In this document: positions 1 to 64,000 of the stretch, one piece after another | Numbering within the stretch: the first letter of the stretch is position 1 | Layout: the number at the start of each line of letters is the position of its first letter | Assembly: GCF_000420065.1 (NCBI RefSeq) | Contig: NZ_ATUF01000005.1 | Location: forward strand, 1 to 64,000 | Reading direction: 5' to 3' | Origin: Varibaculum cambriense DSM 15806 | GTDB lineage: Bacteria; Actinomycetota; Actinomycetes; Actinomycetales; Actinomycetaceae | DNA: 64,000 bases | The notes under the pieces: generated by a model | The model's database searches: none | The model's input: only the letters and a program-made list of their open reading frames with translations | What the model was told of the DNA's origin: nothing | Position numbers and translations under genes: made by a program

Positions 1-184
1 AACCATTAAAAAACAAAACACAACACAAAGAACACAGTGTTCAAGCATCCCACACCATTTCGTCACGAAGACGCTCACACCCACTCTCCTTGATCCGTTA
101 ACAAGAACGGTGCCCCCCCCAAAAGAAGCTAACCAAACCTAATGGTTAGCAGTTATAAAAATAGTGGGGGTGGAACACATAGTC

Positions 185-302
185 TTGTGGTGGTCATAGC
201 GCCTAGGACACGCCCAGTCCCATCCCGAACCTGGAAGCTAAGCTAGGCAACGCTGATGGTACTACGCCCCAACGAGCGCGGGAGAGTAAGAAACCACCAC
301 AA
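185..302 (+). rRNA. rrf: 5S ribosomal RNA
   Basis: About 118 nt. The 5' end TTGTGGTGGT pairs perfectly with the 3' end ACCACCACAA to form the closing helix. The interior has the usual bacterial 5S elements, including CCCATCCCGAACCTGGAAG and the GGGAGAGTA loop segment. It is the last gene of an rRNA operon; the 23S gene must lie left of the window. Bases 1-184 look like the 23S-5S spacer and hold no gene. Confidence 0.96.
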
Positions 303-312
303 CCACATTAAA

Positions 313-348
313 CAGGAGGCCAAACCCACCAAGGGTTTGGTCTCCTGG
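313..348 (+). terminator. rRNA operon terminator hairpin
   Basis: A 15-bp stem (CAGGAGGCCAAACCC against GGGTTTGGTCTCCTG, one G-T wobble) with a 5-nt ACCAA loop begins 10 bases after the 5S gene. The following run is CTATATATAG rather than a clean U-tract. Its position fits termination of the rrn transcript. Confidence 0.8.
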
Positions 349-439
349 CTATATATAGAAGTTATCGCTACACCAACGGTGGCTAGGCCGGGTTCAAGAT
401 TGGTGATAAACAAAGAAAAACTAAAGATAGGATAAGGAC

Positions 440-1630
440 ATGCGTATCGGCATAGTCACTGATTGCTACCCGCCACATATGGGGGGAATAGAAACTCAAA
501 CCTACAACCTAGCGCAGCGGCTAAAAGCAATTGGGCATGCCCCAGAAGTAATAACTGCCACTCGAGATGGATCTTTCGTCGGGCGCCGCATAGAAGATCA
601 GATTCCGGTGCATCGTTTAGGCATGCCAACCATCGGGTTTACCCCAATGAATCCCTTTGCCGCCCCGCTATTTCGAGCTATTTTTCCCCGCTTCGATCTT
701 TTACATGTACACGTAGGAGTCTTATCGCCATTTGCACACTTGGCTCTGCAAATCGCGGTCGGAAGCCAGATTCCCACTTTAGTTACCTTCCACTGTGAAC
801 TGGCCGCTTGGGCTCCCCTAATGCGCAGCGGCGGCTTCTTCAATCGCTGGGTAGAGGCGGGAATCCTGTTCTCTGGAGTTTCTTCACTCATGAACTCCCA
901 AATTAACCAGTTGCTACCGCCCCAAAATCAGCAGTCTTGGCCGATAACCCCAAACGGAGTCGATACTGACTTTTGGTCTCCGCAGATCCCACCCCGCAGT
1001 TCGATATTTACCGGGCAGCAAGCAGGCACCTTAGAGCCAGGTACCGTAAATGGGACAAGTTCGCCATCTCGGGTCACTAACACTTTTAAGGCTGTCAGCG
1101 CTATTCGTTTAATGCCCCGCAAGCGGCCACTGGCGTTGATTAATTTTACGGAAAGAGTAAACCAAATCCTGGGCAGCCAAGGAAACTTACAGCTACAGAT
1201 CTTTGGAGAAGGGACGCTACGACCCCTGCTGCGTACGCAACGGCAAGTTCGCGAGGGACAAGTTATCTTACCGGGGAGAGCGGATGCAGCCGGGCTTTTA
1301 AACGCTTACCGCCAGGCCGACTTTTTTATTACTTTATGTCTGCATGAAAGCTTCGGGATCGCAGCTGCCGAAGCGCGCGCTAGCGGATTACCCGTAATCG
1401 TAAGGTCACAAAGCCCCATAACTGACTTTATTAGCGACGGCGTAAGCGGTATTACCGCTGACAGTGACGAGAAACTGGCGGAAAAAACCGCCGCTGCCCT
1501 CTTAAATGGAAAACTAAATCAGCTGCGGGACAACTGCAAGAGCCAGCCCAGTCCGGTTTCCTGGCAGCGCTGCCTGGAGGCGACGCTAGCCGCCTATGAA
1601 CAGGCGAAAGAGTATCGCCAGAAGAAATGA
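440..1630 (+). CDS. Glycosyltransferase family 4 (GT-B fold)
   Basis: The 396-residue protein starts with the GT-B glycine loop (MRIGIVTDCYPPHMGGIE), typical of GT4 enzymes that act on nucleotide-sugar donors. The C-terminal half has the retaining-GT signature HESFGIAAAEARASGLPVI at about residues 302-320, containing the EX7E-type acidic pair. The sequence AAGGACATG supplies an RBS and start. It is a lone gene between the rrn operon and the IclR regulator. A lipid or cell-wall glycan role (mannosyl- or glucosyl-transfer) is likely by family, but the acceptor cannot be told from sequence. Confidence 0.85.
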   Translation: MRIGIVTDCYPPHMGGIETQTYNLAQRLKAIGHAPEVITATRDGSFVGRRIEDQIPVHRLGMPTIGFTPMNPFAAPLFRAIFPRFDLLHVHVGVLSPFAHLALQIAVGSQIPTLVTFHCELAAWAPLMRSGGFFNRWVEAGILFSGVSSLMNSQINQLLPPQNQQSWPITPNGVDTDFWSPQIPPRSSIFTGQQAGTLEPGTVNGTSSPSRVTNTFKAVSAIRLMPRKRPLALINFTERVNQILGSQGNLQLQIFGEGTLRPLLRTQRQVREGQVILPGRADAAGLLNAYRQADFFITLCLHESFGIAAAEARASGLPVIVRSQSPITDFISDGVSGITADSDEKLAEKTAAALLNGKLNQLRDNCKSQPSPVSWQRCLEATLAAYEQAKEYRQKK

Positions 1631-1773
1631 CTTCACACCGTAAATAAATACAAGCAGAGCGGGCAATCTCTAACAGATTCGATAGGACTCCAGAGCACGA
1701 TCTCACCGGGAAAAACTGTATCTTCTAGACCTGACCGGATCGAGAGGGCGAGCATGCCCGCGAAAAAATAGAG

Positions 1774-2535
1774 CTACTTTCCTTCGGCCTGCTTTTTTGC
1801 TGCCATAATCCCTTCCGCACGGCGCATAAAATCCGAGAGCCTACTGGCTGCAGCCACCACTGCTGGGCCGTGAATCCTGCCTGGTTGGCGTCCCATACGG
1901 TCAATCGGGCCAGAAACACTTAAAGCGGCTACCACTTTGCCCGAAGCCAGACGCACCGGCGCGGAAACTGAGGCCAACCCGGGTTCGCGTTCCCCGATAG
2001 ATTGTGCCCAACCTCTGCGGCGGACTACCGACAGTTGGGTGGCGGTGAAGGAGGCTCCTTGTAAGCCGCGATGCAAGCGGTCAGGTTCCTCCCAAGCGAG
2101 TAAAATTTGTGCAGCTGAACCAGCCTTCATGGACAGTGCCGAACCAGTGGGAGTCGAGTCGCGCAGCCCCAAAGGAGACTCACAGCTAGCGACCACAATT
2201 CGCTGATCTCCCTGACGGCGATACATTTGCGTCGATTCTTGAGTATGATCGCAAAGCGCTTTCAAAATTGGACGTGCTGAAGCGAGGAGACGATCTTCCC
2301 CAGCAGCAGAGGCAAGTTCCCCAATTCGCGGACCTAGAATAAAGCGGCCATGCACATCTCGAGCTACGAAACGGTGATACTCCAAAGCAACGGCTAGACG
2401 ATGCGCAGTAGGACGCGCCAGGCCAGTACTGTTCACCAGCTGAGCCAGGGTGCCGGGTCTTGCTTCTAGGGCACTTAGGACAAGAGTGGCCTTGTCGAGA
2501 ACCCCAACCCCACTTCCTTCACTTTTATTGTCCAT
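1774..2535 (-). CDS. IclR-family regulator divergent from leuCD (LtbR/NdgR-like)
   Basis: IclR architecture: an N-terminal winged helix-turn-helix (about residues 10-65, with TLAQLVNSTGLARPTAHRL) and a C-terminal effector-binding domain of about 180 residues. I chose the ATG at 2535 because the protein then begins MDNKSEGSGVGVLDKA, the usual family start; an upstream in-frame ATG at 2571 would add 12 residues inside the promoter region. In actinobacteria such as Corynebacterium (LtbR) and Streptomyces (NdgR), an IclR protein divergent from leuCD controls leucine biosynthesis. The same arrangement here supports that role. Confidence 0.88.
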   Translation of the reverse strand: MDNKSEGSGVGVLDKATLVLSALEARPGTLAQLVNSTGLARPTAHRLAVALEYHRFVARDVHGRFILGPRIGELASAAGEDRLLASARPILKALCDHTQESTQMYRRQGDQRIVVASCESPLGLRDSTPTGSALSMKAGSAAQILLAWEEPDRLHRGLQGASFTATQLSVVRRRGWAQSIGEREPGLASVSAPVRLASGKVVAALSVSGPIDRMGRQPGRIHGPAVVAAASRLSDFMRRAEGIMAAKKQAEGK

Positions 2536-2626
2536 GTACTGATATTGCCATCTTACAGCATGGAATTCCAACTACACTTTCGAAAATAGACTGCAAATTT
2601 ACTAGAACTAGATCGGGGAGGCACAT
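2536..2626. promoter_or_regulatory. Divergent regulatory region between the IclR gene and leuC
   Basis: This 91-base intergenic region must contain both divergent promoters and, by analogy with LtbR/NdgR, the regulator's operator. It is AT-rich around 2575-2600. GGGAGG at 2614-2619 is the leuC ribosome binding site. I could not single out a convincing -35/-10 pair or operator by eye. Confidence 0.5.
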
Positions 2627-4054
2627 ATGGCTAAAACCCTAGCGGAAAAAGTTTGGGCTGCTCACGTGGTTAAACACGGCGAAAATGGGGCTCCCGATCT
2701 GCTATATATTGACCTCCATTTGTGTCATGAGGTAACTAGTCCGCAAGCTTTTGCCGGGCTGCGGATGGCGGGACGAAAAGTGCGCCGCCCCGACCTGACA
2801 ATCGCCACCGAGGATCACAACACTCCCACAGTAGATATTGATTTACCGATTAAAGATCAGACCTCCGCCACCCAGATTCATACTTTGAGACAAAATGCTG
2901 CAGAGTTTGGAATCCGGCTGCACACCCTGGGGGACGCTGACCAAGGAATCGTGCACGTAGTTGGTCCGCAGCTGGGACTCACGCAACCCGGCATGACTAT
3001 TGTTTGCGGTGATTCCCACACCTCTACCCACGGAGCTTTCGGAGCTTTAGCCTTTGGGATAGGTACTTCCCAGGTAGAACAGGTGTTAGCCACCCAAACT
3101 CTGCCACTTAAACCCTTTAAGACTATGGCGGTAAACATTCCAGGGAAACTGCGTCCCGGAGTCTATGCGAAAGACATCATTTTGGCGATCATCGCCAAGA
3201 TCGGCACCGGAGGCGGGCAGGGCTACGTGATCGAGTATCGCGGAGAGGCGATTGAAAACCTCTCCATGGAAGGGCGGATGACCGTCTGTAATATGTCGAT
3301 TGAGGCGGGTGCCCGAGCGGGAATGATCGCCCCTGACCAAACCACTTTTGACTATATTAAAGGGCGTCCTCATGCCCCTGGCGGTGAGCAGTGGGAAACC
3401 GCTACCCGCTATTGGCAGAGTTTACGCACTGATCCAGATGCCAAGTTTGACCGGGAAGTTACGATTCCCGCCGAAAGTATCGAACCTTTTGTAACTTGGG
3501 GAACTAACCCGGGGCAAGGGGTGCCGCTGAGCGGGAAAGTGCCAGATCCTGAGCAGCTGCGCACCGATAGTGAGCAAGACGCCGCCCGGCGCTCCCTATC
3601 CTATATGGGGCTAACCCCGGGTACTCTGATGCGCGAGATTAAAGTGGACACGGTTTTTATTGGCTCGTGCACCAATGGGCGTATCGAAGATTTACGTACG
3701 GTAGCCCAGGTTTGGAAAGGACGTAAAAAAGCTGAGGACGTGCGGGTACTAGTGGTGCCCGGGTCTGCGCGGGTGCGGTTACAAGCCGAGGCCGAAGGGC
3801 TGGATAAAATTTTCGCTCGCTTCGGGGCGCAGTGGCGCAACGCAGGTTGTTCGATGTGTTTAGGGATGAATCCGGACAAGCTGGGGGAGAAGGAGCGCTC
3901 GGCCTCCACCTCGAACCGGAACTTTGAAGGCAGGCAAGGTAAGAACTCACGTACCCATTTGGTTTCCCCGGCGATCGCGGCCGCCACTGCGGTGACCGGG
4001 CATTTATCAAGTCCGCAAGATTTACCGCAAGTAACCACCAGGAACGAGGATTAA
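2627..4054 (+). CDS. leuC: 3-isopropylmalate dehydratase large subunit
   Basis: Converts 2-isopropylmalate to 3-isopropylmalate in leucine biosynthesis, as a heterodimer with LeuD. Length is 475 residues, normal for the family. The three [4Fe-4S] ligands are visible: Cys348 in FIGSCTNGR, and Cys408 and Cys411 in [22 protein letters not shown] and HNTPT motifs of the aconitase fold are present. RBS GGGAGG precedes the ATG. leuD starts immediately after the stop codon, so the two are co-transcribed. Confidence 0.98.
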
Positions 4055-4717
4055 ATGATGGAAAAATTTATCTCCCATACTGGTATTGCAGCTCCCCTGC
4101 GCCGTTCGAATGTTGATACCGATCAGATTATTCCTGCCGTCTATTTAAAGCGGGTAACCAAAACCGGATTCGAGGACGGACTTTTCGCGGCCTGGCGACA
4201 AGATAAAGACTTCGTGCTTAATCTAGCTCCCTTCAGGAAGGCATCTATTTTGGTAGCCGGCCCAGATTTTGGGACTGGATCCAGCCGGGAACATGCAGTC
4301 TGGGCACTACGAGACTATGGTTTCAAAGTGGTTCTGGCGCCCAAGTTCGCCGATATTTTCCGGGGCAATTGCGAAAAAGATGGCATGGTGGCGGGGGTTA
4401 TTAGCCAGGAAGACTGCCAGACGCTCTGGAAAATGTTAGAGGAAGAACCGGGTAGCACCGTTACCGTCGACCTAGAGCAACAAAGCGTTACCTGTGGAGC
4501 TTTTGCGTGCAGTTTCCAAATCGATAGCTATACCCGCTGGCGGCTGATGGAGGGGTTAGACGATATTGACCTCACCTTACGAGATGAGGACGCCATTAGT
4601 GCTTTCGAAGCAGCGCGGCCAGAGTTTTTGCCCCGCACCCTGCCGGCGAAACATTTACCACCGCGTAAGGTAGTTTCTGCGCGTGAAGTTCCGCTAGGAA
4701 TCCCTGAGGTCAAGTAG
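4055..4717 (+). CDS. leuD: 3-isopropylmalate dehydratase small subunit
   Basis: The small 'swivel' subunit partner of LeuC, 220 residues. The N-terminus ([21 protein letters not shown]) and the [18 protein letters not shown] motif are diagnostic. Two adjacent ATGs (4055, 4058) are possible starts; GAGGA lies just upstream inside the end of leuC, so translation is probably coupled. The 195 bases that follow, up to murA, hold only a spurious short frame and the murA promoter region. Confidence 0.97.
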
Positions 4718-4912
4718 CTTTCGGAGCTCCCTTGGTAGCGCTGGTTCCCCTAGTGAAAAATACTGGCGTTTTTTCCCCACTCCTGTTATTCGCTACCCGA
4801 TATTTTGGTGCGATTTCCCTCGCCAAAAGCGCAATTCTTGCCAGGTGTCTGCCTGCAAGTGCGAGGGCGGGTACACTAGGCATATTGAGGAAAGCGGAAA
4901 AGGAAATAACAG

Positions 4913-6232
4913 GTGGAACCGGTTCTAGAAGTGCAAGGCGGACATCCGCTGACAGGCCGTATTAAGGTACGAGGGGCAAAAAACTTTGTCCCCAAGGCGA
5001 TGGTGGCGGCGCTGCTAGGCACTACCCCTTCTATTTTGAAAAATGTGCCCCTAATCCGGGACGTGGATATCGTGTGCGGTTTGCTGGAACTGCACGGGGT
5101 GAAAACCGACTACGATTCGGACAGCGGACAATTGCTTATCGACCCCTCTAATGTAGAGGCCGCCCAGGTAGCCAGTATCGATACCTTGGCGGGATCGTCG
5201 CGGATTCCGATTCTATTTTGCGGACCGCTACTACACCGCCTAGGCGAAGCTATCATCCCGGATTTGGGGGGATGTGTGATCGGGGATCGTCCCATAGATT
5301 TCCACTTGTCTATTTTGCGCTCTTTCGGCGCCCAGGTAGATAAACTGGAATCGGGTATCCATATCGCCGCTCCCGAGGGGTTGCGGGGAGCGGTTATTGA
5401 CCTGCCCTATCCTTCCGTAGGCGCCACTGAACAGACCCTGCTGGCAGGGGTGCAAGCCGAGGGGATCACAGAGCTGCGAGGCGCCGCCATTGAACCGGAA
5501 ATCATGGATCTGATCAATGTGCTGCAAAAGATGGGCGCGATCATCAGCGTAGATACTGATCGCACTATTCGGATTGAAGGGGTAGAAAATCTGGAAGGAT
5601 TTACCCACACCGCCCTCGCAGATCGGATCGAAGCAGCCTCGTGGGGATCTGCGGCTCTGGCTACTCACGGCGATATTTTTGTTGAGGGCGCTTCCCAACC
5701 GGAGATGATTACTTTCCTGAACATGTTCCGCAAGGTGGGGGGCGCGTTCTCGGTGGAACCTGACGGGATTCGCTTCTACCATCCGGGCGGAGAGCTCAAA
5801 CCGATCGTGCTAGAAACCAATGTACATCCCGGTTTTATGACTGACTGGCAACAACCTATGGTGGTGGCTCTCACCCAGGCACAGGGGCTGTCGATTGTGC
5901 ATGAAACCGTCTATGAACAGCGTTTTGGTTTTACCACGGCCCTAAATAAAATGGGAGCTCAAATCCAGCTGTATAGGGAGTGCCTAACCGGGTTAGCCTG
6001 CCGTTTCGGGCAAAGAAACTATTATCATTCGGCAGCTATTTCTGGGCCGACCCCGCTGCATGGCGCCGATATTACTATCCCTGACCTGAGGGGAGGATTC
6101 TCCCATTTGATCGCGGCACTGGCGGCGGAAGGAAAATCTACGGTGCGGGGAATCGATATGATTAGCCGCGGATACGAGCATTTCCTTACTAAACTGGGCG
6201 TCTTAGGTGCACAAGTCAAGCTGGAAAAATAA
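4913..6232 (+). CDS. murA: UDP-N-acetylglucosamine 1-carboxyvinyltransferase
   Basis: First committed step of peptidoglycan synthesis: transfers enolpyruvate from PEP to UDP-GlcNAc in the cytoplasm. The 439-residue EPSP-synthase-fold protein carries the PEP-binding loop cysteine (Cys121, in LGGCVIGDRPID), the residue attacked by fosfomycin. The start codon is GTG at 4913 after an AAAGGAAA Shine-Dalgarno. It heads a tight run murA-plsC-gpsA-ddl (gaps of 2-12 bases), so these envelope genes are probably one operon. Confidence 0.96.
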   Translation: MEPVLEVQGGHPLTGRIKVRGAKNFVPKAMVAALLGTTPSILKNVPLIRDVDIVCGLLELHGVKTDYDSDSGQLLIDPSNVEAAQVASIDTLAGSSRIPILFCGPLLHRLGEAIIPDLGGCVIGDRPIDFHLSILRSFGAQVDKLESGIHIAAPEGLRGAVIDLPYPSVGATEQTLLAGVQAEGITELRGAAIEPEIMDLINVLQKMGAIISVDTDRTIRIEGVENLEGFTHTALADRIEAASWGSAALATHGDIFVEGASQPEMITFLNMFRKVGGAFSVEPDGIRFYHPGGELKPIVLETNVHPGFMTDWQQPMVVALTQAQGLSIVHETVYEQRFGFTTALNKMGAQIQLYRECLTGLACRFGQRNYYHSAAISGPTPLHGADITIPDLRGGFSHLIAALAAEGKSTVRGIDMISRGYEHFLTKLGVLGAQVKLEK

Positions 6233-6241
6233 GGGGTAACT

Positions 6242-7093
6242 ATGGCCGGTAAGTTTTCTCGCTTCTATAAGTTTTGTGTGTGCGTAGCGCGTATCCCCAT
6301 AGGGGCGGTTACTCGCCGGCATTGGGAGGGGCAGGAAAACCTCCCCGAAAAAGGTGGGTTCGTAGCGGTAGGAAACCACATTTCCGAGTTTGACTCCATG
6401 ACCCTGATGCACTTCATGACCAGTGCCGGCTATCCGGTGCGGGTTCTTTGCAAAGAGGAACTATTTAAAGTTCCGATCCTGGGATCGATTATGCGTTCCT
6501 GCGGACAAATTCCGGTTTACCGCGAATCCACCCACTCCCGGGATGCCTTAGCGGCTGCGATTGAGGGCTTGCAAGCCGGTGAATGCATAACCGTCTACGG
6601 GGAGGGGACCTTGACCCGGGATCCCGATTTTTGGCCGATGCGGATGAAAACGGGGGCAGCTCGGATGGCGCTGCGTGCACGGGTTCCGCTGGTGCCAGTA
6701 GTGCAATGGGGGGCGCAAGACGTGCTGGATCGTTACGCTCGCCGCCCAGATCTGAAGGGAAAAAAAGACGTCTGGGTTAAGGCCCTTCCGGAAGTAGACC
6801 TATCGGATCTGTATGACCGGGCTGAAGAACCAGAAGTTTGGTATCAGGCAACCGAAAGAATCGAAGAGGCGGTCTGCCGCGGGGTGGAACAACTTCGGGA
6901 CGCAAAAATGCCGCACCGTCCGCTAGATCGCAAATCTGCCCGGATGCCTTCCAAGAAACAGTTAGGGGCAGCTGCTAAAGCATGGCGAGCGGATCATCCG
7001 GGAAAGCTGGTAACCGCGCGTAGCCTAGGCGAGCTTGACCAGTATTTAGCAGCAGCTAACGGCGCTAATCCGGCAACTCAGGAGGATAGCTGA
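6242..7093 (+). CDS. 1-acyl-sn-glycerol-3-phosphate acyltransferase (PlsC family)
   Basis: Membrane-associated acyltransferase of phospholipid synthesis. The catalytic HX4D motif is NHISEFD (about residues 43-49), and the glycerol-3-phosphate-binding motif appears as YGEGTLTRD (about residues 118-126), a variant of FPEGTRS. Substrate pocket sequence PLVPVVQWG is also typical. The C-terminal 60 residues are basic and Ala-rich, as in many actinobacterial homologues. It sits 9 bases after murA and 2 bases before gpsA, consistent with coupled lipid and wall synthesis. Confidence 0.88.
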   Translation: MAGKFSRFYKFCVCVARIPIGAVTRRHWEGQENLPEKGGFVAVGNHISEFDSMTLMHFMTSAGYPVRVLCKEELFKVPILGSIMRSCGQIPVYRESTHSRDALAAAIEGLQAGECITVYGEGTLTRDPDFWPMRMKTGAARMALRARVPLVPVVQWGAQDVLDRYARRPDLKGKKDVWVKALPEVDLSDLYDRAEEPEVWYQATERIEEAVCRGVEQLRDAKMPHRPLDRKSARMPSKKQLGAAAKAWRADHPGKLVTARSLGELDQYLAAANGANPATQEDS

Positions 7094-7095
7094 TA

Positions 7096-8121
7096 ATGGC
7101 CACCTCTGCGGCTCGCAAAGTCGCCGTGCTGGGCGCAGGTGCCTGGGGAACAGTTTTTGCGCAGATTTTAGCGGATGCTGGCAATGAAGTGCGGATCTGG
7201 GCGCGGCGACCAGAACTAGCTGCCCAAATCAATGCGGGGGAAAATCCGCGTTACGTACCGGGAACCACTTTGCATGGGCTAAAGGCATCCAGTGACTTGC
7301 AATGGGTGTGTCAGGGCGCCGGAATGGTGGTGGTTTCTATCCCCTCCAACGGGGTACGTACTTTGCTCCAGCAGGTTCGGAGCTTCCTCCCTCTTAACGC
7401 CACCGTGATTTCCTTGGTAAAGGGGCTAGAAGCAGGCACTTTGCAAACTATGACTGAAGTAATCGCGGAGGCTGGCGGGATCCACCCCTCTCGAATAGTG
7501 GCGGTGTCTGGGCCGAACCTCTCCGGTGAGATTGCCTGCCACGAACCTACGGGAGCGGCGGTTGCGGGGGAAGATGCCTGGCGCGCCGGACTGGTGGCAT
7601 CACGTATCCACACCCATTATTTCCGCCCCTACGTGGCCGAGGACATAGTTGGGGTAGAAATCGGGGGAGTGGTAAAAAACGTTATCGCCATGGCAGTAGG
7701 GGCTGCTGATGGTCTGGGGCTAGGGGTTAATTCCCGTTCCTTCCTAATTACTCGCGGTCTGGCAGAAATGGTGCGACTCGGGGTAGCGATGGGTGCCCAG
7801 CCAGAGACATTCCTGGGACTTGCCGGACTCGGTGATCTGGTAGCAACCTGTTCTTCGTCCTCCTCACGAAACTTTTCCTTTGGATATCGTCTGGGGAAAG
7901 GGATGAGCGTTTCGGAGGCGTTGGAGGCCTCGGCAGGTACGGTTGAAGGGGCACGCTCTTGCCCGGTAGTGCGCGATTTAGCGCATAAACATGGAGTTTC
8001 GATGCCGATTAACTCGGCTGCCTATCGGGTGATTAGCGGGAAACAAAGCTTAGAAGAAGCGTTAGTATCTTTGACTGCCGGGCCGCGGGTAACTGACGGC
8101 CCCAGTACACGAATGGTATAG
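7096..8121 (+). CDS. gpsA: NAD(P)-dependent glycerol-3-phosphate dehydrogenase
   Basis: Makes sn-glycerol 3-phosphate from dihydroxyacetone phosphate for phospholipids. The Rossmann motif GAGAWGTVFA is at residues 14-23; SLVKGLE, SGPNLSGEI and the catalytic-lysine region IGGVVKNVIAMAVG follow in the family order. Length of 341 residues is normal. RBS GGAGG lies within the end of plsC. Confidence 0.97.
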   Translation: MATSAARKVAVLGAGAWGTVFAQILADAGNEVRIWARRPELAAQINAGENPRYVPGTTLHGLKASSDLQWVCQGAGMVVVSIPSNGVRTLLQQVRSFLPLNATVISLVKGLEAGTLQTMTEVIAEAGGIHPSRIVAVSGPNLSGEIACHEPTGAAVAGEDAWRAGLVASRIHTHYFRPYVAEDIVGVEIGGVVKNVIAMAVGAADGLGLGVNSRSFLITRGLAEMVRLGVAMGAQPETFLGLAGLGDLVATCSSSSSRNFSFGYRLGKGMSVSEALEASAGTVEGARSCPVVRDLAHKHGVSMPINSAAYRVISGKQSLEEALVSLTAGPRVTDGPSTRMV

Positions 8122-8133
8122 AGAGGATCAACC

Positions 8134-9261
8134 GTGACGCAAAATAATCAAAACAAACCTCGGGTGTTAGTGCTGTTCGGAGGAGAATCGGGAGAGCATG
8201 GGATTTCTTGTGCGACCGCTGCCGGGGTGGTCGAAGCCATCGACCATGACCGTTTCGAGGTAGTCACCGTAGGGATTACCCCGCAGGGGCAGTGGGTGCC
8301 GGTAGATTTTAGTTCCGACCAGTTCCAGATATCTGATACCGGTGTCGCGGAAGTTCCTGCTGCCACGCGGCAGCTATTCTTATCCCCGGGCGATGGACAC
8401 GTGGTGAGCCTGCCCACCCAGCTGGGGTCAGAGTTCTCCTTGAGCGATCTCGGGAAATTTGACGTAGTATTCCCGCTGCTGCATGGGCCTTTCGGTGAGG
8501 ATGGAACCGTACAGGGACTGCTAGAAATGATGCACCTGCCGTATGTGGGATGTGGAGTGCTGGCATCGGCGGCTGCCATGGATAAACCCACCACCAAGGT
8601 GCTTTTGCATGAGGCCGAGCTTCCGGCCGGAAAATGGGAAACGGTGACTGCGGGGCAGTGGAAGTATGACCGCTCCGGGGTAATTGAGCGTCTGGAATGC
8701 CTGGGATTGCCAGTTTTTGTGAAACCGGCACGGGCTGGCTCCTCCCTGGGGATTACTAAGGTTAACGCCGCCGCTGACCTGGAAGCAGCGATCACCAAGG
8801 CGCAAGCGATAGATCCACGGGTGATCGTGGAACAAGAACTTACTGGTTTCGAGGTGGAATGTGCGGTGCTGCAGGGTGCAGACGGGCGTCCTCGTACCAG
8901 CGAACCGGGACGCATCGCCATGGGGGATGACGTGCCATTTTATGACTATAAAACCAAATATTTCGGGGAAGATACCGTCAGTTTAGAGATCCCGGCGAAG
9001 ATTCCCGCGCATTTGGCTACTCAGGTGCGCGAGATTGCTGCCCAGGCTTTTGAAACCCTCGGATGTGAAGGGCTGGCAAGAGTTGACTTTTTTGTCGATC
9101 CGGAAAAAGATGCGGTGGTCATCAACGAAGTTAACACTATGCCCGGATTTACCCCATTTTCTATGTATCCCAAGCTGTGGGAACATATGGGCATTGGGTA
9201 TTCCCAGTTGATGGAGGAACTTATTACTTTGGCGTTATCGCGTCCAGTGGGATTGAGATAA
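8134..9261 (+). CDS. ddl: D-alanine--D-alanine ligase
   Basis: Cytoplasmic ATP-grasp ligase that makes D-Ala-D-Ala for peptidoglycan. Motifs seen: N-terminal VLFGGESGEHGISC, PLLHGPFGEDGTVQGLLE, the ATP-grasp loop KPARAGSSLGITKV, and the C-terminal VINEVNTMPGFTPFSMYPKLW with Mg-binding Glu and Asn. 375 residues, normal. Start is GTG at 8134 behind GAGAGGATC. It ends the murA run. Confidence 0.97.
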   Translation: MTQNNQNKPRVLVLFGGESGEHGISCATAAGVVEAIDHDRFEVVTVGITPQGQWVPVDFSSDQFQISDTGVAEVPAATRQLFLSPGDGHVVSLPTQLGSEFSLSDLGKFDVVFPLLHGPFGEDGTVQGLLEMMHLPYVGCGVLASAAAMDKPTTKVLLHEAELPAGKWETVTAGQWKYDRSGVIERLECLGLPVFVKPARAGSSLGITKVNAAADLEAAITKAQAIDPRVIVEQELTGFEVECAVLQGADGRPRTSEPGRIAMGDDVPFYDYKTKYFGEDTVSLEIPAKIPAHLATQVREIAAQAFETLGCEGLARVDFFVDPEKDAVVINEVNTMPGFTPFSMYPKLWEHMGIGYSQLMEELITLALSRPVGLR

Positions 9262-9327
9262 GTTATTTCAAAAGAATAGGGATCATTCCCTAGGCCAATG
9301 ACGAGCAGAACAATTAGGGTTGGAGAT

Positions 9328-10242
9328 ATGGCGAAAAAACGCGTGACCTTAGTAACTTGTGCGCAGTACCCGGATCTGTCCGAGGACGAGGCCGGGCTAG
9401 TTGATGAACTGAACTCGCGGGGAGTAGATGCCCGGATCGCGATCTGGAATGACCCCCACGTAGATTGGGAGGAGGCGGGGGTATGCATTATCCGTGCCGT
9501 GCGGGATTACGCTACTAACCGCGAAGAGTTCGTGCAGTGGGCGCACCAGGTACCTCGCTTGTTAAATCCGGCGGATGTGACCGAGTGGGCAACCGATAAA
9601 CACTACTTGCTCAATCTGCAAGATCAAGGGGTACCCGTGATCCCCACTACCTGGTTAGAGCCGGAACAGAATCTGAATAAGCACCAGGTGCACACGCGCT
9701 TTCCGGCCTATGGAGAGTTCGTGGTGAAACCAGCGGTCTCCTCCGGTGGTCGAGAAATGGGGCGTTATGACGCCAATAACGGTATGGCACGAATGGCGGC
9801 AGTAACCCACGCCAATCGCCTCCTGCAAGAGGGGCGCTCGGTGATGGTACAGCGTTACCTGTCAGAAGTTGATGAGCACGGTGAATACTCCTTGGTTTAT
9901 CTGAACGGAGTTTTATCGCACTCGGTAGAAAAAGCCGCGATGCTCACCAATCCCAATACTACTGAGGTGCAGGCGCAAGAAACAGTAACCGGTAATCGGC
10001 AACCAAACTCTGACGAGTGGATTTTTGGGGAAAAGGTACGGTCGGCGATTCATCGCATGATTAAACAGCGCCTGGGGCACGATCAGCATTTGCTGTTTTT
10101 GCGGATTGATATTGTTCCTGACGGGAAGGGTTCCTATTATCTGATGGAAGTATCCCCGGTAGATGGTTCGCTTTATTTGCGTACCCGTGAGGACGGTATC
10201 GCTACTTTTGCTGACGCAATATGTAACCGCGTTTTTTGGTAA
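9328..10242 (+). CDS. ATP-grasp domain protein (glutathione-synthetase-like/DcsG-like)
   Basis: A second ATP-grasp enzyme beside ddl, 304 residues from the preferred ATG at 9328 (RBS TGGAGAT; an upstream ATG at 9298 is in frame but has a poor RBS). ATP-binding segments FVVKPAVSSGGREMGRY (about residues 130-146) and the metal-binding LMEVSPVDGSLYL near the end are visible. Similar proteins are annotated as glutathione-synthetase-like, or like DcsG of cycloserine synthesis. The true substrates are unknown, and the ddl neighbourhood is only weak evidence for an amino-acid ligase. Confidence 0.7.
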   Translation: MAKKRVTLVTCAQYPDLSEDEAGLVDELNSRGVDARIAIWNDPHVDWEEAGVCIIRAVRDYATNREEFVQWAHQVPRLLNPADVTEWATDKHYLLNLQDQGVPVIPTTWLEPEQNLNKHQVHTRFPAYGEFVVKPAVSSGGREMGRYDANNGMARMAAVTHANRLLQEGRSVMVQRYLSEVDEHGEYSLVYLNGVLSHSVEKAAMLTNPNTTEVQAQETVTGNRQPNSDEWIFGEKVRSAIHRMIKQRLGHDQHLLFLRIDIVPDGKGSYYLMEVSPVDGSLYLRTREDGIATFADAICNRVFW

Positions 10243-10363
10243 CGCAGGATTCTTACCTGCAAAGATAGTAGGTGTGAGCGGATACATAGCCCACAAGCGT
10301 CGCAATAATTTCATCTGACGCCCCCGGTTAGATAAAGTGGGTATTCGTCGCTATGCGACAAAT

Positions 10364-10440
10364 GGTGGCTGTAGTTCAGTTGGTAGAACGCCTGGTTGTG
10401 GTCCAGGAGGTCGCGGGTTCGAGCCCCGTCAGCCACCCCA
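10364..10440 (+). tRNA. tRNA-His (GTG)
   Basis: Complete cloverleaf with anticodon GTG in the loop between CCTGG and CCAGG. The acceptor stem GTGGCTG/CAGCCAC is preceded by the G(-1) that marks tRNA-His and pairs with C73; CCA is encoded at 10438-10440. The T arm has GGTTCGAGCC. Confidence 0.97.
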
Positions 10441-10643
10441 TACGGCAGCTGCCCTGCAGTTTGCCGCATAGGCGGTTCAAATGATTCCTTGAACTTGCGG
10501 TGGCAGATAACACACTGTCTGGACAGGGATTTTGTTTGAAAAATGCCGCCGGTATCGACTACCCTGGTTAGTCGGTGCTGGTTGTTTGGAAGACCGGCGG
10601 GGTTCGGTTTTCCGGACACAAGAAAATGTACGTGACTAAGGAA

Positions 10644-10964
10644 ATGAGCAGCAAAGTGGTCTACGCGATCGTCAAGGCGGGCGGCCGTCAAGAAAAGGTC
10701 TCCGTCGGGGATGTAGTCGTCGTCGACAAGCTGGCAGCAGAGGTTGGCGACACCGTCGATTTCAAGCCAGTGATGGTAGTTGACGGTGACCAGGTCACCT
10801 CCGACGCCGCTGATCTAGAGAAAATCAAGGTAACGGCAGAGGTTTTGGAGCAGACTAAAGGACCGAAGATTCGGATTCTGAAGTTCAAGAACAAGACCGG
10901 ATACACTCGCCGCATGGGCCACCGCGCTAAGCTGACCCAGGTAAAGATCACTAAGATCGCCTAA
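10644..10964 (+). CDS. rplU: 50S ribosomal protein L21
   Basis: 107 residues from the ATG at 10644, which has AAGGA five bases upstream. The protein then begins [20 protein letters not shown], the canonical L21 start. The basic C-terminus [22 protein letters not shown] is typical. An open frame extends 23 codons further upstream but does not resemble L21. The region 10441-10643 should hold the promoter and leader of the rplU-rpmA operon. Confidence 0.97.
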
Positions 10965-10988
10965 CCTCAGGCAAGAAAGGAAAAGAAA

Positions 10989-11240
10989 ATGGCACATAAG
11001 AAAGGGCTAGGTTCCTCTTCTAACGGCCGTGACTCTAACCCGCAGTACCTGGGGATCAAGCGTTACGGTGGAGAAAGCGTCAACGCCGGGGAGATCCTGG
11101 TTCGTCAGCGGGGAAGCAAATATCACCCCGGGACTAACGTGGGAATGGGCAAGGACGATACTCTCTTTGCTCTGGCCGCCGGATCCGTGGAGTTCGGTCG
11201 TCGGCGCGGTCGTAAAGTCGTAAACGTAGTTTCGGCTTAA
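10989..11240 (+). CDS. rpmA: 50S ribosomal protein L27
   Basis: 83 residues, with the invariant N-terminus [16 protein letters not shown] that reaches the peptidyl-transferase centre. There is no N-terminal extension of the Firmicutes type. RBS GAAAGGAAAAG precedes the ATG. Co-transcribed with rplU (24-base gap). Confidence 0.98.
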
Positions 11241-11261
11241 AGTAAACCAAATACTTTTAAC

Positions 11262-11294
11262 AGGTAGCGGGGTCGGGTGACGACCCCGCTACAC
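11262..11294 (+). terminator. Hairpin after rpmA
   Basis: A perfect 12-bp stem GTAGCGGGGTCG/CGACCCCGCTAC with a GGTGA loop lies 23 bases after the rpmA stop. It lacks a strong U-tract (ACTTGTAT follows). It probably acts as a terminator or attenuator between rpmA and obgE. Confidence 0.7.
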
Positions 11295-11346
11295 TTGTAT
11301 AGTGACCAGTGGGCGGTTGCTAGTTACTTTTCAGCCTCGGCTCTAA

Positions 11347-12876
<1,530 letters not shown>

Positions 12877-13020
12877 GGGGATAATCTGTAAAGCTACTCG
12901 TTTCGTCGACAAAGCATTTACATAAGTCACGAAGAGCGGTAAAGGATATTAGGACTCGCTCACCTTTGGTAGGATTGGAGCTACCGGTCTAGCAGCAAAG
13001 CTGGCAAGAAGGGGTAGTTA

Positions 13021-13638
13021 ATGGCGGTAGGCATCAGCGTCGCTGGCAGACGTGTCGGAGTCATGGGGGGTACCTTTGACCCGATTCATAATGGTCACTT
13101 GGTGGCAGCCTCTGAAGTGCAGCATCGCTATGAACTCGATGAAGTTATTTTCGTGCCGACTTCCACCCAGCCGTTTAAGAAGGGACGGCGGGTTACCGTG
13201 CCAGAACATCGCTATTTGATGACCTCGATTGCTACCGCCTCCAATCCGCGTTTTACCGTTTCTCGAGTGGATATTGAACGCGGGGAAATCACCTATACGG
13301 TGGACACCTTGCGGGATTTAAAACGGGAACGGTCTGGCTGTGACCTGTTTTTCATTACCGGAGCCGATGCCTTACGTAAAATCATGGATTGGAAAAACGC
13401 GGACGAACTGTTCGAATTGGCGCGATTCGTGGGGGTAACCCGCCCTGGTCACCGCTGGGTTAATACCGAAGAACTGCCCGCGGAGCGGGTATCTTTGCTG
13501 GAAGTACCCGCCATGGCTATTTCTTCTACCGACATCCGTCAGCGGGTGGCATCTGGGGCACCAATTTGGTACTTGACCCCGGATGGGGTGGTGCAATACA
13601 TCGCGAAATATGGTCTTTATCGGGAGGATAACCACTGA
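13021..13638 (+). CDS. nadD: Nicotinate-nucleotide adenylyltransferase
   Basis: Adenylates nicotinate mononucleotide in NAD synthesis. The nucleotidyltransferase motif [11 protein letters not shown] is at about residues 16-26, and the C-terminal [10 protein letters not shown] motif is present. 205 residues. The 144 bases after obgE hold the likely promoter but no gene. The last base of the nadD stop codon is the first base of the next ATG, so translation is coupled. Confidence 0.96.
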
Positions 13639-15941
13639 TGAGCGAAGCAGACTTTCCGAATCGCCCTTTGAAGCAGACTTATTCGCCGATTTCTAAGTAC
13701 GGTCAGATTTCGATTGCTGAACAGCTGGCACGCCTGGAGGAGATCCGCACCGGAGGGCGCCGCCCAGCCTACCGTCCGCAGCCTCCTTCGCAAGAGTCGC
13801 AATGGGGGCAGATACAAGAGGGGTTCAGCCAGGTTGAGGGGGATATTTCTTGGCAGCTGCGGCAAGAATCATTAACCGCTGAACGGAAAACGCAACGCCA
13901 ACTTAGTCCGGAACAAGATGGGCGCAGCTGGGTGCAAGAGTATCGGGAAAAACAGCAGATGCGGAAAGTCGCGCAGGAAGCGCGAGAAAGAGCAGAGGCC
14001 GATCTGCAGCGGATCTTAAAAGAACGAGAGGAAGCCCAAGCTTATGCCCGGGAGCAGGAACGTTTGGCAGCAGAGGCTGCAGAACGTTTACGCAAGTTAG
14101 AGGATGCCGAGCAGGAGGCTTTGCGTACTGCTGCCCGGGAGCAACAACGCCGGGAACAACGAGTTTTAAACACGCAGGTAGCGGAAGAAAAATCTGAAGC
14201 TGAGAAAATGGCGGAGCTATTGGCTTCGTTTCAAAACCTACAGGCGGGATCTGCGCAACCACCCGCAAGTGCCCCTGCAGCTCCAGCTGATGCTACGCCG
14301 CGGGTAGCAGAGGCGATGCCTCAAGAGGTCCAGCCGGTTCCGCAAGTGCCGTTGCAATCTCCGCCGCGAGACTCGCTAGCCGAATCTCATCCTCGCGCTG
14401 TTCCGCAGGAGCCGGCAGCCCCACTGACGCCAACTCCACAAGCGGAATCTCCCAGGCAAGCTCCTGCAGGGGCGGCGAGGACGCAGGTGGGGGTAGCTGC
14501 TGCTCCGGTAGATCTCGGGGAGCGGCAACCGCAGGCACCTTCACGTATATTTGCAGATGCCCCTGGTGGAACCGGTAAACCGGTTTATTCACCCGCAAAT
14601 GCCGATGCAGGCTTTTCTGGCCCCACCCCAGGGGTGGGGGCTGCTCTGGATGCTGATACAACCCAACCCGTGAAAGTAAGCCCGATTGACGCCCTAGCTG
14701 ATGAGGCCGATGACCGGGCACTGGCCGATAGTTTAGCTTTCGCAGCTACTAACAAGAATCTTGCGGCAACTGGCTCAGCTTCGGCTCCGGTTCAGACTCC
14801 GAAAACGCCGGCTCCTCGGCCCGCTAATGCTGCGCCGGCACCCGCAAATCCCGCTAACTCACTGCCTGGGGGACAGGTAGGAGCTGCGCGGCCGCAGTTA
14901 ACAGCTCCGGTCGCTCCAGCTCCGCAAGTGCAGAACGCGCCGGCCGCTGCTACGAACGCGCAGACCACTCCGCAAACCTCCGCGCAGGTATCTGCATCTG
15001 GTGCGGCTAACTTATCTCCATTAAATCTTGCTGTCGATGAAGCTGGATCTGCTGCCGAGTTATTCCAGCAGGCCTTGGCGCAAAGCAATTTAGGTGCCAC
15101 CAGGGATGCCCCGGTAGCTTCCCAGGCACTCGGTTCTGCGGGCAATACCGCCAGCCAGGTATCTGTGCGTCCGGCTCCAGCGCCCCCGAGCACTACTTCC
15201 GGGCAGCGTCAGGTCTCAGGCCTGGCCGCTCCAGCTCAGGTAGAGCCGCAGGTTTCGCAGGTACCGGCTACTCCTGCGCCCGCTCCTAGCGTGCAGCCCG
15301 CCTCGCCAGCTGTCAGAATTCCGGCTCAGGGTAACGTAGTGGCGCCGCCTGTTGTAGCGCAATCAGTGGCAACCCCTCCGATAGCAGAACTGGCGCAGCC
15401 AGCGCCAGCACCGGCTCCGGGAACCTTGCCAGGATCGCCTGCAACGCAGCCGGCTTATGCGCCTTCCGCGGCTCCGACGCTCCCAGCCTCAGCTCCGGCG
15501 CCTACAGCCGCTACGGCTACTGCCGCCAGTCCGACGGCGGCTTCGGATGCGGTTGTTAGCCCGACACCGGCAGCAGCAGCGGTAACCAACTCCGCGGAAG
15601 CTAAACCGAGCGAAGTCCCGTTCGCTTCCGCCGAAAGCGAGCCTCCTCAAGAGGAGAAAACCCGGTGGTGGCAGTGGAAACGGAAAGTAAAAAAAGCTGA
15701 GGCCCCGGAGCAGGAAGATACTCGCGCCGGGGCGTGGCAAGAATCCGCTGACGAGGAGAGCGAGGAAGAGCCACTAACGTTTATCCAAACGTTCTTGCGT
15801 TGGGTGCTTAGGCTATCTATCTTGCTGATCATTGCTTTGGGAATGGTACTTACTATGGATCGACCAGTGATTTCTCAAACGATGGGGCAGGATATCTTGC
15901 AAGCCGGTATCGTAGATAATGTAACCGTTACTCAAATATAG
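13638..15941 (+). CDS. Ala/Pro-rich single-pass membrane protein between nadD and rsfS
   Basis: Unrecognised 767-residue protein. Residues about 1-60 are basic and contain SPISKYGQISIAEQLARLEE. Residues about 105-195 are charged (Glu, Arg, Ala, Gln) and probably coiled-coil. Residues about 200-690 are a low-complexity Ala/Pro/Gln/Val linker. A Trp/Lys/Glu patch and one membrane helix (about 721-740, LRLSILLIIALGMVL) follow, with a 27-residue end. With the bulk probably cytoplasmic, it looks like a scaffold or envelope-tethered protein. Gene position is the only functional hint. Confidence 0.75.
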   Translation: MSEADFPNRPLKQTYSPISKYGQISIAEQLARLEEIRTGGRRPAYRPQPPSQESQWGQIQEGFSQVEGDISWQLRQESLTAERKTQRQLSPEQDGRSWVQEYREKQQMRKVAQEARERAEADLQRILKEREEAQAYAREQERLAAEAAERLRKLEDAEQEALRTAAREQQRREQRVLNTQVAEEKSEAEKMAELLASFQNLQAGSAQPPASAPAAPADATPRVAEAMPQEVQPVPQVPLQSPPRDSLAESHPRAVPQEPAAPLTPTPQAESPRQAPAGAARTQVGVAAAPVDLGERQPQAPSRIFADAPGGTGKPVYSPANADAGFSGPTPGVGAALDADTTQPVKVSPIDALADEADDRALADSLAFAATNKNLAATGSASAPVQTPKTPAPRPANAAPAPANPANSLPGGQVGAARPQLTAPVAPAPQVQNAPAAATNAQTTPQTSAQVSASGAANLSPLNLAVDEAGSAAELFQQALAQSNLGATRDAPVASQALGSAGNTASQVSVRPAPAPPSTTSGQRQVSGLAAPAQVEPQVSQVPATPAPAPSVQPASPAVRIPAQGNVVAPPVVAQSVATPPIAELAQPAPAPAPGTLPGSPATQPAYAPSAAPTLPASAPAPTAATATAASPTAASDAVVSPTPAAAAVTNSAEAKPSEVPFASAESEPPQEEKTRWWQWKRKVKKAEAPEQEDTRAGAWQESADEESEEEPLTFIQTFLRWVLRLSILLIIALGMVLTMDRPVISQTMGQDILQAGIVDNVTVTQI

Positions 15942-15950
15942 GAGTTCTTC

Positions 15951-16394
15951 TTGGTCGAAAAGCTTGACCCACGTCAACTAGCTGAAATCGCTGCCCAGGC
16001 TGCTGCCAGTAAACTGGCGACCGATGTGGTGGCGATTGATGTTCACGAGCAAACTATTATCACGGATATTTTCGTGATTTGTTCAGCTGATAATCCCCGC
16101 CAAGCGCGCGCGATTATGAATGAAATCGATCATGCCTGTCACGACGCGGGTGCTGATCCGACCACGATTGAGGGGAATGATGAATTCCGGTGGGTACTTA
16201 TGGAGCTGCCGGGGGTAATCGTGCATATTTTCCTGGCTGAAGAGCGCGAATATTACGGGCTGGAACGGCTGTGGAATGACTGCCCGCGAATCGAGTTACC
16301 TGATTTAGAGGAGGCAGCCCAGGCAGAGCAGGCTCGGGTAGCTGTCCAAGAACCGCCGCAGGATGCTGCAAGTTTGATCGTAGGACTCGATTAG
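15951..16394 (+). CDS. rsfS: Ribosomal silencing factor RsfS
   Basis: 147-residue Iojap/RsfS protein that binds L14 and blocks subunit joining in poor growth. The family core is present: DVVAIDVHEQTIITDIFVICSADN, NEFRWVLMELPGVIVHIF and EREYYGLERLW. The start is TTG at 15951, with GGAG nine bases before. Classic nadD-(x)-rsfS-phosphatase order. Confidence 0.95.
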   Translation: MVEKLDPRQLAEIAAQAAASKLATDVVAIDVHEQTIITDIFVICSADNPRQARAIMNEIDHACHDAGADPTTIEGNDEFRWVLMELPGVIVHIFLAEEREYYGLERLWNDCPRIELPDLEEAAQAEQARVAVQEPPQDAASLIVGLD

Positions 16395-16401
16395 GGAAAT
16401 C

Positions 16402-17046
16402 ATGGCGAAGAAAATTGTCCTTTGGCGACATGGTCAAACTGACTATAACCTGCAAGGACGGGTACAGGGACAGGTGGATATTCCTCTTAACCAGGTGGGA
16501 ATAGCCCAGGCAGCGGCGGCCGCGGAAGAGCTAGTTAAACTCAAGCCTGAGCGGATCGTATGTTCTGATTTGCGGCGCGCTCAGGATACGGGACAGGCTT
16601 TGGCTGATATTTGTGGCGGGAGCGTTGATTTTCTGGTTGATGAGCGCCTGCGCGAGCGTGCGTTTGGAGATTTTGAGGGTCTGTCGGTGAAAGAACTGCA
16701 AGATCGTTTTGCGGCGCGTTATGAAGAATGGCGGGGAACCGGGGAATCTCCCTTGGCGGGTGTAGAGTCGCGCGGTGAAGTGGGTTCCCGGGTTGCCGAA
16801 TGCGTTAGTGACCATTTTGACGAGGTAGAGGGCGCCTTAGTGGTGGTGTCTCATGGGTCAGCTTTGACGCAGGGATTGGTGAAGATTCTGGGCTTGGATC
16901 CTTTGGCCTGGCAGGGGCTGCGAGGTTTAGATAATTGCCACTGGTCCACGGTGATTCCTTACTCGCGTAAGCCGGGATGGCGTCTGGTCTCCCACAATAT
17001 TGGAGCTCCCGAGGTTCCCGGTTCGGCGCTACCGTCTCTCGCTTAA
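16402..17046 (+). CDS. Histidine phosphatase family protein (phosphoglycerate-mutase-like)
   Basis: 214 residues. The catalytic RHG motif (LWRHGQTDYN, His10) is at the N-terminus and the second catalytic His is in VVVSHGSALTQ (about residue 154). Seven bases after rsfS, an order common in actinobacteria, where this member may be a glucosyl-3-phosphoglycerate phosphatase or a general sugar-phosphate phosphatase. The substrate cannot be assigned from sequence. Confidence 0.88.
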   Translation: MAKKIVLWRHGQTDYNLQGRVQGQVDIPLNQVGIAQAAAAAEELVKLKPERIVCSDLRRAQDTGQALADICGGSVDFLVDERLRERAFGDFEGLSVKELQDRFAARYEEWRGTGESPLAGVESRGEVGSRVAECVSDHFDEVEGALVVVSHGSALTQGLVKILGLDPLAWQGLRGLDNCHWSTVIPYSRKPGWRLVSHNIGAPEVPGSALPSLA

Positions 17047-17186
17047 CTGGTTGTGGCAGGATTTGAGCTGTCAGAATAACGAGTATGTCGGAATACACAG
17101 GCGAGCGATTTGAAGTAAAGGCTCACTGTTAGTTAAAGTTATCTGGTGCCTACCGAACAGGCTTGTGAAGGTGGGACATAGCTTTA

Positions 17187-17259
17187 GGGGCTATAGCGCA
17201 GTTGGTAGCGCGCTTCCATGGCATGGAAGAGGTCGCGGGTTCGATTCCCGCTAGCTCCA
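17187..17259 (+). tRNA. tRNA-Ala (GGC)
   Basis: 73-nt cloverleaf with anticodon GGC between CTTCC and GGAAG. Acceptor GGGGCTA pairs with TAGCTCC (one G-T). CCA is not encoded, unlike the tRNA-His above. It is the last recognisable housekeeping gene before the prophage. Confidence 0.96.
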
Positions 17260-17284
17260 CTACGAGCACACTGAATTGATACAA

Positions 17285-17310
17285 TTGCGCAAAACTAGGG
17301 TTTTGCGCAA
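17285..17310 (+). terminator. Perfect hairpin after tRNA-Ala
   Basis: An 11-bp perfect inverted repeat TTGCGCAAAAC/GTTTTGCGCAA with a 4-base loop, 25 bases after the tRNA. No U-tract follows, but a second GCGCG/CGCGC repeat lies just downstream (17315-17337). It is probably the tRNA terminator; a role as a recombination or protein-binding site cannot be excluded. Confidence 0.55.
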
Positions 17311-17370
17311 AGGTGCGCGCAAAATTTGAAAACGCGCGTAAAATCTAAAAGTCCTGCTCACAGACATAAA

Positions 17371-17408
17371 AATAGGGCTGACTACTTCAACGGTGGTCAG
17401 CCCTATTT
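17371..17408. terminator. Bidirectional terminator hairpin
   Basis: Stem AATAGGGCTGAC(T)AC / GT(G)GTCAGCCCTATT around a short loop, flanked by A-rich sequence on the left and TTTCG on the right. It lies just beyond the 3' end of the minus-strand membrane-protein gene at 17425 and would terminate that transcript. Confidence 0.75.
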
Positions 17409-17424
17409 CGCTTTGCGCGGGGTG

Positions 17425-17871
17425 CTAAAGTTTGTGGCTCCAGTATCCGGTGAGCGCGAATGTGGCGATGAGTTGGAATGCTGCTGCGCTTTGGAGGGCA
17501 ATGAATGCCGTAATGCTGAATGCGCCCACGATAAGTGACGCGCCAACGAGCACCATGGAGAGCACAGTGATGACGGGTCTTCCAGATTTCATGCGAATCG
17601 CCGCTTCTCGCTCGTCATTTTCACGAATGTAGGCGGACTGCAATATTTCGTCATTGCGCATTTTTCCAAGATTCACGCCCATGTATCCCACACAGATAAG
17701 TTCAAAAATGATTCCGGCGACGGTGATGATGTTGACGATTGGTGTTCCCGGCACATTTGCGCGCAGGAAGACGTTCCCTAGGGCACTAAAAGCGAGACCG
17801 AGAATAACGAAGATCAGTGCCAGGGCCTGACGTTTCTTCAGTTCGTTGCGGTATTGCTCGAGTTCGTTCAT
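17425..17871 (-). CDS. Multi-pass membrane protein paired with XRE regulator
   Basis: 148 residues. The N-terminus is charged (NELEQYRNELKKRQ). Four hydrophobic segments follow at about residues 16-35, 45-66, 100-120 and 124-142, with a charged loop (RNDEILQSAYIRENDEREAAIR) between the second and third. Function unknown. Its start overlaps the stop of the upstream XRE gene (ATGA), so the two form a unit. Such pairs are common in Gram-positives; see the similar pair at 30174-30827. Confidence 0.75.
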   Translation of the reverse strand: MNELEQYRNELKKRQALALIFVILGLAFSALGNVFLRANVPGTPIVNIITVAGIIFELICVGYMGVNLGKMRNDEILQSAYIRENDEREAAIRMKSGRPVITVLSMVLVGASLIVGAFSITAFIALQSAAAFQLIATFALTGYWSHKL

Positions 17872-18077
17872 TTTGATTTCTCCAGGTTTGTAAAGTCGAA
17901 GACGTCCTCAATGGTGCGGCCAAAGTAGTGGGCAATTTTGTACGCCAAGGGTAGAGAAGCCACGTACTTTCCGGTCTCAATCGAGGTGATTGTTTGCCGG
18001 GTGACACCAACGGCAGTTCCGAGCTCTTCTTGTGAGAGCTTTCGTTCTTTTCGTAGTTGTGGGATTTTTGTGCGCAT
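17868..18077 (-). CDS. XRE-family helix-turn-helix regulator
   Basis: 69-residue protein that is almost entirely a Cro/C1-type HTH: LRKERKLSQEELGTAVGVTRQTITSIETGKY. Size and form match small regulators that repress their own operon with a membrane protein. It could be host or phage encoded. RBS GGAACGG precedes the ATG at 18077. The palindromic site 18088-18110 upstream is its likely operator. Confidence 0.88.
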   Translation of the reverse strand: MRTKIPQLRKERKLSQEELGTAVGVTRQTITSIETGKYVASLPLAYKIAHYFGRTIEDVFDFTNLEKSK

Positions 18078-18087
18078 TCCGTTCCTT

Positions 18088-18110
18088 TATGCAAAGCGTC
18101 CTTTACATAA
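18088..18110. promoter_or_regulatory. Palindromic operator candidate upstream of XRE gene
   Basis: TTATG-C-AAAG....CTTT-A-CATAA is an imperfect palindrome 11 bases upstream of the XRE start. Its core AAAGCGTCCTTT (18093-18104) recurs as AAAGCGTCTTT at 30122-30132 ahead of the second membrane-protein/XRE module. This suggests related operators for related regulators. Confidence 0.55.
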
Positions 18111-18154
18111 AAAGATTAGCTAACTTTGCATTAAATGACAAGCTCGCTTTGCGT

Positions 18155-19720
18155 TCAGTATTGCAATGGTAATTTCGTACCGTCGGCAAAGATTACGCTC
18201 GCCTCGCCTGATGGTGTGATCTGGATGCGTTGGCAAAGAGCATGCAGGGTTGCTCGGTCAAAGTCGTGGCTGAGGGTGGCGTTTTGGATGGTTTTCTTAA
18301 ACCTAGTGAGTTTGGCTTTGATGCCTGCGCGGCGCTCAATCTCCGCCGTGGTTGCCTGATATGCAGCAATAGCTTCACGTTGGCGGGTTTTGAGCTGGGT
18401 GAAGCGCTCTTGGTAGTCGTCTTGGTTTTGGGAGTGATGAGCGTTGTGGGTTATGGCTTGGTTAATGAGTTTGGTGGTTACCTCGATTTCACTTGCTTGC
18501 TGTAAGGCTTGTTCTTCCAAATCGGTGGTGTCTGATGTGGTGGTAATTAGGTAGTCCCAGTCGATGAGCTGCTGGCTTTTGATGAGCTGGGCGAGCGCTG
18601 TTTGGAAGATTGTTTGCAGTTGACTATCGCGTAGTACGGGCATTTTCTTTGGGTGAGGAACTGTGAATTTCTGGTTGCATTGCCAGATGATAGCCCGGTA
18701 TTTATCAGTGGAGTGCCAGGTTTTGCTGCCGTAGGCTGAGCCGCAGTGGGTACAGTAGACCATACTGGTGAAGGCTCTTTCGCGCCGGCCTTGGTTCGTG
18801 TTTTTTGCTAGCTCGTAGCGCACGAGTTCCCAGGTTTCAGGGGCGATGATGGCTGGATGAGAGCCGGTCACGTAATATTGTGGGACTTCGCCTTCATTGG
18901 CTTTGCGTTGCTTGGTGAGGAAATCTACGGTGAAACGCTTTTGCAAGAGTGCGTCGCCTTTGTATTTCTCGTTGGTGAGGATGGAGTGGATGGTGGTGTG
19001 GCTCCATTTGTGTTTACGCCGAGGGGTCAGTATTCCGTCAGCGTCTAGTGAGGCTGCGATCTGTGGAATGCTCATGCCTTCGAGGTATTGGCGGTAGATC
19101 CGGCGCACGATTTCGGCTTGCTCAGGATTGATGACAGGCTTGCCGTTCTCGCCGCGATCGTAGCCGAGAAAGTTACCGTAGGGCATATAAACTTTGCCGT
19201 CTTGGAAACGCTTCCTGTGACCCCAGGTGACGTTCTCGGAGATAGATCTGGATTCTTCCTGGGCAAGGCTCGACATGATGGTGATTAGCAGTTCACCTTT
19301 GGAGTCGAGGGTCCAGATATTTTCTTTCTCGAAAAACACCTCCACACCTTTATCCTTCAACTTCCTAACCGTTGTGAGGGAGTCGACGGTGTTGCGAGCA
19401 AACCGGGAGACGCTTTTGGTGACGATCAAGTCGATTCTTCCTGAGAGAGCGTCAGCTATCATGCGGTTGAATCCCTCCCGGTGTTTCGTGGAAGTGCCAG
19501 AGATTCCTTCATCAGTGTAAATAGCAACGTATTGCCAGCCGTCGTGGTTTTTGATGTAGTGCTTGTAATAATCCACCTGTGCCTCATACGAGTTCGCCTG
19601 GTCAGTATCGTCGGTGGAGACGCGAGCATAGCCAGCAACGCGGCGTAGCTGCTGGCCACTAATCGTGGTTGTAGTGGAGTGTAAGGGTTTGGTGGAAGGG
19701 ATAGTGGTAATCCGTGGCAT
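18155..19720 (-). CDS. Large serine recombinase (tandem copy 2)
   Basis: 521 residues. The resolvase catalytic domain has the nucleophile Ser35 in GYARVSTDD, followed by DEGISGTS, LIVTKSVSRFARN and the E-helix. Then come a Recombinase domain (about residues 185-290), a zinc ribbon (CTHCGSAYGSKTW...WQCN) and a coiled-coil C-terminal region (about 400-490), the layout of phage large serine integrases. Its ATG overlaps the stop of the upstream recombinase gene. The pair probably cooperates in integration and excision. Confidence 0.95.
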   Translation of the reverse strand: MPRITTIPSTKPLHSTTTTISGQQLRRVAGYARVSTDDTDQANSYEAQVDYYKHYIKNHDGWQYVAIYTDEGISGTSTKHREGFNRMIADALSGRIDLIVTKSVSRFARNTVDSLTTVRKLKDKGVEVFFEKENIWTLDSKGELLITIMSSLAQEESRSISENVTWGHRKRFQDGKVYMPYGNFLGYDRGENGKPVINPEQAEIVRRIYRQYLEGMSIPQIAASLDADGILTPRRKHKWSHTTIHSILTNEKYKGDALLQKRFTVDFLTKQRKANEGEVPQYYVTGSHPAIIAPETWELVRYELAKNTNQGRRERAFTSMVYCTHCGSAYGSKTWHSTDKYRAIIWQCNQKFTVPHPKKMPVLRDSQLQTIFQTALAQLIKSQQLIDWDYLITTTSDTTDLEEQALQQASEIEVTTKLINQAITHNAHHSQNQDDYQERFTQLKTRQREAIAAYQATTAEIERRAGIKAKLTRFKKTIQNATLSHDFDRATLHALCQRIQITPSGEASVIFADGTKLPLQY

Positions 19721-20970
19721 CAGGCAGTTACCTCCTCACCGGTGCGGCAGTTAATCATGGTGGTGTTCCCACTGCTGAGGTGGATTGTCAGGAGCCAGTT
19801 CGGGCTGGCCTTAATCCGTTCGATTCGATCAACCACCTGCTGGTCGTCCCAAGCATGAAGCCCAAGCAGGCGTTTGATGATGGTGTGCAGGTTTTCTTCT
19901 CGTAGTTGATGAGCATGACAGGGGTTGCCCTTGCCTTTCGTGGCGGTTTCGCACCACCAGTATTTATAAGTCGAGTGTGCCAAGCGGCGGGTACGCCGAT
20001 GATAGTTCCTGCCACAGATAGTGCAGGTGATGCGGTGTGTAAGAGCGCTACTGCCACCGGTTGGGGTCAAGCCGCGTCCGCCCGTGGCACGCCGCCTGGC
20101 TAGCTCTGCTTGAACGGCGTCAAAAACGCTACGCTCGATAATCGGCGGGTGGGAGTCTTCCACAATATATTTATCCAGCTCGCCACGATTCAGAGTTGGT
20201 GTGTTATCTCCGGCGTGAGCACTGAAGTACTGTTGCAAGATTGCGGTACCGATATAGGTGGGGTTCTCCAGCCAATCGCGGGTCACCGAGGCACTGAACT
20301 TGCCGCCACCACGTGAACGCAAACCCTCTTGGTTCATTTGTTTGCAGGTTTTCTCCGGGCTGATACCTTCAAGAAACTCAGCAAACACACGCCGCACAAT
20401 CACGGCTTCTTCTTCAATAATGTCGAGCTGGCCGTGGTGGTAGAGGTATCCGTAGGGGTGGCGCGAATGCAACAGACCATCCTTGTACTTTTTACGGATG
20501 CCCCACTTCGCATTAGCCGAGATAGATTCGGATTCAGCTTGCGCGAACGAGGCTAGTAAAGTGAGAAGGACTTCGCCCTCAGCGTTAGCGGTGTCGATGT
20601 TTTCACGTTCAAAACGCACTGAAACTCCAGCGGCTTTCAACGCTCGCACAGTGCTTAGTAGGTCGACGGTGTTACGAGCGAACCGCGAGATGGATTTGGT
20701 GAGAATAATGTCGATACTCCCTGCGAGTGCTTGCTCGATCATCTGGTTGAACTCGCCGCGCCCCGTGGTAGATGTACCTGTCGTTGCGTAGTCGCTGTAG
20801 ACCCCGGCGTATTCCCAGCCCGGGGTGTTCGTGATGAGCTTGTTGTAGTAGGAGACCTGGGCAGAGAACGAGTGAGTGAGGCGCTCGGATTCGCGTGAGA
20901 CCCGTACATATGCCGCCACCCGCGTGAGCCGTAGTTGGGTGGGTTTGGGTGGTAGTTTGCAGATCTCCAT
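19720..20970 (-). CDS. Large serine recombinase (tandem copy 1)
   Basis: 416 residues. Catalytic Ser25 in AYVRVSRES, then DYATTGTSTTGR, IILTKSISRFARNTVDLL, Recombinase domain and zinc ribbon (CTICGRNYHRRT...WCE). It lacks the long coiled coil of its partner and ends soon after the zinc ribbon, so the two proteins are not interchangeable. First of the pair in transcription order, 30 bases after the small helper gene. Confidence 0.95.
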   Translation of the reverse strand: MEICKLPPKPTQLRLTRVAAYVRVSRESERLTHSFSAQVSYYNKLITNTPGWEYAGVYSDYATTGTSTTGRGEFNQMIEQALAGSIDIILTKSISRFARNTVDLLSTVRALKAAGVSVRFERENIDTANAEGEVLLTLLASFAQAESESISANAKWGIRKKYKDGLLHSRHPYGYLYHHGQLDIIEEEAVIVRRVFAEFLEGISPEKTCKQMNQEGLRSRGGGKFSASVTRDWLENPTYIGTAILQQYFSAHAGDNTPTLNRGELDKYIVEDSHPPIIERSVFDAVQAELARRRATGGRGLTPTGGSSALTHRITCTICGRNYHRRTRRLAHSTYKYWWCETATKGKGNPCHAHQLREENLHTIIKRLLGLHAWDDQQVVDRIERIKASPNWLLTIHLSSGNTTMINCRTGEEVTA

Positions 20971-21000
20971 GCGCGTCTCCTTGTATCAAGTCCGGTGTGT

Positions 21001-21201
21001 CTATATATCACTCTGAACGCCTGTTTTATCCAGTACTAGCGCCGTATGCAGCCGCCCAATCGGAGGAAGATTGCGGGCTATCAGCCCACCTCGAATGCGG
21101 CTCACATCTGTATCGGTGAGTATCCCTGCCTTGGCTGCTTTCATGGCTGCCAGCATGGTGGCTCGGTAGGTGGCTTCCCGAGTAAACTGGGGTGCGCTCA
21201 T
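21001..21201 (-). CDS. Small conserved protein of serine-recombinase operon
   Basis: 66 residues from the ATG at 21201, which overlaps the upstream stop (ATGA). The core ATYRATMLAAMKAAKAGILTDTDVSRIRGGLIARNLPPIGRL resembles the small SHOCT-like proteins that precede tandem serine recombinases in Firmicutes elements (xxMxxAKxMLxxGLI...YxPTLGxL pattern). Probable accessory factor of recombination; function inferred from synteny only. Confidence 0.7.
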   Translation of the reverse strand: MSAPQFTREATYRATMLAAMKAAKAGILTDTDVSRIRGGLIARNLPPIGRLHTALVLDKTGVQSDI

Positions 21202-21605
21202 CGCGGGCATTTCTTGCTCCGATGAGTTACGTAGCATTCATGGCGGCAGTAGCGTCGATGCTTATTCCCATACGCGGTGAACGTGGTGCCACAGCCGATA
21301 CAGGTGAAGGTGTAGGTGGCGTCACGGTTTTTAGCTTCGGGATGTGCCGCCCACCAAGCCCGCCTATGCTCACTGCAGCAAAAAGATGCAGGTCTGCCAG
21401 TCGCTAGAGTCGCTATGGGATTACCGCACCAACGACACCAGCGACCATCCTCCGCAGCTTTGGTTTGTGGGCGCTTATGGGGGTTTCGTGCCAGATGACT
21501 GCGAACACTGCTCGGCTCTAATCCAAGAATCCGCGCAATCATCGCCGCAGCCATCCCGTGCTGGTTGAGTTTTACTATCGCCTCTTTTTGAATCGGGTCA
21601 ATCAT
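21198..21605 (-). CDS. HTH and zinc-finger protein, first gene of recombinase operon
   Basis: 135 residues. Residues about 5-40 form a helix-turn-helix (EAIVKLNQHGMAAAMIARIL). Two zinc-binding modules follow: CRWCGNPI...CCSEH and CIGCGTTF...RYCRHEC. Firmicutes tandem-recombinase cassettes encode very similar proteins. It likely binds DNA near att sites or the operon promoter. Its ATG is set precisely by leader motif copy A with AGGAGG. Confidence 0.78.
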   Translation of the reverse strand: MIDPIQKEAIVKLNQHGMAAAMIARILGLEPSSVRSHLARNPHKRPQTKAAEDGRWCRWCGNPIATLATGRPASFCCSEHRRAWWAAHPEAKNRDATYTFTCIGCGTTFTAYGNKHRRYCRHECYVTHRSKKCPR

Positions 21606-21652
21606 CGCTTATTCCTCCTATAAGGAGGGCTTCGAGAAGCACGAAATATAAA
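21606..21652 (-). promoter_or_regulatory. Leader motif copy A: promoter-like box plus SD hairpin
   Basis: On the minus strand: TTTATATTTCG, then CTTCTCGAAGC, then CCTCCT-TAT-AGGAGG, with the start codon 17 bases after CCTCCT. The Shine-Dalgarno AGGAGG can pair fully with CCTCCT three bases upstream. The same arrangement recurs at 58132-58177 and 63759-63804. Confidence 0.7.
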
Positions 21653-21665
21653 CAGGGAAAACAAA

Positions 21666-21711
21666 AAGAGCCGCCTCAGCAAGACGGTGAAGTCTCGCTG
21701 AGGCGGCTCTT
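21666..21711 (-). terminator. Late operon terminator
   Basis: Stem of 15 perfect base pairs (AAGAGCCGCCTCAGC/GCTGAGGCGGCTCTT). On the minus strand it is followed by TTTTTGTTTT. It lies just downstream of the amidase stop codon and would end the long lysis/tail transcript before the integration operon. Confidence 0.92.
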
Positions 21712-21736
21712 AGAATCCAGCGGGCTAATTTGCCGG

Positions 21737-22552
21737 TTAGGCAAGGATTTGGTTCACGCGGTTTTGTACCTGTTGATAGTTGTAGCCAGCATTGGTGAGA
21801 CGGTTGTAGCGTTCTTGCCCGTTACCCCAATCCCCACGAATCACCTCACGCGCCAGGGTCTCGATGGACTTGCCTGCGGGTTTGGCTTTGAACCCGAGTT
21901 TTTCGTTGACTCTGCGTTGCACGGCGTCGTAGAGTCCGCCTAGGCGTGCTCGTCGCTGGTCTCCGTTGCCGTATTCGCCGCGGATAACTGCGTTGGCTAG
22001 TGCTTCAATATCTGGTTTACCGGCAGATGATGCCTGGGGTTTGTTTCCGCTGATTTGGTCGTACCAGTAGCAGGCTCTTGCCATGTAGGTTGCGTGTTGG
22101 GATCCGGCTATGGAGGCGGGGCATTCGGTTGCGGAAAAGTCGCGGTGTCCGAATACGTTTTTGCCCCAGACGGGTCGGCCGAGCTTGTAGTAGTGACACA
22201 GGGCGGCGAGAAGGTGCGCCCCGTTTTCTAGGCAGGCATCGGAGATACGGTAGGGGTGGGTGGATGCGTCTGCGTGTTCGATTCCAATCGAGGTGGTGTT
22301 GGCTACCCAATTTCCCGCGTGCCAGGCGGTATCGCGGTCCCAGACGAGTTGGCCGATACGGCCACTGGTTTCTACTTGGTAGTGCGCGGAGGCGGGTCGG
22401 GTTTGCCATACGTTCCAGCATCCTTGTATGGAAAGGTTTCCATCGTTGTGGTGCAGGATGATTTTGTTGATGGATCGGCCTTGTCTGCCTTTGGTGAAGT
22501 GTTTGTTCATCAAAAGGTTCAGGTCAGCTTCTAGAGTGTTCCAGTTCTTCAT
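21737..22552 (-). CDS. Endolysin: N-acetylmuramoyl-L-alanine amidase with two Cpl-7 repeats
   Basis: 271 residues from the ATG at 22552 (RBS GGAG). An amidase_2/PGRP domain (about residues 20-165) has zinc ligands in IILHHNDG and FGHRDFSATECP. The C-terminus has two CW_7 (Cpl-7) cell-wall-binding repeats: IEALANAVIRGEYGNGDQR and IETLAREVIRGDWGNGQER, each ending in V(Q)xRVN. Cleaves host peptidoglycan at lysis. An in-frame extension of 29 residues upstream is not family-like. Confidence 0.93.
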   Translation of the reverse strand: MKNWNTLEADLNLLMNKHFTKGRQGRSINKIILHHNDGNLSIQGCWNVWQTRPASAHYQVETSGRIGQLVWDRDTAWHAGNWVANTTSIGIEHADASTHPYRISDACLENGAHLLAALCHYYKLGRPVWGKNVFGHRDFSATECPASIAGSQHATYMARACYWYDQISGNKPQASSAGKPDIEALANAVIRGEYGNGDQRRARLGGLYDAVQRRVNEKLGFKAKPAGKSIETLAREVIRGDWGNGQERYNRLTNAGYNYQQVQNRVNQILA

Positions 22553-22581
22553 TTTGGGTTCTCCGTTTCTTTTTGGTTGGT

Positions 22582-22740
22582 TTAGCCGGTGGCCAAGATA
22601 AAAAGTGCGATCAGGTAGATAAGCGGGGTCATTATCCATGAAAGTAATAAGGCGAAAAGGAGCCAGATCCCGGCGGTAAGTAGCGTTAAGACTGCTAGGA
22701 GTGCCAAGAATTTAAGGAATGTTTTCATGCATGTTTTCAT
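22582..22740 (-). CDS. 52-residue two-helix membrane protein (second holin-like)
   Basis: Short gene starting MKTCMKTFLKFLALLAVLTL. Two hydrophobic helices (about residues 8-29 and 31-50) are joined by a short turn (SWIMTP). The ATG overlaps the holin stop codon (ATGA), so it is translationally coupled to the holin and precedes the amidase. It is probably a class II-type holin, antiholin or spanin-like lysis accessory; no family recognised. Confidence 0.65.
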   Translation of the reverse strand: MKTCMKTFLKFLALLAVLTLLTAGIWLLFALLLSWIMTPLIYLIALFILATG

Positions 22741-23291
22741 GGCTTTTCTTTTTCGTCGGGGAGGGCGTGTTGGGGCAGATATTTGCCCGGGCTGGTCTGG
22801 CCTGCCTGAGGGGTTGGCGGGGAGTATTTATCTGGACTACTCGCCTTAGCAGGTGGTGTTGAGCTGGTTTTTAAGGCGGGCTGGTTTTGACCGGTTTGCT
22901 TGATTGTGTCTAATGCTTGTTTTAGTCCGCCCGGGATCGGCAGACCCAGTAGCCCTGCGTTTTCGAGGATGGAGATGCCCTCGTTGGATAGGTAGAAGAA
23001 GATGGTGGCAGTGCGTAGCACTCCGGGGGTGCCAAGAACATGCACGTCCAATAAGTGTGCGAGACCGATGAGGGCGAAGATTAGGACTTTGCGGGCGATA
23101 CCGCGAAACCCTACCGAGCTGGATAGCTTGTGGGCGTTGATTGCGGCTAATATTCCGGTGGCGTAGTCGATGATGGTGAAGGCTACGATGGCGTAGAGCA
23201 GGGAATCGGTTCCACCGAGAAAGGCTCCTAGCCAAGCACCTATAGCGGTGATTACGCCTTGGAATAGCATCCAAATGGTTTTGATAGACAA
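22737..23291 (-). CDS. Phage holin (holin 4/TcdE-like family)
   Basis: 184 residues. The N-terminal about 115 residues hold three or four membrane helices, with the family's FTIIDYATGILAA and GFRGIARKVLIFALIGLAHLLD segments and the TATIFFYLSNEGISILENAGLLGLP end. The C-terminal 65 residues are a Pro/Ser/Lys-rich cytoplasmic tail. Forms the membrane lesion that releases the amidase. Confidence 0.9.
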   Translation of the reverse strand: MSIKTIWMLFQGVITAIGAWLGAFLGGTDSLLYAIVAFTIIDYATGILAAINAHKLSSSVGFRGIARKVLIFALIGLAHLLDVHVLGTPGVLRTATIFFYLSNEGISILENAGLLGLPIPGGLKQALDTIKQTGQNQPALKTSSTPPAKASSPDKYSPPTPQAGQTSPGKYLPQHALPDEKEKP

Positions 23292-23357
23292 AATTCTTGC
23301 TGTCCTTTCAAAATAGTTAACGGGTTAGCACAAGCGTGCGTGCTTGCGGATATAAGA

Positions 23358-23380
23358 AATGCCTGCACAATGCAGGCATT
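23358..23380 (-). terminator. Short perfect hairpin before holin gene
   Basis: AATGCCTGCA-CAA-TGCAGGCATT, 10-bp stem with 3-base loop, between the small tail-module genes and the holin gene. U-tract is weak on both strands; it may attenuate or stabilise the late mRNA. Confidence 0.5.
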
Positions 23381-23401
23381 GAAACTTCAAACAAGGCGGC
23401 G

Positions 23402-23569
23402 CTATTCGGTTTGTATATATGGGCGCTTTAGGGCTTGCAGCGTGAGGCGGGTGATATCCATAGTGTTTTTTCTAGGTATCACCACTACGGGATTGTCTGT
23501 GTTTTTTGTTTTTCCTGGCGGGGCTGGTTTTGGGTCAGAGGGGATCGGGATTATCGCTTGCTCAATCAT
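23402..23569 (-). CDS. Small hypothetical phage protein
   Basis: 55 residues starting MIEQAIIPIPSDPKPAPPG, proline-rich at the front. The ATG overlaps the upstream stop (ATGA) and has AAAGGAG seven bases before it. The position between tail-fibre and holin genes matches the small XkdX-like or unknown proteins of siphoviruses. Function not assignable. Confidence 0.6.
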   Translation of the reverse strand: MIEQAIIPIPSDPKPAPPGKTKNTDNPVVVIPRKNTMDITRLTLQALKRPYIQTE

Positions 23570-24003
23570 GAGGTTTCTCCTTTGCTTATGGCTTGTTCTA
23601 CTGCTTCGCTTAACGCACAGAATGCTTCTGCTTGTTGCCCGGCGAGCTCGCCGTCGTAGGTTTCTATTAGGCTTTTTACTTCTTGGAGATGGTTTTGGTA
23701 GGTAGGGCCAGATACTTCGGCCAGGGAATCGAATAGGCTTTGGCGGGCGGTGAAGAATTCTGGGGCTTTTTCTGGGCATGCCAGGGTGAATGTTCCCCCA
23801 GCATCGATGCGGGGTTTGCCGTTTTCGTTTAGGGAGGCGTATTGGGTTACCAGTTCGTATTCGTCATCGCTAAAACGCTTGGTGGCCTGTCTTACTAGGT
23901 CTAGCAGTTTGGTTCTAGCTCTAGAAGGACCGGGTTTAAGACTCATGGCAGCTAATAGTTCTGTTAGTCCGGTTAGGTGCTTGTTAGCTATCCAAATTTT
24001 CAT
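23566..24003 (-). CDS. DUF1617-like phage tail-module protein
   Basis: 145 residues from the ATG at 24003 (RBS AAAGGA). Starts MKIWIANKHLTGLTELLAAMSL and continues with a helical LLDLVRQATKRFSDDEYELVTQYA segment, as in DUF1617 proteins encoded after the tail endopeptidase in siphoviruses. Role unknown. Assignment rests on memory of the family pattern and on position. Confidence 0.6.
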   Translation of the reverse strand: MKIWIANKHLTGLTELLAAMSLKPGPSRARTKLLDLVRQATKRFSDDEYELVTQYASLNENGKPRIDAGGTFTLACPEKAPEFFTARQSLFDSLAEVSGPTYQNHLQEVKSLIETYDGELAGQQAEAFCALSEAVEQAISKGETS

Positions 24004-24034
24004 GACGTATTCCTTTCTTTGTATACAGCCTGGT

Positions 24035-26695
24035 TTAGGCAGTGTTGGTGGACATTGGTTGATACCCGGTGTTATGGAAGTAGGTCCAGGAGATGGTGCC
24101 ATCCGGTTTGGAGGTTATGGTGCTGATCCAGCCCTGGTTAAGCAGCCCGATGAGCCCGTTTACCCGGATCATAAGGTCTGAGAGCCGGTCGAAAAGTCGG
24201 GTCATGTTATAGAACGTGCCGTTGGTGACGATCATGACGTCATAGGTGTGGAATACTACTTTGGCTAGCTTTGTCGGCCCGACCCATCCTGGATGCGTGC
24301 CCCTATCGGTTAGTACGCAATCTTCCAAGGTGACCGATCTGTTTTCGGTGGTATAGAACTTGTATCCATTCGTGCGCAGATCAGCCCCAAGGTGGATGCC
24401 AGCCGAATCATAAAACCGTCCCTTTGGGTCTAGGGTCAAGCACGTGAAATAGTCCCCGTTTGGAGCGTCTTGGTAGGTCCAGGCAACATAGTCACCCTCG
24501 TTGGCTAGCGACGTGGAGATACCCTCTATTTCCTCATGATCCTTTTTATGGCCCCTGCCTAACTGTCCGATATATCGATTCCCGTACCAAAACTGCATCC
24601 CGGTACTAGCGATTTTTCCTTCCAGTTCCGAACCGTTATACCAAGAGATCTGGGTCGGGTTGATGCGAATATTGCTTGTCCACCCGGCAAGACCAACCTG
24701 GATCGCGTTAGCGGAAAGCTTATCTGCCGTAATGGATGCCGCTCCGATCCGGTTGGCATCAAGCAGACCAGTGGTGATCTTGCTGGCATCTATGTAAGCA
24801 ATCTTCGCCGAGGTTATAGCAGCGTCGCTAATCATTGCTGTTTGGATGTATCCGTTAGCAATCGTGAGTTTATCGCTAGTGATGCTCCCGGCGGCAATCC
24901 GCGCGGACGCTAGGGTACCGGTGGTTATTTTATCTGCTGACAGCTGACCGATTTTAGCGTTAGTGATAGCCGCATCGGCAATCATTGCGGTACCGATTAC
25001 GGCGTCATCGATTGAGGTTTGCCCACTGATGTGTACTTTTGCTGCATCAATCAGAACGGTTTCATTCGACAGATTGATTTGGGTAATAATCTCGGCTCTT
25101 TTAACTCTCAGGTTCACGTTGTCTGAAACCATCGTCAAGGAGGAGTTAATGTTTTTGGTTTCATCTGCTACCTGCACTTTGAACGCTTCTAGAGCATTTT
25201 GGATACTGGTTGCATCCTGGAGAGCTTTTTCGGCTTGAGCTTTTGCATTTGCTGTATCGGTACTAGTTTTTACTAGCTCGCCTTGGGTTTGTTTAAGGCT
25301 TGCTTGGACTTGCTCAACGCTAGCGTTTGCTTGCGCGATCTGGGTTTTAGCTGCTTGCAGGTTCGCCGCGAGTTGGGCCGCGTTCAAATCGGTGGCAAGA
25401 CTGACCCATCCGGGCTGACCAGTATCGGTGAGCTTATATATCCAGATTCCTACTTGCTCACCATTGTCTTTAAACCACACATCGCCCAGCCGCGCTGATA
25501 CCGGTTGGGTGGTGCCGTAGTGGTTGGTGTTTTTCCCATCCGCGCTAGCTAGCGCAATACTTGCTACCTGTTGGGCTTGGCTAGCCTCGGTGCGGGCAGC
25601 GGTGATGGTGTGGGTAATGTCGGTAAATTTACCGGCGGTGCTACCTAGCTCAATGCTTATATATTCTTGGTCAAGCGGGTTGTACTCATAGGCCAGGACC
25701 CGCGAGGTTAGCTCCATGCCCGAGTCGCTATGGCGTACGGTCACGGTATCACCCAAGGCTAGGGTTTCTAGCTCGCGCAGATCTGCGTATTCTTTAGTGG
25801 AGGCAAGGTCAACAAATGAAATCTTGTAGGCACAAGATGGCTGATCAACCAGGCCTAGTGCGTACTCGCTTTTGGCTAGGGCGCGCAGCCGTGAGTGTGC
25901 TTGCTCTAGGGGCAGTTCGTCCTCTCGTGGCTTGTCTGGGTCTTTGATTGCCTTGACCTGCCCATAGCGGATGACCTTGATACGCGGGCAGATATAGTCG
26001 CTGATGCGAGGGCTGTCCACATACAGTTCAGGAAGGAGCAGACCGTCGTAGCCAACCGGCAAAATCCGGGTAACTACCGTGGTGTAGTCCAGGGTTGATT
26101 CGTATCCGGACAGGTTTTTACGATCCCTAATAACCACGCCATGATTAGCGCCTATGCACGGCGCGTGGTGGATATGCCAGTTATCGAAAGTAAGCTCGCC
26201 GCCCCAACGCGAAATAAAACTGTTGTCGCTGTCATCTAACAGAGCCGCGCTAAGTGGGGCTCTAACTATGCGGGCAGAGGCTCGACGCGAGTTATCTGAA
26301 CTGGTAGCGCTAAAACCGTGCGGGCTATTGGCCGCCCCTAGCAGCTGATCTAGGGCTGCTTTTGCGGTTTTATTTACCACATAGGTGTCAGCGATAAGGT
26401 TTGCAGAAAGGTCATAGAACAGGTGATGGGCAACTACTTCGAGCGTCCCGTCAAGGCTGGTGGTGACTTCGCTGATACGAAATCCTTGCCTACCGTTTAT
26501 TCCTGGAACCGGGGCGGCCACGATGTTTTCTATTACCAACAGGTTCGCTGCTGGCCCATCAAGGGGGTAGGAAAACGTTAGGGAAAACTTTCCGTTTAGT
26601 TCCTGAGTGACTTTCGGGTCTATAAGGTGGCGATCTAGCACAGCTAACCCACTGGCAGTGAAATCGTTAGCGCTACGATCGTGAATCGTAATCAT
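24035..26695 (-). CDS. Tail endopeptidase/tail spike protein (Tal-like)
   Basis: 886 residues. The N-terminal about 380 residues are the prophage tail/endopeptidase baseplate domain (VLDRHLIDPKVTQELNGKFSLTF, FRISEVTTSLDGTLEVVAHHLFYDL). A helical Ala/Gln-rich coiled coil (about 405-515) comes next. Then repeated IxDAAITxAKI and SADKITTGTLxAxRI units (about 555-665) and a distinct C-terminal domain likely to contact the host surface. Likely a trimeric tail-tip protein for attachment. Confidence 0.88.
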   Translation of the reverse strand: MITIHDRSANDFTASGLAVLDRHLIDPKVTQELNGKFSLTFSYPLDGPAANLLVIENIVAAPVPGINGRQGFRISEVTTSLDGTLEVVAHHLFYDLSANLIADTYVVNKTAKAALDQLLGAANSPHGFSATSSDNSRRASARIVRAPLSAALLDDSDNSFISRWGGELTFDNWHIHHAPCIGANHGVVIRDRKNLSGYESTLDYTTVVTRILPVGYDGLLLPELYVDSPRISDYICPRIKVIRYGQVKAIKDPDKPREDELPLEQAHSRLRALAKSEYALGLVDQPSCAYKISFVDLASTKEYADLRELETLALGDTVTVRHSDSGMELTSRVLAYEYNPLDQEYISIELGSTAGKFTDITHTITAARTEASQAQQVASIALASADGKNTNHYGTTQPVSARLGDVWFKDNGEQVGIWIYKLTDTGQPGWVSLATDLNAAQLAANLQAAKTQIAQANASVEQVQASLKQTQGELVKTSTDTANAKAQAEKALQDATSIQNALEAFKVQVADETKNINSSLTMVSDNVNLRVKRAEIITQINLSNETVLIDAAKVHISGQTSIDDAVIGTAMIADAAITNAKIGQLSADKITTGTLASARIAAGSITSDKLTIANGYIQTAMISDAAITSAKIAYIDASKITTGLLDANRIGAASITADKLSANAIQVGLAGWTSNIRINPTQISWYNGSELEGKIASTGMQFWYGNRYIGQLGRGHKKDHEEIEGISTSLANEGDYVAWTYQDAPNGDYFTCLTLDPKGRFYDSAGIHLGADLRTNGYKFYTTENRSVTLEDCVLTDRGTHPGWVGPTKLAKVVFHTYDVMIVTNGTFYNMTRLFDRLSDLMIRVNGLIGLLNQGWISTITSKPDGTISWTYFHNTGYQPMSTNTA

Positions 26696-26709
26696 CTGGT
26701 TAGTCCTTT

Positions 26710-27396
26710 CTACAAGGTACGCCAGTTACCTTGGACTTCGATTCTTGAAATACCTGTGCCCAGCTCGATGTGGTTAGTGCCAGGAGAAAGTTGCGGGAAG
26801 GGCCCTGAAATCCCATCGGTTTGGGTTTTACCTGCAACGTGGGTTGTAAGCCGGGCAGTATCGATAGTTAATTGCCCACTAGGAGCAGAAACCAACAAGA
26901 CGCTATCGTTTATTTTCAGTTCCAACTCCCCGGTACCAAAAACAGTGATTACCGGATCGGAAGCTAAAAGACCAGGATTAATAATCGTGCCCGAAGCGTT
27001 TAAAGTTAGCTGTTTAAGCCCAGTTTCCAGGTAGGTAAACGGCTGGCAGCAAAGCTCGGCTTCAAACATTACCCAAGTGGACAGCGAGCCTAACGCTGGT
27101 GATATTTTGACGTGTTTAAGATACCTGAACATGCCAGGCTCACCGCTAAAACCAATCGTGTGGGCTTGGGTGAGTAAGTAAGCGGCTTTGCGGAATGCTT
27201 CCAGCCCGCCACGCACCGATAGTTTCAAAGTTATTTCACTGTCTTGCCACCCTTTAAGGCGGGTAAGAGTGCCGGCCCGCCCGGACACCTCAATATCGTC
27301 TACACCCATGGCGGCAGTAGGGATCTCTACAGGTGCGCAAAAACGGATACCCAGGCTTTTAGAGCTAACCTTATGGTCGAGAACAAACCCGTACAT
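26710..27396 (-). CDS. Distal tail protein (Dit)
   Basis: 228 residues. Siphovirus Dit-like order: N-terminal belt domain and C-terminal galectin-like half with FGTGELELKINDSVLLV and a terminal RIEVQGNWRTL. It lies exactly between the tape measure and tail endopeptidase genes, where Dit forms the hub connecting tail tube to tip. Confidence 0.85.
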   Translation of the reverse strand: MYGFVLDHKVSSKSLGIRFCAPVEIPTAAMGVDDIEVSGRAGTLTRLKGWQDSEITLKLSVRGGLEAFRKAAYLLTQAHTIGFSGEPGMFRYLKHVKISPALGSLSTWVMFEAELCCQPFTYLETGLKQLTLNASGTIINPGLLASDPVITVFGTGELELKINDSVLLVSAPSGQLTIDTARLTTHVAGKTQTDGISGPFPQLSPGTNHIELGTGISRIEVQGNWRTL

Positions 27397-27400
27397 TGTT

Positions 27401-30079
27401 TTACACCCCCGCAGCTAGCAGATTGGCTCGCCGAGATAGCCGTGATAGTTGCTGATCAATTTTGGGTGCGAGTTTGCCGACCAGCGTCCCATCACTTAAA
27501 ACAACCTTGATATCCAAACCCTCAAGAATCCGGGCAGCTGTAGCATCTGCTACCCCTTGAACATCAACGCTGTAAGTTTTAGCTTCCTTTTCGGTTTGCG
27601 ATGTTTGGTTAACTGGGGCAGGGGTCAGATCGGTGCTTGGCAAAGACAAATCCTCGCTGACCTTGATAGGTACGTTAACTCCGTTAGTTAACTCGCCCAT
27701 AGCGTCCATGGTGTCTTTTGCCATGTTTGCTGCCGCATCGGCGGCCTTATGGCCTCGTGAGGTTATTGCTCCGGCTAGACCAGCAACTAGCATGTCACCA
27801 ACCCACGCCATTTGCTTAGAAGGAGAATGGATACCGAAAAATCCGAGAATCCCATTCCAGATTGAGGACACCCAGTTAGAGACCCGGTTCCACAACCAAC
27901 CTGCTAGTGACTGAATGCCTTGCCATAACCCAGAAACCAGGGATGCTCCGGCGTTGATCATCTGCCCGACCCCGCCCAGCACTGCTTGAACAATGCTGTA
28001 GATAATCCTCGGGATAGCCGAAACGACAGTGCCGATAATGGTCGGTAAAGCCCGAATTAGACTGGTTAATAGTTGGATGCCAGCTTGTACCAGAAGGGGG
28101 ATAGCCCCACCAATAGCAGACAATATGGCAGAGATGATTTGAGGTAAAGCCCCCACAATCGCGTTAATAATAGTTGGTAACGCCCCTATAAGAGCCGTCA
28201 ACAGTTGCACGCCCGCGTTAATCAACTGTGGGATTGCCTGGATGATCGCGCTAAGGATAGCGGTAATAATCAAAGGTAAAGTCCCGGTGATAGCGGTAAT
28301 AATTTCTGGCAAGGCACCAACCAGCGCGGTTAACAGCTTGATGCCAGCTTCGATGATCTGGGGGACGGCTCCGATTAAGAAAGAAATAATCGCACCAATC
28401 AACTCCGGCAAAGCCTCAACAAGCACCGGGATAGCCGCAATCAAACCTTGCGCAAGACCGATAATTAACTGTAGGGCTGCATCCAAAATAAGTGGCAAAT
28501 TATCGATGAGCCCCTGGATCATGGTCATCAGCATTTCTACCGCCGCCGGGATCAGCTCCGGTAGAGCCTGGCCGATACCAGCAACCAAGGTGGCGATAAT
28601 CTGAACCGCAGCCTCTAACAGACTCGGAAGTGCCTCAATAATCGCTTCCACCAATGCCACAATCAACGTCACGGCAGTTTCCGCCAAGGAAGGCAGAACA
28701 GCGATAATGCCCTCCAACAAAGCAGTCAAGATACTCATCCCGGTATCCACCACTTGCGGAAGCTGGCTAGAAATAAACTCCAGGGCTTCTTTCAAGATCT
28801 GTCCCAGGGCGTCGATAAAGGCAGGGGCGCCCCCGGTCTCGAACGCGCCGGTGAGTTCATCGACCCAACCATTAACCATCGGCATCACCGTGCCAGCCAA
28901 AGCCGTGGTCAAACCTCCAGCCAATAGACCTTTAAGGTTATCGACCCCGTCTTTTAACGTAGCGAGTTGACCAGAAAAGGTTTTGGACTGGGCATCCATC
29001 GCCCCATAAAACCGTCCACCCTCACTTGTGGCACTAGCAAACGCATCCGCAACCATATCCGCACTGATCGCGCCCTTAGCCATTTCTTCTTTGAGCTCAC
29101 CGATACTTTTACCGGTCTTACGGGAAATCTCCTCTAAAGGGTTGAAGCCTGCGTTAATCATCTGGTTCAAATCCTGACCAGTCAGCTTGCCAGTAGAGCT
29201 CATTTGAGCAAACGCCAACGTGAGGGATTCGAACTTTCCAGCATCCCCCTGGCTGATATCACCTAACTGTTTGATCCGTACCTGGGACTCTTCAGCGCTC
29301 ATGCCGAACCCCATCAACGTTTGGGTGGCCTTGGCTAGATCCTCCATCCCAAACGGAGTACGAGCCGCTTCCAACTTGAGGTTATTAACCAGTTTCTGAG
29401 CCTTGGCTTGATCACCCAGCATCGTGGTAAACGAGGTGGTGTATTGCTCCATCCGGGCGTTATAGTCCAAACCATCCTTTAAAGCCCCGACCATGCCCCG
29501 CCGAATAGAAGAAATAGCATGCCCAATAGCTTTAACCCCACCAACAACAGCTTCCGCTGCCAGGCTGGCTTTAAGCACATCACCAAAAATGCGGGTCTTC
29601 GAACTGGTACCGTCCATCTGCGAACCCAGCTCATCTACAGCATTTTCTAGGTGTCCGGTGTCCTTAGCTGCAGTTTTCGCATCATCACCCGCACCGTCAG
29701 CCTCATCAGCAAACTTGGAAAGAGCACAATTATTCTCTTTAAGCTCACCCTCAAGACCATTCAAAGTCGCCTGAGCGTTATTGAGCTGAATCTGCCAATT
29801 CTTCGTTCGAGAATCATTTTCCCCAAAACTGGTAGCCGAGTTATCAAGAGCGCTCTTAAGGGTCTGGATCTTAGATTTTTGCGCCTCAATCTCTTTACCC
29901 AAAACCTGGTTACGAGAAGTCAACGCTGAAGCTGACTTATCGTTCTTATCGAACTGAGAAGCCACCAACTTCATCTCGGATCCCAAAACCCGCATCTCAC
30001 GATTAATATCCGTGATCGCGCGCTTAAACTCCCGCTCACCCTCAAGGCCAATCTTCAAACCAAAAGACGAATCAGCCAT
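27401..30079 (-). CDS. Tail tape measure protein
   Basis: 892 residues. N-terminal coiled coil (about 10-140, EREFKRAITDINREMRVL), TMP core (about 215-360, with LTGQDLNQMINAGFNPLEEISRKTG), and a very hydrophobic central block (about 430-720) of repeated units such as IIEAGIKLLTALVGALP and LINAGVQLLTALIGALP. It ends with a C-terminal charged region. Sets tail length and is ejected with DNA. RBS GAAAGGATCCC. Confidence 0.94.
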   Translation of the reverse strand: MADSSFGLKIGLEGEREFKRAITDINREMRVLGSEMKLVASQFDKNDKSASALTSRNQVLGKEIEAQKSKIQTLKSALDNSATSFGENDSRTKNWQIQLNNAQATLNGLEGELKENNCALSKFADEADGAGDDAKTAAKDTGHLENAVDELGSQMDGTSSKTRIFGDVLKASLAAEAVVGGVKAIGHAISSIRRGMVGALKDGLDYNARMEQYTTSFTTMLGDQAKAQKLVNNLKLEAARTPFGMEDLAKATQTLMGFGMSAEESQVRIKQLGDISQGDAGKFESLTLAFAQMSSTGKLTGQDLNQMINAGFNPLEEISRKTGKSIGELKEEMAKGAISADMVADAFASATSEGGRFYGAMDAQSKTFSGQLATLKDGVDNLKGLLAGGLTTALAGTVMPMVNGWVDELTGAFETGGAPAFIDALGQILKEALEFISSQLPQVVDTGMSILTALLEGIIAVLPSLAETAVTLIVALVEAIIEALPSLLEAAVQIIATLVAGIGQALPELIPAAVEMLMTMIQGLIDNLPLILDAALQLIIGLAQGLIAAIPVLVEALPELIGAIISFLIGAVPQIIEAGIKLLTALVGALPEIITAITGTLPLIITAILSAIIQAIPQLINAGVQLLTALIGALPTIINAIVGALPQIISAILSAIGGAIPLLVQAGIQLLTSLIRALPTIIGTVVSAIPRIIYSIVQAVLGGVGQMINAGASLVSGLWQGIQSLAGWLWNRVSNWVSSIWNGILGFFGIHSPSKQMAWVGDMLVAGLAGAITSRGHKAADAAANMAKDTMDAMGELTNGVNVPIKVSEDLSLPSTDLTPAPVNQTSQTEKEAKTYSVDVQGVADATAARILEGLDIKVVLSDGTLVGKLAPKIDQQLSRLSRRANLLAAGV

Positions 30080-30115
30080 GGGAGGGATCCTTTCACAAAT
30101 AATGTCAAATACACT

Positions 30116-30140
30116 TGACGTAAAGCGTCTTTGACATTAG
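30116..30140. promoter_or_regulatory. Operator/promoter region of plus-strand membrane/XRE module
   Basis: Contains GACGTAAAGCGTCTTTGACA inside a larger inverted repeat (AATGTCAAA at 30103 against TTTGACATT ending 30139). The core AAAGCGTCTTT (30122-30132) matches the site upstream of the XRE gene at 18077. TTGACA (30131-30136) is a -35 candidate for the plus-strand module; the -10 is weak. Confidence 0.5.
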
Positions 30141-30173
30141 GGTGGTGGTTGTTAGAGCAGATTAGGAGAATGT

Positions 30174-30626
30174 ATGGAGCCCATCGTGGAAGAGGTAACT
30201 ACCAAACGACCAGCGTGGGGGTATGTGCGCAAAACGAAGATCCCAGCGATCTTCCCGGCGGTGCCCGTAGGGGCGTTACTGGCGATTGGTGCCGCCGTGT
30301 TCAAGGTGGCGGCCAATCCGACTGGCCCGCACCGATGGGCGGCGGTGGCGATACTCGCAGCCTGTTTGGCCGGTCCTCTCATCGCCTTGGTGTGGATGCT
30401 AATCGTTGACCGCTCAAGTCTGCCGGGGGCGACCGCCCATCCAGAACAAGCCGTGGAGCACCACTGGCACTCGCTCGCAGCCACGAACACTTTCCTAATC
30501 ACCATCGCAGCAGCAGGCATCGGCGCAGCAGTAACATCAGGTAACGTCTCATTCGTGTTGGCAGGAATTGTCGTGTTCGAATTCCTTGTCTACGGGATTT
30601 CCTATTTGTGGGCGAAACACAGGTAA
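30174..30626 (+). CDS. Four-helix membrane protein paired with XRE regulator
   Basis: 150 residues: a short charged N-terminus, then hydrophobic segments at about residues 29-46, 57-77, 104-121 and 125-144. Function unknown. It is transcribed against the surrounding tail genes and followed three bases later by an XRE regulator, mirroring the 17.4-18.1 kb module (order reversed). It interrupts the usual chaperone-tape measure adjacency, so it looks like inserted cargo. Confidence 0.72.
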   Translation: MEPIVEEVTTKRPAWGYVRKTKIPAIFPAVPVGALLAIGAAVFKVAANPTGPHRWAAVAILAACLAGPLIALVWMLIVDRSSLPGATAHPEQAVEHHWHSLAATNTFLITIAAAGIGAAVTSGNVSFVLAGIVVFEFLVYGISYLWAKHR

Positions 30627-30629
30627 GTC

Positions 30630-30827
30630 GTGAAAAACAATCTCGTCACGCTCCGCAAACAGGCCGGCTGGTCACAAGAAAAACTCGCCGAACTACTCGG
30701 AGTCAGCCGCCAAACCGTGATCTCCATCGAAAAAGGACGCTTCGACCCCTCCCTGCCCTTAGCCTTTACTATCGCGAAAACCTTCAACTGCAAGATTGAA
30801 GACATCTTCACCCCAGACGACGCCTAG
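30630..30827 (+). CDS. XRE-family helix-turn-helix regulator (cargo module)
   Basis: 65 residues, essentially one HTH: LRKQAGWSQEKLAELLGVSRQTVISIEKGRFDPSLPLAF. Clearly related in pattern to the regulator at 17868-18077. Its stop codon (30825-30827) overlaps the stop of the opposite-strand frameshifted tail-chaperone product (30824-30826), so the insertion point is exactly at that gene's end. Initiation at GTG 30630 lies three bases after the upstream stop. Confidence 0.85.
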   Translation: MKNNLVTLRKQAGWSQEKLAELLGVSRQTVISIEKGRFDPSLPLAFTIAKTFNCKIEDIFTPDDA

Positions 30828-31050
30828 ACCCCTTCAGGTACCACATCATCAATAAACCAGATGCGTTTCGGCTGGGCTCTGCCGGTTTCGATGCGCCAAC
30901 AATCCACCAGGTCCAATAGTTCACCGAATATGGTCAGTTCGATTTGCCTGCGGGTCAGTCCCAGGTGGGCGAGCCCGATATAGGTCAGGCGGGTAAAAAT
31001 TGCCTCATCACTATCTATTAGGTGTCCTTTTTCCTGGTTTGCCCTTTTGG
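30824..31050 (-). CDS. Tail assembly chaperone, -1 frame extension (gpT-like part)
   Basis: An open frame without its own start, read in -1 relative to the chaperone gene. It encodes about 75 residues including EAIFTRLTYIGLAHLGLTR and IFGELLDLVDCWRIETGRA, ending at TAG 30826-30824. The pattern (GLTRxQIxLxxFGELxDLxD) fits the second half of G/GT-type tail chaperones. It overlaps the end of the 0-frame gene and should be made only by ribosomal frameshifting at the slippery site 31045-31051. Confidence 0.72.
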
Positions 31051-31446
31051 GTCTGGGGCCTCGGTCATGATTGCTCGCCGGGTGCCGCGTTGGAGTGCCT
31101 GGGCGATAGCCTCCCGATAGTCAGCTAAATCTGCAGGCACAGTTAGTAACTCCACCGCTTCTGCGGTCAGCTCTGGGCGCTTATCGTCTGGATGGGTGAG
31201 GTTGTGTATTTGTACGGACTGGTTAGCGAGCAGGGCGATGAGCCAGATTACCTCACCGAGCGACTTATCCATATCTTCGCTAGTTTCCAGGGCTTGACCT
31301 AAATGTTCTAGACCTCCGTAACGTTGAGCTATCAGGCGGGTCGCGCGGGTAGTGAGGACGAGTTCGTATTCTTGACCTGCGATAGTGATTGTCGCGCTTT
31401 TTAAAGTGGGGCTATCGGCCGGGTTTGTTTGGGTTTTCGCTGTCAT
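31018..31446 (-). CDS. Tail assembly chaperone (gpG-like)
   Basis: 142 residues. Starts MTAKTQTNPADSPTLKSAT and has IAGQEYELVLTTRATRLIAQRYGGLEHL, the pattern of siphovirus tail-chaperone proteins encoded between the major tail protein and tape measure. Charged tail EAPDPKGQTRKKDT. The -1 frame continues past its stop (see 30824-31050), giving the expected G and GT products. Confidence 0.82.
   Translation of the reverse strand: MTAKTQTNPADSPTLKSATITIAGQEYELVLTTRATRLIAQRYGGLEHLGQALETSEDMDKSLGEVIWLIALLANQSVQIHNLTHPDDKRPELTAEAVELLTVPADLADYREAIAQALQRGTRRAIMTEAPDPKGQTRKKDT
31045..31051 (-). other. -1 frameshift slippery heptamer C CCA AAA
   Basis: In the 0 frame the minus strand reads GAC CCA AAA GGG, so the heptamer is C CCA AAA (X XXY YYZ with X=C, Y=A, Z=A). 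Both tRNAs can re-pair after a -1 slip as CCC AAA. The -1 frame is open from here to TAG at 30826. A second, weaker run (GAAAAAG) lies 18 bases on. Confidence 0.72.
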
Positions 31447-31461
31447 GGCTTACCTGCTGTT

Positions 31462-32070
31462 CTAGTTGTTTGTCGGTTTAGGGCTGGTTGTAGCGGCAGG
31501 CTCATACACCTGGGTGTACCAGCCAGTAATGGTTTCTGGCTTGACGCCGACCGCTCCTTCGGTGACTTCGGCTTTCCACGGGTGCTTTCCGGTAGCGTCT
31601 GGTTTGTTACGCCGCAGGATCGTTCCCTCAATACTCGGGGTAGAGAACGTGATCGAATCAGCTTTGGTTGCCAGCGTGGTTCCCGGCAGAGCAAATTTGA
31701 TGCGGTAAAGCCAAAAATACTGGTACTTCCCGTTAGAGCGTGCAGCTCTAAAACCAATAGCCACGGGTGCGCCACCATCCTCAGAAGTGCTGATAAGTAC
31801 CCCGTTGGCGTCCAGTCTCGCACCAGTTAAGGCAGCTGCAGTCTCTGCCCCGAGATCATCAACCCCAAGAGTGAGGGTTCCAGATTTGAATTCCTTGACA
31901 ATCTCGGATGCCCCGTCATCGGCATACAAAATTGCCTCAGCCACCTCCACAGACAATTCTGCGGATATTGCTTTAGCGAGCGGTTTAGGAACGGCATAGG
32001 TTTCCTCACCGCTGGTGGGATCTTCGCTAATGCTCGCGTAGTAGAGCTTGTCTAAACCAATAGTTGCCAT
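31462..32070 (-). CDS. Major tail tube protein
   Basis: 202 residues from the ATG at 32070 (RBS AAAGGAAAT). Begins MATIGLDKLYYASISED and contains AISAELSVEVAEAILYADDG and GVDDLGAETAAALTGA, the phi13/TP901-type major tail protein pattern. A longer in-frame start further upstream would run into the divergent GIY-YIG gene and is unlikely. Forms the tail tube. Confidence 0.9.
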   Translation of the reverse strand: MATIGLDKLYYASISEDPTSGEETYAVPKPLAKAISAELSVEVAEAILYADDGASEIVKEFKSGTLTLGVDDLGAETAAALTGARLDANGVLISTSEDGGAPVAIGFRAARSNGKYQYFWLYRIKFALPGTTLATKADSITFSTPSIEGTILRRNKPDATGKHPWKAEVTEGAVGVKPETITGWYTQVYEPAATTSPKPTNN

Positions 32071-32167
32071 GGTATTTCCTTTCTGTTGGATCCTCGTATT
32101 GAGGGGTGATCTGTTTTTCTCGGTTATTCTTGAGGTTAGGTGCGTGTGAACGAGGGGCGTGGTTGTG

Positions 32168-33076
32168 ATGGCGAGTGGTAAAGCGGTAGAGCTTTTTATG
32201 GTCGATGGAACCCCGGGAGGTATGGCTACTGCGGGGATAGCGGATTGGACGGGGATCCTCACCTCTGCACGCCGCGATCAACTTTCCCAGCTTTATAAGC
32301 GAGAGGAAGCCAATAGTAACGGCGTATATATCCTTCTCGGTAATGACCCCGAAGCTATCGAGAACACCTGGTGCTATATCGGCAAGACAGAAAACTTTGT
32401 AGAGCGCTTACGCGATCATGACAAAAAGAAGCCGCAGTGGGAAAAGGTCGTTATTATTGCTAGCTTGCAACGATCTTTTAACGAGGGACATTGGGGTTAT
32501 TTAGAAGCCCGTCTGGTTGAAATCGCTAAGAATGCTGAGCGCTGTTCTATGCCTGATAACAAACAAACTCCTCGGGTTAGGAAGCTTTCTGAAGCGCAAC
32601 GAGCATCAGCAGAGTCATTCTTAGACAATATGAAGCTGATTTTGCCGATCCTGGGGGTCAACGTTTTGCGTTCCCCAGAAAATACTGTGCAACCAGATAA
32701 CGCTCAGATAGTTTCTTCACCTGTTTTTCATCTACATAGACAAAGAGATCGGATCGATGCCTCGATGCAGCTTATCGATGGAGAGTTTTTCCTCCTCAAG
32801 GGGTCAATCGTGGTTGCTAGCTGGGAAACCAGTAAAGCCAGAAGCCAGGCAACGGTTAATTCGTATGCGGCTATAGCTAGTCGTCACCAAAAGCTAGTTA
32901 GTGATGGATCAATCCGCATAGACAATGATTGCGGCGTGGTCACCCGGGATATTGCTTTTACTTCTCCTTCTGCCGCAGCTGCCATAGTGTTAGGTACCAC
33001 CGCCAATGGTAGAGCTCGCTGGGTCAATGATGAGGGACAAAATTATGGAGCCTGGGAAGAAACCAATAACTCCTAG
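32168..33076 (+). CDS. GIY-YIG nuclease with C-terminal DUF4357
   Basis: About 302 residues, plus strand, among minus-strand head/tail genes. The GIY-YIG domain has GVYILLG (about residues 52-58), CYIGKTENFVERLRDH and the catalytic Glu in YLEARLVEIA. A spacer follows, then DUF4357 (FTSPSAAAAIVLGTTANGRARWV). Start could be GTG 32165 or ATG 32168 behind GAGGGG. Proteins of this form occur near restriction or defence loci. Here it is cargo, possibly a homing or anti-competitor nuclease; the function is not proven. Confidence 0.85.
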   Translation: MASGKAVELFMVDGTPGGMATAGIADWTGILTSARRDQLSQLYKREEANSNGVYILLGNDPEAIENTWCYIGKTENFVERLRDHDKKKPQWEKVVIIASLQRSFNEGHWGYLEARLVEIAKNAERCSMPDNKQTPRVRKLSEAQRASAESFLDNMKLILPILGVNVLRSPENTVQPDNAQIVSSPVFHLHRQRDRIDASMQLIDGEFFLLKGSIVVASWETSKARSQATVNSYAAIASRHQKLVSDGSIRIDNDCGVVTRDIAFTSPSAAAAIVLGTTANGRARWVNDEGQNYGAWEETNNS

Positions 33077-33420
33077 AAAGTAGTCGGCGAATAATCCGCG
33101 ATGTCGATTGAATAGTGGTGGTAGCCGGTATCGTCCTCGTATCCGATATAGCGCCTGGCTGTAATAACTAGGCGAGCGCTAATTAGAGCTTTCGTGATCT
33201 GGTCTCTTAGTGCCAAGTAGTTGGTTTTTGTGAACAGGCTGATTCGGGCTTCTTCTATTTCGACGCCTGGGGTGTTGTCGGCGAAGATCTCGAAAGAATC
33301 TGTTAACGGGGTGAAGACTAGATACGTGTCTGGGGCTGGGGAATCGGTGTAGCAGCTGACTGCATAGGCGAGCCCAAGTTGTTTAGCGATGTGGCTTAGG
33401 TTTTCTAAAAGCCCGCTCAT
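33073..33420 (-). CDS. Tail completion / minor tail protein
   Basis: 115 residues, MSGLLENLSHIAKQLGLAYAVSCYTD, with beta-rich YLVFTPLTDSFEIFADN. Size and place (after the HK97-gp10 protein and before the major tail protein) fit the tail-terminator or head-tail joining protein. Its stop region meets the convergent GIY-YIG gene stop (4-base overlap). ATGA overlap with the upstream gene. Confidence 0.75.
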   Translation of the reverse strand: MSGLLENLSHIAKQLGLAYAVSCYTDSPAPDTYLVFTPLTDSFEIFADNTPGVEIEEARISLFTKTNYLALRDQITKALISARLVITARRYIGYEDDTGYHHYSIDIADYSPTTF

Positions 33421-33854
33421 GGTTTCACCTGCTGGATTCGCGCGGCCAGGGTTTGTTTCATTGCGGCTATTGCGGCTCGCCTGGTTTGTGAACGCGTAGG
33501 GGCTAGGAAGGGTCTAGCGGGCTGGTTGGAGCGCCCGTGTTCAAGAACGTTAGCGATTAGTGCGTTAGCTCTACCATCGTCTCGGTTCTCGGCGAAACCA
33601 ACTTTAACGTTGTAGTCTCCGCGGCTATTGACTTTTACTGGCGCGGTTCCTAGCGCTTTGGCGAGCTGACCGGTAGAACGGGAGGGCTGTTTCGTTGAGC
33701 TGCCGATGGCGGCAGAAAGGTTAGAACGCATACGCGGCTCCACTATGTTAGCCCCGGCTTTAAGTACTTGCTCAGCGGAGTTATCAAGAATGTTGCTGGC
33801 TGAGTCGAGTGCGTCAATGAAATCGTTGGGAAGCTTGATTTGTACGCGAGCCAT
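33417..33854 (-). CDS. HK97-gp10-like head-tail protein
   Basis: 145 residues, basic. Begins MARVQIKLPNDFIDALDSAS; contains ANVLEHGRSNQPARPFLAPTRSQ, the gp10 family end motif (EFGTxxxPAxPFLxPA). Acts in joining head and tail. Overlaps both neighbours by 1-4 bases. Confidence 0.88.
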   Translation of the reverse strand: MARVQIKLPNDFIDALDSASNILDNSAEQVLKAGANIVEPRMRSNLSAAIGSSTKQPSRSTGQLAKALGTAPVKVNSRGDYNVKVGFAENRDDGRANALIANVLEHGRSNQPARPFLAPTRSQTRRAAIAAMKQTLAARIQQVKP

Positions 33855-34186
33855 CAGAGTGCTCCTTCTGCTTCGGTGCGGTGAGCCAAAATCTCGACAT
33901 AGCGGCCGAGGTATTCGACAGCATCAATAACACACCTGCCACGTGCGGAGCTGATTTCCATCGCCTCGGTTATTTTTACGCCGGGTATTGCTCGGATCCT
34001 AAATAACAGGTCTGCTTTGGTGTAGGCGGCGCGGTTGACCCAAGCCGGTGAAGCATGACGCACCTCCATATATGCGCGCACCGAAGCAATAACCTCATCA
34101 CGAGTCGTGGCGAACCCGGCAGCGTCTTTAGTAACCATTGGCTGTATCAAGTCGATGTGCTCGCTCATTTTGCCTAGCGTTGCCAT
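33854..34186 (-). CDS. Phage head closure protein
   Basis: 110 residues, with RAYMEVRHASPAWVNRA and DLLFRIRAIPGVKITEAMEI, the SPP1 gp16-like head-closure pattern (xxFxIRYxxxIxxxxxI). The position after the connector gene supports the call. Confidence 0.83.
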   Translation of the reverse strand: MATLGKMSEHIDLIQPMVTKDAAGFATTRDEVIASVRAYMEVRHASPAWVNRAAYTKADLLFRIRAIPGVKITEAMEISSARGRCVIDAVEYLGRYVEILAHRTEAEGAL

Positions 34187-34201
34187 CAGGCGCGCCTTTC
34201 G

Positions 34202-34519
34202 TTAGATTTTCCAGTCCCGATCCAGGCGTAGCAGGGTGTTGACTGCGTTCCACACGGCGCGGGCAGCATCGGTTTTGTCTGCCCAAAATCCGGCGGTTGC
34301 TCCATCTCTGGATTCGTAGAAATGGGTGGCGAGCATGATAATGCCTTGTCGGGTTGCCTGCGACATGGGCTGCGTTTGGTAGTAGCCCTCGGGCAGATGT
34401 TGGTAAGCGGTGGCATAGGAGATGGCAGCCAAAACAAACGAGGCAATCAAAGAATCATCCTCGCTATGGTCGACCAGTAGATTCTGCTTGACTAAAGCCA
34501 CGAGTTCGTCTGTTTTCAT
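34202..34519 (-). CDS. Head-tail connector protein (gp6-like)
   Basis: 105 residues starting MKTDELVALVKQNLLVDHSEDD. The DUF3199/gp6 helical pattern is ISYATAYQHLPEGYY...IIMLATHFYESRDG. I chose ATG 34519 because AGGAGG is eight bases upstream; the in-frame GTG at 34528 touches the SD. Confidence 0.88.
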   Translation of the reverse strand: MKTDELVALVKQNLLVDHSEDDSLIASFVLAAISYATAYQHLPEGYYQTQPMSQATRQGIIMLATHFYESRDGATAGFWADKTDAARAVWNAVNTLLRLDRDWKI

Positions 34520-34548
34520 GGCTGCCACCTCCTAACTATTTGCTTGGT

Positions 34549-35766
34549 TTATCCTGCGGTTTTCTGGGTAAGTACCTTGATCGCTTCGGGCAAGACGAGC
34601 TTGCCGTCTAGGCGTTGGGAGGCGAGGAACCCGATCTGCCCGGTGGTTGCAAATAGCTCGTTTAGGCGTTTGAAGGAGCGGCCTTGCCGGTCAGCAATCC
34701 AATAAAAACCGAGGTCACCGAACGCTACTGTGCGCGCCCCTGCTTTGACCTCAGGTGCAAAAACACTGGTGTAGACGGGGCGGCCAAGGATCATGTCCGG
34801 GGTTCCAGCAGTCAGGGCTGGCTGCCACAGGTACTGCCCGTTACCATCCTTGAGCTTGCGTACGGTCTTTACTGTTGCATCGTTCATCAGCCACACCGCA
34901 CGCGCCCGGTACGGGGAGCGCAAACTGTAGTGCAGATCGATGAGTTCATCAGCGCTAATGTCGGTAGGCTTGGCGGTGGTCACGCCAGGGTCTGCGCCCC
35001 CTGTGGGGTTGAAGATTCCGGTGGGTTTACCTTTACCATCGCCAACCAGGAAGGCTTCTTCTTCAGCAGCTCCAATACGGCGAGCAAACTCGCTCGCTAG
35101 GTATTGTTCAACGTTAAACGCTGCATCGTTGAGCAGTTCTTCGCTGATTTTCAGGAAGGTACCCAGCTTGAACGCCGACAGGGAGATTTGGGTGAAGGCT
35201 TCATCGGATTCGTTGTATGGTTTGCCTTCATCCAGCCAGGTAGCGGTGCCATGGGTAGACACGACAGGGATTTTACGATCCCCGCTAGTGGTCTGAATAA
35301 CCTTGGCGAGGATGCGCATGATGTTTTGGTCGGCTAAAGACTGCACTAGGGTGCGTTCGAACTCGTCAGGCACTAGGTATCCGCCCTCAGAATCCACCCC
35401 CTCGCTTAGCGCATTCCTTACTTCCATGGGGGAGGTGTTAAGCCGCATCGCATCCCAAAACGCCCGCTTGTAGGAAGCTGTAGCACGGGCAGGCTTGACC
35501 TTACTGTCTTCGCCCATGCCGCTTCCAGGAGCGGAAGTGATGGGATTACAGGTCGCCTTGGCAAGAGTGTTTTCTAGGCGTTCGGCTCGCTCACATCGAG
35601 CAATCTCGCCGCTAAGTGCCTCAATCTCAGCTTCCATTTTGGCGTAGGCCGCGTCATCTTCGGCGTTTAGACAGCCAGTGTCGCTATCGCGCCGCTCGTC
35701 TAGAAACTTCTTAGCCTTATTCCAGGTTTGGGCACGCCGGGTATACAAATCAGTAACAGTAGTCAT
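34549..35766 (-). CDS. Major capsid protein (HK97 fold)
   Basis: 405 residues. N-terminal about 100 residues are a charged helical delta/scaffold domain (KAKKFLDERRD...EAEIEALSGEIARCER), expected to be cut away by the protease gene just upstream. The capsid domain follows from GVDSEGGYLVPDEFERTLV onward, with PVVSTHGTATWLDEG and AFLVGDGKGKPTGIF typical of HK97-like coats. Confidence 0.95.
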   Translation of the reverse strand: MTTVTDLYTRRAQTWNKAKKFLDERRDSDTGCLNAEDDAAYAKMEAEIEALSGEIARCERAERLENTLAKATCNPITSAPGSGMGEDSKVKPARATASYKRAFWDAMRLNTSPMEVRNALSEGVDSEGGYLVPDEFERTLVQSLADQNIMRILAKVIQTTSGDRKIPVVSTHGTATWLDEGKPYNESDEAFTQISLSAFKLGTFLKISEELLNDAAFNVEQYLASEFARRIGAAEEEAFLVGDGKGKPTGIFNPTGGADPGVTTAKPTDISADELIDLHYSLRSPYRARAVWLMNDATVKTVRKLKDGNGQYLWQPALTAGTPDMILGRPVYTSVFAPEVKAGARTVAFGDLGFYWIADRQGRSFKRLNELFATTGQIGFLASQRLDGKLVLPEAIKVLTQKTAG

Positions 35767-35788
35767 AATGGAATATTTCCTCTCTTAG

Positions 35789-36673
35789 TTAATGGGGTTG
35801 GTTGGTTAAAAGGGCGTATAAATCAACAACCCGCCGACCACAAGAGACAGCGGGCTTTAGACAAGGATGTTCACTTACAGGAGGCGGCGGCCCGGGAGGG
35901 GCAGCACTTTTACCGTGCATAGCTAGTTGGGCGACCAGCCGTTGCTCGGTTACTTTTCTGGAAAACACCACACCACCCTTGTTTTTGGGCGGCAACGGCG
36001 GCTTCTTACGGGCAGGGCCTTGCTCGTCATCCCCGCCGGAATCGTCCTCATCCGGCTCGTCTTCACCCGGCTCTTCAGATTCTTCGTCCTCTTTGTCTGG
36101 GGTTGGTGCTCGTTTACCAGTCAGCAGCTCGTCGGCGAACCCAAGTTCGATGGCTGCAGTTGCGTCCATCCAGGTCTCGGCATCCATCAACTTCGACAAC
36201 TTCGCCCTGCTCAACCCAGTCTTGAGCTGGTAAGCATTGATAATCGAGTCCTTGACACTCTCAAGCATGTCGAGGGCACGCGAGAGTTCGGTTTTATCGC
36301 CCATCGCCAACGTTGCTGGGTTGTGGATCATCAACATCGACACCGGCGACATCGCCACATGACTTGCTGCCATAGCGATCACGCTCGCTGCGGATGCTGC
36401 GATGCCATCAATATTGACTGTCACGGTTCCTGGGTAGTCCAGAAGCATGTTGTAAATCCTGGCTGCCGCAACCACATCACCACCAGGGCTGTTAAGCCAA
36501 ACAGTGACCGGACCCGAGCCAGCATTTAGTTCAGACTCGAAAACAGCTGGTGTTACATCGTCGTCGAGCCAAGATTCCTCTGCGATAGCCCCGTTAATAC
36601 GCAAAACCCGAACATCCTCTTGGGTGTCCGGGTTGGTTGTTTCTGGTGGTATCCAGTTCCAAAAACGCTTCAC
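35789..36673 (-). CDS. ClpP-like prohead protease
   Basis: 294 residues. S14 peptidase fold: LNSPGGDVVAA, nucleophile Ser in DGIAASAASVIAMA, catalytic His in MLMIHNPATLA. An acidic linker (about 190-215, Glu/Asp/Gly-rich) and a Pro/Lys-rich C-terminus of about 70 residues follow, longer than typical. Cuts the capsid delta domain during maturation. ATGA overlap with portal gene. Confidence 0.93.
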   Translation of the reverse strand: MKRFWNWIPPETTNPDTQEDVRVLRINGAIAEESWLDDDVTPAVFESELNAGSGPVTVWLNSPGGDVVAAARIYNMLLDYPGTVTVNIDGIAASAASVIAMAASHVAMSPVSMLMIHNPATLAMGDKTELSRALDMLESVKDSIINAYQLKTGLSRAKLSKLMDAETWMDATAAIELGFADELLTGKRAPTPDKEDEESEEPGEDEPDEDDSGGDDEQGPARKKPPLPPKNKGGVVFSRKVTEQRLVAQLAMHGKSAAPPGPPPPVSEHPCLKPAVSCGRRVVDLYALLTNQPH

Positions 36674-37986
36674 ATTCTCCTCCTCAAAACTTGATTCTCT
36701 CCAGGTTGTTCTTCCAGCTGCTCATCTTTAGCTTCAACAGCGTCGGCTTGTTTGGTTGCTGCATAAGCGCCTGCCATGGGCAACGGGAGCATGTTGCCGT
36801 TGACCAGGTAGAGATCACCGCCATCGTCCTGGTCGATGCGGTCAAGGTTTTCTAGCTCGCGGATATCGTTTGCGCTCATCCAGCCGTTCTGGCGGGCTAC
36901 CGCATAGCCCTCCATACGCGACTGGTAATCCCCGCGCAGCAGCCCCTCAACATTGAACTTCACAAACAACTGCTGTTTCTCACGAGCGCTTAGCAGTGTT
37001 TTGGTGATTGCTTGTTCCCAGCGGATCACCCACGGGTCGAGGGTGTATTTCACAAATTCGAGACTCTGCTGCTCAATATTGCTGAAGCTAGATTTTTCGA
37101 GGTCGCCGATCATGTGCGGCGGAATACGGAAGATACGGGCGATCTCGTTGAGCTGAAACTTTCTCGTTTCAAGAAACTGCGCCTGTTCAGGCGACACACT
37201 AATCGGCGTGTACTTCATCCCTTCTTCCAAAACAGCGACTTTATTGCCGTTTTTCGCGCCCCCGAAGGTTGCCTGCCAGGACTCACGCACCCGGGAGGGA
37301 TCTTTTATCGTGCCCGGATGCTCCAACACACCGCCCGGTGCCGCCCCATTAGCAAAAAATGAAGCCCCATAATCCTCAGTGGCTTGTGCCAGGCCGATAG
37401 CATTACGAGCCATCGCAATCGGGGAATAACCAACCAACCCATCGAAACCAAGACCTGGAACATGAAGCACATCATTAGGGGTAAGCCGAATGGTTTGGTA
37501 TTGTCCTGCGGGTTCGTCCCAGGAGGTTTGGTACTCGTAATACAAGCTCTTGGTGTCCAGATCCCTGCCTACGCTCATCCGATTCGGTTGCAACGGATAC
37601 AGTCCAATGACTTCGCCGAGCCCGTTACGCACTACCTGAGCAAACGCGTTACCCCACAACAACAAATGCGTCATGAGCGTTTCTCTAAACACGAAGCTCG
37701 TCATCTCGGGGTTAGGTTCATCGTGAAGCAGGCGGTACAAACCATGATCGACTGCTTTTTCCTTGCCGCCACCGTCCTTGTAACGGTATACGTGCAGTGG
37801 TAGGCCGGCTATCGCCTCAGCCAAAATCCGCACGCACGAATACACGGCCGTCATCTGCATCGCCGATCGTTCCGTCACCGTCCGACCCGCCGACGTGGGG
37901 CCAAACAGGAACGAATACTGGCTCGTGAGATGGTGGTTCGAGGCGCGGCGAGGGTTGGCGGCGCGTAGCCAGTCGAGGAATCCCAT
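36670..37986 (-). CDS. Phage portal protein (HK97 family)
   Basis: 438 residues. MQMTAVYSCVRILAEAIAGLPLHVYR near the start, LLLWGNAFAQVVRNGLGEVIGLYPL, and FQLNEIARIFRIPPHMIGDLEKSSFSN are characteristic of HK97-type portals. Dodecameric DNA channel at the capsid vertex. Order terminase-portal-protease-capsid is standard. Confidence 0.95.
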   Translation of the reverse strand: MGFLDWLRAANPRRASNHHLTSQYSFLFGPTSAGRTVTERSAMQMTAVYSCVRILAEAIAGLPLHVYRYKDGGGKEKAVDHGLYRLLHDEPNPEMTSFVFRETLMTHLLLWGNAFAQVVRNGLGEVIGLYPLQPNRMSVGRDLDTKSLYYEYQTSWDEPAGQYQTIRLTPNDVLHVPGLGFDGLVGYSPIAMARNAIGLAQATEDYGASFFANGAAPGGVLEHPGTIKDPSRVRESWQATFGGAKNGNKVAVLEEGMKYTPISVSPEQAQFLETRKFQLNEIARIFRIPPHMIGDLEKSSFSNIEQQSLEFVKYTLDPWVIRWEQAITKTLLSAREKQQLFVKFNVEGLLRGDYQSRMEGYAVARQNGWMSANDIRELENLDRIDQDDGGDLYLVNGNMLPLPMAGAYAATKQADAVEAKDEQLEEQPGENQVLRRRM

Positions 37987-38044
37987 GATGGTGGCTCCTT
38001 TCCCTGTGGGATAATTGGGTAACGTTCACACGAGGAGGTGCGTG

Positions 38045-38512
38045 GTGGGTTGGCCAGTCATTGTGTTTGTGGGTCTATTTTTGTGGCACGAAATCGAGGA
38101 ATACTTCGTCCTGGTTCCATGGCTAGACGACAACACTGCCCGGTTGCCTGAACCTGTTCGACACATCAACATGACCCGCACACATTTCACAGTGATCGCA
38201 ACAGAAGAACTCGTTCTGCTCATCGCGGTCGCTATCTGGTGCCAGCCAGTATGGATAGCAGCCATCATGGTCGCCTACACCATCCACCTGGTAATCCACT
38301 GCGGCCAGTTGCTCTTTACTTACCTGAAACGAATCCCGCTACGGTTATGGAGCGCCCCCATACAGCTACCCATCATGATCTGGCTCATCACCATCACACC
38401 CACCTGCGGAACAGTAGGGCTTCCACTCGCTTCGCTCGTCATGGTGGCAGCCATGGGACTCAACCTTGTAGCCATGCACTGGATCACCAGCAAAACGCTA
38501 AAACACCAATAG
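38045..38512 (+). CDS. HXXEE-domain membrane protein (cargo)
   Basis: About 155 residues from GTG 38045 (AGGAGG six bases upstream). The HXXEE signature HEIEEYF is at residues 14-20. Hydrophobic helices and a second His pair (HLVIHCGQ) follow, and four or five membrane segments are likely. Plus strand between portal and terminase genes, convergent with the terminase gene (15-base overlap of ends). Function of the family is unknown; it looks like lysogen-expressed cargo. Confidence 0.72.
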   Translation: MGWPVIVFVGLFLWHEIEEYFVLVPWLDDNTARLPEPVRHINMTRTHFTVIATEELVLLIAVAIWCQPVWIAAIMVAYTIHLVIHCGQLLFTYLKRIPLRLWSAPIQLPIMIWLITITPTCGTVGLPLASLVMVAAMGLNLVAMHWITSKTLKHQ

Positions 38513-40102
38513 TCCCCGCGAATCATAAACTGAGCTCGCCTCTGGGGTGTTGCCGCATCTTATTGCTCGATCCAAGGCCATGATGGTGGCGACGACTCCG
38601 TCGATTTTTTCCGTGGATTTTTGCTTATCTGGCTTGATGTTTCCTGCTGGGTCGGTGCGTACGTGAATGTTATCGACCATCCAGGCCAGCACCGGGTGCC
38701 CGCCATGAGCCAGCTTGCCCTCCAACGCCAGCTTCATCAGTTCTTTGGATGGTGGGGACATGTCTTTGAAGCCTTGCCCGAAAGGCACCACCGTGAAACC
38801 AGCATCCTCAAGGTTTTGGCTCATTTGGATCGCACCCCACCGGTCGAAAGCGATCTCTCGGATATTAAACCGGGTGCCAAGATCCTCAATGAACTTCTCG
38901 ATATACCCGTAGTGCACCACGTTGCCCTCGGTCGTCTCCAAGAAGCCTTGACTGTTCCACAAGTCGTAGGGGACGTGATCCCTAGAAACTCTGAGTTTGA
39001 GGTTGTCTTCGGGAATCCAAAACCAGGGCGCGACCGTGTATTTGTCATCGTCATCCGTGGGTGGGAATACGAGAACGAAAGCAGTGATATCGGTGGTGGA
39101 TGCCAGGTCGAGCCCGCCGTAACAAACCCGGCTCTCCAACTCCGATAAATCTACTGGGGTGTTGTTTTGATTCCAGACGTGCATAGGCATCCACCGCACG
39201 CTCTGCTTCACCCACTGATTGAGCCGCAATTGTCTGAAGGTGTTTTCTTCAGCCGGATTCTGCCTGGCACTATTACAAGCGTCCCTAACTTTCTGGATTG
39301 GCACCGTCACGTCCAAGGATGGGTTGGCTTTATGCCACACGGCTTCATCGGTCCAATCATCATCTTGCCCCGCCCCATATATGACTGGATAAAAGGTGGG
39401 GTCGATCTTTTTGCCATCGAGAATGTCTTGGGCTTTTTGGTGTTGCTCGTAACAAATCGAATGAGTGTCGGTGCCGGCGGTTGTTATCAGGAAGTACAGC
39501 GGCTGGGTGCGAGCATCCCCACTGCCTTTGGTCATCACGTCGAAGAGCGCCCGGTTGGGTTGGGTGTGTAGCTCATCGAATACCACTCCGGAAATATTGA
39601 ATCCGTGTTTGGAATAGGCCTCGGCCGATAGTACCTGGTAGAAGGAATTGGTGGGGGAGTAGATGATACGTTTTTGGCTTCTAAGGATCTTTACCCGCTT
39701 GGCTAGTGGGGGACACATTCTCACCATGTCGGCTGCCACTTCGAACACGATGGATGCTTGTTGCCGATCGGCAGCACACCCATAAACTTCAGCGCGTTCC
39801 TCGCCATCGGCGCACGTGAGCAACAATGCGACGGCAGCAGCCAGCTCACTCTTGCCTTGCTTCTTCGGAATCTCCACATAAGCAGTCGTGAACTGGCGGT
39901 ATCCATCGGCTTTGAGGGTGCCGAAAAGGTCGCGAATGATTTGTTCTTGCCAATCAATCAACTTAAAAGGTTTTCCTGACCACCGTCCTTTCGTATGCTT
40001 TAAAGCTTCGATAAACGCGACTGCAAAGTCGGCTCGGCGCTTGTCATAGCGCGAGCTTTCAGCCATGAACCGTGTCGGTTGATATTCAGCTAGCTGACGC
40101 AT
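38498..40102 (-). CDS. Terminase large subunit
   Basis: 534 residues. The ATPase domain has a Walker-A-like VEIPKKQGKSELAAA (about residues 72-86) and a Walker B followed by the catalytic Glu in GVVFDELHTQ. The nuclease domain has YGGLDLASTTDITAF (about 330-344) and later acidic residues. Packages phage DNA together with the P27-type small subunit at 50397-50957, from which it is separated by about 10 kb of modification and accessory genes. Confidence 0.95.
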   Translation of the reverse strand: MRQLAEYQPTRFMAESSRYDKRRADFAVAFIEALKHTKGRWSGKPFKLIDWQEQIIRDLFGTLKADGYRQFTTAYVEIPKKQGKSELAAAVALLLTCADGEERAEVYGCAADRQQASIVFEVAADMVRMCPPLAKRVKILRSQKRIIYSPTNSFYQVLSAEAYSKHGFNISGVVFDELHTQPNRALFDVMTKGSGDARTQPLYFLITTAGTDTHSICYEQHQKAQDILDGKKIDPTFYPVIYGAGQDDDWTDEAVWHKANPSLDVTVPIQKVRDACNSARQNPAEENTFRQLRLNQWVKQSVRWMPMHVWNQNNTPVDLSELESRVCYGGLDLASTTDITAFVLVFPPTDDDDKYTVAPWFWIPEDNLKLRVSRDHVPYDLWNSQGFLETTEGNVVHYGYIEKFIEDLGTRFNIREIAFDRWGAIQMSQNLEDAGFTVVPFGQGFKDMSPPSKELMKLALEGKLAHGGHPVLAWMVDNIHVRTDPAGNIKPDKQKSTEKIDGVVATIMALDRAIRCGNTPEASSVYDSRGLLVF

Positions 40103-40177
40103 ACGAATCAGTTACCTTCTATTGGTTAAAAAGTCAGTTACTACCAGCGATAACAGGTACCCTCATACCCGGCGGGG

Positions 40178-40471
40178 CTAGGCTTCGGGCAGATTAGCTA
40201 ACGCCCAGGCGATCGCATGTCCGGCGTCAGCGAAAAGGTGGTCTGACTTCGCGATGAGTTCGAGTTCGCATTCTCCGCGGCTCCTCGAGTTAGGCCCGAA
40301 CCCGCTGACGGGTTCTTCCATCAACCGGTAGATTTGGGCGTTATTGCCAAATCCTTCAGTCTTGGTCCAGGTAGCAAAACTTGCTAGCGTGTAGTTCCCG
40401 TAGGCAAGAACCGTCCCGTAGGAATCAACGCGCATCTGGAGGGTTTCGCTGGTGACCTTTGTGCTGTTCAT
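40178..40471 (-). CDS. Small phage protein, repeated-promoter cassette 1
   Basis: 97 residues: MNSTKVTSETLQMRVDSYGT and SFATWTKTEGFGNNAQIYRLMEE visible. No family recognised. Preceded by the repeated leader R1 (40486-40558), so it probably has its own promoter. It resembles the many unknown small accessory proteins beside phage terminases. Confidence 0.6.
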   Translation of the reverse strand: MNSTKVTSETLQMRVDSYGTVLAYGNYTLASFATWTKTEGFGNNAQIYRLMEEPVSGFGPNSRSRGECELELIAKSDHLFADAGHAIAWALANLPEA

Positions 40472-40485
40472 GGCTGGTGCCTTTC

Positions 40486-40558
40486 TGTTGTGTACCGTTT
40501 CGGTATGTATATACAGCCATAGACCCGCCTATTTATCCAGTCATTTTCCGCCTATTTT
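40486..40558 (-). repeat. Repeated promoter/leader R1
   Basis: About 73 bases nearly identical to R2 (41001-41075) and partly to R3. The centre is the perfect inverted repeat TACCG-TTT-CGGTA (40493-40505) next to TATGTATATACAGCCATAG. The 3' flank TTTATCCAGTCATTTT is shared. It lies directly upstream of the gene at 40178-40471. Confidence 0.75.
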
Positions 40559-40568
40559 CAAGAAAACT

Positions 40569-40586
40569 TAGAGATGTACATCTCTA
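40569..40586. promoter_or_regulatory. 18-bp perfect palindrome
   Basis: TAGAGATGTACATCTCTA is fully self-complementary. It lies between repeat R1 and the terminator of the next cassette, upstream of the R1 promoter on the minus strand. A half-like copy (TTTACATCTCTTGG) occurs at 41091-41104. A dimeric repressor site is the simplest reading. Confidence 0.5.
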
Positions 40587-40612
40587 GGTCATAACGCTTC
40601 ACGATAAAGGAA

Positions 40613-40633
40613 AACCCCACGCCAGGTGGGGTT
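40613..40633 (-). terminator. Hairpin after small-gene cassette 2
   Basis: AACCCCAC-GCCAG-GTGGGGTT, 8-bp perfect stem, with T-rich sequence on the minus strand (GGGGTTTTCC). Placed 17 bases downstream of the stop at 40650, so it would end that cassette's transcript. Confidence 0.75.
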
Positions 40634-40649
40634 GCCTGTGTGTTTAGTT

Positions 40650-40985
40650 TTAACGGGTCAGGTGGTAGTTGACAACGTTTCCTGGTGTAGCATGTTCAAG
40701 TTCACGCACCATCGCTGCTGCCCGCCCGTATCCCTCGGTGACTTGTTCGATGTTGTCTAGGTTCAACGCTCCGTAGGCGGTGGTTTGCACCCGCCATTGA
40801 TCGGTTTCAAAGTCTCGGTCAAGCTCCGGGGTGTAGGGGAACAGCGGGGAAGGAACAATAGAAATCGCGACCCGGCCAGGTTCAATCTCAATGCTGGTGA
40901 TGGTGTATCCCAACCGGTTAGCACGTCCGATAAGGCGTTCGGTGTTTTCTTCCTCGACGCTGCATTCAGCTTCTTTGGTGTTCAT
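40650..40985 (-). CDS. Small phage protein, repeated-promoter cassette 2
   Basis: 111 residues, acidic N-terminus (MNTKEAECSVEEENTERLIG) and VAISIVPSPLFPYTPELDRDFETD. No family recognised. RBS AAGGAAAC. It has its own repeated leader (R2) and its own terminator, so it is an independent unit. Confidence 0.6.
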   Translation of the reverse strand: MNTKEAECSVEEENTERLIGRANRLGYTITSIEIEPGRVAISIVPSPLFPYTPELDRDFETDQWRVQTTAYGALNLDNIEQVTEGYGRAAAMVRELEHATPGNVVNYHLTR

Positions 40986-41000
40986 GGCTGTTTCCTTATG

Positions 41001-41075
41001 TGTTGTGTACCGTTTCGGTATGTATATACAGCCATAGACTTCGCTACTTATCCAGTCATTTTGCCGCCTATTTTG
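41001..41075 (-). repeat. Repeated promoter/leader R2
   Basis: Second copy of R1, with the same perfect inverted repeat TACCG-TTT-CGGTA (41008-41020), TATGTATATACAGCCATAGAC and TTATCCAGTCATTTT blocks. Differences are confined to spacer positions. Upstream of the gene at 40650-40985. Confidence 0.75.
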
Positions 41076-41091
41076 CCTAATAAATAGTGGT

Positions 41092-41544
41092 TTACATCTC
41101 TTGGTTAGTGTTTATTAGTGGCGGGGTTTTCCACGCAGAATCACCGCTTAATGGTGCAAGTAAGATCTTGCGTACTTCCTTATGTTCTTTACCAGAAAGT
41201 CCGATGCGGTAAAGCAGGGAGCGCAGTTCATACTTCTCATTCACCACCTTGTCACTCGCGGCGCGGTGGGTGGTGAGCCCGATGCGTTTCGCATATGCGA
41301 CCATTTTGCTTAGGAACTCGGTGTATGCCGTGATCTTCTCGAACTCTGGCAGCTCATCCCACCAAGGAAAACTCAGCCCCTCGCTACTGGTGGTGATGTC
41401 GAGATGGCTCGCGCCGAGCGCTTTAGCGATCAAGTCTTTCTTGGCAGCGATAAGTTCATGCAGCCTTGCCAGCTCAGTCTCATCAAGCGTGGCGGGCAGG
41501 GTGACTAAGAGCCCGTAGTTTTCAGCCTTTTTGGTGTTCACCAT
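41092..41544 (-). CDS. Prophage 'virulence-related protein' family-like
   Basis: 150 residues. The C-terminal half (YELRSLLYRIGLSGKEHKEVRKILLAPLSGDSAWK) matches a pattern I recall in small proteins labelled virulence-related in Firmicutes prophages (FLLRLGFIGxEYKxxRKILLxxLxGNSAWK). The N-terminal half is helical with an FPWWDEL segment. The label is historical; no function is known. Overlaps the next gene by 7 bases. Confidence 0.6.
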   Translation of the reverse strand: MVNTKKAENYGLLVTLPATLDETELARLHELIAAKKDLIAKALGASHLDITTSSEGLSFPWWDELPEFEKITAYTEFLSKMVAYAKRIGLTTHRAASDKVVNEKYELRSLLYRIGLSGKEHKEVRKILLAPLSGDSAWKTPPLINTNQEM

Positions 41545-41753
41545 TGCTCATCCTCCTCACCATCAAATTCGATGCTTTGAACGTCCATCCATGTGCGGAT
41601 GAGGCGCAGGTAGTTGTCTGGAAAGTTGGAGACGATCATTTCTACGTGCTCGTAGCCGTGGTCTTTGGCCGCATTCCACACCGCACCAATATCGGTGAGG
41701 TCGACTCCGAGGTTTTCGATTTCTTCTAGATCGACATATAGCTGTCCCATCAT
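41538..41753 (-). CDS. Small acidic phage protein, repeated-promoter cassette 3
   Basis: 71 residues from ATG 41753 (RBS GAGAGGG), beginning MMGQLYVDLEEIENLGVDL and ending IEFDGEEDEQW; strongly acidic, a DNA-mimic-like composition but too short to judge. Preceded by R3. Forms a two-gene unit with 41092-41544. Function unknown. Confidence 0.6.
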   Translation of the reverse strand: MMGQLYVDLEEIENLGVDLTDIGAVWNAAKDHGYEHVEMIVSNFPDNYLRLIRTWMDVQSIEFDGEEDEQW

Positions 41754-41778
41754 CACCAAACCCTCTCTTTCTTGCTGG

Positions 41779-41840
41779 TTGTTTGGTCATGTACATACAG
41801 CCATAGGAGCGCGTACTTATCCAGTAATTTTTGCCTTAAA
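41779..41840 (-). repeat. Repeated promoter/leader R3 (diverged)
   Basis: Shares GTACATACAGCCATAG and TACTTATCCAGTAATTTT with R1 and R2, but the TACCG/CGGTA palindrome is degraded (GGTCATGTACAT). It lies between the small gene at 41538 and the 3' part of the cytosine methylase gene. Confidence 0.6.
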
Positions 41841-41841
41841 A

Positions 41842-42312
41842 TCAAGGAGTTTTAGTGCTCTCGGCGACTATCTGGGAAAGCACGAGTTTGGCGCACGGCA
41901 AAGCTATCCCGTTTCCCCACAGCTTGTAGAGTGCCCGGTCGGACGCTGGATTAGCCAGCCATTTGCGTACTTGGTTGCGGGTTTTAGGTTTTTTCAATCC
42001 TTGCACCTTGGCCCAGCTAGCCCAGACCTGCCACCAATAATCCAGCACGTCTTCGCTCGGGTTCTCGATGGCGAGTCCGTCTGTCCAAGTATCAGGGAAT
42101 CCTTGTAGGCGGGCGCATTCGGTGGGGGTTAAGCGTCTCACGCGGTATTTGGGCATGCCAGGGTCAGTGACCAGGGGCGGCTCAGTTGAGTCCGAAGCCA
42201 ACAGAGCGCCAGCAATATTGACGTTGCCTCGGCAGAAGAAGTCTGCCTTCGAGGCGCTCACAACGTCGGGTTCGACGATGGCGATGCCGCCTTGGTTGCA
42301 GGTCGGAGAAAC
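41842..42312 (-). pseudogene. C5 cytosine DNA methylase, C-terminal part (split by insertion)
   Basis: Carries methylase motifs IX and X: RRLTPTECARLQGFPDTW and LWGNGIALPCAK. The frame is open upstream of its first Met and reads VSPTCNQGGIAIVEPDVV from 42312. This is the piece expected after the 46586 end of the N-terminal fragment: joining the two gives LDTSG-VSPTCNQGG in frame. In the present arrangement it has no start signal of its own beyond internal Met codons. Confidence 0.88.
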
Positions 42313-43214
42313 ACCTGCTGTACGCGCGTTTTTGGCACAAGGTCCTCTACGACTTGGGATATGTGTCCAGTTCAGAGCCGTTCCATCGCCTGTTCAACCA
42401 GGGCATGATTGAGGCTTATGCCTACACGGATTCACGTGGGCAATACGTCCCGGCTGACGAGGTGGAGGGTAGCGAGGAGGACGGCTTTACCTGGCAGGGT
42501 CAGCCCGTCAACCGCGAGTTCGGCAAGATGGGCAAGTCGCTCAAGAACATTGTCACCCCTGATCAGATGTGCGCGGATTACGGCGCGGACACGTTCCGGG
42601 TTTACGAGATGTCGATGGGACCGCTGGATATGTCCCGTCCGTGGGACACGCGCGCGGTGGTCGGTTCCCAGCGTTTCCTGCAGCGACTGTGGCGCAATAT
42701 CGTCGATGAGAACACCGGCGCGCTCACCGTGACCGATGACGCCCCGGATTTGGCGACCGCAAAAGTGCTGGCTCGCACCATTCACGATGTCACCGTGGAG
42801 TACGACAATCTGCGCGTGAACACGGCTATCGCCAAGATGATTGTGCTGAATAATCACCTCACCGGGTTACCCCAGGTGCCACGTGAGGCCGCAGAAGCGT
42901 TGGTCGTGATGGTCGCCCCCATCGCTCCGCACATTGCGGAGGAACTGTGGGAACGTTTGGGTCACCAGGGCGGAATCGCCCGGGCCACGTTCCCGGTCGT
43001 GACCGATGAGTCGCTGTTGGCGGCTGAGGAGGTCACTTGCGTGGTGCAGGTGGCGGGCAAGGTGCGCGCGAAAGTGTCGGTGGACCCCGAGATTTCCGAG
43101 GCGGATTTGCAGGCGAAGGTCCTGGCGGAACCGGCGGTGGTGAAGTTGCTGGACGGGCGGGAGCCGAAACGGATTATCGTGCGTGCTCCAAAGCTCGTAT
43201 CCTTGGTTTTTTAG
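42313..43214 (+). pseudogene. leuS: Leucyl-tRNA synthetase, C-terminal third only
   Basis: Open from the left junction; the frame begins HLLYARFWHKVLYDLG, which is internal to LeuS. It includes the KMSKS-loop equivalent (GKMGKSLKN), the RVYEMSMGPLDMSRPWDT segment, the anticodon-binding domain and the C-terminal domain ending at TAG 43214. About 300 of the usual 900-950 residues remain, without Rossmann HIGH or most of the editing domain, so it cannot be active. Codon use is more GC-rich than neighbouring phage genes. Confidence 0.93.
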
Positions 43215-43275
43215 GATTTGTCAGTACAAAAAAATCGCTAAATTACGGGATTTTAACGGTTTCGGGCTTGCAAAC

Positions 43276-43295
43276 TTAGGTATGCCTAACTTAGG
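43276..43295. promoter_or_regulatory. DtxR/MntR/IdeR-type operator before metal importer
   Basis: TTAGGTATGCCTAA (43276-43289) overlaps CCTAACTTAGG (43285-43295): two interleaved TTAGG/CCTAA half-site pairs, as in metal-dependent DtxR-family boxes. It ends 8 bases before the GTG start and overlaps a likely -10 (TATACC). Binding there would shut off the importer when Mn or Fe is plentiful. Confidence 0.8.
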
Positions 43296-43303
43296 CTATA
43301 CCC

Positions 43304-44242
43304 GTGAAGAGATTTAAAAACAAGCAAATTAAAGGAACCTTGACCGTAGCCGCGCTTTTGTGCCTGGGAGCCTCTCTCAGCGGGTGCGGCGGGACCCCCA
43401 GCTCCAGCTCGGATTCAGCCGCACCAGGCAAACCCCTGGTCCTCACCACATTTACCGTGTTGCAGGACATGGCTCAAAACGTTGCCGGAGACCATCTGGA
43501 AGTCCGCTCTATCACCAAACCTGGGGCGGAAATCCACGATTACCAACCCACGCCCTCGGACTTGAAGTCGGCGCAGAAAGCGAAACTGATTTTAAATAAC
43601 GGGCTGGATTTGGAACGCTGGTTCACGAAGTTTACCGCCGATCTGGATGCCAAAAAGGTCAATGTTTCGCAGGGCGTAGAGCCCATTCCGATTACCGAAG
43701 GCGACTACAAGGGTAAGCCCAATCCGCACGCTTGGATGAGCCCGAAAAACGGCGCCCTCTACGTGAAGAATATGGCAAAAGCCTTCTGCGATTTAGATGC
43801 AAAGAACTGCTCCGAGTACCAGGAAAATGCCAAACAGTATGGTGCCAAGATTGAAAAAGTCGGCGAGGACATCACGTCCACGCTTTCTCAGCTCGACCCG
43901 TCACAACGTACTTTGGTCAGCTGTGAGGGAGCATTCTCGTATCTGACTCGCGACTATAACCTCAACGAGAAATTCTTGTGGGGCGTAAATGCCGAAGGAG
44001 CCCTCACTCCCTCTCGCGTAGCGGAAGTGGAAGACTACGTGAAGCAAAACCACGTTCCCGCAGTTTTCTGCGAGTCAACCGTGGGAGACAAAATGCGACC
44101 CGTTGTGGAAGCCACAGGTGCGAAATTCGGTGGGGAATTGTATGTTGATTCCTTGTCAGACTCAGATGGAGACGTTCCGACCTATCTGGATCTGTTGCGC
44201 TACGACGCAGATTTGATTACCCGAGGATTGACTCAGAAATGA
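43304..44242 (+). CDS. Metal ABC importer substrate-binding lipoprotein (Mn type)
   Basis: 312 residues. Signal peptide with lipobox LSGC (Cys28) for membrane anchoring. Cluster A-I (ZnuA/PsaA) fold with predicted ligands His in EIHDYQP, His in NPHAWMSP, Glu in SCEGAFSYL and Asp in LYVDSLSD. The His-His-Glu-Asp set is the Mn/Fe type (PsaA, SitA); zinc binders have a third His. GTG start without a recognisable SD, so the mRNA may be leaderless. Confidence 0.92.
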   Translation: MKRFKNKQIKGTLTVAALLCLGASLSGCGGTPSSSSDSAAPGKPLVLTTFTVLQDMAQNVAGDHLEVRSITKPGAEIHDYQPTPSDLKSAQKAKLILNNGLDLERWFTKFTADLDAKKVNVSQGVEPIPITEGDYKGKPNPHAWMSPKNGALYVKNMAKAFCDLDAKNCSEYQENAKQYGAKIEKVGEDITSTLSQLDPSQRTLVSCEGAFSYLTRDYNLNEKFLWGVNAEGALTPSRVAEVEDYVKQNHVPAVFCESTVGDKMRPVVEATGAKFGGELYVDSLSDSDGDVPTYLDLLRYDADLITRGLTQK

Positions 44243-45045
44243 GTGATGCTCTCGACAACCGCATAGAGCCAGGCGGGGCTGAAGCTGAGTCCAGCTCAAA
44301 TTTAGCCCCGCCTATATTAGAAGTCTCAGATTTGCATGTTCGTTACGGAGCTAATGTGGCACTGGAGGGTGCCAGTTTAACCGTGTCGCGCGGTCAAATT
44401 TGTGGTCTGGTAGGGATGAACGGTTCGGGAAAATCAACACTGTTCAAATCCATCACCAACAGCGTTTCGTATCAAAAGGGCAGTATTAAAGTTGCCGGAA
44501 TTGACGCGAACCAAGCCCGCAAACAGCGACTGATTGGTTATGTTGCGCAAAATGAGGAAATCGATTGGGACTTCCCGGTTAACGTAAACCAAGTCGTCAT
44601 GATGGGACGGTATGGATTTATGGGACCGACCCGTCGTCCCAAATCTGCAGACGTGGCAGCGGTGCAAGCCGCGTTAGAAATGGTGGAGTTGCAAGATTTG
44701 CAACAGCGCCAAATTGGGGCGTTGAGCGGCGGTCAAAAGAAAAGGGTGTTTATCGCCCGCGCGATTGCCCAAGGCGCGCCCCTCCTGCTCCTCGATGAAC
44801 CGTTTGCCGGAGTAGACAAATACTCCGAAACCAATATCGTCGATTTGCTGCGCAAAATCTCGGCAAAAGGCACCACGGTGGTGGTTTCAACCCACGATTT
44901 GGCTTCTTTGGAAAAGCTCTGCGATGAAGTGGTTTTGCTGTATCGTCGCGTAGTTTATCAAGGTGATCCCGCCGGCGCCTTAGACCCGCAAAACCTCGCG
45001 AAAGCGTTTGGATTAAATCCCGCCGCGTCAGGAGGTGGACAGTGA
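44239..45045 (+). CDS. Metal ABC importer ATP-binding protein
   Basis: 268 residues. Walker A GMNGSGKST, Q-loop YVAQNEEIDWDFPV (the IDWDFP segment is typical of Mn/Zn importers), signature LSGGQKKR, Walker B LLLLDEP and H-loop STHD. Overlaps the lipoprotein gene and the permease gene by 4 bases each, so the three are one translationally coupled operon. Confidence 0.94.
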   Translation: MSDALDNRIEPGGAEAESSSNLAPPILEVSDLHVRYGANVALEGASLTVSRGQICGLVGMNGSGKSTLFKSITNSVSYQKGSIKVAGIDANQARKQRLIGYVAQNEEIDWDFPVNVNQVVMMGRYGFMGPTRRPKSADVAAVQAALEMVELQDLQQRQIGALSGGQKKRVFIARAIAQGAPLLLLDEPFAGVDKYSETNIVDLLRKISAKGTTVVVSTHDLASLEKLCDEVVLLYRRVVYQGDPAGALDPQNLAKAFGLNPAASGGGQ

Positions 45046-45935
45046 ATTTTTATGAAGCTTTCATCGAAATGTGGACGCAGCAGTTTATGCTCCGGGGCAT
45101 CATCGTCACCGGAGTCGCGGCGGCGGTTTGTGCCGTGTTGTCCTGCTGGTTGGTCTTGATTGGCTGGTCACTGTTAGGTGACGCCCTGTCCCACGCAATT
45201 CTTCCCGGAATCGTCGTGTCCTACCTCTTGGGAACGCCCTTCGCAATAGGCGCCCTCGTGGCAGCTTTGCTGGTGGTGGGATTGATTGGCGCAGTGCGGG
45301 GGCGCGGACGGGTCAAAGAAGACACGGCTATTGGGGTGGTATTCACGACAATGTTTGCCTCCGGTCTGGTCTTAATCAGTCTGTTCCCCAGTCACATTGA
45401 TTTGCACCACATTTTGTTTGGCGACATGCTCGGCATTACCAGAGCCGATATGTGGCAGGTCTTGATATTGAGCCCACTCGCTCTGGTGCTGTTGTTATAC
45501 AAAAAACGGGATTTGGTGCTGTATGCCTTCGACAAGACTCACGCCCACGCTATCGGCATCTCTACAAGCTGGTTGGCGACTCTGTTGCTGGTAGCTCTGT
45601 CTTTGACAGTCGTGGTGGCGATGCAAGCAGTGGGCGCAATCCTCATCGTGGCACTGGTGATTACCCCTGGCGCAACCGCCCGGCTGCTCACAAACCGGTT
45701 CAACGCTATGCTATGGATAGCTCCCTTGCTTTCCGTATCCTGTGTCGTGCTGGGAGCCTATATTTCCTACTGGTTCGATACCGCGTCAGGAGCCACAGTC
45801 GTGCTGCTTGAAGGCGTATTGTTCCTGATTGTTTGGCTGGTGGATTTGCTTCGTCAACAGCGTCTGCAGCGCTATCATGGCGCGCAGTCTGCCGCCCCCG
45901 GCTCTGACCCGGAACCTCAACAGGTTGCTTCTTGA
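45042..45935 (+). CDS. Metal ABC importer permease
   Basis: 297 residues, ABC-3 permease family with about eight hydrophobic helices. Family landmarks: SLLGDALSHAILPGIVVSYLLG near residue 43-64, EDTAIGVVFTTMFASGLVLIS, and VGAILIVALVITPGATARLL. Completes the importer. The C-terminal tail is Ala/Pro-rich and cytoplasmic. Confidence 0.94.
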   Translation: MNFYEAFIEMWTQQFMLRGIIVTGVAAAVCAVLSCWLVLIGWSLLGDALSHAILPGIVVSYLLGTPFAIGALVAALLVVGLIGAVRGRGRVKEDTAIGVVFTTMFASGLVLISLFPSHIDLHHILFGDMLGITRADMWQVLILSPLALVLLLYKKRDLVLYAFDKTHAHAIGISTSWLATLLLVALSLTVVVAMQAVGAILIVALVITPGATARLLTNRFNAMLWIAPLLSVSCVVLGAYISYWFDTASGATVVLLEGVLFLIVWLVDLLRQQRLQRYHGAQSAAPGSDPEPQQVAS

Positions 45936-45944
45936 GGCAGCCCT

Positions 45945-46585
45945 CTAGGGTAGGCCGAGGTAGCGCAACACTGCCTTGGCACTGCCCTTGTTGAGGTCAC
46001 CCAGCTGCGCCAACTGACCCAACCCTGACCCCAGGACAAACGTATCCCCGGTGGTGGCAGCTCCTTTCAATGGCGGCGCGACGCCTTCCCAAAGGAATTT
46101 CCCGTCGACCACCCCGTAACTCAGCAGCCCCCCGTTGCCCTCCGTAAACACGGCTTTTGTCGCGTCGGAGGTCAACGGAGTCCCCGGAGCTTTCAGATTG
46201 AGGGTAACGCCGTCCCCGGTGGTCCAAGTTTTGGCAGCGCAGCCGGGCCAGGACGCACAGGTTTCCCCGCGGTCTGCCAAAAAATACGTCCGATTGGGCA
46301 TGAGGACAGGGATTTTCCCAGATTTTAGAGCTGCCATAGCGCTGTCAGTGTCCAGCCGAAGTCCGGCGCGCAGTTGAGTGTGCAAGGCTTGTACCGCCAG
46401 GGCGGGGCACTTGCCCTCCCCCACTATCGCACCGTCAGAACCATAGACCTGCCAATCAATCTGCCCGTCGCCCTGCGGATCTGCCGACGCGAAAAATCCG
46501 GCTTCCAGCATCGACATCTGCGCGGCAGGGCCAAGTTTAGAGGTGTCCAGGGAACCGATTTTCGTATTAATAATTTGAGAATAGC
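45945..46585 (-). pseudogene. Unknown protein lacking its N-terminus at the insertion edge
   Basis: Convergent with the importer operon. The frame is open from the right junction (ARYVWSYSQIINTKIG and onward) to TAG at 45945, over 200 residues. Contains LADRGETCASWPGCAAKTWTTGDG and FVLGSGLGQLAQLGDL; two Cys may form a disulphide, suggesting an exported domain. The first internal Met (46517) gives 190 residues. Family not recognised; the true start lies in the missing DNA. Confidence 0.7.
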
Positions 46586-47635
46586 TCCAGACGTATCGAG
46601 CGTCTTTGATACCTCGGTGGGATAACCGTACCTGCCTACTGCTGCGCCGCGTTCCTCATGCAACGCATTGAAACCGTAGGCGGTAGCGATGATGGGAGTA
46701 TTGCCTCCGTCAGTGCCGTAACGAGCGGTCACGGTTGGTGCTATCTGGCATGGTCCGCCCACCCTGGCATCATGAGGATGATGGTCAAACAGTAGCGGCT
46801 CAATAATACTCTGGTCGTTACTGCATCCGAGCGTGCCCGAAAGGTTTGTTTGCACGAGCGGGCCTTTACCGCCGCCTGGTTTACCTGCCCGCATCCGCAA
46901 GGCGAACACATCTAAAGATTTGCTTGCCTCGTGAGTGCCTGCTCGAGGATTGGTGGGAGGGTTTTGCCTTTCACTGCAGCCCGGCGCAAGATCCCGGAAC
47001 ACGCGTTGGGGCTCAAAGAGTATTTGTCCGGCACGCCCGCTTGCAAAATCGCAGATAAGGTAGATTCTTTTGCGTCGTTGGGGTACTCCGAAAAATTGCG
47101 CGTCCAATACTCGCCACGCAATACTCCATTGGTCTGCCACGATCGCTCCAGCTTTATGCCACTTTTGTACTCGAGGTAGGTCAGCCGCTGCCGTTTCGTC
47201 GACAACCGAGATGAGGTTTTGCAGGACGCTGTGGAAGTCTGCCCCTTTATTGCTTGAGAAGGCTCCGGGCACGTTTTCCCAAACAGCGAATCTTGGATAT
47301 AGACCATGACTTGCCTTTCTCATTTCTCTGATGACTCTGACGGCTTGGTGGAATAGACCCGAGCGTTCGCCAGCTAAACCTGCCCTTTTACCTGCTACCG
47401 ACAGGTCTTGGCAAGGAGAGCCAAACGTGACCACATCCACCGGCTCTAGCTGACTGCCGTCAATGTCGCAGATGTCGCCTAGGTGTTGCATTTGCGGAAG
47501 GCGCGTGGTGGTGACCAGGATCGGGAAGGGCTCAATCTCACTTGCCCACACAGGTTCGATACCAACCTTTGTTGCCGCTAGTGGGAAGCCACCTGAGCCA
47601 TCAAAAAGCGAGCCAAGCCTTAAAGTTTTTGTCAA
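46586..47635 (-). pseudogene. C5 cytosine DNA methylase, N-terminal part (split by insertion)
   Basis: 350 residues holding motif I (LGSLFDGSGGFPLAA), motif IV with catalytic Cys (GSPCQDLS), motif VI (WENVPG) and motif VIII (QRRKRIYLICDF). The target-recognition region follows. The phage frame ends at TLDTSG; beyond it translation runs 54 codons into the inserted block and stops at 46424. Motifs IX-X lie 4.27 kb away at 41842-42312. Without them the enzyme should be inactive. Four bases after the ParB-methylase gene. Confidence 0.92.
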
Positions 47636-47638
47636 GGG

Positions 47639-48895
47639 TTAGCCTTTCTGCTTGGGGCGCTCGACTTCTTTGACCAAATCGAGGTAGGCGTATTCTTTGC
47701 CGCCACGGGTACAGGTGATCCCAGCTGCGTCTCCGGTTGCTTCGGCATAGCGGCGCACAATCACGGAAGCGTATTTCTCATCCAGCTCCATGCAATAGCA
47801 AGTGCGGTCTGTGGCTTCTGCAGCCATGAGTGTGGAACCAGACCCAGCAAAGGTATCGAGGATGATTGCGTTGGTTTGGGTGGAGTTACGAATCGGATAA
47901 GCCAACAGGTCTAGTGGCTTGGAAGTGGGGTGATCGGAATTCTTCCTCGGCTTGGCGAAATTCCACACCGTGGTTTGTTTGCGATTCGCATACCAAGCGT
48001 GAGAGCCGTCTTTCTTCCACCCATACAGCACTGGTTCGTGCTGCCACTGGTATGGGGAACGGCCAAGTACGAGGGAGTCTTTGACCCAAATACAACAGCC
48101 CGACAGGTAGAAGCCAGCGTCTTGAAAAGCGCGACGGAAGTTCAATCCTTCGGTGTCGGCGTGGAAGACATAGGCTGACCCTCCCTTATCTAGGGATGCC
48201 GCCATGTTGGTGAATGCAGCTAGTAGGAACTGGTAGAAGGTGTCTGTGTCTTGTTTGTCGCCTGCGATTTTCAGGCCGCTGTTCGATTTGAAGTCCACGT
48301 TGTAAGGCGGGTCTGTGACCACCAGATTAGCCTGTTTGCCATCCATCAAGGTTTCGACATCGGCCGGGTTCGTGGCGTCCGCGCACATCAGGCGATGCCT
48401 ACCAATCCTCCAGATATCGCCTTTTTCGACGAAAGCTGCTGCTTCAAGGGCGGCGTTCAGGTCGAAGTTATCGTCTTCGATACTGTCGCTATCAAGAGAA
48501 CCTATTAACTGTTGTATTTCGGATTCGTCGAAACCGGTGAGTTCAACGTCGAAATCGGAAGCATCCAGGTCGGCTATGAGTAGGGCGAGTTTGGAATTAT
48601 CCCAATCGCCACTGATCTTGTTTAGAGCAACGTTGAGCGCTTTTTCGCGGGTTTCGTCGAGTTCGACGACCACGCAGTCCACGGTTTTATAGCCCAGATC
48701 AGCCAGTACTTTCAGGCGCTGATGCCCACCTACAATATTTCCGGTGGTTTTGTTCCAGATGACTGGCTCCACATATCCAAACTCACTTAGCGAGCGTTTG
48801 AGTTTGTCGTAGTCCGCGTCCCCGGGTTGTAGGTCTTTGCGGGGGTTGTAGTCAGCTGGGGTGAGATCACTTATGGCTATTTGCTTGATGCGCAT
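47639..48895 (-). CDS. ParB-nuclease/DNA adenine-or-cytosine methylase fusion
   Basis: 418 residues. N-terminal ParB/sulfiredoxin-like domain (about 1-110; NPRKDLQ, GNIVGGHQRLKVL). The C-terminal amino-methylase has TDPPYNVDF (motif IV, about residue 199) before FAGSGSTLMAAE (motif I, about residue 346), the beta-class order. Such fusions are common in Gram-positive prophages. Modifies phage DNA, probably against host restriction. Overlaps the SAM synthetase gene by 29 bases. Confidence 0.93.
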   Translation of the reverse strand: MRIKQIAISDLTPADYNPRKDLQPGDADYDKLKRSLSEFGYVEPVIWNKTTGNIVGGHQRLKVLADLGYKTVDCVVVELDETREKALNVALNKISGDWDNSKLALLIADLDASDFDVELTGFDESEIQQLIGSLDSDSIEDDNFDLNAALEAAAFVEKGDIWRIGRHRLMCADATNPADVETLMDGKQANLVVTDPPYNVDFKSNSGLKIAGDKQDTDTFYQFLLAAFTNMAASLDKGGSAYVFHADTEGLNFRRAFQDAGFYLSGCCIWVKDSLVLGRSPYQWQHEPVLYGWKKDGSHAWYANRKQTTVWNFAKPRKNSDHPTSKPLDLLAYPIRNSTQTNAIILDTFAGSGSTLMAAEATDRTCYCMELDEKYASVIVRRYAEATGDAAGITCTRGGKEYAYLDLVKEVERPKQKG

Positions 48896-50057
48896 GGTTT
48901 TTCACCGCCTTGACAAGCTCACGGCTAGTAGTCCAGGTGTCTTCCCACTTGCGTGTGTAATCCCCGAAATGCCCATACGTCGAATAGCGCACATAGCCGG
49001 GTGCTCGCAGCCCAAACTGGTCGATGATTGCTGCTGGCCGAAGATTGAACACATCTCGAGCCGCAGCCGTGAGAATCTGGTCGGTGTATTGGCCGGTGCC
49101 GAGCGTGTCCACACTGAAAGCAACCGGGTCGGCTTTGCCAATCGCGTAACTAATCGCCACCTGGCACTGGGATGCAAGATCCGCATCCACCACGGTTTTG
49201 GCGATCAGCCGCGCCATATAAGCACCCGACCGGTCAACCTTAGAAGCATCTTTACCACAGAAAGCTCCACCACCATGAGAAGCCAGCCCGCCATAGGTGT
49301 CAACCATCAACTTCCTACCGGTGAGTCCGGTGTCGGCTTTAGGGCCGCCTTCCACGAACCGCCCGGACGGGTTGATCAACACAAGCGTGTCCGGGCTTAC
49401 CGGTAGATATGGCTGACATGCTGGGCCAACAATCAGCGAAGTTATTTCACGGCGCAACACCTCGAAATCCTTGGATTTATCGTGCTGGACGGAAACCACC
49501 ACCGTCTCTACGGCTTGCGGTTTTCCTGCGTCGTTGTAGCGCACCGAAACTTGTGCTTTACCATCTGAGAAGATCCCTGTGATGGTTCCTTGCTTGCGCG
49601 CGTCATCTAGCCGCTTACAAATCTCGTGGGCTAAAACAAGAGGCAATGGTAAACGCTCAGGAGTATCAGTGCAGGCATAGCCGTAGACCGTGCCTTGATC
49701 ACCAGCACCCTGAAGACAATAAGCGGACTCATCGCCATGGCGAGCCTCTAAAGATGTGGTCACGCCGTCGTTAATATCGTTAGATTGACGCCTCACCCAT
49801 ACGTATACCAAAAATCTCCACGGCTTATAGCCAGCTGCAGTCAGGGCTGTGCGTACGCAATCACGCAAGTCCACACGAGCATTAGTGCTGATTTCACCAG
49901 TGACAATAATACGTCGCCCAGTAGCCATGACCTCTACCGCGACGCGGGCGTTGGGATCGGCGTAGAGAATTTCGTCGAGAATCTGATCAGCAATTAGATC
50001 GCACAGTTTATCGGGGTGACCGATACACACTGCTTCAGCGCTGCGAACCATAGTCAT
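48867..50057 (-). CDS. metK: S-adenosylmethionine synthetase (phage-encoded)
   Basis: 396 residues. Begins MTMVRSAEAVCIGHPDKLCDLIADQ. Signature hexapeptide GAGDQG and the glycine loop GGGAFCGKD (Cys in place of the usual Ser) are present, along with the metal/ATP-binding DPNARVAVE and NPSGRFVEGGP. Makes SAM from Met and ATP. Located directly upstream of two SAM-using methylases, so it likely boosts SAM for phage DNA modification. Confidence 0.95.
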   Translation of the reverse strand: MTMVRSAEAVCIGHPDKLCDLIADQILDEILYADPNARVAVEVMATGRRIIVTGEISTNARVDLRDCVRTALTAAGYKPWRFLVYVWVRRQSNDINDGVTTSLEARHGDESAYCLQGAGDQGTVYGYACTDTPERLPLPLVLAHEICKRLDDARKQGTITGIFSDGKAQVSVRYNDAGKPQAVETVVVSVQHDKSKDFEVLRREITSLIVGPACQPYLPVSPDTLVLINPSGRFVEGGPKADTGLTGRKLMVDTYGGLASHGGGAFCGKDASKVDRSGAYMARLIAKTVVDADLASQCQVAISYAIGKADPVAFSVDTLGTGQYTDQILTAAARDVFNLRPAAIIDQFGLRAPGYVRYSTYGHFGDYTRKWEDTWTTSRELVKAVKNHAHQANSHK

Positions 50058-50170
50058 AGGAATGCCCTTTCAGTAGAAAAATCAAAAGAAACAAAAACTC
50101 CCCACCATCAGCCAGGAGTGGGGAGCGAAGAAAATGAGGAAAACCCGAGTCATGTGTGATACTGGGATTC

Positions 50171-50374
50171 GTGCAAGACGAAACGAGTAAACCTAATCCG
50201 CCAGAACCTTCCGGCGGCAATGGTAAAGCCGTGGCCTATGGAATGATTGCCGGGATTATGACCGGCATTATCTTTGGGTTCATTATGGACGATAATGCCT
50301 TAGCGATAACTATTGGCACAGGAGTTGGAATCGCGCTAGGGGCAGGCTTGACCGCAAGAAAACGCCCCAAATAA
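50171..50374 (+). CDS. Small two-helix membrane protein (cargo)
   Basis: 67 residues from GTG 50171. A Pro/Glu/Gly-rich N-terminus, then two hydrophobic segments (AYGMIAGIMTGIIFGFIM and LAITIGTGVGIALGAGL) and a basic end RKRPK. Plus strand in a minus-strand operon. TGTGATACT just upstream could be an extended -10, making the mRNA nearly leaderless. An in-frame GTG at 50156 is an alternative. Function unknown. Confidence 0.55.
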   Translation: MQDETSKPNPPEPSGGNGKAVAYGMIAGIMTGIIFGFIMDDNALAITIGTGVGIALGAGLTARKRPK

Positions 50375-50396
50375 GCTCAAAAACACTAGGACGCAT

Positions 50397-50957
50397 CTAC
50401 GAGCGTGCTTTCAACAACTGCTCCATAACCTCATCACCCGGGGCCGCACCCGAATAGTCAGTGGTGCAGTTCGCCCGCACAATCTCAAAAATCTCATACC
50501 AGTACACGTTTGCTTGCTTACCAAAAGATTGGCTCATCGCAACGAACGGGGAAGCGATAGCAGCTCCCGTGGTCGGGTGCTTGCCGAGCAAACCGAACTT
50601 GGAGATTGCCTGCTCGCACTGCACATACCGGGCGAAAGCCTGGGCGTAGGCCTCAATGAGACGCTTAGAAACAAACTTCGTGCAGCCGCGCTCGTCAAGC
50701 CAGCGCCACGTCTCCCGATACACCAAATCAGCACCCAAGGGTTTGCCATCACGCTGAACCTCCGACAGATACTCAGAAGGCTTTGGCATCACCTCACCAG
50801 CAAGGACAGCACCGTCACCAATATCGAGTCCCTCGAAATCGTAGGGGTCATCCAGACGCGACGCGCTTACGCCCTTGGCGAGCTTCTCGTTCAATGGGGC
50901 GGGTTTCGCACCTGAGCGGACACGTCTGCCGCCTCGGTTAGTTCCGTCCTTCGCCAT
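50397..50957 (-). CDS. Terminase small subunit (P27 family)
   Basis: 186 residues. The P27 pattern TWRWLDERGCTKFVSKRLIEAYAQAFARY and the C-terminal FGKQANVYWYEIFEIVRANC are visible. Starts MAKDGTNRGGRRVRSG, a basic Gly-rich lead. Recognises phage DNA for packaging with the large subunit. It heads the modification/packaging gene set. Confidence 0.9.
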   Translation of the reverse strand: MAKDGTNRGGRRVRSGAKPAPLNEKLAKGVSASRLDDPYDFEGLDIGDGAVLAGEVMPKPSEYLSEVQRDGKPLGADLVYRETWRWLDERGCTKFVSKRLIEAYAQAFARYVQCEQAISKFGLLGKHPTTGAAIASPFVAMSQSFGKQANVYWYEIFEIVRANCTTDYSGAAPGDEVMEQLLKARS

Positions 50958-50997
50958 AAGTACGTCCTTCGTGAAAAGTGGTCAGGCGTATCGGGAA

Positions 50998-51660
50998 CTA
51001 TCTACTGAGGTTTCCGATCGATCGTGCGATTGCCTGGCCCATAAGGTAAAACTTTCGGTCGCCGCCTTTGAGGTTCTGTGGCTCGGGCCCATCCTCCGGG
51101 ACCGGCCAAAATCCCGATTGTGCGATGAGTACGTCGTACTCATCTTCATATTGTGGTTCGGACTCGTCATCGGACGTGTAGAGAACTCTGATCTTCCCTG
51201 TCTCTGGCATGCCAGCTTCTTTTAATCCGTCAGTGAAGGTGCCACTCCTACGCCAGAACGCACGAATTGATGCATTGGGAGGAAGGGTCCGAGGAGTATC
51301 GAATAGCACTTTGATCTTCTCAGCGACGTCGTCAGCTGGATCCGGCCAGTTATCGAATTCGAACCGGAGATCCCTTGCAACGCTGCGGCCGACGTTAGTA
51401 ATACGGAGATCGAACGATCTAGGACCGGCCAAGCTAGGCAAAACTTCAACGTAAACATACGGTCTAGTCTGTTCAATGCTGTCATGTCGAGCTTGCTCAT
51501 TTGCTTCTCGAGCAGCATCGCTCGCATCCTTAGAGGCGCGCATGGCTTGGACCGCCGTGCACCCCGCCCATAGTGCGGCAATAAGAAGCCCTAAGGTTAG
51601 TAGCGTTGTCAAGAGGCCGCTCCAGGCGGCCATCATGTCAGTCCAATTTGGTTCGTTCAT
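50998..51660 (-). CDS. Membrane-anchored protein of unknown function
   Basis: 220 residues from ATG 51660. One N-terminal membrane helix (about 10-35, LLTTLLTLGLLIAALWAGC), a short helix (ASKDASDAAREANEQARHD), then a beta-rich domain with TRPYVYVEVLPSLAGPRSFDLRITNVG. Similar layout occurs in many uncharacterised, defence-associated or immunity-like proteins. It is extra to the usual HNH-terminase adjacency, so it is probably cargo. The 235 bases downstream of the HNH gene (51661-51895) hold nothing else I recognise. Confidence 0.65.
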   Translation of the reverse strand: MNEPNWTDMMAAWSGLLTTLLTLGLLIAALWAGCTAVQAMRASKDASDAAREANEQARHDSIEQTRPYVYVEVLPSLAGPRSFDLRITNVGRSVARDLRFEFDNWPDPADDVAEKIKVLFDTPRTLPPNASIRAFWRRSGTFTDGLKEAGMPETGKIRVLYTSDDESEPQYEDEYDVLIAQSGFWPVPEDGPEPQNLKGGDRKFYLMGQAIARSIGNLSR

Positions 51661-51895
51661 CAGTGCCCATTTTACTTTCGGGCGCCTCATTATTCATGGC
51701 CTTTAATACCCTGTTTGATTCGGTCTTTTTGCGTACGGTTGGCCCCGCCCGCTGACCTTCGCCGAAGTTGTAGAGATTCGAGGGCCCCAACCCCTAACCG
51801 AATCCTCGACTGGTCCCGTAACTTGGCGTGGGAAGAAGGTCGATATTTTTGGGGTGGGGAAGTGCTTAGTGGTTATGTCGCGTTTTTCAAAAAAT

Positions 51896-52273
51896 CTAGT
51901 AGGTGTAGACCTGAAGGGCTTGCCTCCATCTGTCACCGTCTAACGCGCTCTGCCTGGAGTGGCACGGTTTGCAAAGCGAGCGCAGGTTAGCAAAGTCATG
52001 GCTGCCGCCATGCTCGAGGGGAAGAATGTGGTGGACTTCCTGTACCGGTGTCGTCTTGCCTTGTGCTAGGCAGTCTTCGCACAAAGGATGCTGGGAAATG
52101 TATGCGGCACGGATGCGTCGCCAGCGTGCACCATAACGCTTGTTGATTCTCGGGTCACGTTGAAACTTACGGTAGTTCTTGTCCGCTTCCTTGGCGTGGA
52201 GCTGGCAGAACCTTTCGCGGGTTAGTTCGGGACAGCCAGGCTGAGAGCAGGGGTGTTTGGGTTTGCTTGGCAT
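51896..52273 (-). CDS. HNH endonuclease
   Basis: 125 residues. N-terminal Cys/His zinc site (CSQPGCPELTRERFCQLH), then the HNH core CEDC...VQEVHHILPLEHGGSHDFANLRSLCKPCHSRQ. HNH proteins next to terminase assist packaging-related cleavage in many siphoviruses (HK97 gp74 type). Fits here, shortly before the small terminase. Confidence 0.93.
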   Translation of the reverse strand: MPSKPKHPCSQPGCPELTRERFCQLHAKEADKNYRKFQRDPRINKRYGARWRRIRAAYISQHPLCEDCLAQGKTTPVQEVHHILPLEHGGSHDFANLRSLCKPCHSRQSALDGDRWRQALQVYTY

Positions 52274-52298
52274 TCCCGTTATCTCCTGTGGTGATGGT

Positions 52299-52333
52299 AA
52301 AGCCCCGAGAGGATATTTTCCGCTCGGGGCTTT
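52299..52333. terminator. Terminator between regulator and HNH genes
   Basis: AAAGCCCCGAG/CTCGGGGCTTT, an 11-bp perfect stem with a 13-base AT-rich loop, with TTTTT following on the plus side (52338-52342) and a short T run on the minus side. It separates the early operon ending with the ArpU-like gene from the HNH/packaging operon. Confidence 0.8.
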
Positions 52334-52404
52334 GACCTTTTTCTAACTAGTTACACTATATCAGGCTCGAAACGGGAATGTCGTCCGCGTTTTGTCCAAG
52401 CATC

Positions 52405-52884
52405 TTAGCGTCCGTACAGGAGACTGGTGAGGTGGTCTAGGGCGGTTTTGCGCCGGTTGTAGGCGGTGGAGCGTTCCACGTTTAGCCGCTCTTGCACCTC
52501 ATAAATCGCATCAGTGGCGGACTCGTACCCGGAAAGGAAGCAAACTTCTAGCACGTCACGTTCCTCATCGGTGAGCGCTTGCCAGGCGGGGTTGAACCAG
52601 TCCATGTAATCCTTGGCTTGCAGGTATTTGCGGGTGCGGTTATCGATCCGTTCCAGGTGTCTAAGGATTTTGTCTTCGGCAGCGGTGGGATTGAACGCAC
52701 GGCGGCTACCATCCAAGACGGGGGAGGACAGGCTGGGCAGGTCGGATTCGATAGCTTTCAGGTCATCGGGAGTGTTATCGATGATGGTTTCCATAGTGGC
52801 GTAGTCGCGTAGCGCGTTGATAGCAGCGGCGCGGCGGTCAACGTAGCGCCAGGTGATGTCGGTTTCTTGATGCGTAACGCTCAT
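52405..52884 (-). CDS. ArpU/DUF1492-like late transcription regulator
   Basis: 159 residues. C-terminal sigma-70 region 4-like helix-turn-helix: LTDEERDVLEVCFLSGYESATDAIYEVQERLNVERSTAYNRRKTALDHL. Proteins of this type end the early operon of Gram-positive phages and switch on the packaging genes. Overlaps the SNF2 gene (ATGA). Confidence 0.8.
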   Translation of the reverse strand: MSVTHQETDITWRYVDRRAAAINALRDYATMETIIDNTPDDLKAIESDLPSLSSPVLDGSRRAFNPTAAEDKILRHLERIDNRTRKYLQAKDYMDWFNPAWQALTDEERDVLEVCFLSGYESATDAIYEVQERLNVERSTAYNRRKTALDHLTSLLYGR

Positions 52885-54239
52885 TTGGTTTCTCCTTTCA
52901 AGGTCTGCGCTACCGCGTCGATGAGCGCCGACTGGGTCATGTTCTTCGATTCGAGTGCACTCAGAATCTGTTGATCAATCGAATCTTTGGTCGCAATATG
53001 CGTAATAGTCACCGGCTTGGTCTGGCCTTGCCGATACAGGCGGGCGTTGGTTTGCTGGTAGAGCTCAAGGCTCCAGGTGAGGGAATACCAGATGAGGATT
53101 GAGCCTCCTTGTTGGAGGTTAAGCCCATGCCCAGCGCTGGCTGGGTGAATCAATCCGAGTGGGATTTCACCGTCATTCCAAGCTTCAATATCTGCTGAAG
53201 TTTTTAACTGTCTGGCTTGCGGGAAGCGCTGCCGGATGCGTGCTAGGTCGTGTTGCCACCAATACGCCACAAGCACGGGATTCCCATTCGCTGCTTCGAT
53301 GAGGTCTTCAAGGGCATCGAGTTTGCGACCGTGTACCACAATGGGGTCGCCGGCTTCGGTGTAGATCGCACCAGACGCTAGTTGGGTGAGCTTACCTGCC
53401 AGGACGGCAGCATTGGCCGCGTCAATCACCGCATCACCCAGCTCAACCACCATCTCTGCCGCTAACCGGTCATATACCTTGCGCTCCCTGCCGTTCATGG
53501 TCACCTCGGTGGTTGTGACAGTCAGTGGTGGGAGGGTGAGGTAGTCGCTGGTTCGCATCGACAGCGTGATATCCGAGATTGCTCGGTAGATTTCGTCTTC
53601 AGCGCCAGGTTTGGGTTTGTAGGTGAATACTTGCATTCCACTGCGCTTATCGGGCACGAACCATTTATCGCGGTAGCGGGAAATGTAGCGTCCGAGCCTC
53701 TCACCCAAATCCAGCAGCCGGAACTGCGCCCATAAGTCCATCAACCCATTGCTGGCTGGGGTGCCGGTAAGCCCGACGATGCGCTTTACTTGTGGGCGGA
53801 TCTTCATGAGCGCGGTAAAGCGTTTGGCGCGGTGGTTTTTGAAGGAGGAGAGCTCGTCGATGATGACCATATCCCACTGCCACTTGATGCCACTACGGGT
53901 AATAAGCCAGTCGACGTTCTCCCGGTTCATCACTGTGATGTCTGCGCCTGAATTGAGCGCGACTCGGCGTTGGCGTTCGGTGCCGACAGCTACTGCCAGA
54001 CGTAGCTGGCGTAAGTGGCTCCACTTTGCTTGCTCGGCAGGCCACGTATTCCTTGCTACGCGCAGCGGCGCGATAACCAGCACTCGGTGGGCTTCAAAGG
54101 AGTCGAAGAGGAGGTGTTGTATTGCTGTCAGGGTGATGACGGTCTTGCCAAGTCCCATCTCGAGCAGTAGCGCTGCAGCCGGGTGTTCTTCAATGAAAGC
54201 CGTTGCTAGTTGTTGGTAGTTATGCGGCTTGTATTGCAT
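52881..54239 (-). CDS. SNF2-family helicase (phage replication module)
   Basis: 452 residues. Walker A LEMGLGKTVITL (about residues 25-36), DExx box as IIDELSSFKNH (about 126-136), motif III GLTGTPASNGLMDLW and helicase C-terminal LTWSLELYQQTNARLYRQGQ. Typical DNA translocase encoded next to VRR-NUC and a P4-type primase in Gram-positive prophages. Overlaps the VRR-NUC gene by 20 bases. Confidence 0.93.
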   Translation of the reverse strand: MQYKPHNYQQLATAFIEEHPAAALLLEMGLGKTVITLTAIQHLLFDSFEAHRVLVIAPLRVARNTWPAEQAKWSHLRQLRLAVAVGTERQRRVALNSGADITVMNRENVDWLITRSGIKWQWDMVIIDELSSFKNHRAKRFTALMKIRPQVKRIVGLTGTPASNGLMDLWAQFRLLDLGERLGRYISRYRDKWFVPDKRSGMQVFTYKPKPGAEDEIYRAISDITLSMRTSDYLTLPPLTVTTTEVTMNGRERKVYDRLAAEMVVELGDAVIDAANAAVLAGKLTQLASGAIYTEAGDPIVVHGRKLDALEDLIEAANGNPVLVAYWWQHDLARIRQRFPQARQLKTSADIEAWNDGEIPLGLIHPASAGHGLNLQQGGSILIWYSLTWSLELYQQTNARLYRQGQTKPVTITHIATKDSIDQQILSALESKNMTQSALIDAVAQTLKGETK

Positions 54240-54522
54240 GGCACACCTTCTTAATGTCGTCAGGATTGTTGAGGATGAGTGCGGTGAAGCCCAGGTGCTT
54301 CAGCTGCCTTAGTCTGTGTTTTTGGATTGCGCGGACTTTTCCGCCGGGTGCTTTGACTTCCACGAAGCCAACATGCCCATCAGGTAATAGCACGATTCGG
54401 TCAGGTACACCGGCGGTTCCGGGGCTGACTAGTTTCCAGCAGACCCCGCCCAAAGCTTCAACGGTTTTTACGAGTGCTTGTTCTAAATGTTGTTCTTTCA
54501 TCACGTGTTGCTTTCTGCTCAC
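54220..54522 (-). CDS. VRR-NUC domain nuclease
   Basis: 100 residues. PD-(D/E)XK core: GGVCWKLVSPGTAGVPDRIVLLPDGHVGFVEVKAPGG with catalytic Asp and E-x-K. Holliday-junction-like single-domain nuclease common in phage replication modules. RBS and ATG at 54522. The AT-rich 114 bases upstream (54523-54636) may hold a promoter. Confidence 0.93.
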   Translation of the reverse strand: MSRKQHVMKEQHLEQALVKTVEALGGVCWKLVSPGTAGVPDRIVLLPDGHVGFVEVKAPGGKVRAIQKHRLRQLKHLGFTALILNNPDDIKKVCHAIQAA

Positions 54523-54636
54523 GTGGTGACGCTTTCTGCCAGTCGTTTACATAACTTTTTATATATAGATATTTGTTTTTATTGCTCTTAAGAAAAGTTC
54601 TGTTATAGACCGACAGATAGTGTCACCACTTAGGGG

Positions 54637-56880
54637 CTAAAGGTTGAATTCGCTCTTCAGGCGCAGTCCGTCCACATAGCGTGCGCTCTTTGTGCGGCGT
54701 CTGCGGAATCCGAGTTGTTCCAAGGCTGAATAGAAATCGGACGTGGATCTGGCGTATTCGCCCACGCTGAGCGCGTAGGCGCGATAGACGCTATAAAGCT
54801 CGCCCGAGGGCTGTGTGAAGCTCGGGTCGATCTCGCAGTTATCGTCTAAGAAATGTGTCATCCAGTCGTTCTCAAACCGGTAGGCCTCCAGGGCTCGACG
54901 AACTTTAGGTGGTGGCTTCAAAACAAAGTCGTCATCAATCACTTTGCGGGCACCATCAACGATCCATTGCAGAACGGCACCAGCGGCGTTTTGGTAGAGG
55001 TGTTCGGCGTAGTTTTTGATGTCCGAGGAGCCTTCGATTTTTGCCTCGAATGGGATCACGATCAGCCTGCGCCAAATACCAACATCCATTGCACCTACGC
55101 GCGGTAGGTGATTCGTATACAGCACGAGCGTATGCGAAGGAGCGAACGCGAAGGGCGCCTTATATTTCTTTTCTGCATAAAGCAGATCAGTGGATGCCAT
55201 TTGCTTGGCGATAGAGGTGGAGAGCCTCATGCCTTCCTCGGTCTCTGCCGCGATCAAGAGGCGTTTGCCTTTGGCTTCTGCCAGCTCAGGCTTCACATTC
55301 CGCTTCACACCCACAGTGAGAGCATCGGCGGAGATGTTGCCCGCGTATGTGCCTAACACCCGAGCGATTGTGTTCCAAAACGTCGATTTGCCATTCCTGC
55401 CGTCGCCGTAGGCGATGATGAGGGCTTCGACGTAGACTTTGCCGATCGCGGTCATCCCCACGATTCGCTGCACATAGTCGATTAGTTCTTGGTCGCCTTG
55501 GAAGAACACCTCGAGCGCCGCCAACCACGTGTCCATGCCTTTGGTGGCGGGATCGGTGGTGGTTTGTTTGGTGATGAAATCCCCATAGTCGTGCTCGTGA
55601 ATTTGCCCGCTGGTGAGGTCAATGGTGCCACCAGGGGCGTTGAGAGCGAAGGGGTCTGCGTCAAGGTCTGCTTGGGTGACTTGCAGCATCGGAGCTGCCT
55701 CTTTCAACGAGGCCGTAATCGCCTTAGAATCACGCCGTTTGAGCACGTATTTCTCGTAGGCTTGAGCATTAGTGAGCTGGTCGTAAGCGGTCCACTGCAT
55801 GTTAGTGAATAGGTTTTTAGCTTTGATCAGGCTCATTGCCGACAGCAACTGAGTGACCCCAGTGGAATCACACGCCGCGCGGGCTTTCTCGAGCAGCTGT
55901 GCGGCTTGCTCTAACTGGCGCGTGGTGAGTTCTTGGGCGATGGCGCGCGAGCCTGGTCTGGTTTCTTCCCAAAACGAATCGTTATATACCAGCCAATCTG
56001 TGGCCTCAGAGAATGCGAGTTTTTGTGCATATTCGTCTGCCAGGACGGTGGCTTGACCGACATCGGTGAAGTCGGTGGGACGCAGTCCTTGGATTTCGGC
56101 GTAGCGTTCTGGTGGAATATAACCTGGTGTTGCAGCGACTTTTGCACCAAACTTCAATGCCGAGGCCCAGATTGCCTCCAGCTCGGCATCGGGTAGGGGT
56201 GGCACGCAGGTTTGTGCTTTCGTCTCGAAAAGCTGGCGTGCTTGCTCGGTATTGCCAAAACGCACAATCACTCGCCCAGCGAAAGCGCTCATGGTCGCAT
56301 TGCGTGCGCCTTCCCGAATCTCACCAGTAGCCATTTCGAGTGCGGCGAACGCGTCAGCATCGAGGAAATCGGTGATGGATAGGGAACCGTCTACCCAGGT
56401 GACCTCGGCGGCGGGGTTTCCGTAAATAAATCTGGCAGCGTCGAGAGCGTTGCGGTCAAAGATTCCGGTGTAGGAGGCCAGCTTCTTCTTGATCCCCGTA
56501 TAGACTGCAGCGTCAGTTACCGGCTTGATTGGGAAGTAGGCGTGGAAGCGCGGCCTGGCGGTCTTTTCACCCTTGGGTTTCAAATGATTCCGCGAGGTCG
56601 CGGTCGCCAAAGCGACGCCCGGAAAGATGAGAGCAAGCGATTCCGGTGTCCCCCAATCAGCCGGTGAATTAGAATGGTCGTTATCGATGTCCATCACCAC
56701 ACACGTGGATTGCATGAACTTGTCGGTGGAACGGATATCGCCCTCATATTCGGCCGCCACATGGTCACGTGCCACAGCGTTTTTCAAATCAGCCGCGCTC
56801 GTGATGTGCCGGTGATTCGGGTATTTGAGGTTGCGTTGCGCGCTCACCAGGTTAGTCGTGCACAAAATGAAGTCAGTCAT
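54637..56880 (-). CDS. Phage primase/helicase (P4 D5 family)
   Basis: 747 residues. The N-terminal part (about 1-260) has primase-polymerase-like elements (VVMDIDNDHSN, RPRFHAYFPIKP, LDAARFIYGNP). The C-terminal SF3/D5 helicase has Walker A AYGDGRNGKSTFWNT (about 490-504), RLLIAAETEEG, and VLYTNHLPRVG with sensor and Arg residues. Opens and primes the phage origin. Overlaps the next gene upstream by 8 bases. Confidence 0.93.
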   Translation of the reverse strand: MTDFILCTTNLVSAQRNLKYPNHRHITSAADLKNAVARDHVAAEYEGDIRSTDKFMQSTCVVMDIDNDHSNSPADWGTPESLALIFPGVALATATSRNHLKPKGEKTARPRFHAYFPIKPVTDAAVYTGIKKKLASYTGIFDRNALDAARFIYGNPAAEVTWVDGSLSITDFLDADAFAALEMATGEIREGARNATMSAFAGRVIVRFGNTEQARQLFETKAQTCVPPLPDAELEAIWASALKFGAKVAATPGYIPPERYAEIQGLRPTDFTDVGQATVLADEYAQKLAFSEATDWLVYNDSFWEETRPGSRAIAQELTTRQLEQAAQLLEKARAACDSTGVTQLLSAMSLIKAKNLFTNMQWTAYDQLTNAQAYEKYVLKRRDSKAITASLKEAAPMLQVTQADLDADPFALNAPGGTIDLTSGQIHEHDYGDFITKQTTTDPATKGMDTWLAALEVFFQGDQELIDYVQRIVGMTAIGKVYVEALIIAYGDGRNGKSTFWNTIARVLGTYAGNISADALTVGVKRNVKPELAEAKGKRLLIAAETEEGMRLSTSIAKQMASTDLLYAEKKYKAPFAFAPSHTLVLYTNHLPRVGAMDVGIWRRLIVIPFEAKIEGSSDIKNYAEHLYQNAAGAVLQWIVDGARKVIDDDFVLKPPPKVRRALEAYRFENDWMTHFLDDNCEIDPSFTQPSGELYSVYRAYALSVGEYARSTSDFYSALEQLGFRRRRTKSARYVDGLRLKSEFNL

Positions 56881-57331
56881 GTAGTTCTACCTCCGCGAAG
56901 TTGTGGTCAAAGTAGGTGATGGGTAGTTCGAGTTGGTGTGCCCAGGAAATTTCGGCTTTCATGCCTGGAGAGACGCGCGGGGTATATACCCACATCGCCT
57001 CGCACTTAGAAAGCAGCACGCGATTAAAGATCATGGCGAGGTCGCGATCCCACGGATCGGTATCATCCATAAACTGTGGAAACAGCAGGTGGGGTGCGAG
57101 TGGGATACGGCGACAGCGCACCGCATAAGCTGAGAGATTCCTTGCCAACTCCACATTCATCTGCACGTCCCCGGAGTAAGGTGAGCAGATATAGGTCAAG
57201 GGACGGTGGCCGAATTCGGATATTTCCAGAGCCCGCAGTGCCCTATATGCAGTCGGGTCTGCGTAGCCTTTGGAGTTACGCCACGGTGTTAGATCACTGA
57301 TTAGTGGTCGGTCTTTTTGGAGTGTGTTCAT
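56873..57331 (-). CDS. DUF7768/DUF4406-like protein (nucleoside 2-deoxyribosyltransferase-like fold)
   Basis: 152 residues. LTYICSPYSGDVQMNVELARNLSAYAVRCRRIPLAPHLLFPQFMDD and a later KAEISWAHQLELPI match the small Rossmann-like phage family related to nucleoside deoxyribosyltransferases. Possibly modifies nucleotides during phage replication; not demonstrated for this family. ATGA overlap with the antirepressor gene. Confidence 0.75.
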   Translation of the reverse strand: MNTLQKDRPLISDLTPWRNSKGYADPTAYRALRALEISEFGHRPLTYICSPYSGDVQMNVELARNLSAYAVRCRRIPLAPHLLFPQFMDDTDPWDRDLAMIFNRVLLSKCEAMWVYTPRVSPGMKAEISWAHQLELPITYFDHNFAEVELHD

Positions 57332-58131
57332 TTGGTTTCACCTGCTTGTCGTTCGATGACCGGCAAGATGTGGCAGCGGTTTTTCAACAGGTCATAGATG
57401 AACAGGCGGCCTTTCTGCGTCCAATACGTGTGCATCACCGTCTTGCCGCTTTCCAGCAGGTGGGTTTTGGATTGGGTGTAGCCGCATTTCGCATACTCGG
57501 CGTACAGATACCAGATGCCTGACTGCTTGAACTGGATATGTTCATCAGCTAACAGGCGGTTAAGTTTCTTCGCGGATAGCCCGTAGTCTTTAGCGATAGC
57601 AGTAATCGGCATCAACGACGGTGACTGCAGCACGATGTCGTAATACGAGAGCTTCGGTGCTGCCTCGAGCAACGCCTGCTCAGCAGCAAGACGCTTGACA
57701 CGCTCGGCACGTAGACGTGTGAGGGCTTGTTCGAGCAGCTCATCGTTTTTGAGTAGTTCATCAATCGCGTACAAACCGGTCCTACGAATCGATGGCAGAA
57801 CCTCATCAAACACCCATTTCTCGAAACGTTCCGCGCCCGGCAGGTGACTTGAGACAATCAGGCGATAAACATCCCCTTCAGTGATGAAACGAATCTGTTG
57901 AATCCCACCTGACGTTTCAAGGGGGTAACGAAATGGAACCCCCTTGCAATGATCTTGCACTGCCTTATTCAGATTTGTATATCCCAACGCGCTCGCGACG
58001 TCACGGCCGCAGAACATGATGGTTCCATCGTTAGTGATGGTGCGGATTTGGCCGAATTGGCTGTTGGTGAACACTTGTAGTGTGGAGCCGGTCATTAGCT
58101 CTCCTTCCCATAGTTTGTAGGTGAGAGCCAT
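57328..58131 (-). CDS. Phage antirepressor (BRO-N plus KilAC)
   Basis: 267 residues. BRO-N domain (about 20-120; TNDGTIMFCGRDVASALGYTN, YRLIVSSHLPGAERFEKWVFDEVLPSIR) and a C-terminal KilAC DNA-binding domain (ITAIAKDYGLSAKKLNRLL...WTQKGRLFIYDLL). Counteracts a repressor to switch to lytic growth. ATG 58131 is set by leader motif B. A second ATG at 58095, 12 codons on with AAGGAG, may give a shorter form. Confidence 0.9.
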   Translation of the reverse strand: MALTYKLWEGELMTGSTLQVFTNSQFGQIRTITNDGTIMFCGRDVASALGYTNLNKAVQDHCKGVPFRYPLETSGGIQQIRFITEGDVYRLIVSSHLPGAERFEKWVFDEVLPSIRRTGLYAIDELLKNDELLEQALTRLRAERVKRLAAEQALLEAAPKLSYYDIVLQSPSLMPITAIAKDYGLSAKKLNRLLADEHIQFKQSGIWYLYAEYAKCGYTQSKTHLLESGKTVMHTYWTQKGRLFIYDLLKNRCHILPVIERQAGETK

Positions 58132-58177
58132 GAGCTGACCCTCTAAAAGGAGGGCTTTGAGAAGAGCGAAATATAAA
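58132..58177 (-). promoter_or_regulatory. Leader motif copy B: promoter-like box plus SD hairpin
   Basis: Minus strand: TTTATATTTCG, CTTCTCAAAG, CCCTC-CTTTTA-GAGGG, start codon 16 bases after CCTCCT. The SD-like GAGGG can pair with the upstream CCCTC. The arrangement equals copies A and C, although the stem sequence differs. Confidence 0.7.
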
Positions 58178-58230
58178 CGTGACTTTGAAAATAGGCAGGT
58201 AAAACCTGATGGGACAGGCGAGAAATTTGC

Positions 58231-58259
58231 TTGGCTGTTAACGGGATATGGGTTATGAT
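58231..58259 (+). promoter_or_regulatory. Promoter of Abi locus
   Basis: TTGGCT (58231-58236), a 17-base spacer and TATGAT (58254-58259) form a near-consensus housekeeping promoter on the plus strand. Transcription should start near 58266, only about five bases before a GC-rich hairpin and about 70 bases before the coding start. Confidence 0.75.
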
Positions 58260-58265
58260 TGATGC

Positions 58266-58325
58266 ATCAAGACCGGTTCCGCCCGCGAGGGTCCAGGGCC
58301 GGTCCTCATCATTTCTAGGCTCGAG
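58266..58325 (+). ncRNA. Structured leader/small RNA candidate upstream of Abi gene
   Basis: Outer stem GACCGG (58271-58276) with CCGGTC (58299-58304) encloses an inner stem CCC-GCGA-GGG (58282-58291), a GNRA tetraloop, and unpaired TTCCG and TCCAGGG. It begins at the predicted transcript start. Its placement suggests a regulatory RNA or RNA partner of the HEPN toxin, which is inference. The CTCATCATTTCT stretch follows before the SD GGGAGG. Confidence 0.55.
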
Positions 58326-58337
58326 GGAGGTGCCGTC

Positions 58338-59306
58338 GTGAGCCCGCAGCAGAGCCGACAAGTGCAGAGCGCTACCGGGAGCGGTAAGGCGTTCAAGACG
58401 CATGGCGAGCAGATCAACTTGTTACGCTCTCGCGGGATGGTGATTGATTCCGATCAGTTGGCACGGCATCTGTTGGAACGAGTGAATTATTATCGGCTTT
58501 CCGGGTATTGGTACTCGTGGCGTGAGATAGGGGCAGATGGTGCGCGCCGTGATGTGTTTATTCCTGGCACGAATCTTGCTGATATTGATGCTGTTTATGA
58601 TTTTGATTGGCGGCTGCGGGAAGCAGTGTTTAGTGCGCTCGCTCATATAGAACTCTCGGTGCGTTCTATGCTTGGCCACGAGCTTGGTCGTATTGATCCG
58701 CTTGCCCATCTGCATCCAGAGCTGCTCGGTCCAGTGGCTTATGAGACGAAACCAAAACCGCGCCCGTCAGTGAAATATGAGCAGTGGCTGAAGCGGTATC
58801 GTAAAGAATTAACGGGGTCACGAGAAGATTTCGTGATGCACCATAACCAGAAATATGGTGGCCAGTTGCCGATTTGGGCAGCGGTAGAAGTGATGGACTG
58901 GGGCTCACTGTCATACTTGTTTCAGCTAGCGCCAATACCGGTGCGCGAGACTATTGCTGGCCGGGTGGGTTTGAACGGGGCACAGTTTGGTTCCTGGCTG
59001 AAAAGTCTCAATATTTTGCGTAACTATTCGGCTCACCATGCGCGTATGTTTAACAGGGTTTATGCTCTCAAGCCGCGCCTACCGAAGATTGGGGCACATC
59101 CTGAATTGGATGCTGTAGCTTCGGTGATGAACCGTCTGTTTGGTCAGCTCACAATTGTCCAATACTTGCTCATAAAGCTTAATATCGGTGACGCGGCTCT
59201 GCTTCCTAGTGTGATAGCTAGTTACCCAATTCTTGAGCCACTACCACCGAGCCATCTCGGTATTCCAGAAAACTGGCAGCAGAACCCGCTCTGGAGTATC
59301 AACTAA
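58338..59306 (+). CDS. Abi_2-family abortive infection protein (AbiD/AbiF-like HEPN)
   Basis: 322 residues from GTG 58338 (GGGAGG seven bases upstream). Abi_2 landmarks: KAFKTHGEQINLLRSRGM, ERVNYYRLSGYWYSW, DFDWRLREAVFSALAHIELSVRS. The HEPN RNase motif RX4H is LRNYSAHHARMFNR (about residues 232-245). The family is tied to abortive phage defence by RNA cleavage. Transcribed opposite to the replication operon, so it is prophage cargo that may block rival phages. Confidence 0.9.
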   Translation: MSPQQSRQVQSATGSGKAFKTHGEQINLLRSRGMVIDSDQLARHLLERVNYYRLSGYWYSWREIGADGARRDVFIPGTNLADIDAVYDFDWRLREAVFSALAHIELSVRSMLGHELGRIDPLAHLHPELLGPVAYETKPKPRPSVKYEQWLKRYRKELTGSREDFVMHHNQKYGGQLPIWAAVEVMDWGSLSYLFQLAPIPVRETIAGRVGLNGAQFGSWLKSLNILRNYSAHHARMFNRVYALKPRLPKIGAHPELDAVASVMNRLFGQLTIVQYLLIKLNIGDAALLPSVIASYPILEPLPPSHLGIPENWQQNPLWSIN

Positions 59307-61225
59307 TCCTTCTGATAGAAGCCGCATTCGTACCCGGCTGCATCAATCGGTAAACCCTCAGCCCATTGGGGTAGCTCGTTCATGAGGGTGCATATGTCAG
59401 CAGCGGTGGTGCCGGAATTGATGGGTTCGTCGATGACGACTTCGTCGTGAATATGCATCACGATCTGGTGACCGGCATTCTCAATGCGGGTGATGGCTTC
59501 GGCGAGGAGGTCTCTGGCGGTGGCTTGAACGATGTTCTCGACCAGTTTTCCACCGTAAGTCTCTAGTTTCTGCCACTTCCGAGCCACTCCCTGACCCCAA
59601 TAAGTAATCGAGGTGCCTCCGAACCTGTTCACGCCAATACCTGGCTTTACATATGCCAAGCACCGACCGCTTGGCAAGGTGATGAAGAGCATCCCGGATT
59701 TCTTCTCGAAACCCAGGTTGCGCAGCGTGACCGGTCTGCTGGTGCTAATTGCTCTGGTAGCGGCATTGTCGACCTTGTGCCACAGCTGCACAATATTAGG
59801 GTTGGCTTGCCGCCAAGCGTCCACAATGGGCTGTAACTCGTCCTCGCTTAGCCCCATCTTCAAAGCGCCCATAGCTTTGAGCGCACCCACAGAGCCGTTG
59901 TAGCCACAAGCAAGAACAGCGATTTTTCCTTTCTGCCGAAGCTCACTGTTGACTCCGTGCTTTTCCACCGGCATACCAAACATCGCGGACGCAGTCGCGC
60001 AATAAAGATCCTCACCGTTCTTGAACGCGGCGAGCGTGGTTTCCTCACCAGCAAGCCACGCCAGCACTCGCGCCTCAATTGCTGAATAATCGGCGACGAT
60101 GAACCGGTGAGCTTCCGAGGGGATGAATGCGGTGCGAATCAGCTGGCTGAGAGTATCGGGCACGGAAGGATAAAGCATATCGAGCGCCTCACCGTTACTG
60201 TCACGCACCAAGCCACGTGCTTGGGTAAGGTCGGGCAGATAGTTCCGAGGTAGGTTTTGTACTTGCACAAGACGTCCTGCCCACCGCCCTGTACGGTTAG
60301 CCCCATAAAACTGGAGCAGACCATGCGCCCTTTGGTCGATGCAGGCGGCATCCATCATCTTCCGGTATTTCGCCACGGACGAGCGCGATAACTCCTGACG
60401 CAGTTCGAGAGCTTCTTTCACCTCACCACTGGCAGATACCAGGGCATCATCGACTGATTCTTTAGCCATCGACTCTATCGGGCAGCCATGCTGTTTCAGC
60501 CATTCTTGTAGCTGCAATGGCGAAGCAGGATTATCCAGACCGGTGAGTTCTTGCGCACGGGCGAGTGCTTGCGCCCGGTGTTTTTCGTCAATAGTGATAG
60601 CGTTTGCGGCCAGTGTGGTGTCGATACGGATACCGCGGTCATTAATCCGCTGATCCACTTCATACTGTTCCCACACGTACTCGGGTACTGGGAAGTTGGC
60701 GAGCTTGTGTCGGATTGCTGTTTCTACTTGGACATCGCGGGCGTTGTAGCTCTTAAAGAGCCTCCAGCCAGCCGGGTCGCTGCTGGGGAGCCGCCGCTGG
60801 CTGTTGTCATCCGGTACGCAGAAGTGCTTGATGAGATCTTTACCTTCATCCATCTTTTGAGCATCGAGATTCAGCACTTTGCCGACATCTTTAAGAGAAA
60901 GTGGCAGGCCAAGGGTTGCCGCCCACACCATGGAGCAACGCCACCCAGCAGGGTCAAGACGTCTTCCTAGATAGGCGGAGAGGCAGGTGCGTTCAAAAGC
61001 GGCGTTGTAAGCCCACTTAACCACGGCAGGGTCATCAAGTGCTCTAAGAATCTTTGCTGGGAGTTGCTCTCCAGATGCTAGATCCACTGTGCGCACCGTG
61101 CAACTGTCGATCGCGTAGGAGAAAAGGAGAATCTGAAAGTCAGGGTGGTTACAGTATTTGTAAACTCCGGCTTTGGCGAGGCTGATTGGCGAGTAAGTTT
61201 CGATGTCGATACTGAGCGTGCGCAT
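59303..61225 (-). CDS. DNA polymerase, family A (with 3'-5' exonuclease)
   Basis: 640 residues. N-terminal exonuclease with Exo I LSIDIETYS. Polymerase motif A VADYSAIEARVLAW (about residue 377-390), motif B RQKGKIAVLACGYNG and motif C MHIHDEVVIDEP (about 592-603). Shorter than cellular Pol I, with no 5' nuclease domain; the type carried by Gram-positive prophages beside DUF2815 and DUF2800. Replicates phage DNA. Confidence 0.95.
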   Translation of the reverse strand: MRTLSIDIETYSPISLAKAGVYKYCNHPDFQILLFSYAIDSCTVRTVDLASGEQLPAKILRALDDPAVVKWAYNAAFERTCLSAYLGRRLDPAGWRCSMVWAATLGLPLSLKDVGKVLNLDAQKMDEGKDLIKHFCVPDDNSQRRLPSSDPAGWRLFKSYNARDVQVETAIRHKLANFPVPEYVWEQYEVDQRINDRGIRIDTTLAANAITIDEKHRAQALARAQELTGLDNPASPLQLQEWLKQHGCPIESMAKESVDDALVSASGEVKEALELRQELSRSSVAKYRKMMDAACIDQRAHGLLQFYGANRTGRWAGRLVQVQNLPRNYLPDLTQARGLVRDSNGEALDMLYPSVPDTLSQLIRTAFIPSEAHRFIVADYSAIEARVLAWLAGEETTLAAFKNGEDLYCATASAMFGMPVEKHGVNSELRQKGKIAVLACGYNGSVGALKAMGALKMGLSEDELQPIVDAWRQANPNIVQLWHKVDNAATRAISTSRPVTLRNLGFEKKSGMLFITLPSGRCLAYVKPGIGVNRFGGTSITYWGQGVARKWQKLETYGGKLVENIVQATARDLLAEAITRIENAGHQIVMHIHDEVVIDEPINSGTTAADICTLMNELPQWAEGLPIDAAGYECGFYQKD

Positions 61226-61296
61226 AAGGTTCCTTAACGAGTGAGTGGGGCGGAGCCAACCGACTTGACTCCGCCCCTTGAGTGGATTGGTTTGCT

Positions 61297-61869
61297 TTAG
61301 GCGAGGAAGTCCTCGTCTGCATCCCAGGTATCGAACTCGGAGGATGCGCTCACATGCCCGCCGAGTGGCTCACCATCACGGGTCTTTTGAATATTGCCAA
61401 GACCGCAGGCCACGCCACGGTTCCCGTTGGTGTTGAAAGCGTAGAAATTGATGGAAACTCGCCCGTAGCAGCCAGAATAGACTTCGGAGCGGTCGAGGAT
61501 GGGGTTTACGTCTTGATCCACGATCTGCGGAGCATTAATACTGTTGGCATTCACGAAATAATGTCCGGCATAAGCGTCATCGTCACGCTCAGCATCTCCA
61601 TCACGTAGCGGCAGCTTCAGTGATGCGCGTGGCGGGATCTTCCCGCCGAACTTCCCAATACCCTCGGTGATTGCTGCCTCGATAGCAGCATTAATCGCAT
61701 CGATAGTAGCAGCATCATCTTTAGGGATAAGAAGCGATACTGAGAACTTTGGTTTGCCGCCGTTAATAGATTTTGCTTCCCACACGTTCGCGTAGCTCAA
61801 ACGTATTTCGCCGGTAATAACCTTGGTCGGATTATTCTTCTTATTCTTGGTGTTCACGCGGTTCGACAT
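61297..61869 (-). CDS. DUF2815 protein (probable ssDNA-binding protein)
   Basis: 190 residues. VITGEIRLSYANVWEAKSINGGKPKFSVSLLIPKDDAATI at the front and VYSGCYGRVSINFYAFNTNGNRGVACGLGNIQKTRDGEPLGG are the DUF2815 hallmarks. The family has an OB-like fold and is thought to be the phage single-strand binding protein. Acidic C-terminus (DTWDADEDFLA), as expected for SSB-like tails. Confidence 0.9.
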   Translation of the reverse strand: MSNRVNTKNKKNNPTKVITGEIRLSYANVWEAKSINGGKPKFSVSLLIPKDDAATIDAINAAIEAAITEGIGKFGGKIPPRASLKLPLRDGDAERDDDAYAGHYFVNANSINAPQIVDQDVNPILDRSEVYSGCYGRVSINFYAFNTNGNRGVACGLGNIQKTRDGEPLGGHVSASSEFDTWDADEDFLA

Positions 61870-61892
61870 TTTCGTTACCTTCTTTCTTTTCG

Positions 61893-63032
61893 TTATTTGT
61901 CGATGTTTGTGAAATCGTCAGCCGCCGTGCTGATCTGCAGCTCGGGGCGTTTGTCAGTGACGGGAACCAGGGTGGGTTTCCCCTCGGGCTTGACCACCAG
62001 ATCCCCGAGAATCTCAGAGAACTGTTTCTTTCCCATGAGCTTTTCCATCGCGGTAATAGTGAGCAGTGATCGTTTATAGATATCGCGGTAGCCTGCAGCT
62101 TTCGCAGCCTCAGCCACCGCAGTCTCATCTGTGTATTTGCGGATCGAGCGGCCAGCAACCAACTTGAAACCCTCGTACCGCTCACCGCTTAGGGCTTGAC
62201 TGAGGGCATAGTCCTGCACATCTGACGCCCACCGCGTGAGTCCTGGTATTTGCGCCAACACCTCAGCCACCTCAGCTGGGCTGAGTTCGGCTGGCGGTGC
62301 GAACTCGAATTTAGCCAGCTCAAGGTTCGCTTCAGCTCTTGCCCGGCAGGTGGAGGCGATGCGGCAGAACTGACACCAGGTACCGGCGCAGAACTCGCCA
62401 TCGCCTTTCGCTGCTAGTTCGGCGGCAGGCTTGAGGGTGTGCTCGGCCCACTTGTTCAGCTCAGTGACGCTAATCGTCCAGGTGGATACGTTTTTGCGCC
62501 GTGGCTGAAAAACCGTTAATGCCACCTGCTCAATGTCATAAAGAGCGTCGAACAAGGCAAGTGCACCGATCGCGTAGAGCATCATTTGCGGGTTCCACTC
62601 AGCTTCTACCAGCACGCCCAAGCCATATTTCAAATCGATAACGTGCAAGGTGCCATCAGCCACGATGAGGCAGTCGCCAGTGCCGAAGCCACCAGGCACA
62701 ACGTTGGAGAAATCCAAGTGTTGTTCGATGTAGATCACCGCGCCAGACGTCACCTGTTTGGCTTGCTCGTATTGTTCGAGCACGTAGGAGACGTAATCGT
62801 CGGTGTGGGTATTCATCTCGTCATCTTCGTATTTGGAGACGGGGCGTTTAGATTGCTGCTTGAGTGCTCGGCGCAGCTTATGTTCTGCCAACGCGTGAGC
62901 CGCCGTGCCTTGAAGTGCAGCTTCACTTGGAGCCTCTGTCACCCCAGCCGTGAGTTTCGCTGATGGGGGACAGTGCAACCAACGATGCGCCGACGAGGCG
63001 CTCAAGAGTGCGTGTTTTTGCGGTGGCATCAT
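61893..63032 (-). CDS. DUF2800 protein (Cas4/RecB-like exonuclease)
   Basis: 379 residues. PD-(D/E)XK nuclease: HALLSASSAHRWLHCPPSAKLTA, GTAAHALAEHKL, GTGDCLIVADGTLHVIDLKYG (catalytic Asp...D-x-K), and C-terminal cysteines (AGTWCQFCRIASTCRARAE) for an Fe-S cluster as in Cas4/AddB. Acts with DUF2815 in phage recombination and replication. ATGA overlap with the next upstream gene. Confidence 0.92.
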   Translation of the reverse strand: MMPPQKHALLSASSAHRWLHCPPSAKLTAGVTEAPSEAALQGTAAHALAEHKLRRALKQQSKRPVSKYEDDEMNTHTDDYVSYVLEQYEQAKQVTSGAVIYIEQHLDFSNVVPGGFGTGDCLIVADGTLHVIDLKYGLGVLVEAEWNPQMMLYAIGALALFDALYDIEQVALTVFQPRRKNVSTWTISVTELNKWAEHTLKPAAELAAKGDGEFCAGTWCQFCRIASTCRARAEANLELAKFEFAPPAELSPAEVAEVLAQIPGLTRWASDVQDYALSQALSGERYEGFKLVAGRSIRKYTDETAVAEAAKAAGYRDIYKRSLLTITAMEKLMGKKQFSEILGDLVVKPEGKPTLVPVTDKRPELQISTAADDFTNIDK

Positions 63033-63430
63033 GCACCACCAGCCTCAGCCTCAGCTGCAGCGAGCACCGCGTTGGCTTGCTCCACCGTCAACTGTGAAAG
63101 CTTCGTATGCTCAAACGAGCGAATCTTGGCTTTGATGAAATCGTTTAAGCCCGAGCGTGCATAATCCGCCAACACGCCGCGCACTTCCTCCAGTGGCAGC
63201 AGCTTGACCTGCGGCTGAGGTTCGCTGACAGATTCTGCTTGTTGATTCTCGACGGTTTCGGGTTCACCCGGCCCGCCCGTGAGCATATAGTCCGCTTCGA
63301 TACCTGATTCCATCCAATACAGCAGGTCGTTCTCGGTTGCTTCTATTTCGGCTTGCAGGCTTTTCAAATCTTGGCGAAGATTGACGAAAATTTGACGCAT
63401 ATTGGCTACATGGTTCGCTGGAGTCATCAC
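63029..63430 (-). CDS. Hypothetical phage protein (early operon)
   Basis: 133 residues. N-terminal helix NHVANMRQIFVNLRQDLKSLQAEIEATENDLLYW is probably a short coiled coil; the C-terminal half is LPLEEVRGVLADYARSGLNDFIKAKI..LTVEQANAVLAAAEAEAGG, helical. Position upstream of DUF2800 matches small rep-module proteins of similar prophages, possibly recombination mediators. Not identified further. ATGA overlaps at both ends. Confidence 0.65.
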   Translation of the reverse strand: MMTPANHVANMRQIFVNLRQDLKSLQAEIEATENDLLYWMESGIEADYMLTGGPGEPETVENQQAESVSEPQPQVKLLPLEEVRGVLADYARSGLNDFIKAKIRSFEHTKLSQLTVEQANAVLAAAEAEAGGA

Positions 63431-63708
63431 GCCACCTCATCTGCCTGATCAGGACCAAATACGGCCTTCATGAACGACTCGAAATCCTCATCCGCAAACG
63501 AACCACGCCGCTTACCTGATATCTTCGACTGGTCGTTGTCAATGATTTCAATGGATTGCACATCCCGCCCCTGCAGTAACACTGCACACCGTCCACTCTG
63601 ACCCGTGAGCTTGCGCAAAACCCTTCCTGACAGGCGGCGCATACCCACCGATGCCACAGCATCCGGGTCAGAATGCTTACTGACCTTCACACGTAGTTTC
63701 CGGCTCAT
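63427..63708 (-). CDS. Small basic hypothetical protein
   Basis: 93 residues from ATG 63708 (AAGGAG upstream). Begins MSRKLRVKVSKHSDPDAVAS and is rich in Arg/Lys, with SIEIIDNDQSKISGKRRGSF. An adjacent GTG (63711) is an alternative start. No family recognised. First full gene after leader motif C, and coupled to the short leader frame 63708-63758. Confidence 0.6.
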   Translation of the reverse strand: MSRKLRVKVSKHSDPDAVASVGMRRLSGRVLRKLTGQSGRCAVLLQGRDVQSIEIIDNDQSKISGKRRGSFADEDFESFMKAVFGPDQADEVA

Positions 63709-63758
63709 CACCGGCTCCTTCCTGAAAGAACCCTCCCAGTGAGACCCACTGCCTTCAC
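63708..63758 (-). CDS. 16-codon leader peptide frame
   Basis: GTG at 63758 lies exactly where leader motif C places its start codon (16 bases after CCTCCT). It encodes MKAVGLTGRVLSGRSR and ends in TGA whose first base is shared with the next gene's ATG... the A of neither is lost (TGATG). It would couple translation into the next gene. Expression is inferred only from motif spacing. Confidence 0.45.
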   Translation of the reverse strand: MKAVGLTGRVLSGRSR

Positions 63759-63804
63759 GCTGTGTTCCTTCACTAGGAGGGCTTCCAGGGGGTCGAAATA
63801 TAAA
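63759..63804 (-). promoter_or_regulatory. Leader motif copy C: promoter-like box plus SD hairpin
   Basis: Minus strand: TTTATATTTCG immediately after the sigma-like gene's stop, then CCTGGAAGCCCTCCT, AGTGA, AGGA, start GTG 16 bases after CCTCCT. TCCT and AGGA can pair around AGTGA, a weaker stem than in copies A and B. Confidence 0.65.
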
Positions 63805-64000
63805 TCAAAGTTTGAGACCAATTTCGGCGGCAATCTTCGCCCGCGCAGATTTCAACAATTGCGAGGCACGAGGCTGAGTAATTCCAAGCTCAGCCGCCAC
63901 CGCAGTCAAAGGCACCTGATTCAAACGATTCTGGATAACGATGAAGCGCTCACGCTCATCCAAGCCAGCCAAAGCACTCTCAACCGTCAACCGCGTATCT
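63805..64000 (-). CDS. Sigma-70 region 4-like regulator, N-terminus beyond window
   Basis: At least 64 residues in an open frame to the window edge. It holds a sigma region 4 helix-turn-helix: ALAGLDERERFIVIQNRL then VPLTAVAAELGITQPRASQLLKSARAKI. Likely an early phage transcription factor or sigma-like protein. The stop abuts leader motif C, so it may regulate that downstream operon. Confidence 0.8.
   Translation of the reverse strand, partial: DTRLTVESALAGLDERERFIVIQNRLNQVPLTAVAAELGITQPRASQLLKSARAKIAAEIGLKL

Follow-up and report, generated by a model that had tools for sequence, protein, structure and literature searches.

The window analysed here, the first 64,000 nucleotides of contig NZ_ATUF01000005.1 of Varibaculum cambriense DSM 15806, carries a prophage of about 46 kb that continues beyond its right edge (Table 1). 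The prophage encodes two large serine recombinases, an endolysin, tail, tape measure, capsid, protease and portal proteins and the large and small terminase subunits, together with methylases, MetK (by NCBIfam), an HNH protein, helicases, an antirepressor, a DNA polymerase and an exonuclease. Genes were assigned by PHROGs on 20 contig proteins, one of which, a captured gene fragment, had no match. The left end was set at the first recombinase ORF and the right end where homology to a related IMG/VR phage record stops. A tRNA-Ala gene lies at 17187-17260, 0.9 kb from the left end, and one related phage record contains a tetracycline-resistance gene.

Inside this prophage, a C5-cytosine methylase gene is interrupted by a block of non-phage genes. 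The block consists of the 3′ third of leuS, an operon for a binding protein, an ATPase and an ABC-3 permease (PF01297, PF00005 and PF00950, all above cut-off) and the start-less remainder of a 491-aa ORF, in agreement with the initial annotation, which had described a truncated leuS, a complete importer and a gene lacking its start. No Rfam match was found in 41000-48000.

Table 1. Features of the prophage, the interrupted methylase gene and the captured block (window coordinates)
Feature	Position	Strand	Remarks
Host prophage, ~46 kb	18155..64000, on to ~64413 of contig	-	Ends approximate
C5-cytosine methylase, 3′ part, cut off by insert	41842..42313	-	
Captured chromosomal block	42314..46586	.	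4273 bp net; homology to donor G135 at 42312-46589 including microhomology
leuS dead fragment	42315..43214	+	Start missing; 299 C-terminal residues plus stop of a 980-aa donor ORF
82-bp stretch with every within-block difference among four copies	43254..43335	+	43254, 43296, 43304, two-base insertion at 43325, 43335
mntA leader	43268..43303	+	DtxR-like box 43276-43294; TTGCAA (43268) and TAGGCT (43292) read by eye as -35 and -10
mntA, putative manganese-type solute-binding lipoprotein	43304..44242	+	Starts with GTG; both donors have ATG
ABC-transporter ATPase of importer	44239..45045	+	Profile matches
ABC-3 family permease of importer	45042..45935	+	Profile matches
3′ part of 491-aa donor ORF (~last 214 residues)	45945..46586	-	Start lost; no family match
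C5-cytosine methylase, 5′ part, phage	46587..47635	-	Open frame continues into insert, stop at 46424, 403 aa total

The best PDB matches of MntA were the manganese-transporter chains 3ujp, 1xvl and 4irm (E 7e-96 to 4e-95), and when MntA was aligned to these chains a His, a His, a Glu and an Asp lined up, which we take to be the metal ligands. No NCBIfam model matched MntA at its cut-off; the top sub-threshold match was the zinc-type AztC. The importer is predicted to take up manganese. A DtxR-like box had also been proposed at the importer, and the sequence TTAGGTATGCCTAACTTAG at 43276 matched 15 of 19 positions of a DtxR-type consensus, with no second position reaching 15 on either strand of the whole window. 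A sigma-70 consensus scan of the mntA leader found nothing, so that the hexamers read by eye as -35 and -10 gain no support. The box pattern TTAGGNNNNCCTAA occurred at two sites in the host genome, in the insert and at C3:179281, compared with six for the reversed control pattern, so that a host regulon built on this exact box is not indicated; nor was the operator box of the block repeated at metal genes of the host. The C3:179281 site adjoins genes that we read as MarR-like and glmU-like. Two DtxR-family proteins of the host scored above the cut-off and two more below it. The mntA operon may be expressed in the lysogen.

The limits of the block were defined by comparison with empty alleles. 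Pfam DNA_methylase matched both halves beside the insert, which the initial annotation had placed at 46586-47635 and 41842-42312, and an intact 508-aa methylase allele with the predicted joint, TLDTSG-VSPTCNQGG, occurs naturally in locus L124, bearing out the earlier proposal that joining the two halves restores one frame. Against this empty allele the insert measured 4273 bp, and the placements 42315-46587 and 42316-46588 were as valid as the one in Table 1. The block first given as 42313-46585 is thus a real insert whose limits were one base off. A natural empty site was present in 19 of the 22 related methylase loci examined, and filled and empty alleles showed that no phage DNA was lost at the insertion site. 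Since the insert truncates the methylase, loss of this enzyme, which would serve the phage, could have been the selected event rather than gain of the importer. We consider this very unlikely: a point mutation would suffice, the junction is uninterrupted in those 19 loci, and the later changes within the block fall in the mntA leader.

A search of 213 family genomes found the same gene order, leuS-mntABC, in two members of a related genus, with which the block was collinear at 97% and 92% identity. In these donor genomes it runs from inside a complete leuS (980 aa) to inside a complete 491-aa gene. The host has its own complete leuS elsewhere (965 aa, G000:C3:329296-332193). In a scan of named genomes, from which 80 of 549 loci were kept, no listed genome except V. 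vaginae contained the donor block, and the next permease among the loci listed was that of Mobiluncus porci, at 70%. Flagellin was present in 4/4 donor-genus genomes and in 0/6 Varibaculum genomes, and PMC4177395 gives Mobiluncus as the only motile genus in the family. We infer that the donor genus is Mobiluncus.

We found the block at about 100% identity over 4273/4273 bp in three of the six Varibaculum genomes (G000, which is the host of the window, G002 and G005), and one IMG/VR record was a fourth carrier. The methylase gene that it interrupts and the base at which it enters are the same in all four. The copies have a 6.3-kb segment of insert and flanks in common, and beyond this core the carriers' phages are 64-95% identical or cannot be aligned. 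The initial annotation had offered capture of foreign DNA or a chimeric contig as alternatives. Foreign DNA joined to the prophage in silico or by contamination would fit the ragged ends of the block, both of which cut genes, and the contamination estimate of 2.59% for G000. However, the joints are identical to the base in four records whose phages otherwise differ by 5-36%, the host sequences flanking the prophage show no match between G000 and G002, and the nearest donor is 97% and not 100% identical. An assembly or culture chimera is therefore extremely improbable, and because G002, G005 and the IMG/VR record carry this insert at an identical position, it is the capture alternative that stands. 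An annotated collection of 50,697 phage records, from which those near the window may have been omitted, gave 28 records with a match, none spanning 80% of the interrupted methylase and its insert. The top matches were pieces resembling leuS or the methylase.

Phage and donor share TGG at one joint (CTGG with the second donor) and GGTG at the other; at random joins, the probability of at least 3 and at least 4 bp jointly is 0.0009. A transposon or IS-borne cargo was rejected: ORF and Pfam analysis revealed no transposase or recombinase gene in the block, and of the repeats listed for 42250-46650 (20 of 29 direct families and 25 of 26 inverted pairs) none was a terminal repeat at the two ends of the insert. 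The initial annotation was right about both, and its statement that no target duplication is visible holds except for a GG common to both joints. This GG is present at both donor ends and at the phage site, and the phage encodes two serine recombinases, so a large serine recombinase of the phage, or an IS607-like serine transposase, might have moved a donor circle into the methylase by a GG crossover. Such site-specific recombination is very improbable, as the block has no recombinase gene, the overlaps TGG and GGTG are longer than a two-base core, and the donor ends and phage site are identical at only 18-21 of 62 positions, with only GG common to all three. A serine-recombinase cassette was likewise rejected, related sites at the ends and target not being found.

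Very probably, then, a temperate Actinomycetaceae phage captured, once, recently and at microhomologies, a chromosomal slice of 4273 bp from a Mobiluncus curtisii-like bacterium, and the slice later spread by recombination between phages. The slice would comprise the 3′ part of leuS, mntABC and the 3′ end of a convergent neighbour. It may have been joined by end-joining or template switching at the 3-4 bp microhomologies inside the methylase gene, with the phage DNA kept, and capture probably took place in a donor cell. Having brought its own DtxR-like box, the operon could act as an autonomous moron, and homologous recombination among related phages would have spread insert and flanks to different phage backgrounds, reaching three or more Varibaculum species.

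The data present a donor locus, an empty site, one identical junction in four carriers, mosaic backgrounds and within-block change confined to the mntA start region. Within the block, the four copies differ by five changes, all inside an 82-bp stretch around the mntA operator and start; the remaining 4196 bp are identical. The changes include a change of the mntA ATG to GTG and a frameshift in one copy, the latter known from one assembled record. Five sites fell within such a span in 0 of 2,000,000 random draws, the probability being 2.4e-5 if there were four events and 1.1e-3 if three. Because recombination has left SNP clusters in the phage flanks as well (9 in G002, 41.2-41.8 kb), clustering alone is no proof of selection. 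A further 57 positions separate all four copies from both donors. These differences predate capture, since they are mostly synonymous (51/57), even within the dead leuS fragment (22 synonymous, 0 nonsynonymous), and they therefore give no evidence that selection maintained the operon in the phage. With nearly all divergence predating capture, dN/dS of the block was uninformative.

The clustered leader changes may reflect recent selection to lower or retune a foreign importer. Each of three carrier lineages (the window with V. vaginae, G002 and the IMG/VR record) appears to have its own change in the mntA operator, start codon or signal peptide, all within 82 bp, with the rest of the 4.3 kb identical. 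Immediate regulatory selection on the phage-delivered importer, under the likely pressure of metal import that the new host does not regulate properly, is a reasonable possibility that we put forward tentatively; in that case, hosts would receive foreign transport operons from phages and later silence or retune them. Alternatively, the block could be a passenger without a selected role, and decay, or chance combined with recombination, could account for the changes around the mntA start; this explanation is compatible with capture and rivals the functional reading only. One copy is frameshifted and three have GTG, the host owns other such importers (three further binding proteins of ZnuA type, besides one Nramp), and no constraint is separable from that of the donor. 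Neutral decay should, however, strike the whole block and not only the 82 bp, and the insert sits in the core common to otherwise mosaic phages, which makes the passenger explanation less likely than not. The metal-uptake cargo first suggested for the prophage is plausible by gene content, but a working benefit is not supported, with mntA frameshifted in 1/4 copies and its ATG start gone in 3/4.

Morons are generally acquired by illegitimate recombination. PMC9928086 defines them as autonomously expressed non-phage genes in prophages. The block likewise consists of genes that are not of phage type and bring a putative control region, added without loss of phage sequence to an otherwise complete temperate phage and absent from its relatives; it differs in lying inside a methylase gene rather than between genes and in having dead ends of source genes attached. 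Temperate lambdoid coliphages carry the sitABCD iron/manganese importer (PMC6969025, PMC9928086). They resemble our case in that an entire ABC importer of the Fe/Mn class is carried as moron-type cargo, with a metal-regulator box ahead of the operon (Fur there, DtxR-like here). Our case differs in its actinobacterial phage and host, its three genes, a recent single capture inside a phage gene, truncated neighbour genes, an identified donor and empty site, and clustered leader mutations. Phage mosaicism by Rad52-like relaxed, homology-driven recombination, as described by De Paepe 2014 (PMC3945230), could account for the later spread of insert and flanks between diverged prophages, whereas the capture itself has only 3-4 bp of homology. 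No Rad52-like recombinase was identified in this phage; NCBIfam gave no match for the 190-aa ORF at 61297-61869.

Phage-borne Fe/Mn importers are already known; what is new is the capture footprint, with donor, empty site and four daughters, and the clustered mntA changes. Our searches of an open-access library gave no earlier report of this case. Evidence that temperate phages capture host operons usually comes from events that are old and blurred. With donor locus, empty target and four daughters, the joint here is readable to the base, and the fate of a foreign importer after landing can be traced. The block indicates gene flow, via related phages, between Varibaculum and what is probably Mobiluncus.

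A Pfam search placed the halves of a C5 methylase on either side of the block and, inside it, a tRNA synthetase end, a ZnuA-type binding protein, an ABC ATPase and an ABC-3 permease. Comparison with the donor genomes identified the synthetase fragment as leuS. When set against L124, a natural uninterrupted methylase allele (508 aa), the block represented a net insertion of 4273 bp, for which two equivalent placements exist, shifted 1 and 2 bases rightward; the block described in the initial annotation was present, and its coordinates (42313-46585) were off by one base. The joint predicted there, TLDTSG-VSPTCNQGG, is encoded as such by L124. The insertion cuts the C-terminal part off the methylase, which is presumably inactive. 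An alignment of 22 methylase loci, comprising 9 of the 30 that were listed for the 213 family genomes and 13 of 15 from viral contigs (those left out being mostly more distant), showed the site empty in 19 and occupied in three, the window not counted; the independent empty alleles number fewer than 19, because some of these loci, with equal identities, are probably one genome in two collections.

The whole block was found at about 100% identity in three of the six genomes of the genus, taken to be Varibaculum because a Varibaculum vaginae contig encodes an identical permease, namely the window's own (G000), G002 and G005, and a fourth copy was found in one IMG/VR record. The phage DNA core around it was nearly identical, while beyond the core identity varied module by module between 64 and 95%, or alignment ceased. 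The prophage lies near tRNA-Ala in the window's genome and near tRNA-Gly and tRNA-Pro in G002, and the host flanks of these two did not match each other. Because the assemblies are separate, the phage backgrounds differ and the joint is the same, there is no room for assembly error. Of the two explanations first offered, capture or a chimeric contig, the latter was ruled out, and the insert was found at the identical place in related phages, in three further records.

Among the matches listed from the 213 family genomes, the only others with the block in one piece were G135 (97% identity) and G136 (92%). Both have the leuS-mntABC order that was to be sought in other genomes: a complete leuS (980 aa), mntABC and a complete convergent neighbour (491 aa). 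In the same genus, G137 matched piecewise across leuS and the importer, and G138 matched leuS and part of mntA. Flagellin was present in all four donor-genus genomes and in none of the six of the window's genus; since one article gives Mobiluncus as the only motile member of the family (PMC4177395), we infer that the donor genus is Mobiluncus. A search for leuS elsewhere in the host, a check proposed at the outset, revealed a complete copy (965 aa) with 67% DNA identity to the block's fragment. Relative to G135, the insert had 126 differences over 4278 positions. The four copies jointly differed from both donors at 57 positions; 51 of these were synonymous, among them all 22 that fall in the dead leuS fragment, indicating that this divergence arose on a working chromosome.

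At the first joint, phage and donor have TGG in common (CTGG with the second donor), and at the other GGTG. When joins between the donor locus and a related phage were simulated at random, 5.3% of trials reached 3 bp, 1.7% reached 4 bp, and the two together had a frequency of about 0.0009. Compared with L124, no phage bases were lost. Gene calls and Pfam detected no transposase gene within the block and no repeats at its ends were among those listed, in agreement with the first reading of the sequence; nor was recombination-site likeness found between the insert ends and the target (18-21 of 62 positions agree). On these sequence features, the best reading is that a host fragment was captured through microhomology-mediated joining or template switching. 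Three of the four donor-genus genomes (all but G136) contain pieces of related phage DNA longer than 1 kb at 69-79% identity, indicating that such phages enter donor-genus cells, where the capture would have taken place.

Other features of these phages and of the contig were also recorded. The phage S-adenosylmethionine synthetase gene metK (TIGR01034, above cut-off) adjoins a ParB/DNA-methylase fusion and the broken C5 methylase, so that SAM supplier and users are clustered. Downstream of the methylase, the prophages of the window, G002 and G005 have imperfect repeats in direct orientation, each about 130 bp long, with 83% identity. Two adjacent large serine recombinase genes with a one-base overlap, both with phrog_95 as best PHROG, occupy a prophage end. 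L196, a related IMG/VR phage record (G215) with an empty methylase site, carries an insertion of about 10 kb beside its endolysin gene, with a TetM/W/O/S-type ribosomal protection gene; 3151 bp of it is 99.97% identical to a G135 stretch between phage-like matches. On the same contig but beyond the window, two similar gene pairs, each encoding what the first residues suggest are a 353-aa membrane protein and a dehydrogenase-like protein, look like a duplicated segment.

Coordinates of the insert, its variable sites and neighbouring features
Feature	Position (strand)	Carrier or sequence
Net insertion	42314-46586	window
Nearly identical phage core	about 36.0-48.6 kb	G000, G002, G005
Core common to all carriers	42,299-48,631	all four
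DtxR-like box	43276-43294	unaltered
Change	43254	window, G005
Change	43296	G002
Change, ATG to GTG	43304	window, G005, IMG/VR record
Two-base insertion	43325	IMG/VR record
Change	43335	window, G005
Methylase differences	46653, 47083, 47421	
metK	48867-50057 (-)	window
Direct repeats	40462-40589, 40976-41105	window
Serine recombinase genes	18155-20970 (-)	window
Similar gene pairs	74600-76802, 90496-92678	G000:C5
Insertion beside endolysin gene	6000-16208	L196

The closest solved relatives of the binding protein were Mn transporter chains (E 7e-96), with which its His, His, Glu and Asp positions, which we take to be the metal ligands, align. Its NCBIfam matches, to both zinc and manganese models, were all sub-threshold, the best being to the zinc protein AztC, so manganese specificity is a likely but provisional assignment. 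Elsewhere, the host genome encodes one Nramp transporter and three more binding proteins of the ZnuA type, and the cargo importer would therefore add to existing uptake.

The four block copies were identical over 4196 bp, and their five differing sites, all ancestral in both donors, fell within 82 bp. Such a span was obtained in 0 of 2,000,000 simulated draws for five sites, with probabilities of 2.4e-5 for four events and 1.1e-3 for three. The 6333-bp segment common to the carriers had three more differences, all in the methylase part, and the simulated probability that five of the eight events would fall in 82 bp of this segment was 7e-6. The changed sites flank the DtxR-like box, upstream and beyond, and the last three lie within the first mntA codons. 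The two-base insertion shifts the mntA frame, leaving an internal TTG as the sole possible in-frame start, and this frameshift and the GTG start are easily read as lowering importer output. The G002 change brings a second half-site closer to the operator (TTAGGTTA); this site scores just 11 of 19, making a second operator-like half-site a weak reading. We infer selection on importer output following transfer, with the caution that SNP clusters brought by recombination also occur in the phage flanks.

Phage-borne Fe/Mn importers are known from sitABCD, which one survey reported on 70% of its lambda phages, always with a Fur box (PMC6969025), and which in E. coli LF82 is transcribed above background from the prophage Perceval (PMC9928086). 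The cargo here is of the same broad kind; unlike sitABCD, it belongs to another host phylum, occupies an intragenic site with gene fragments still attached, and has a known donor, empty site and daughter copies. Collectively, the captured importer is a real member of this known class, and the mutation cluster is its one unusual feature.
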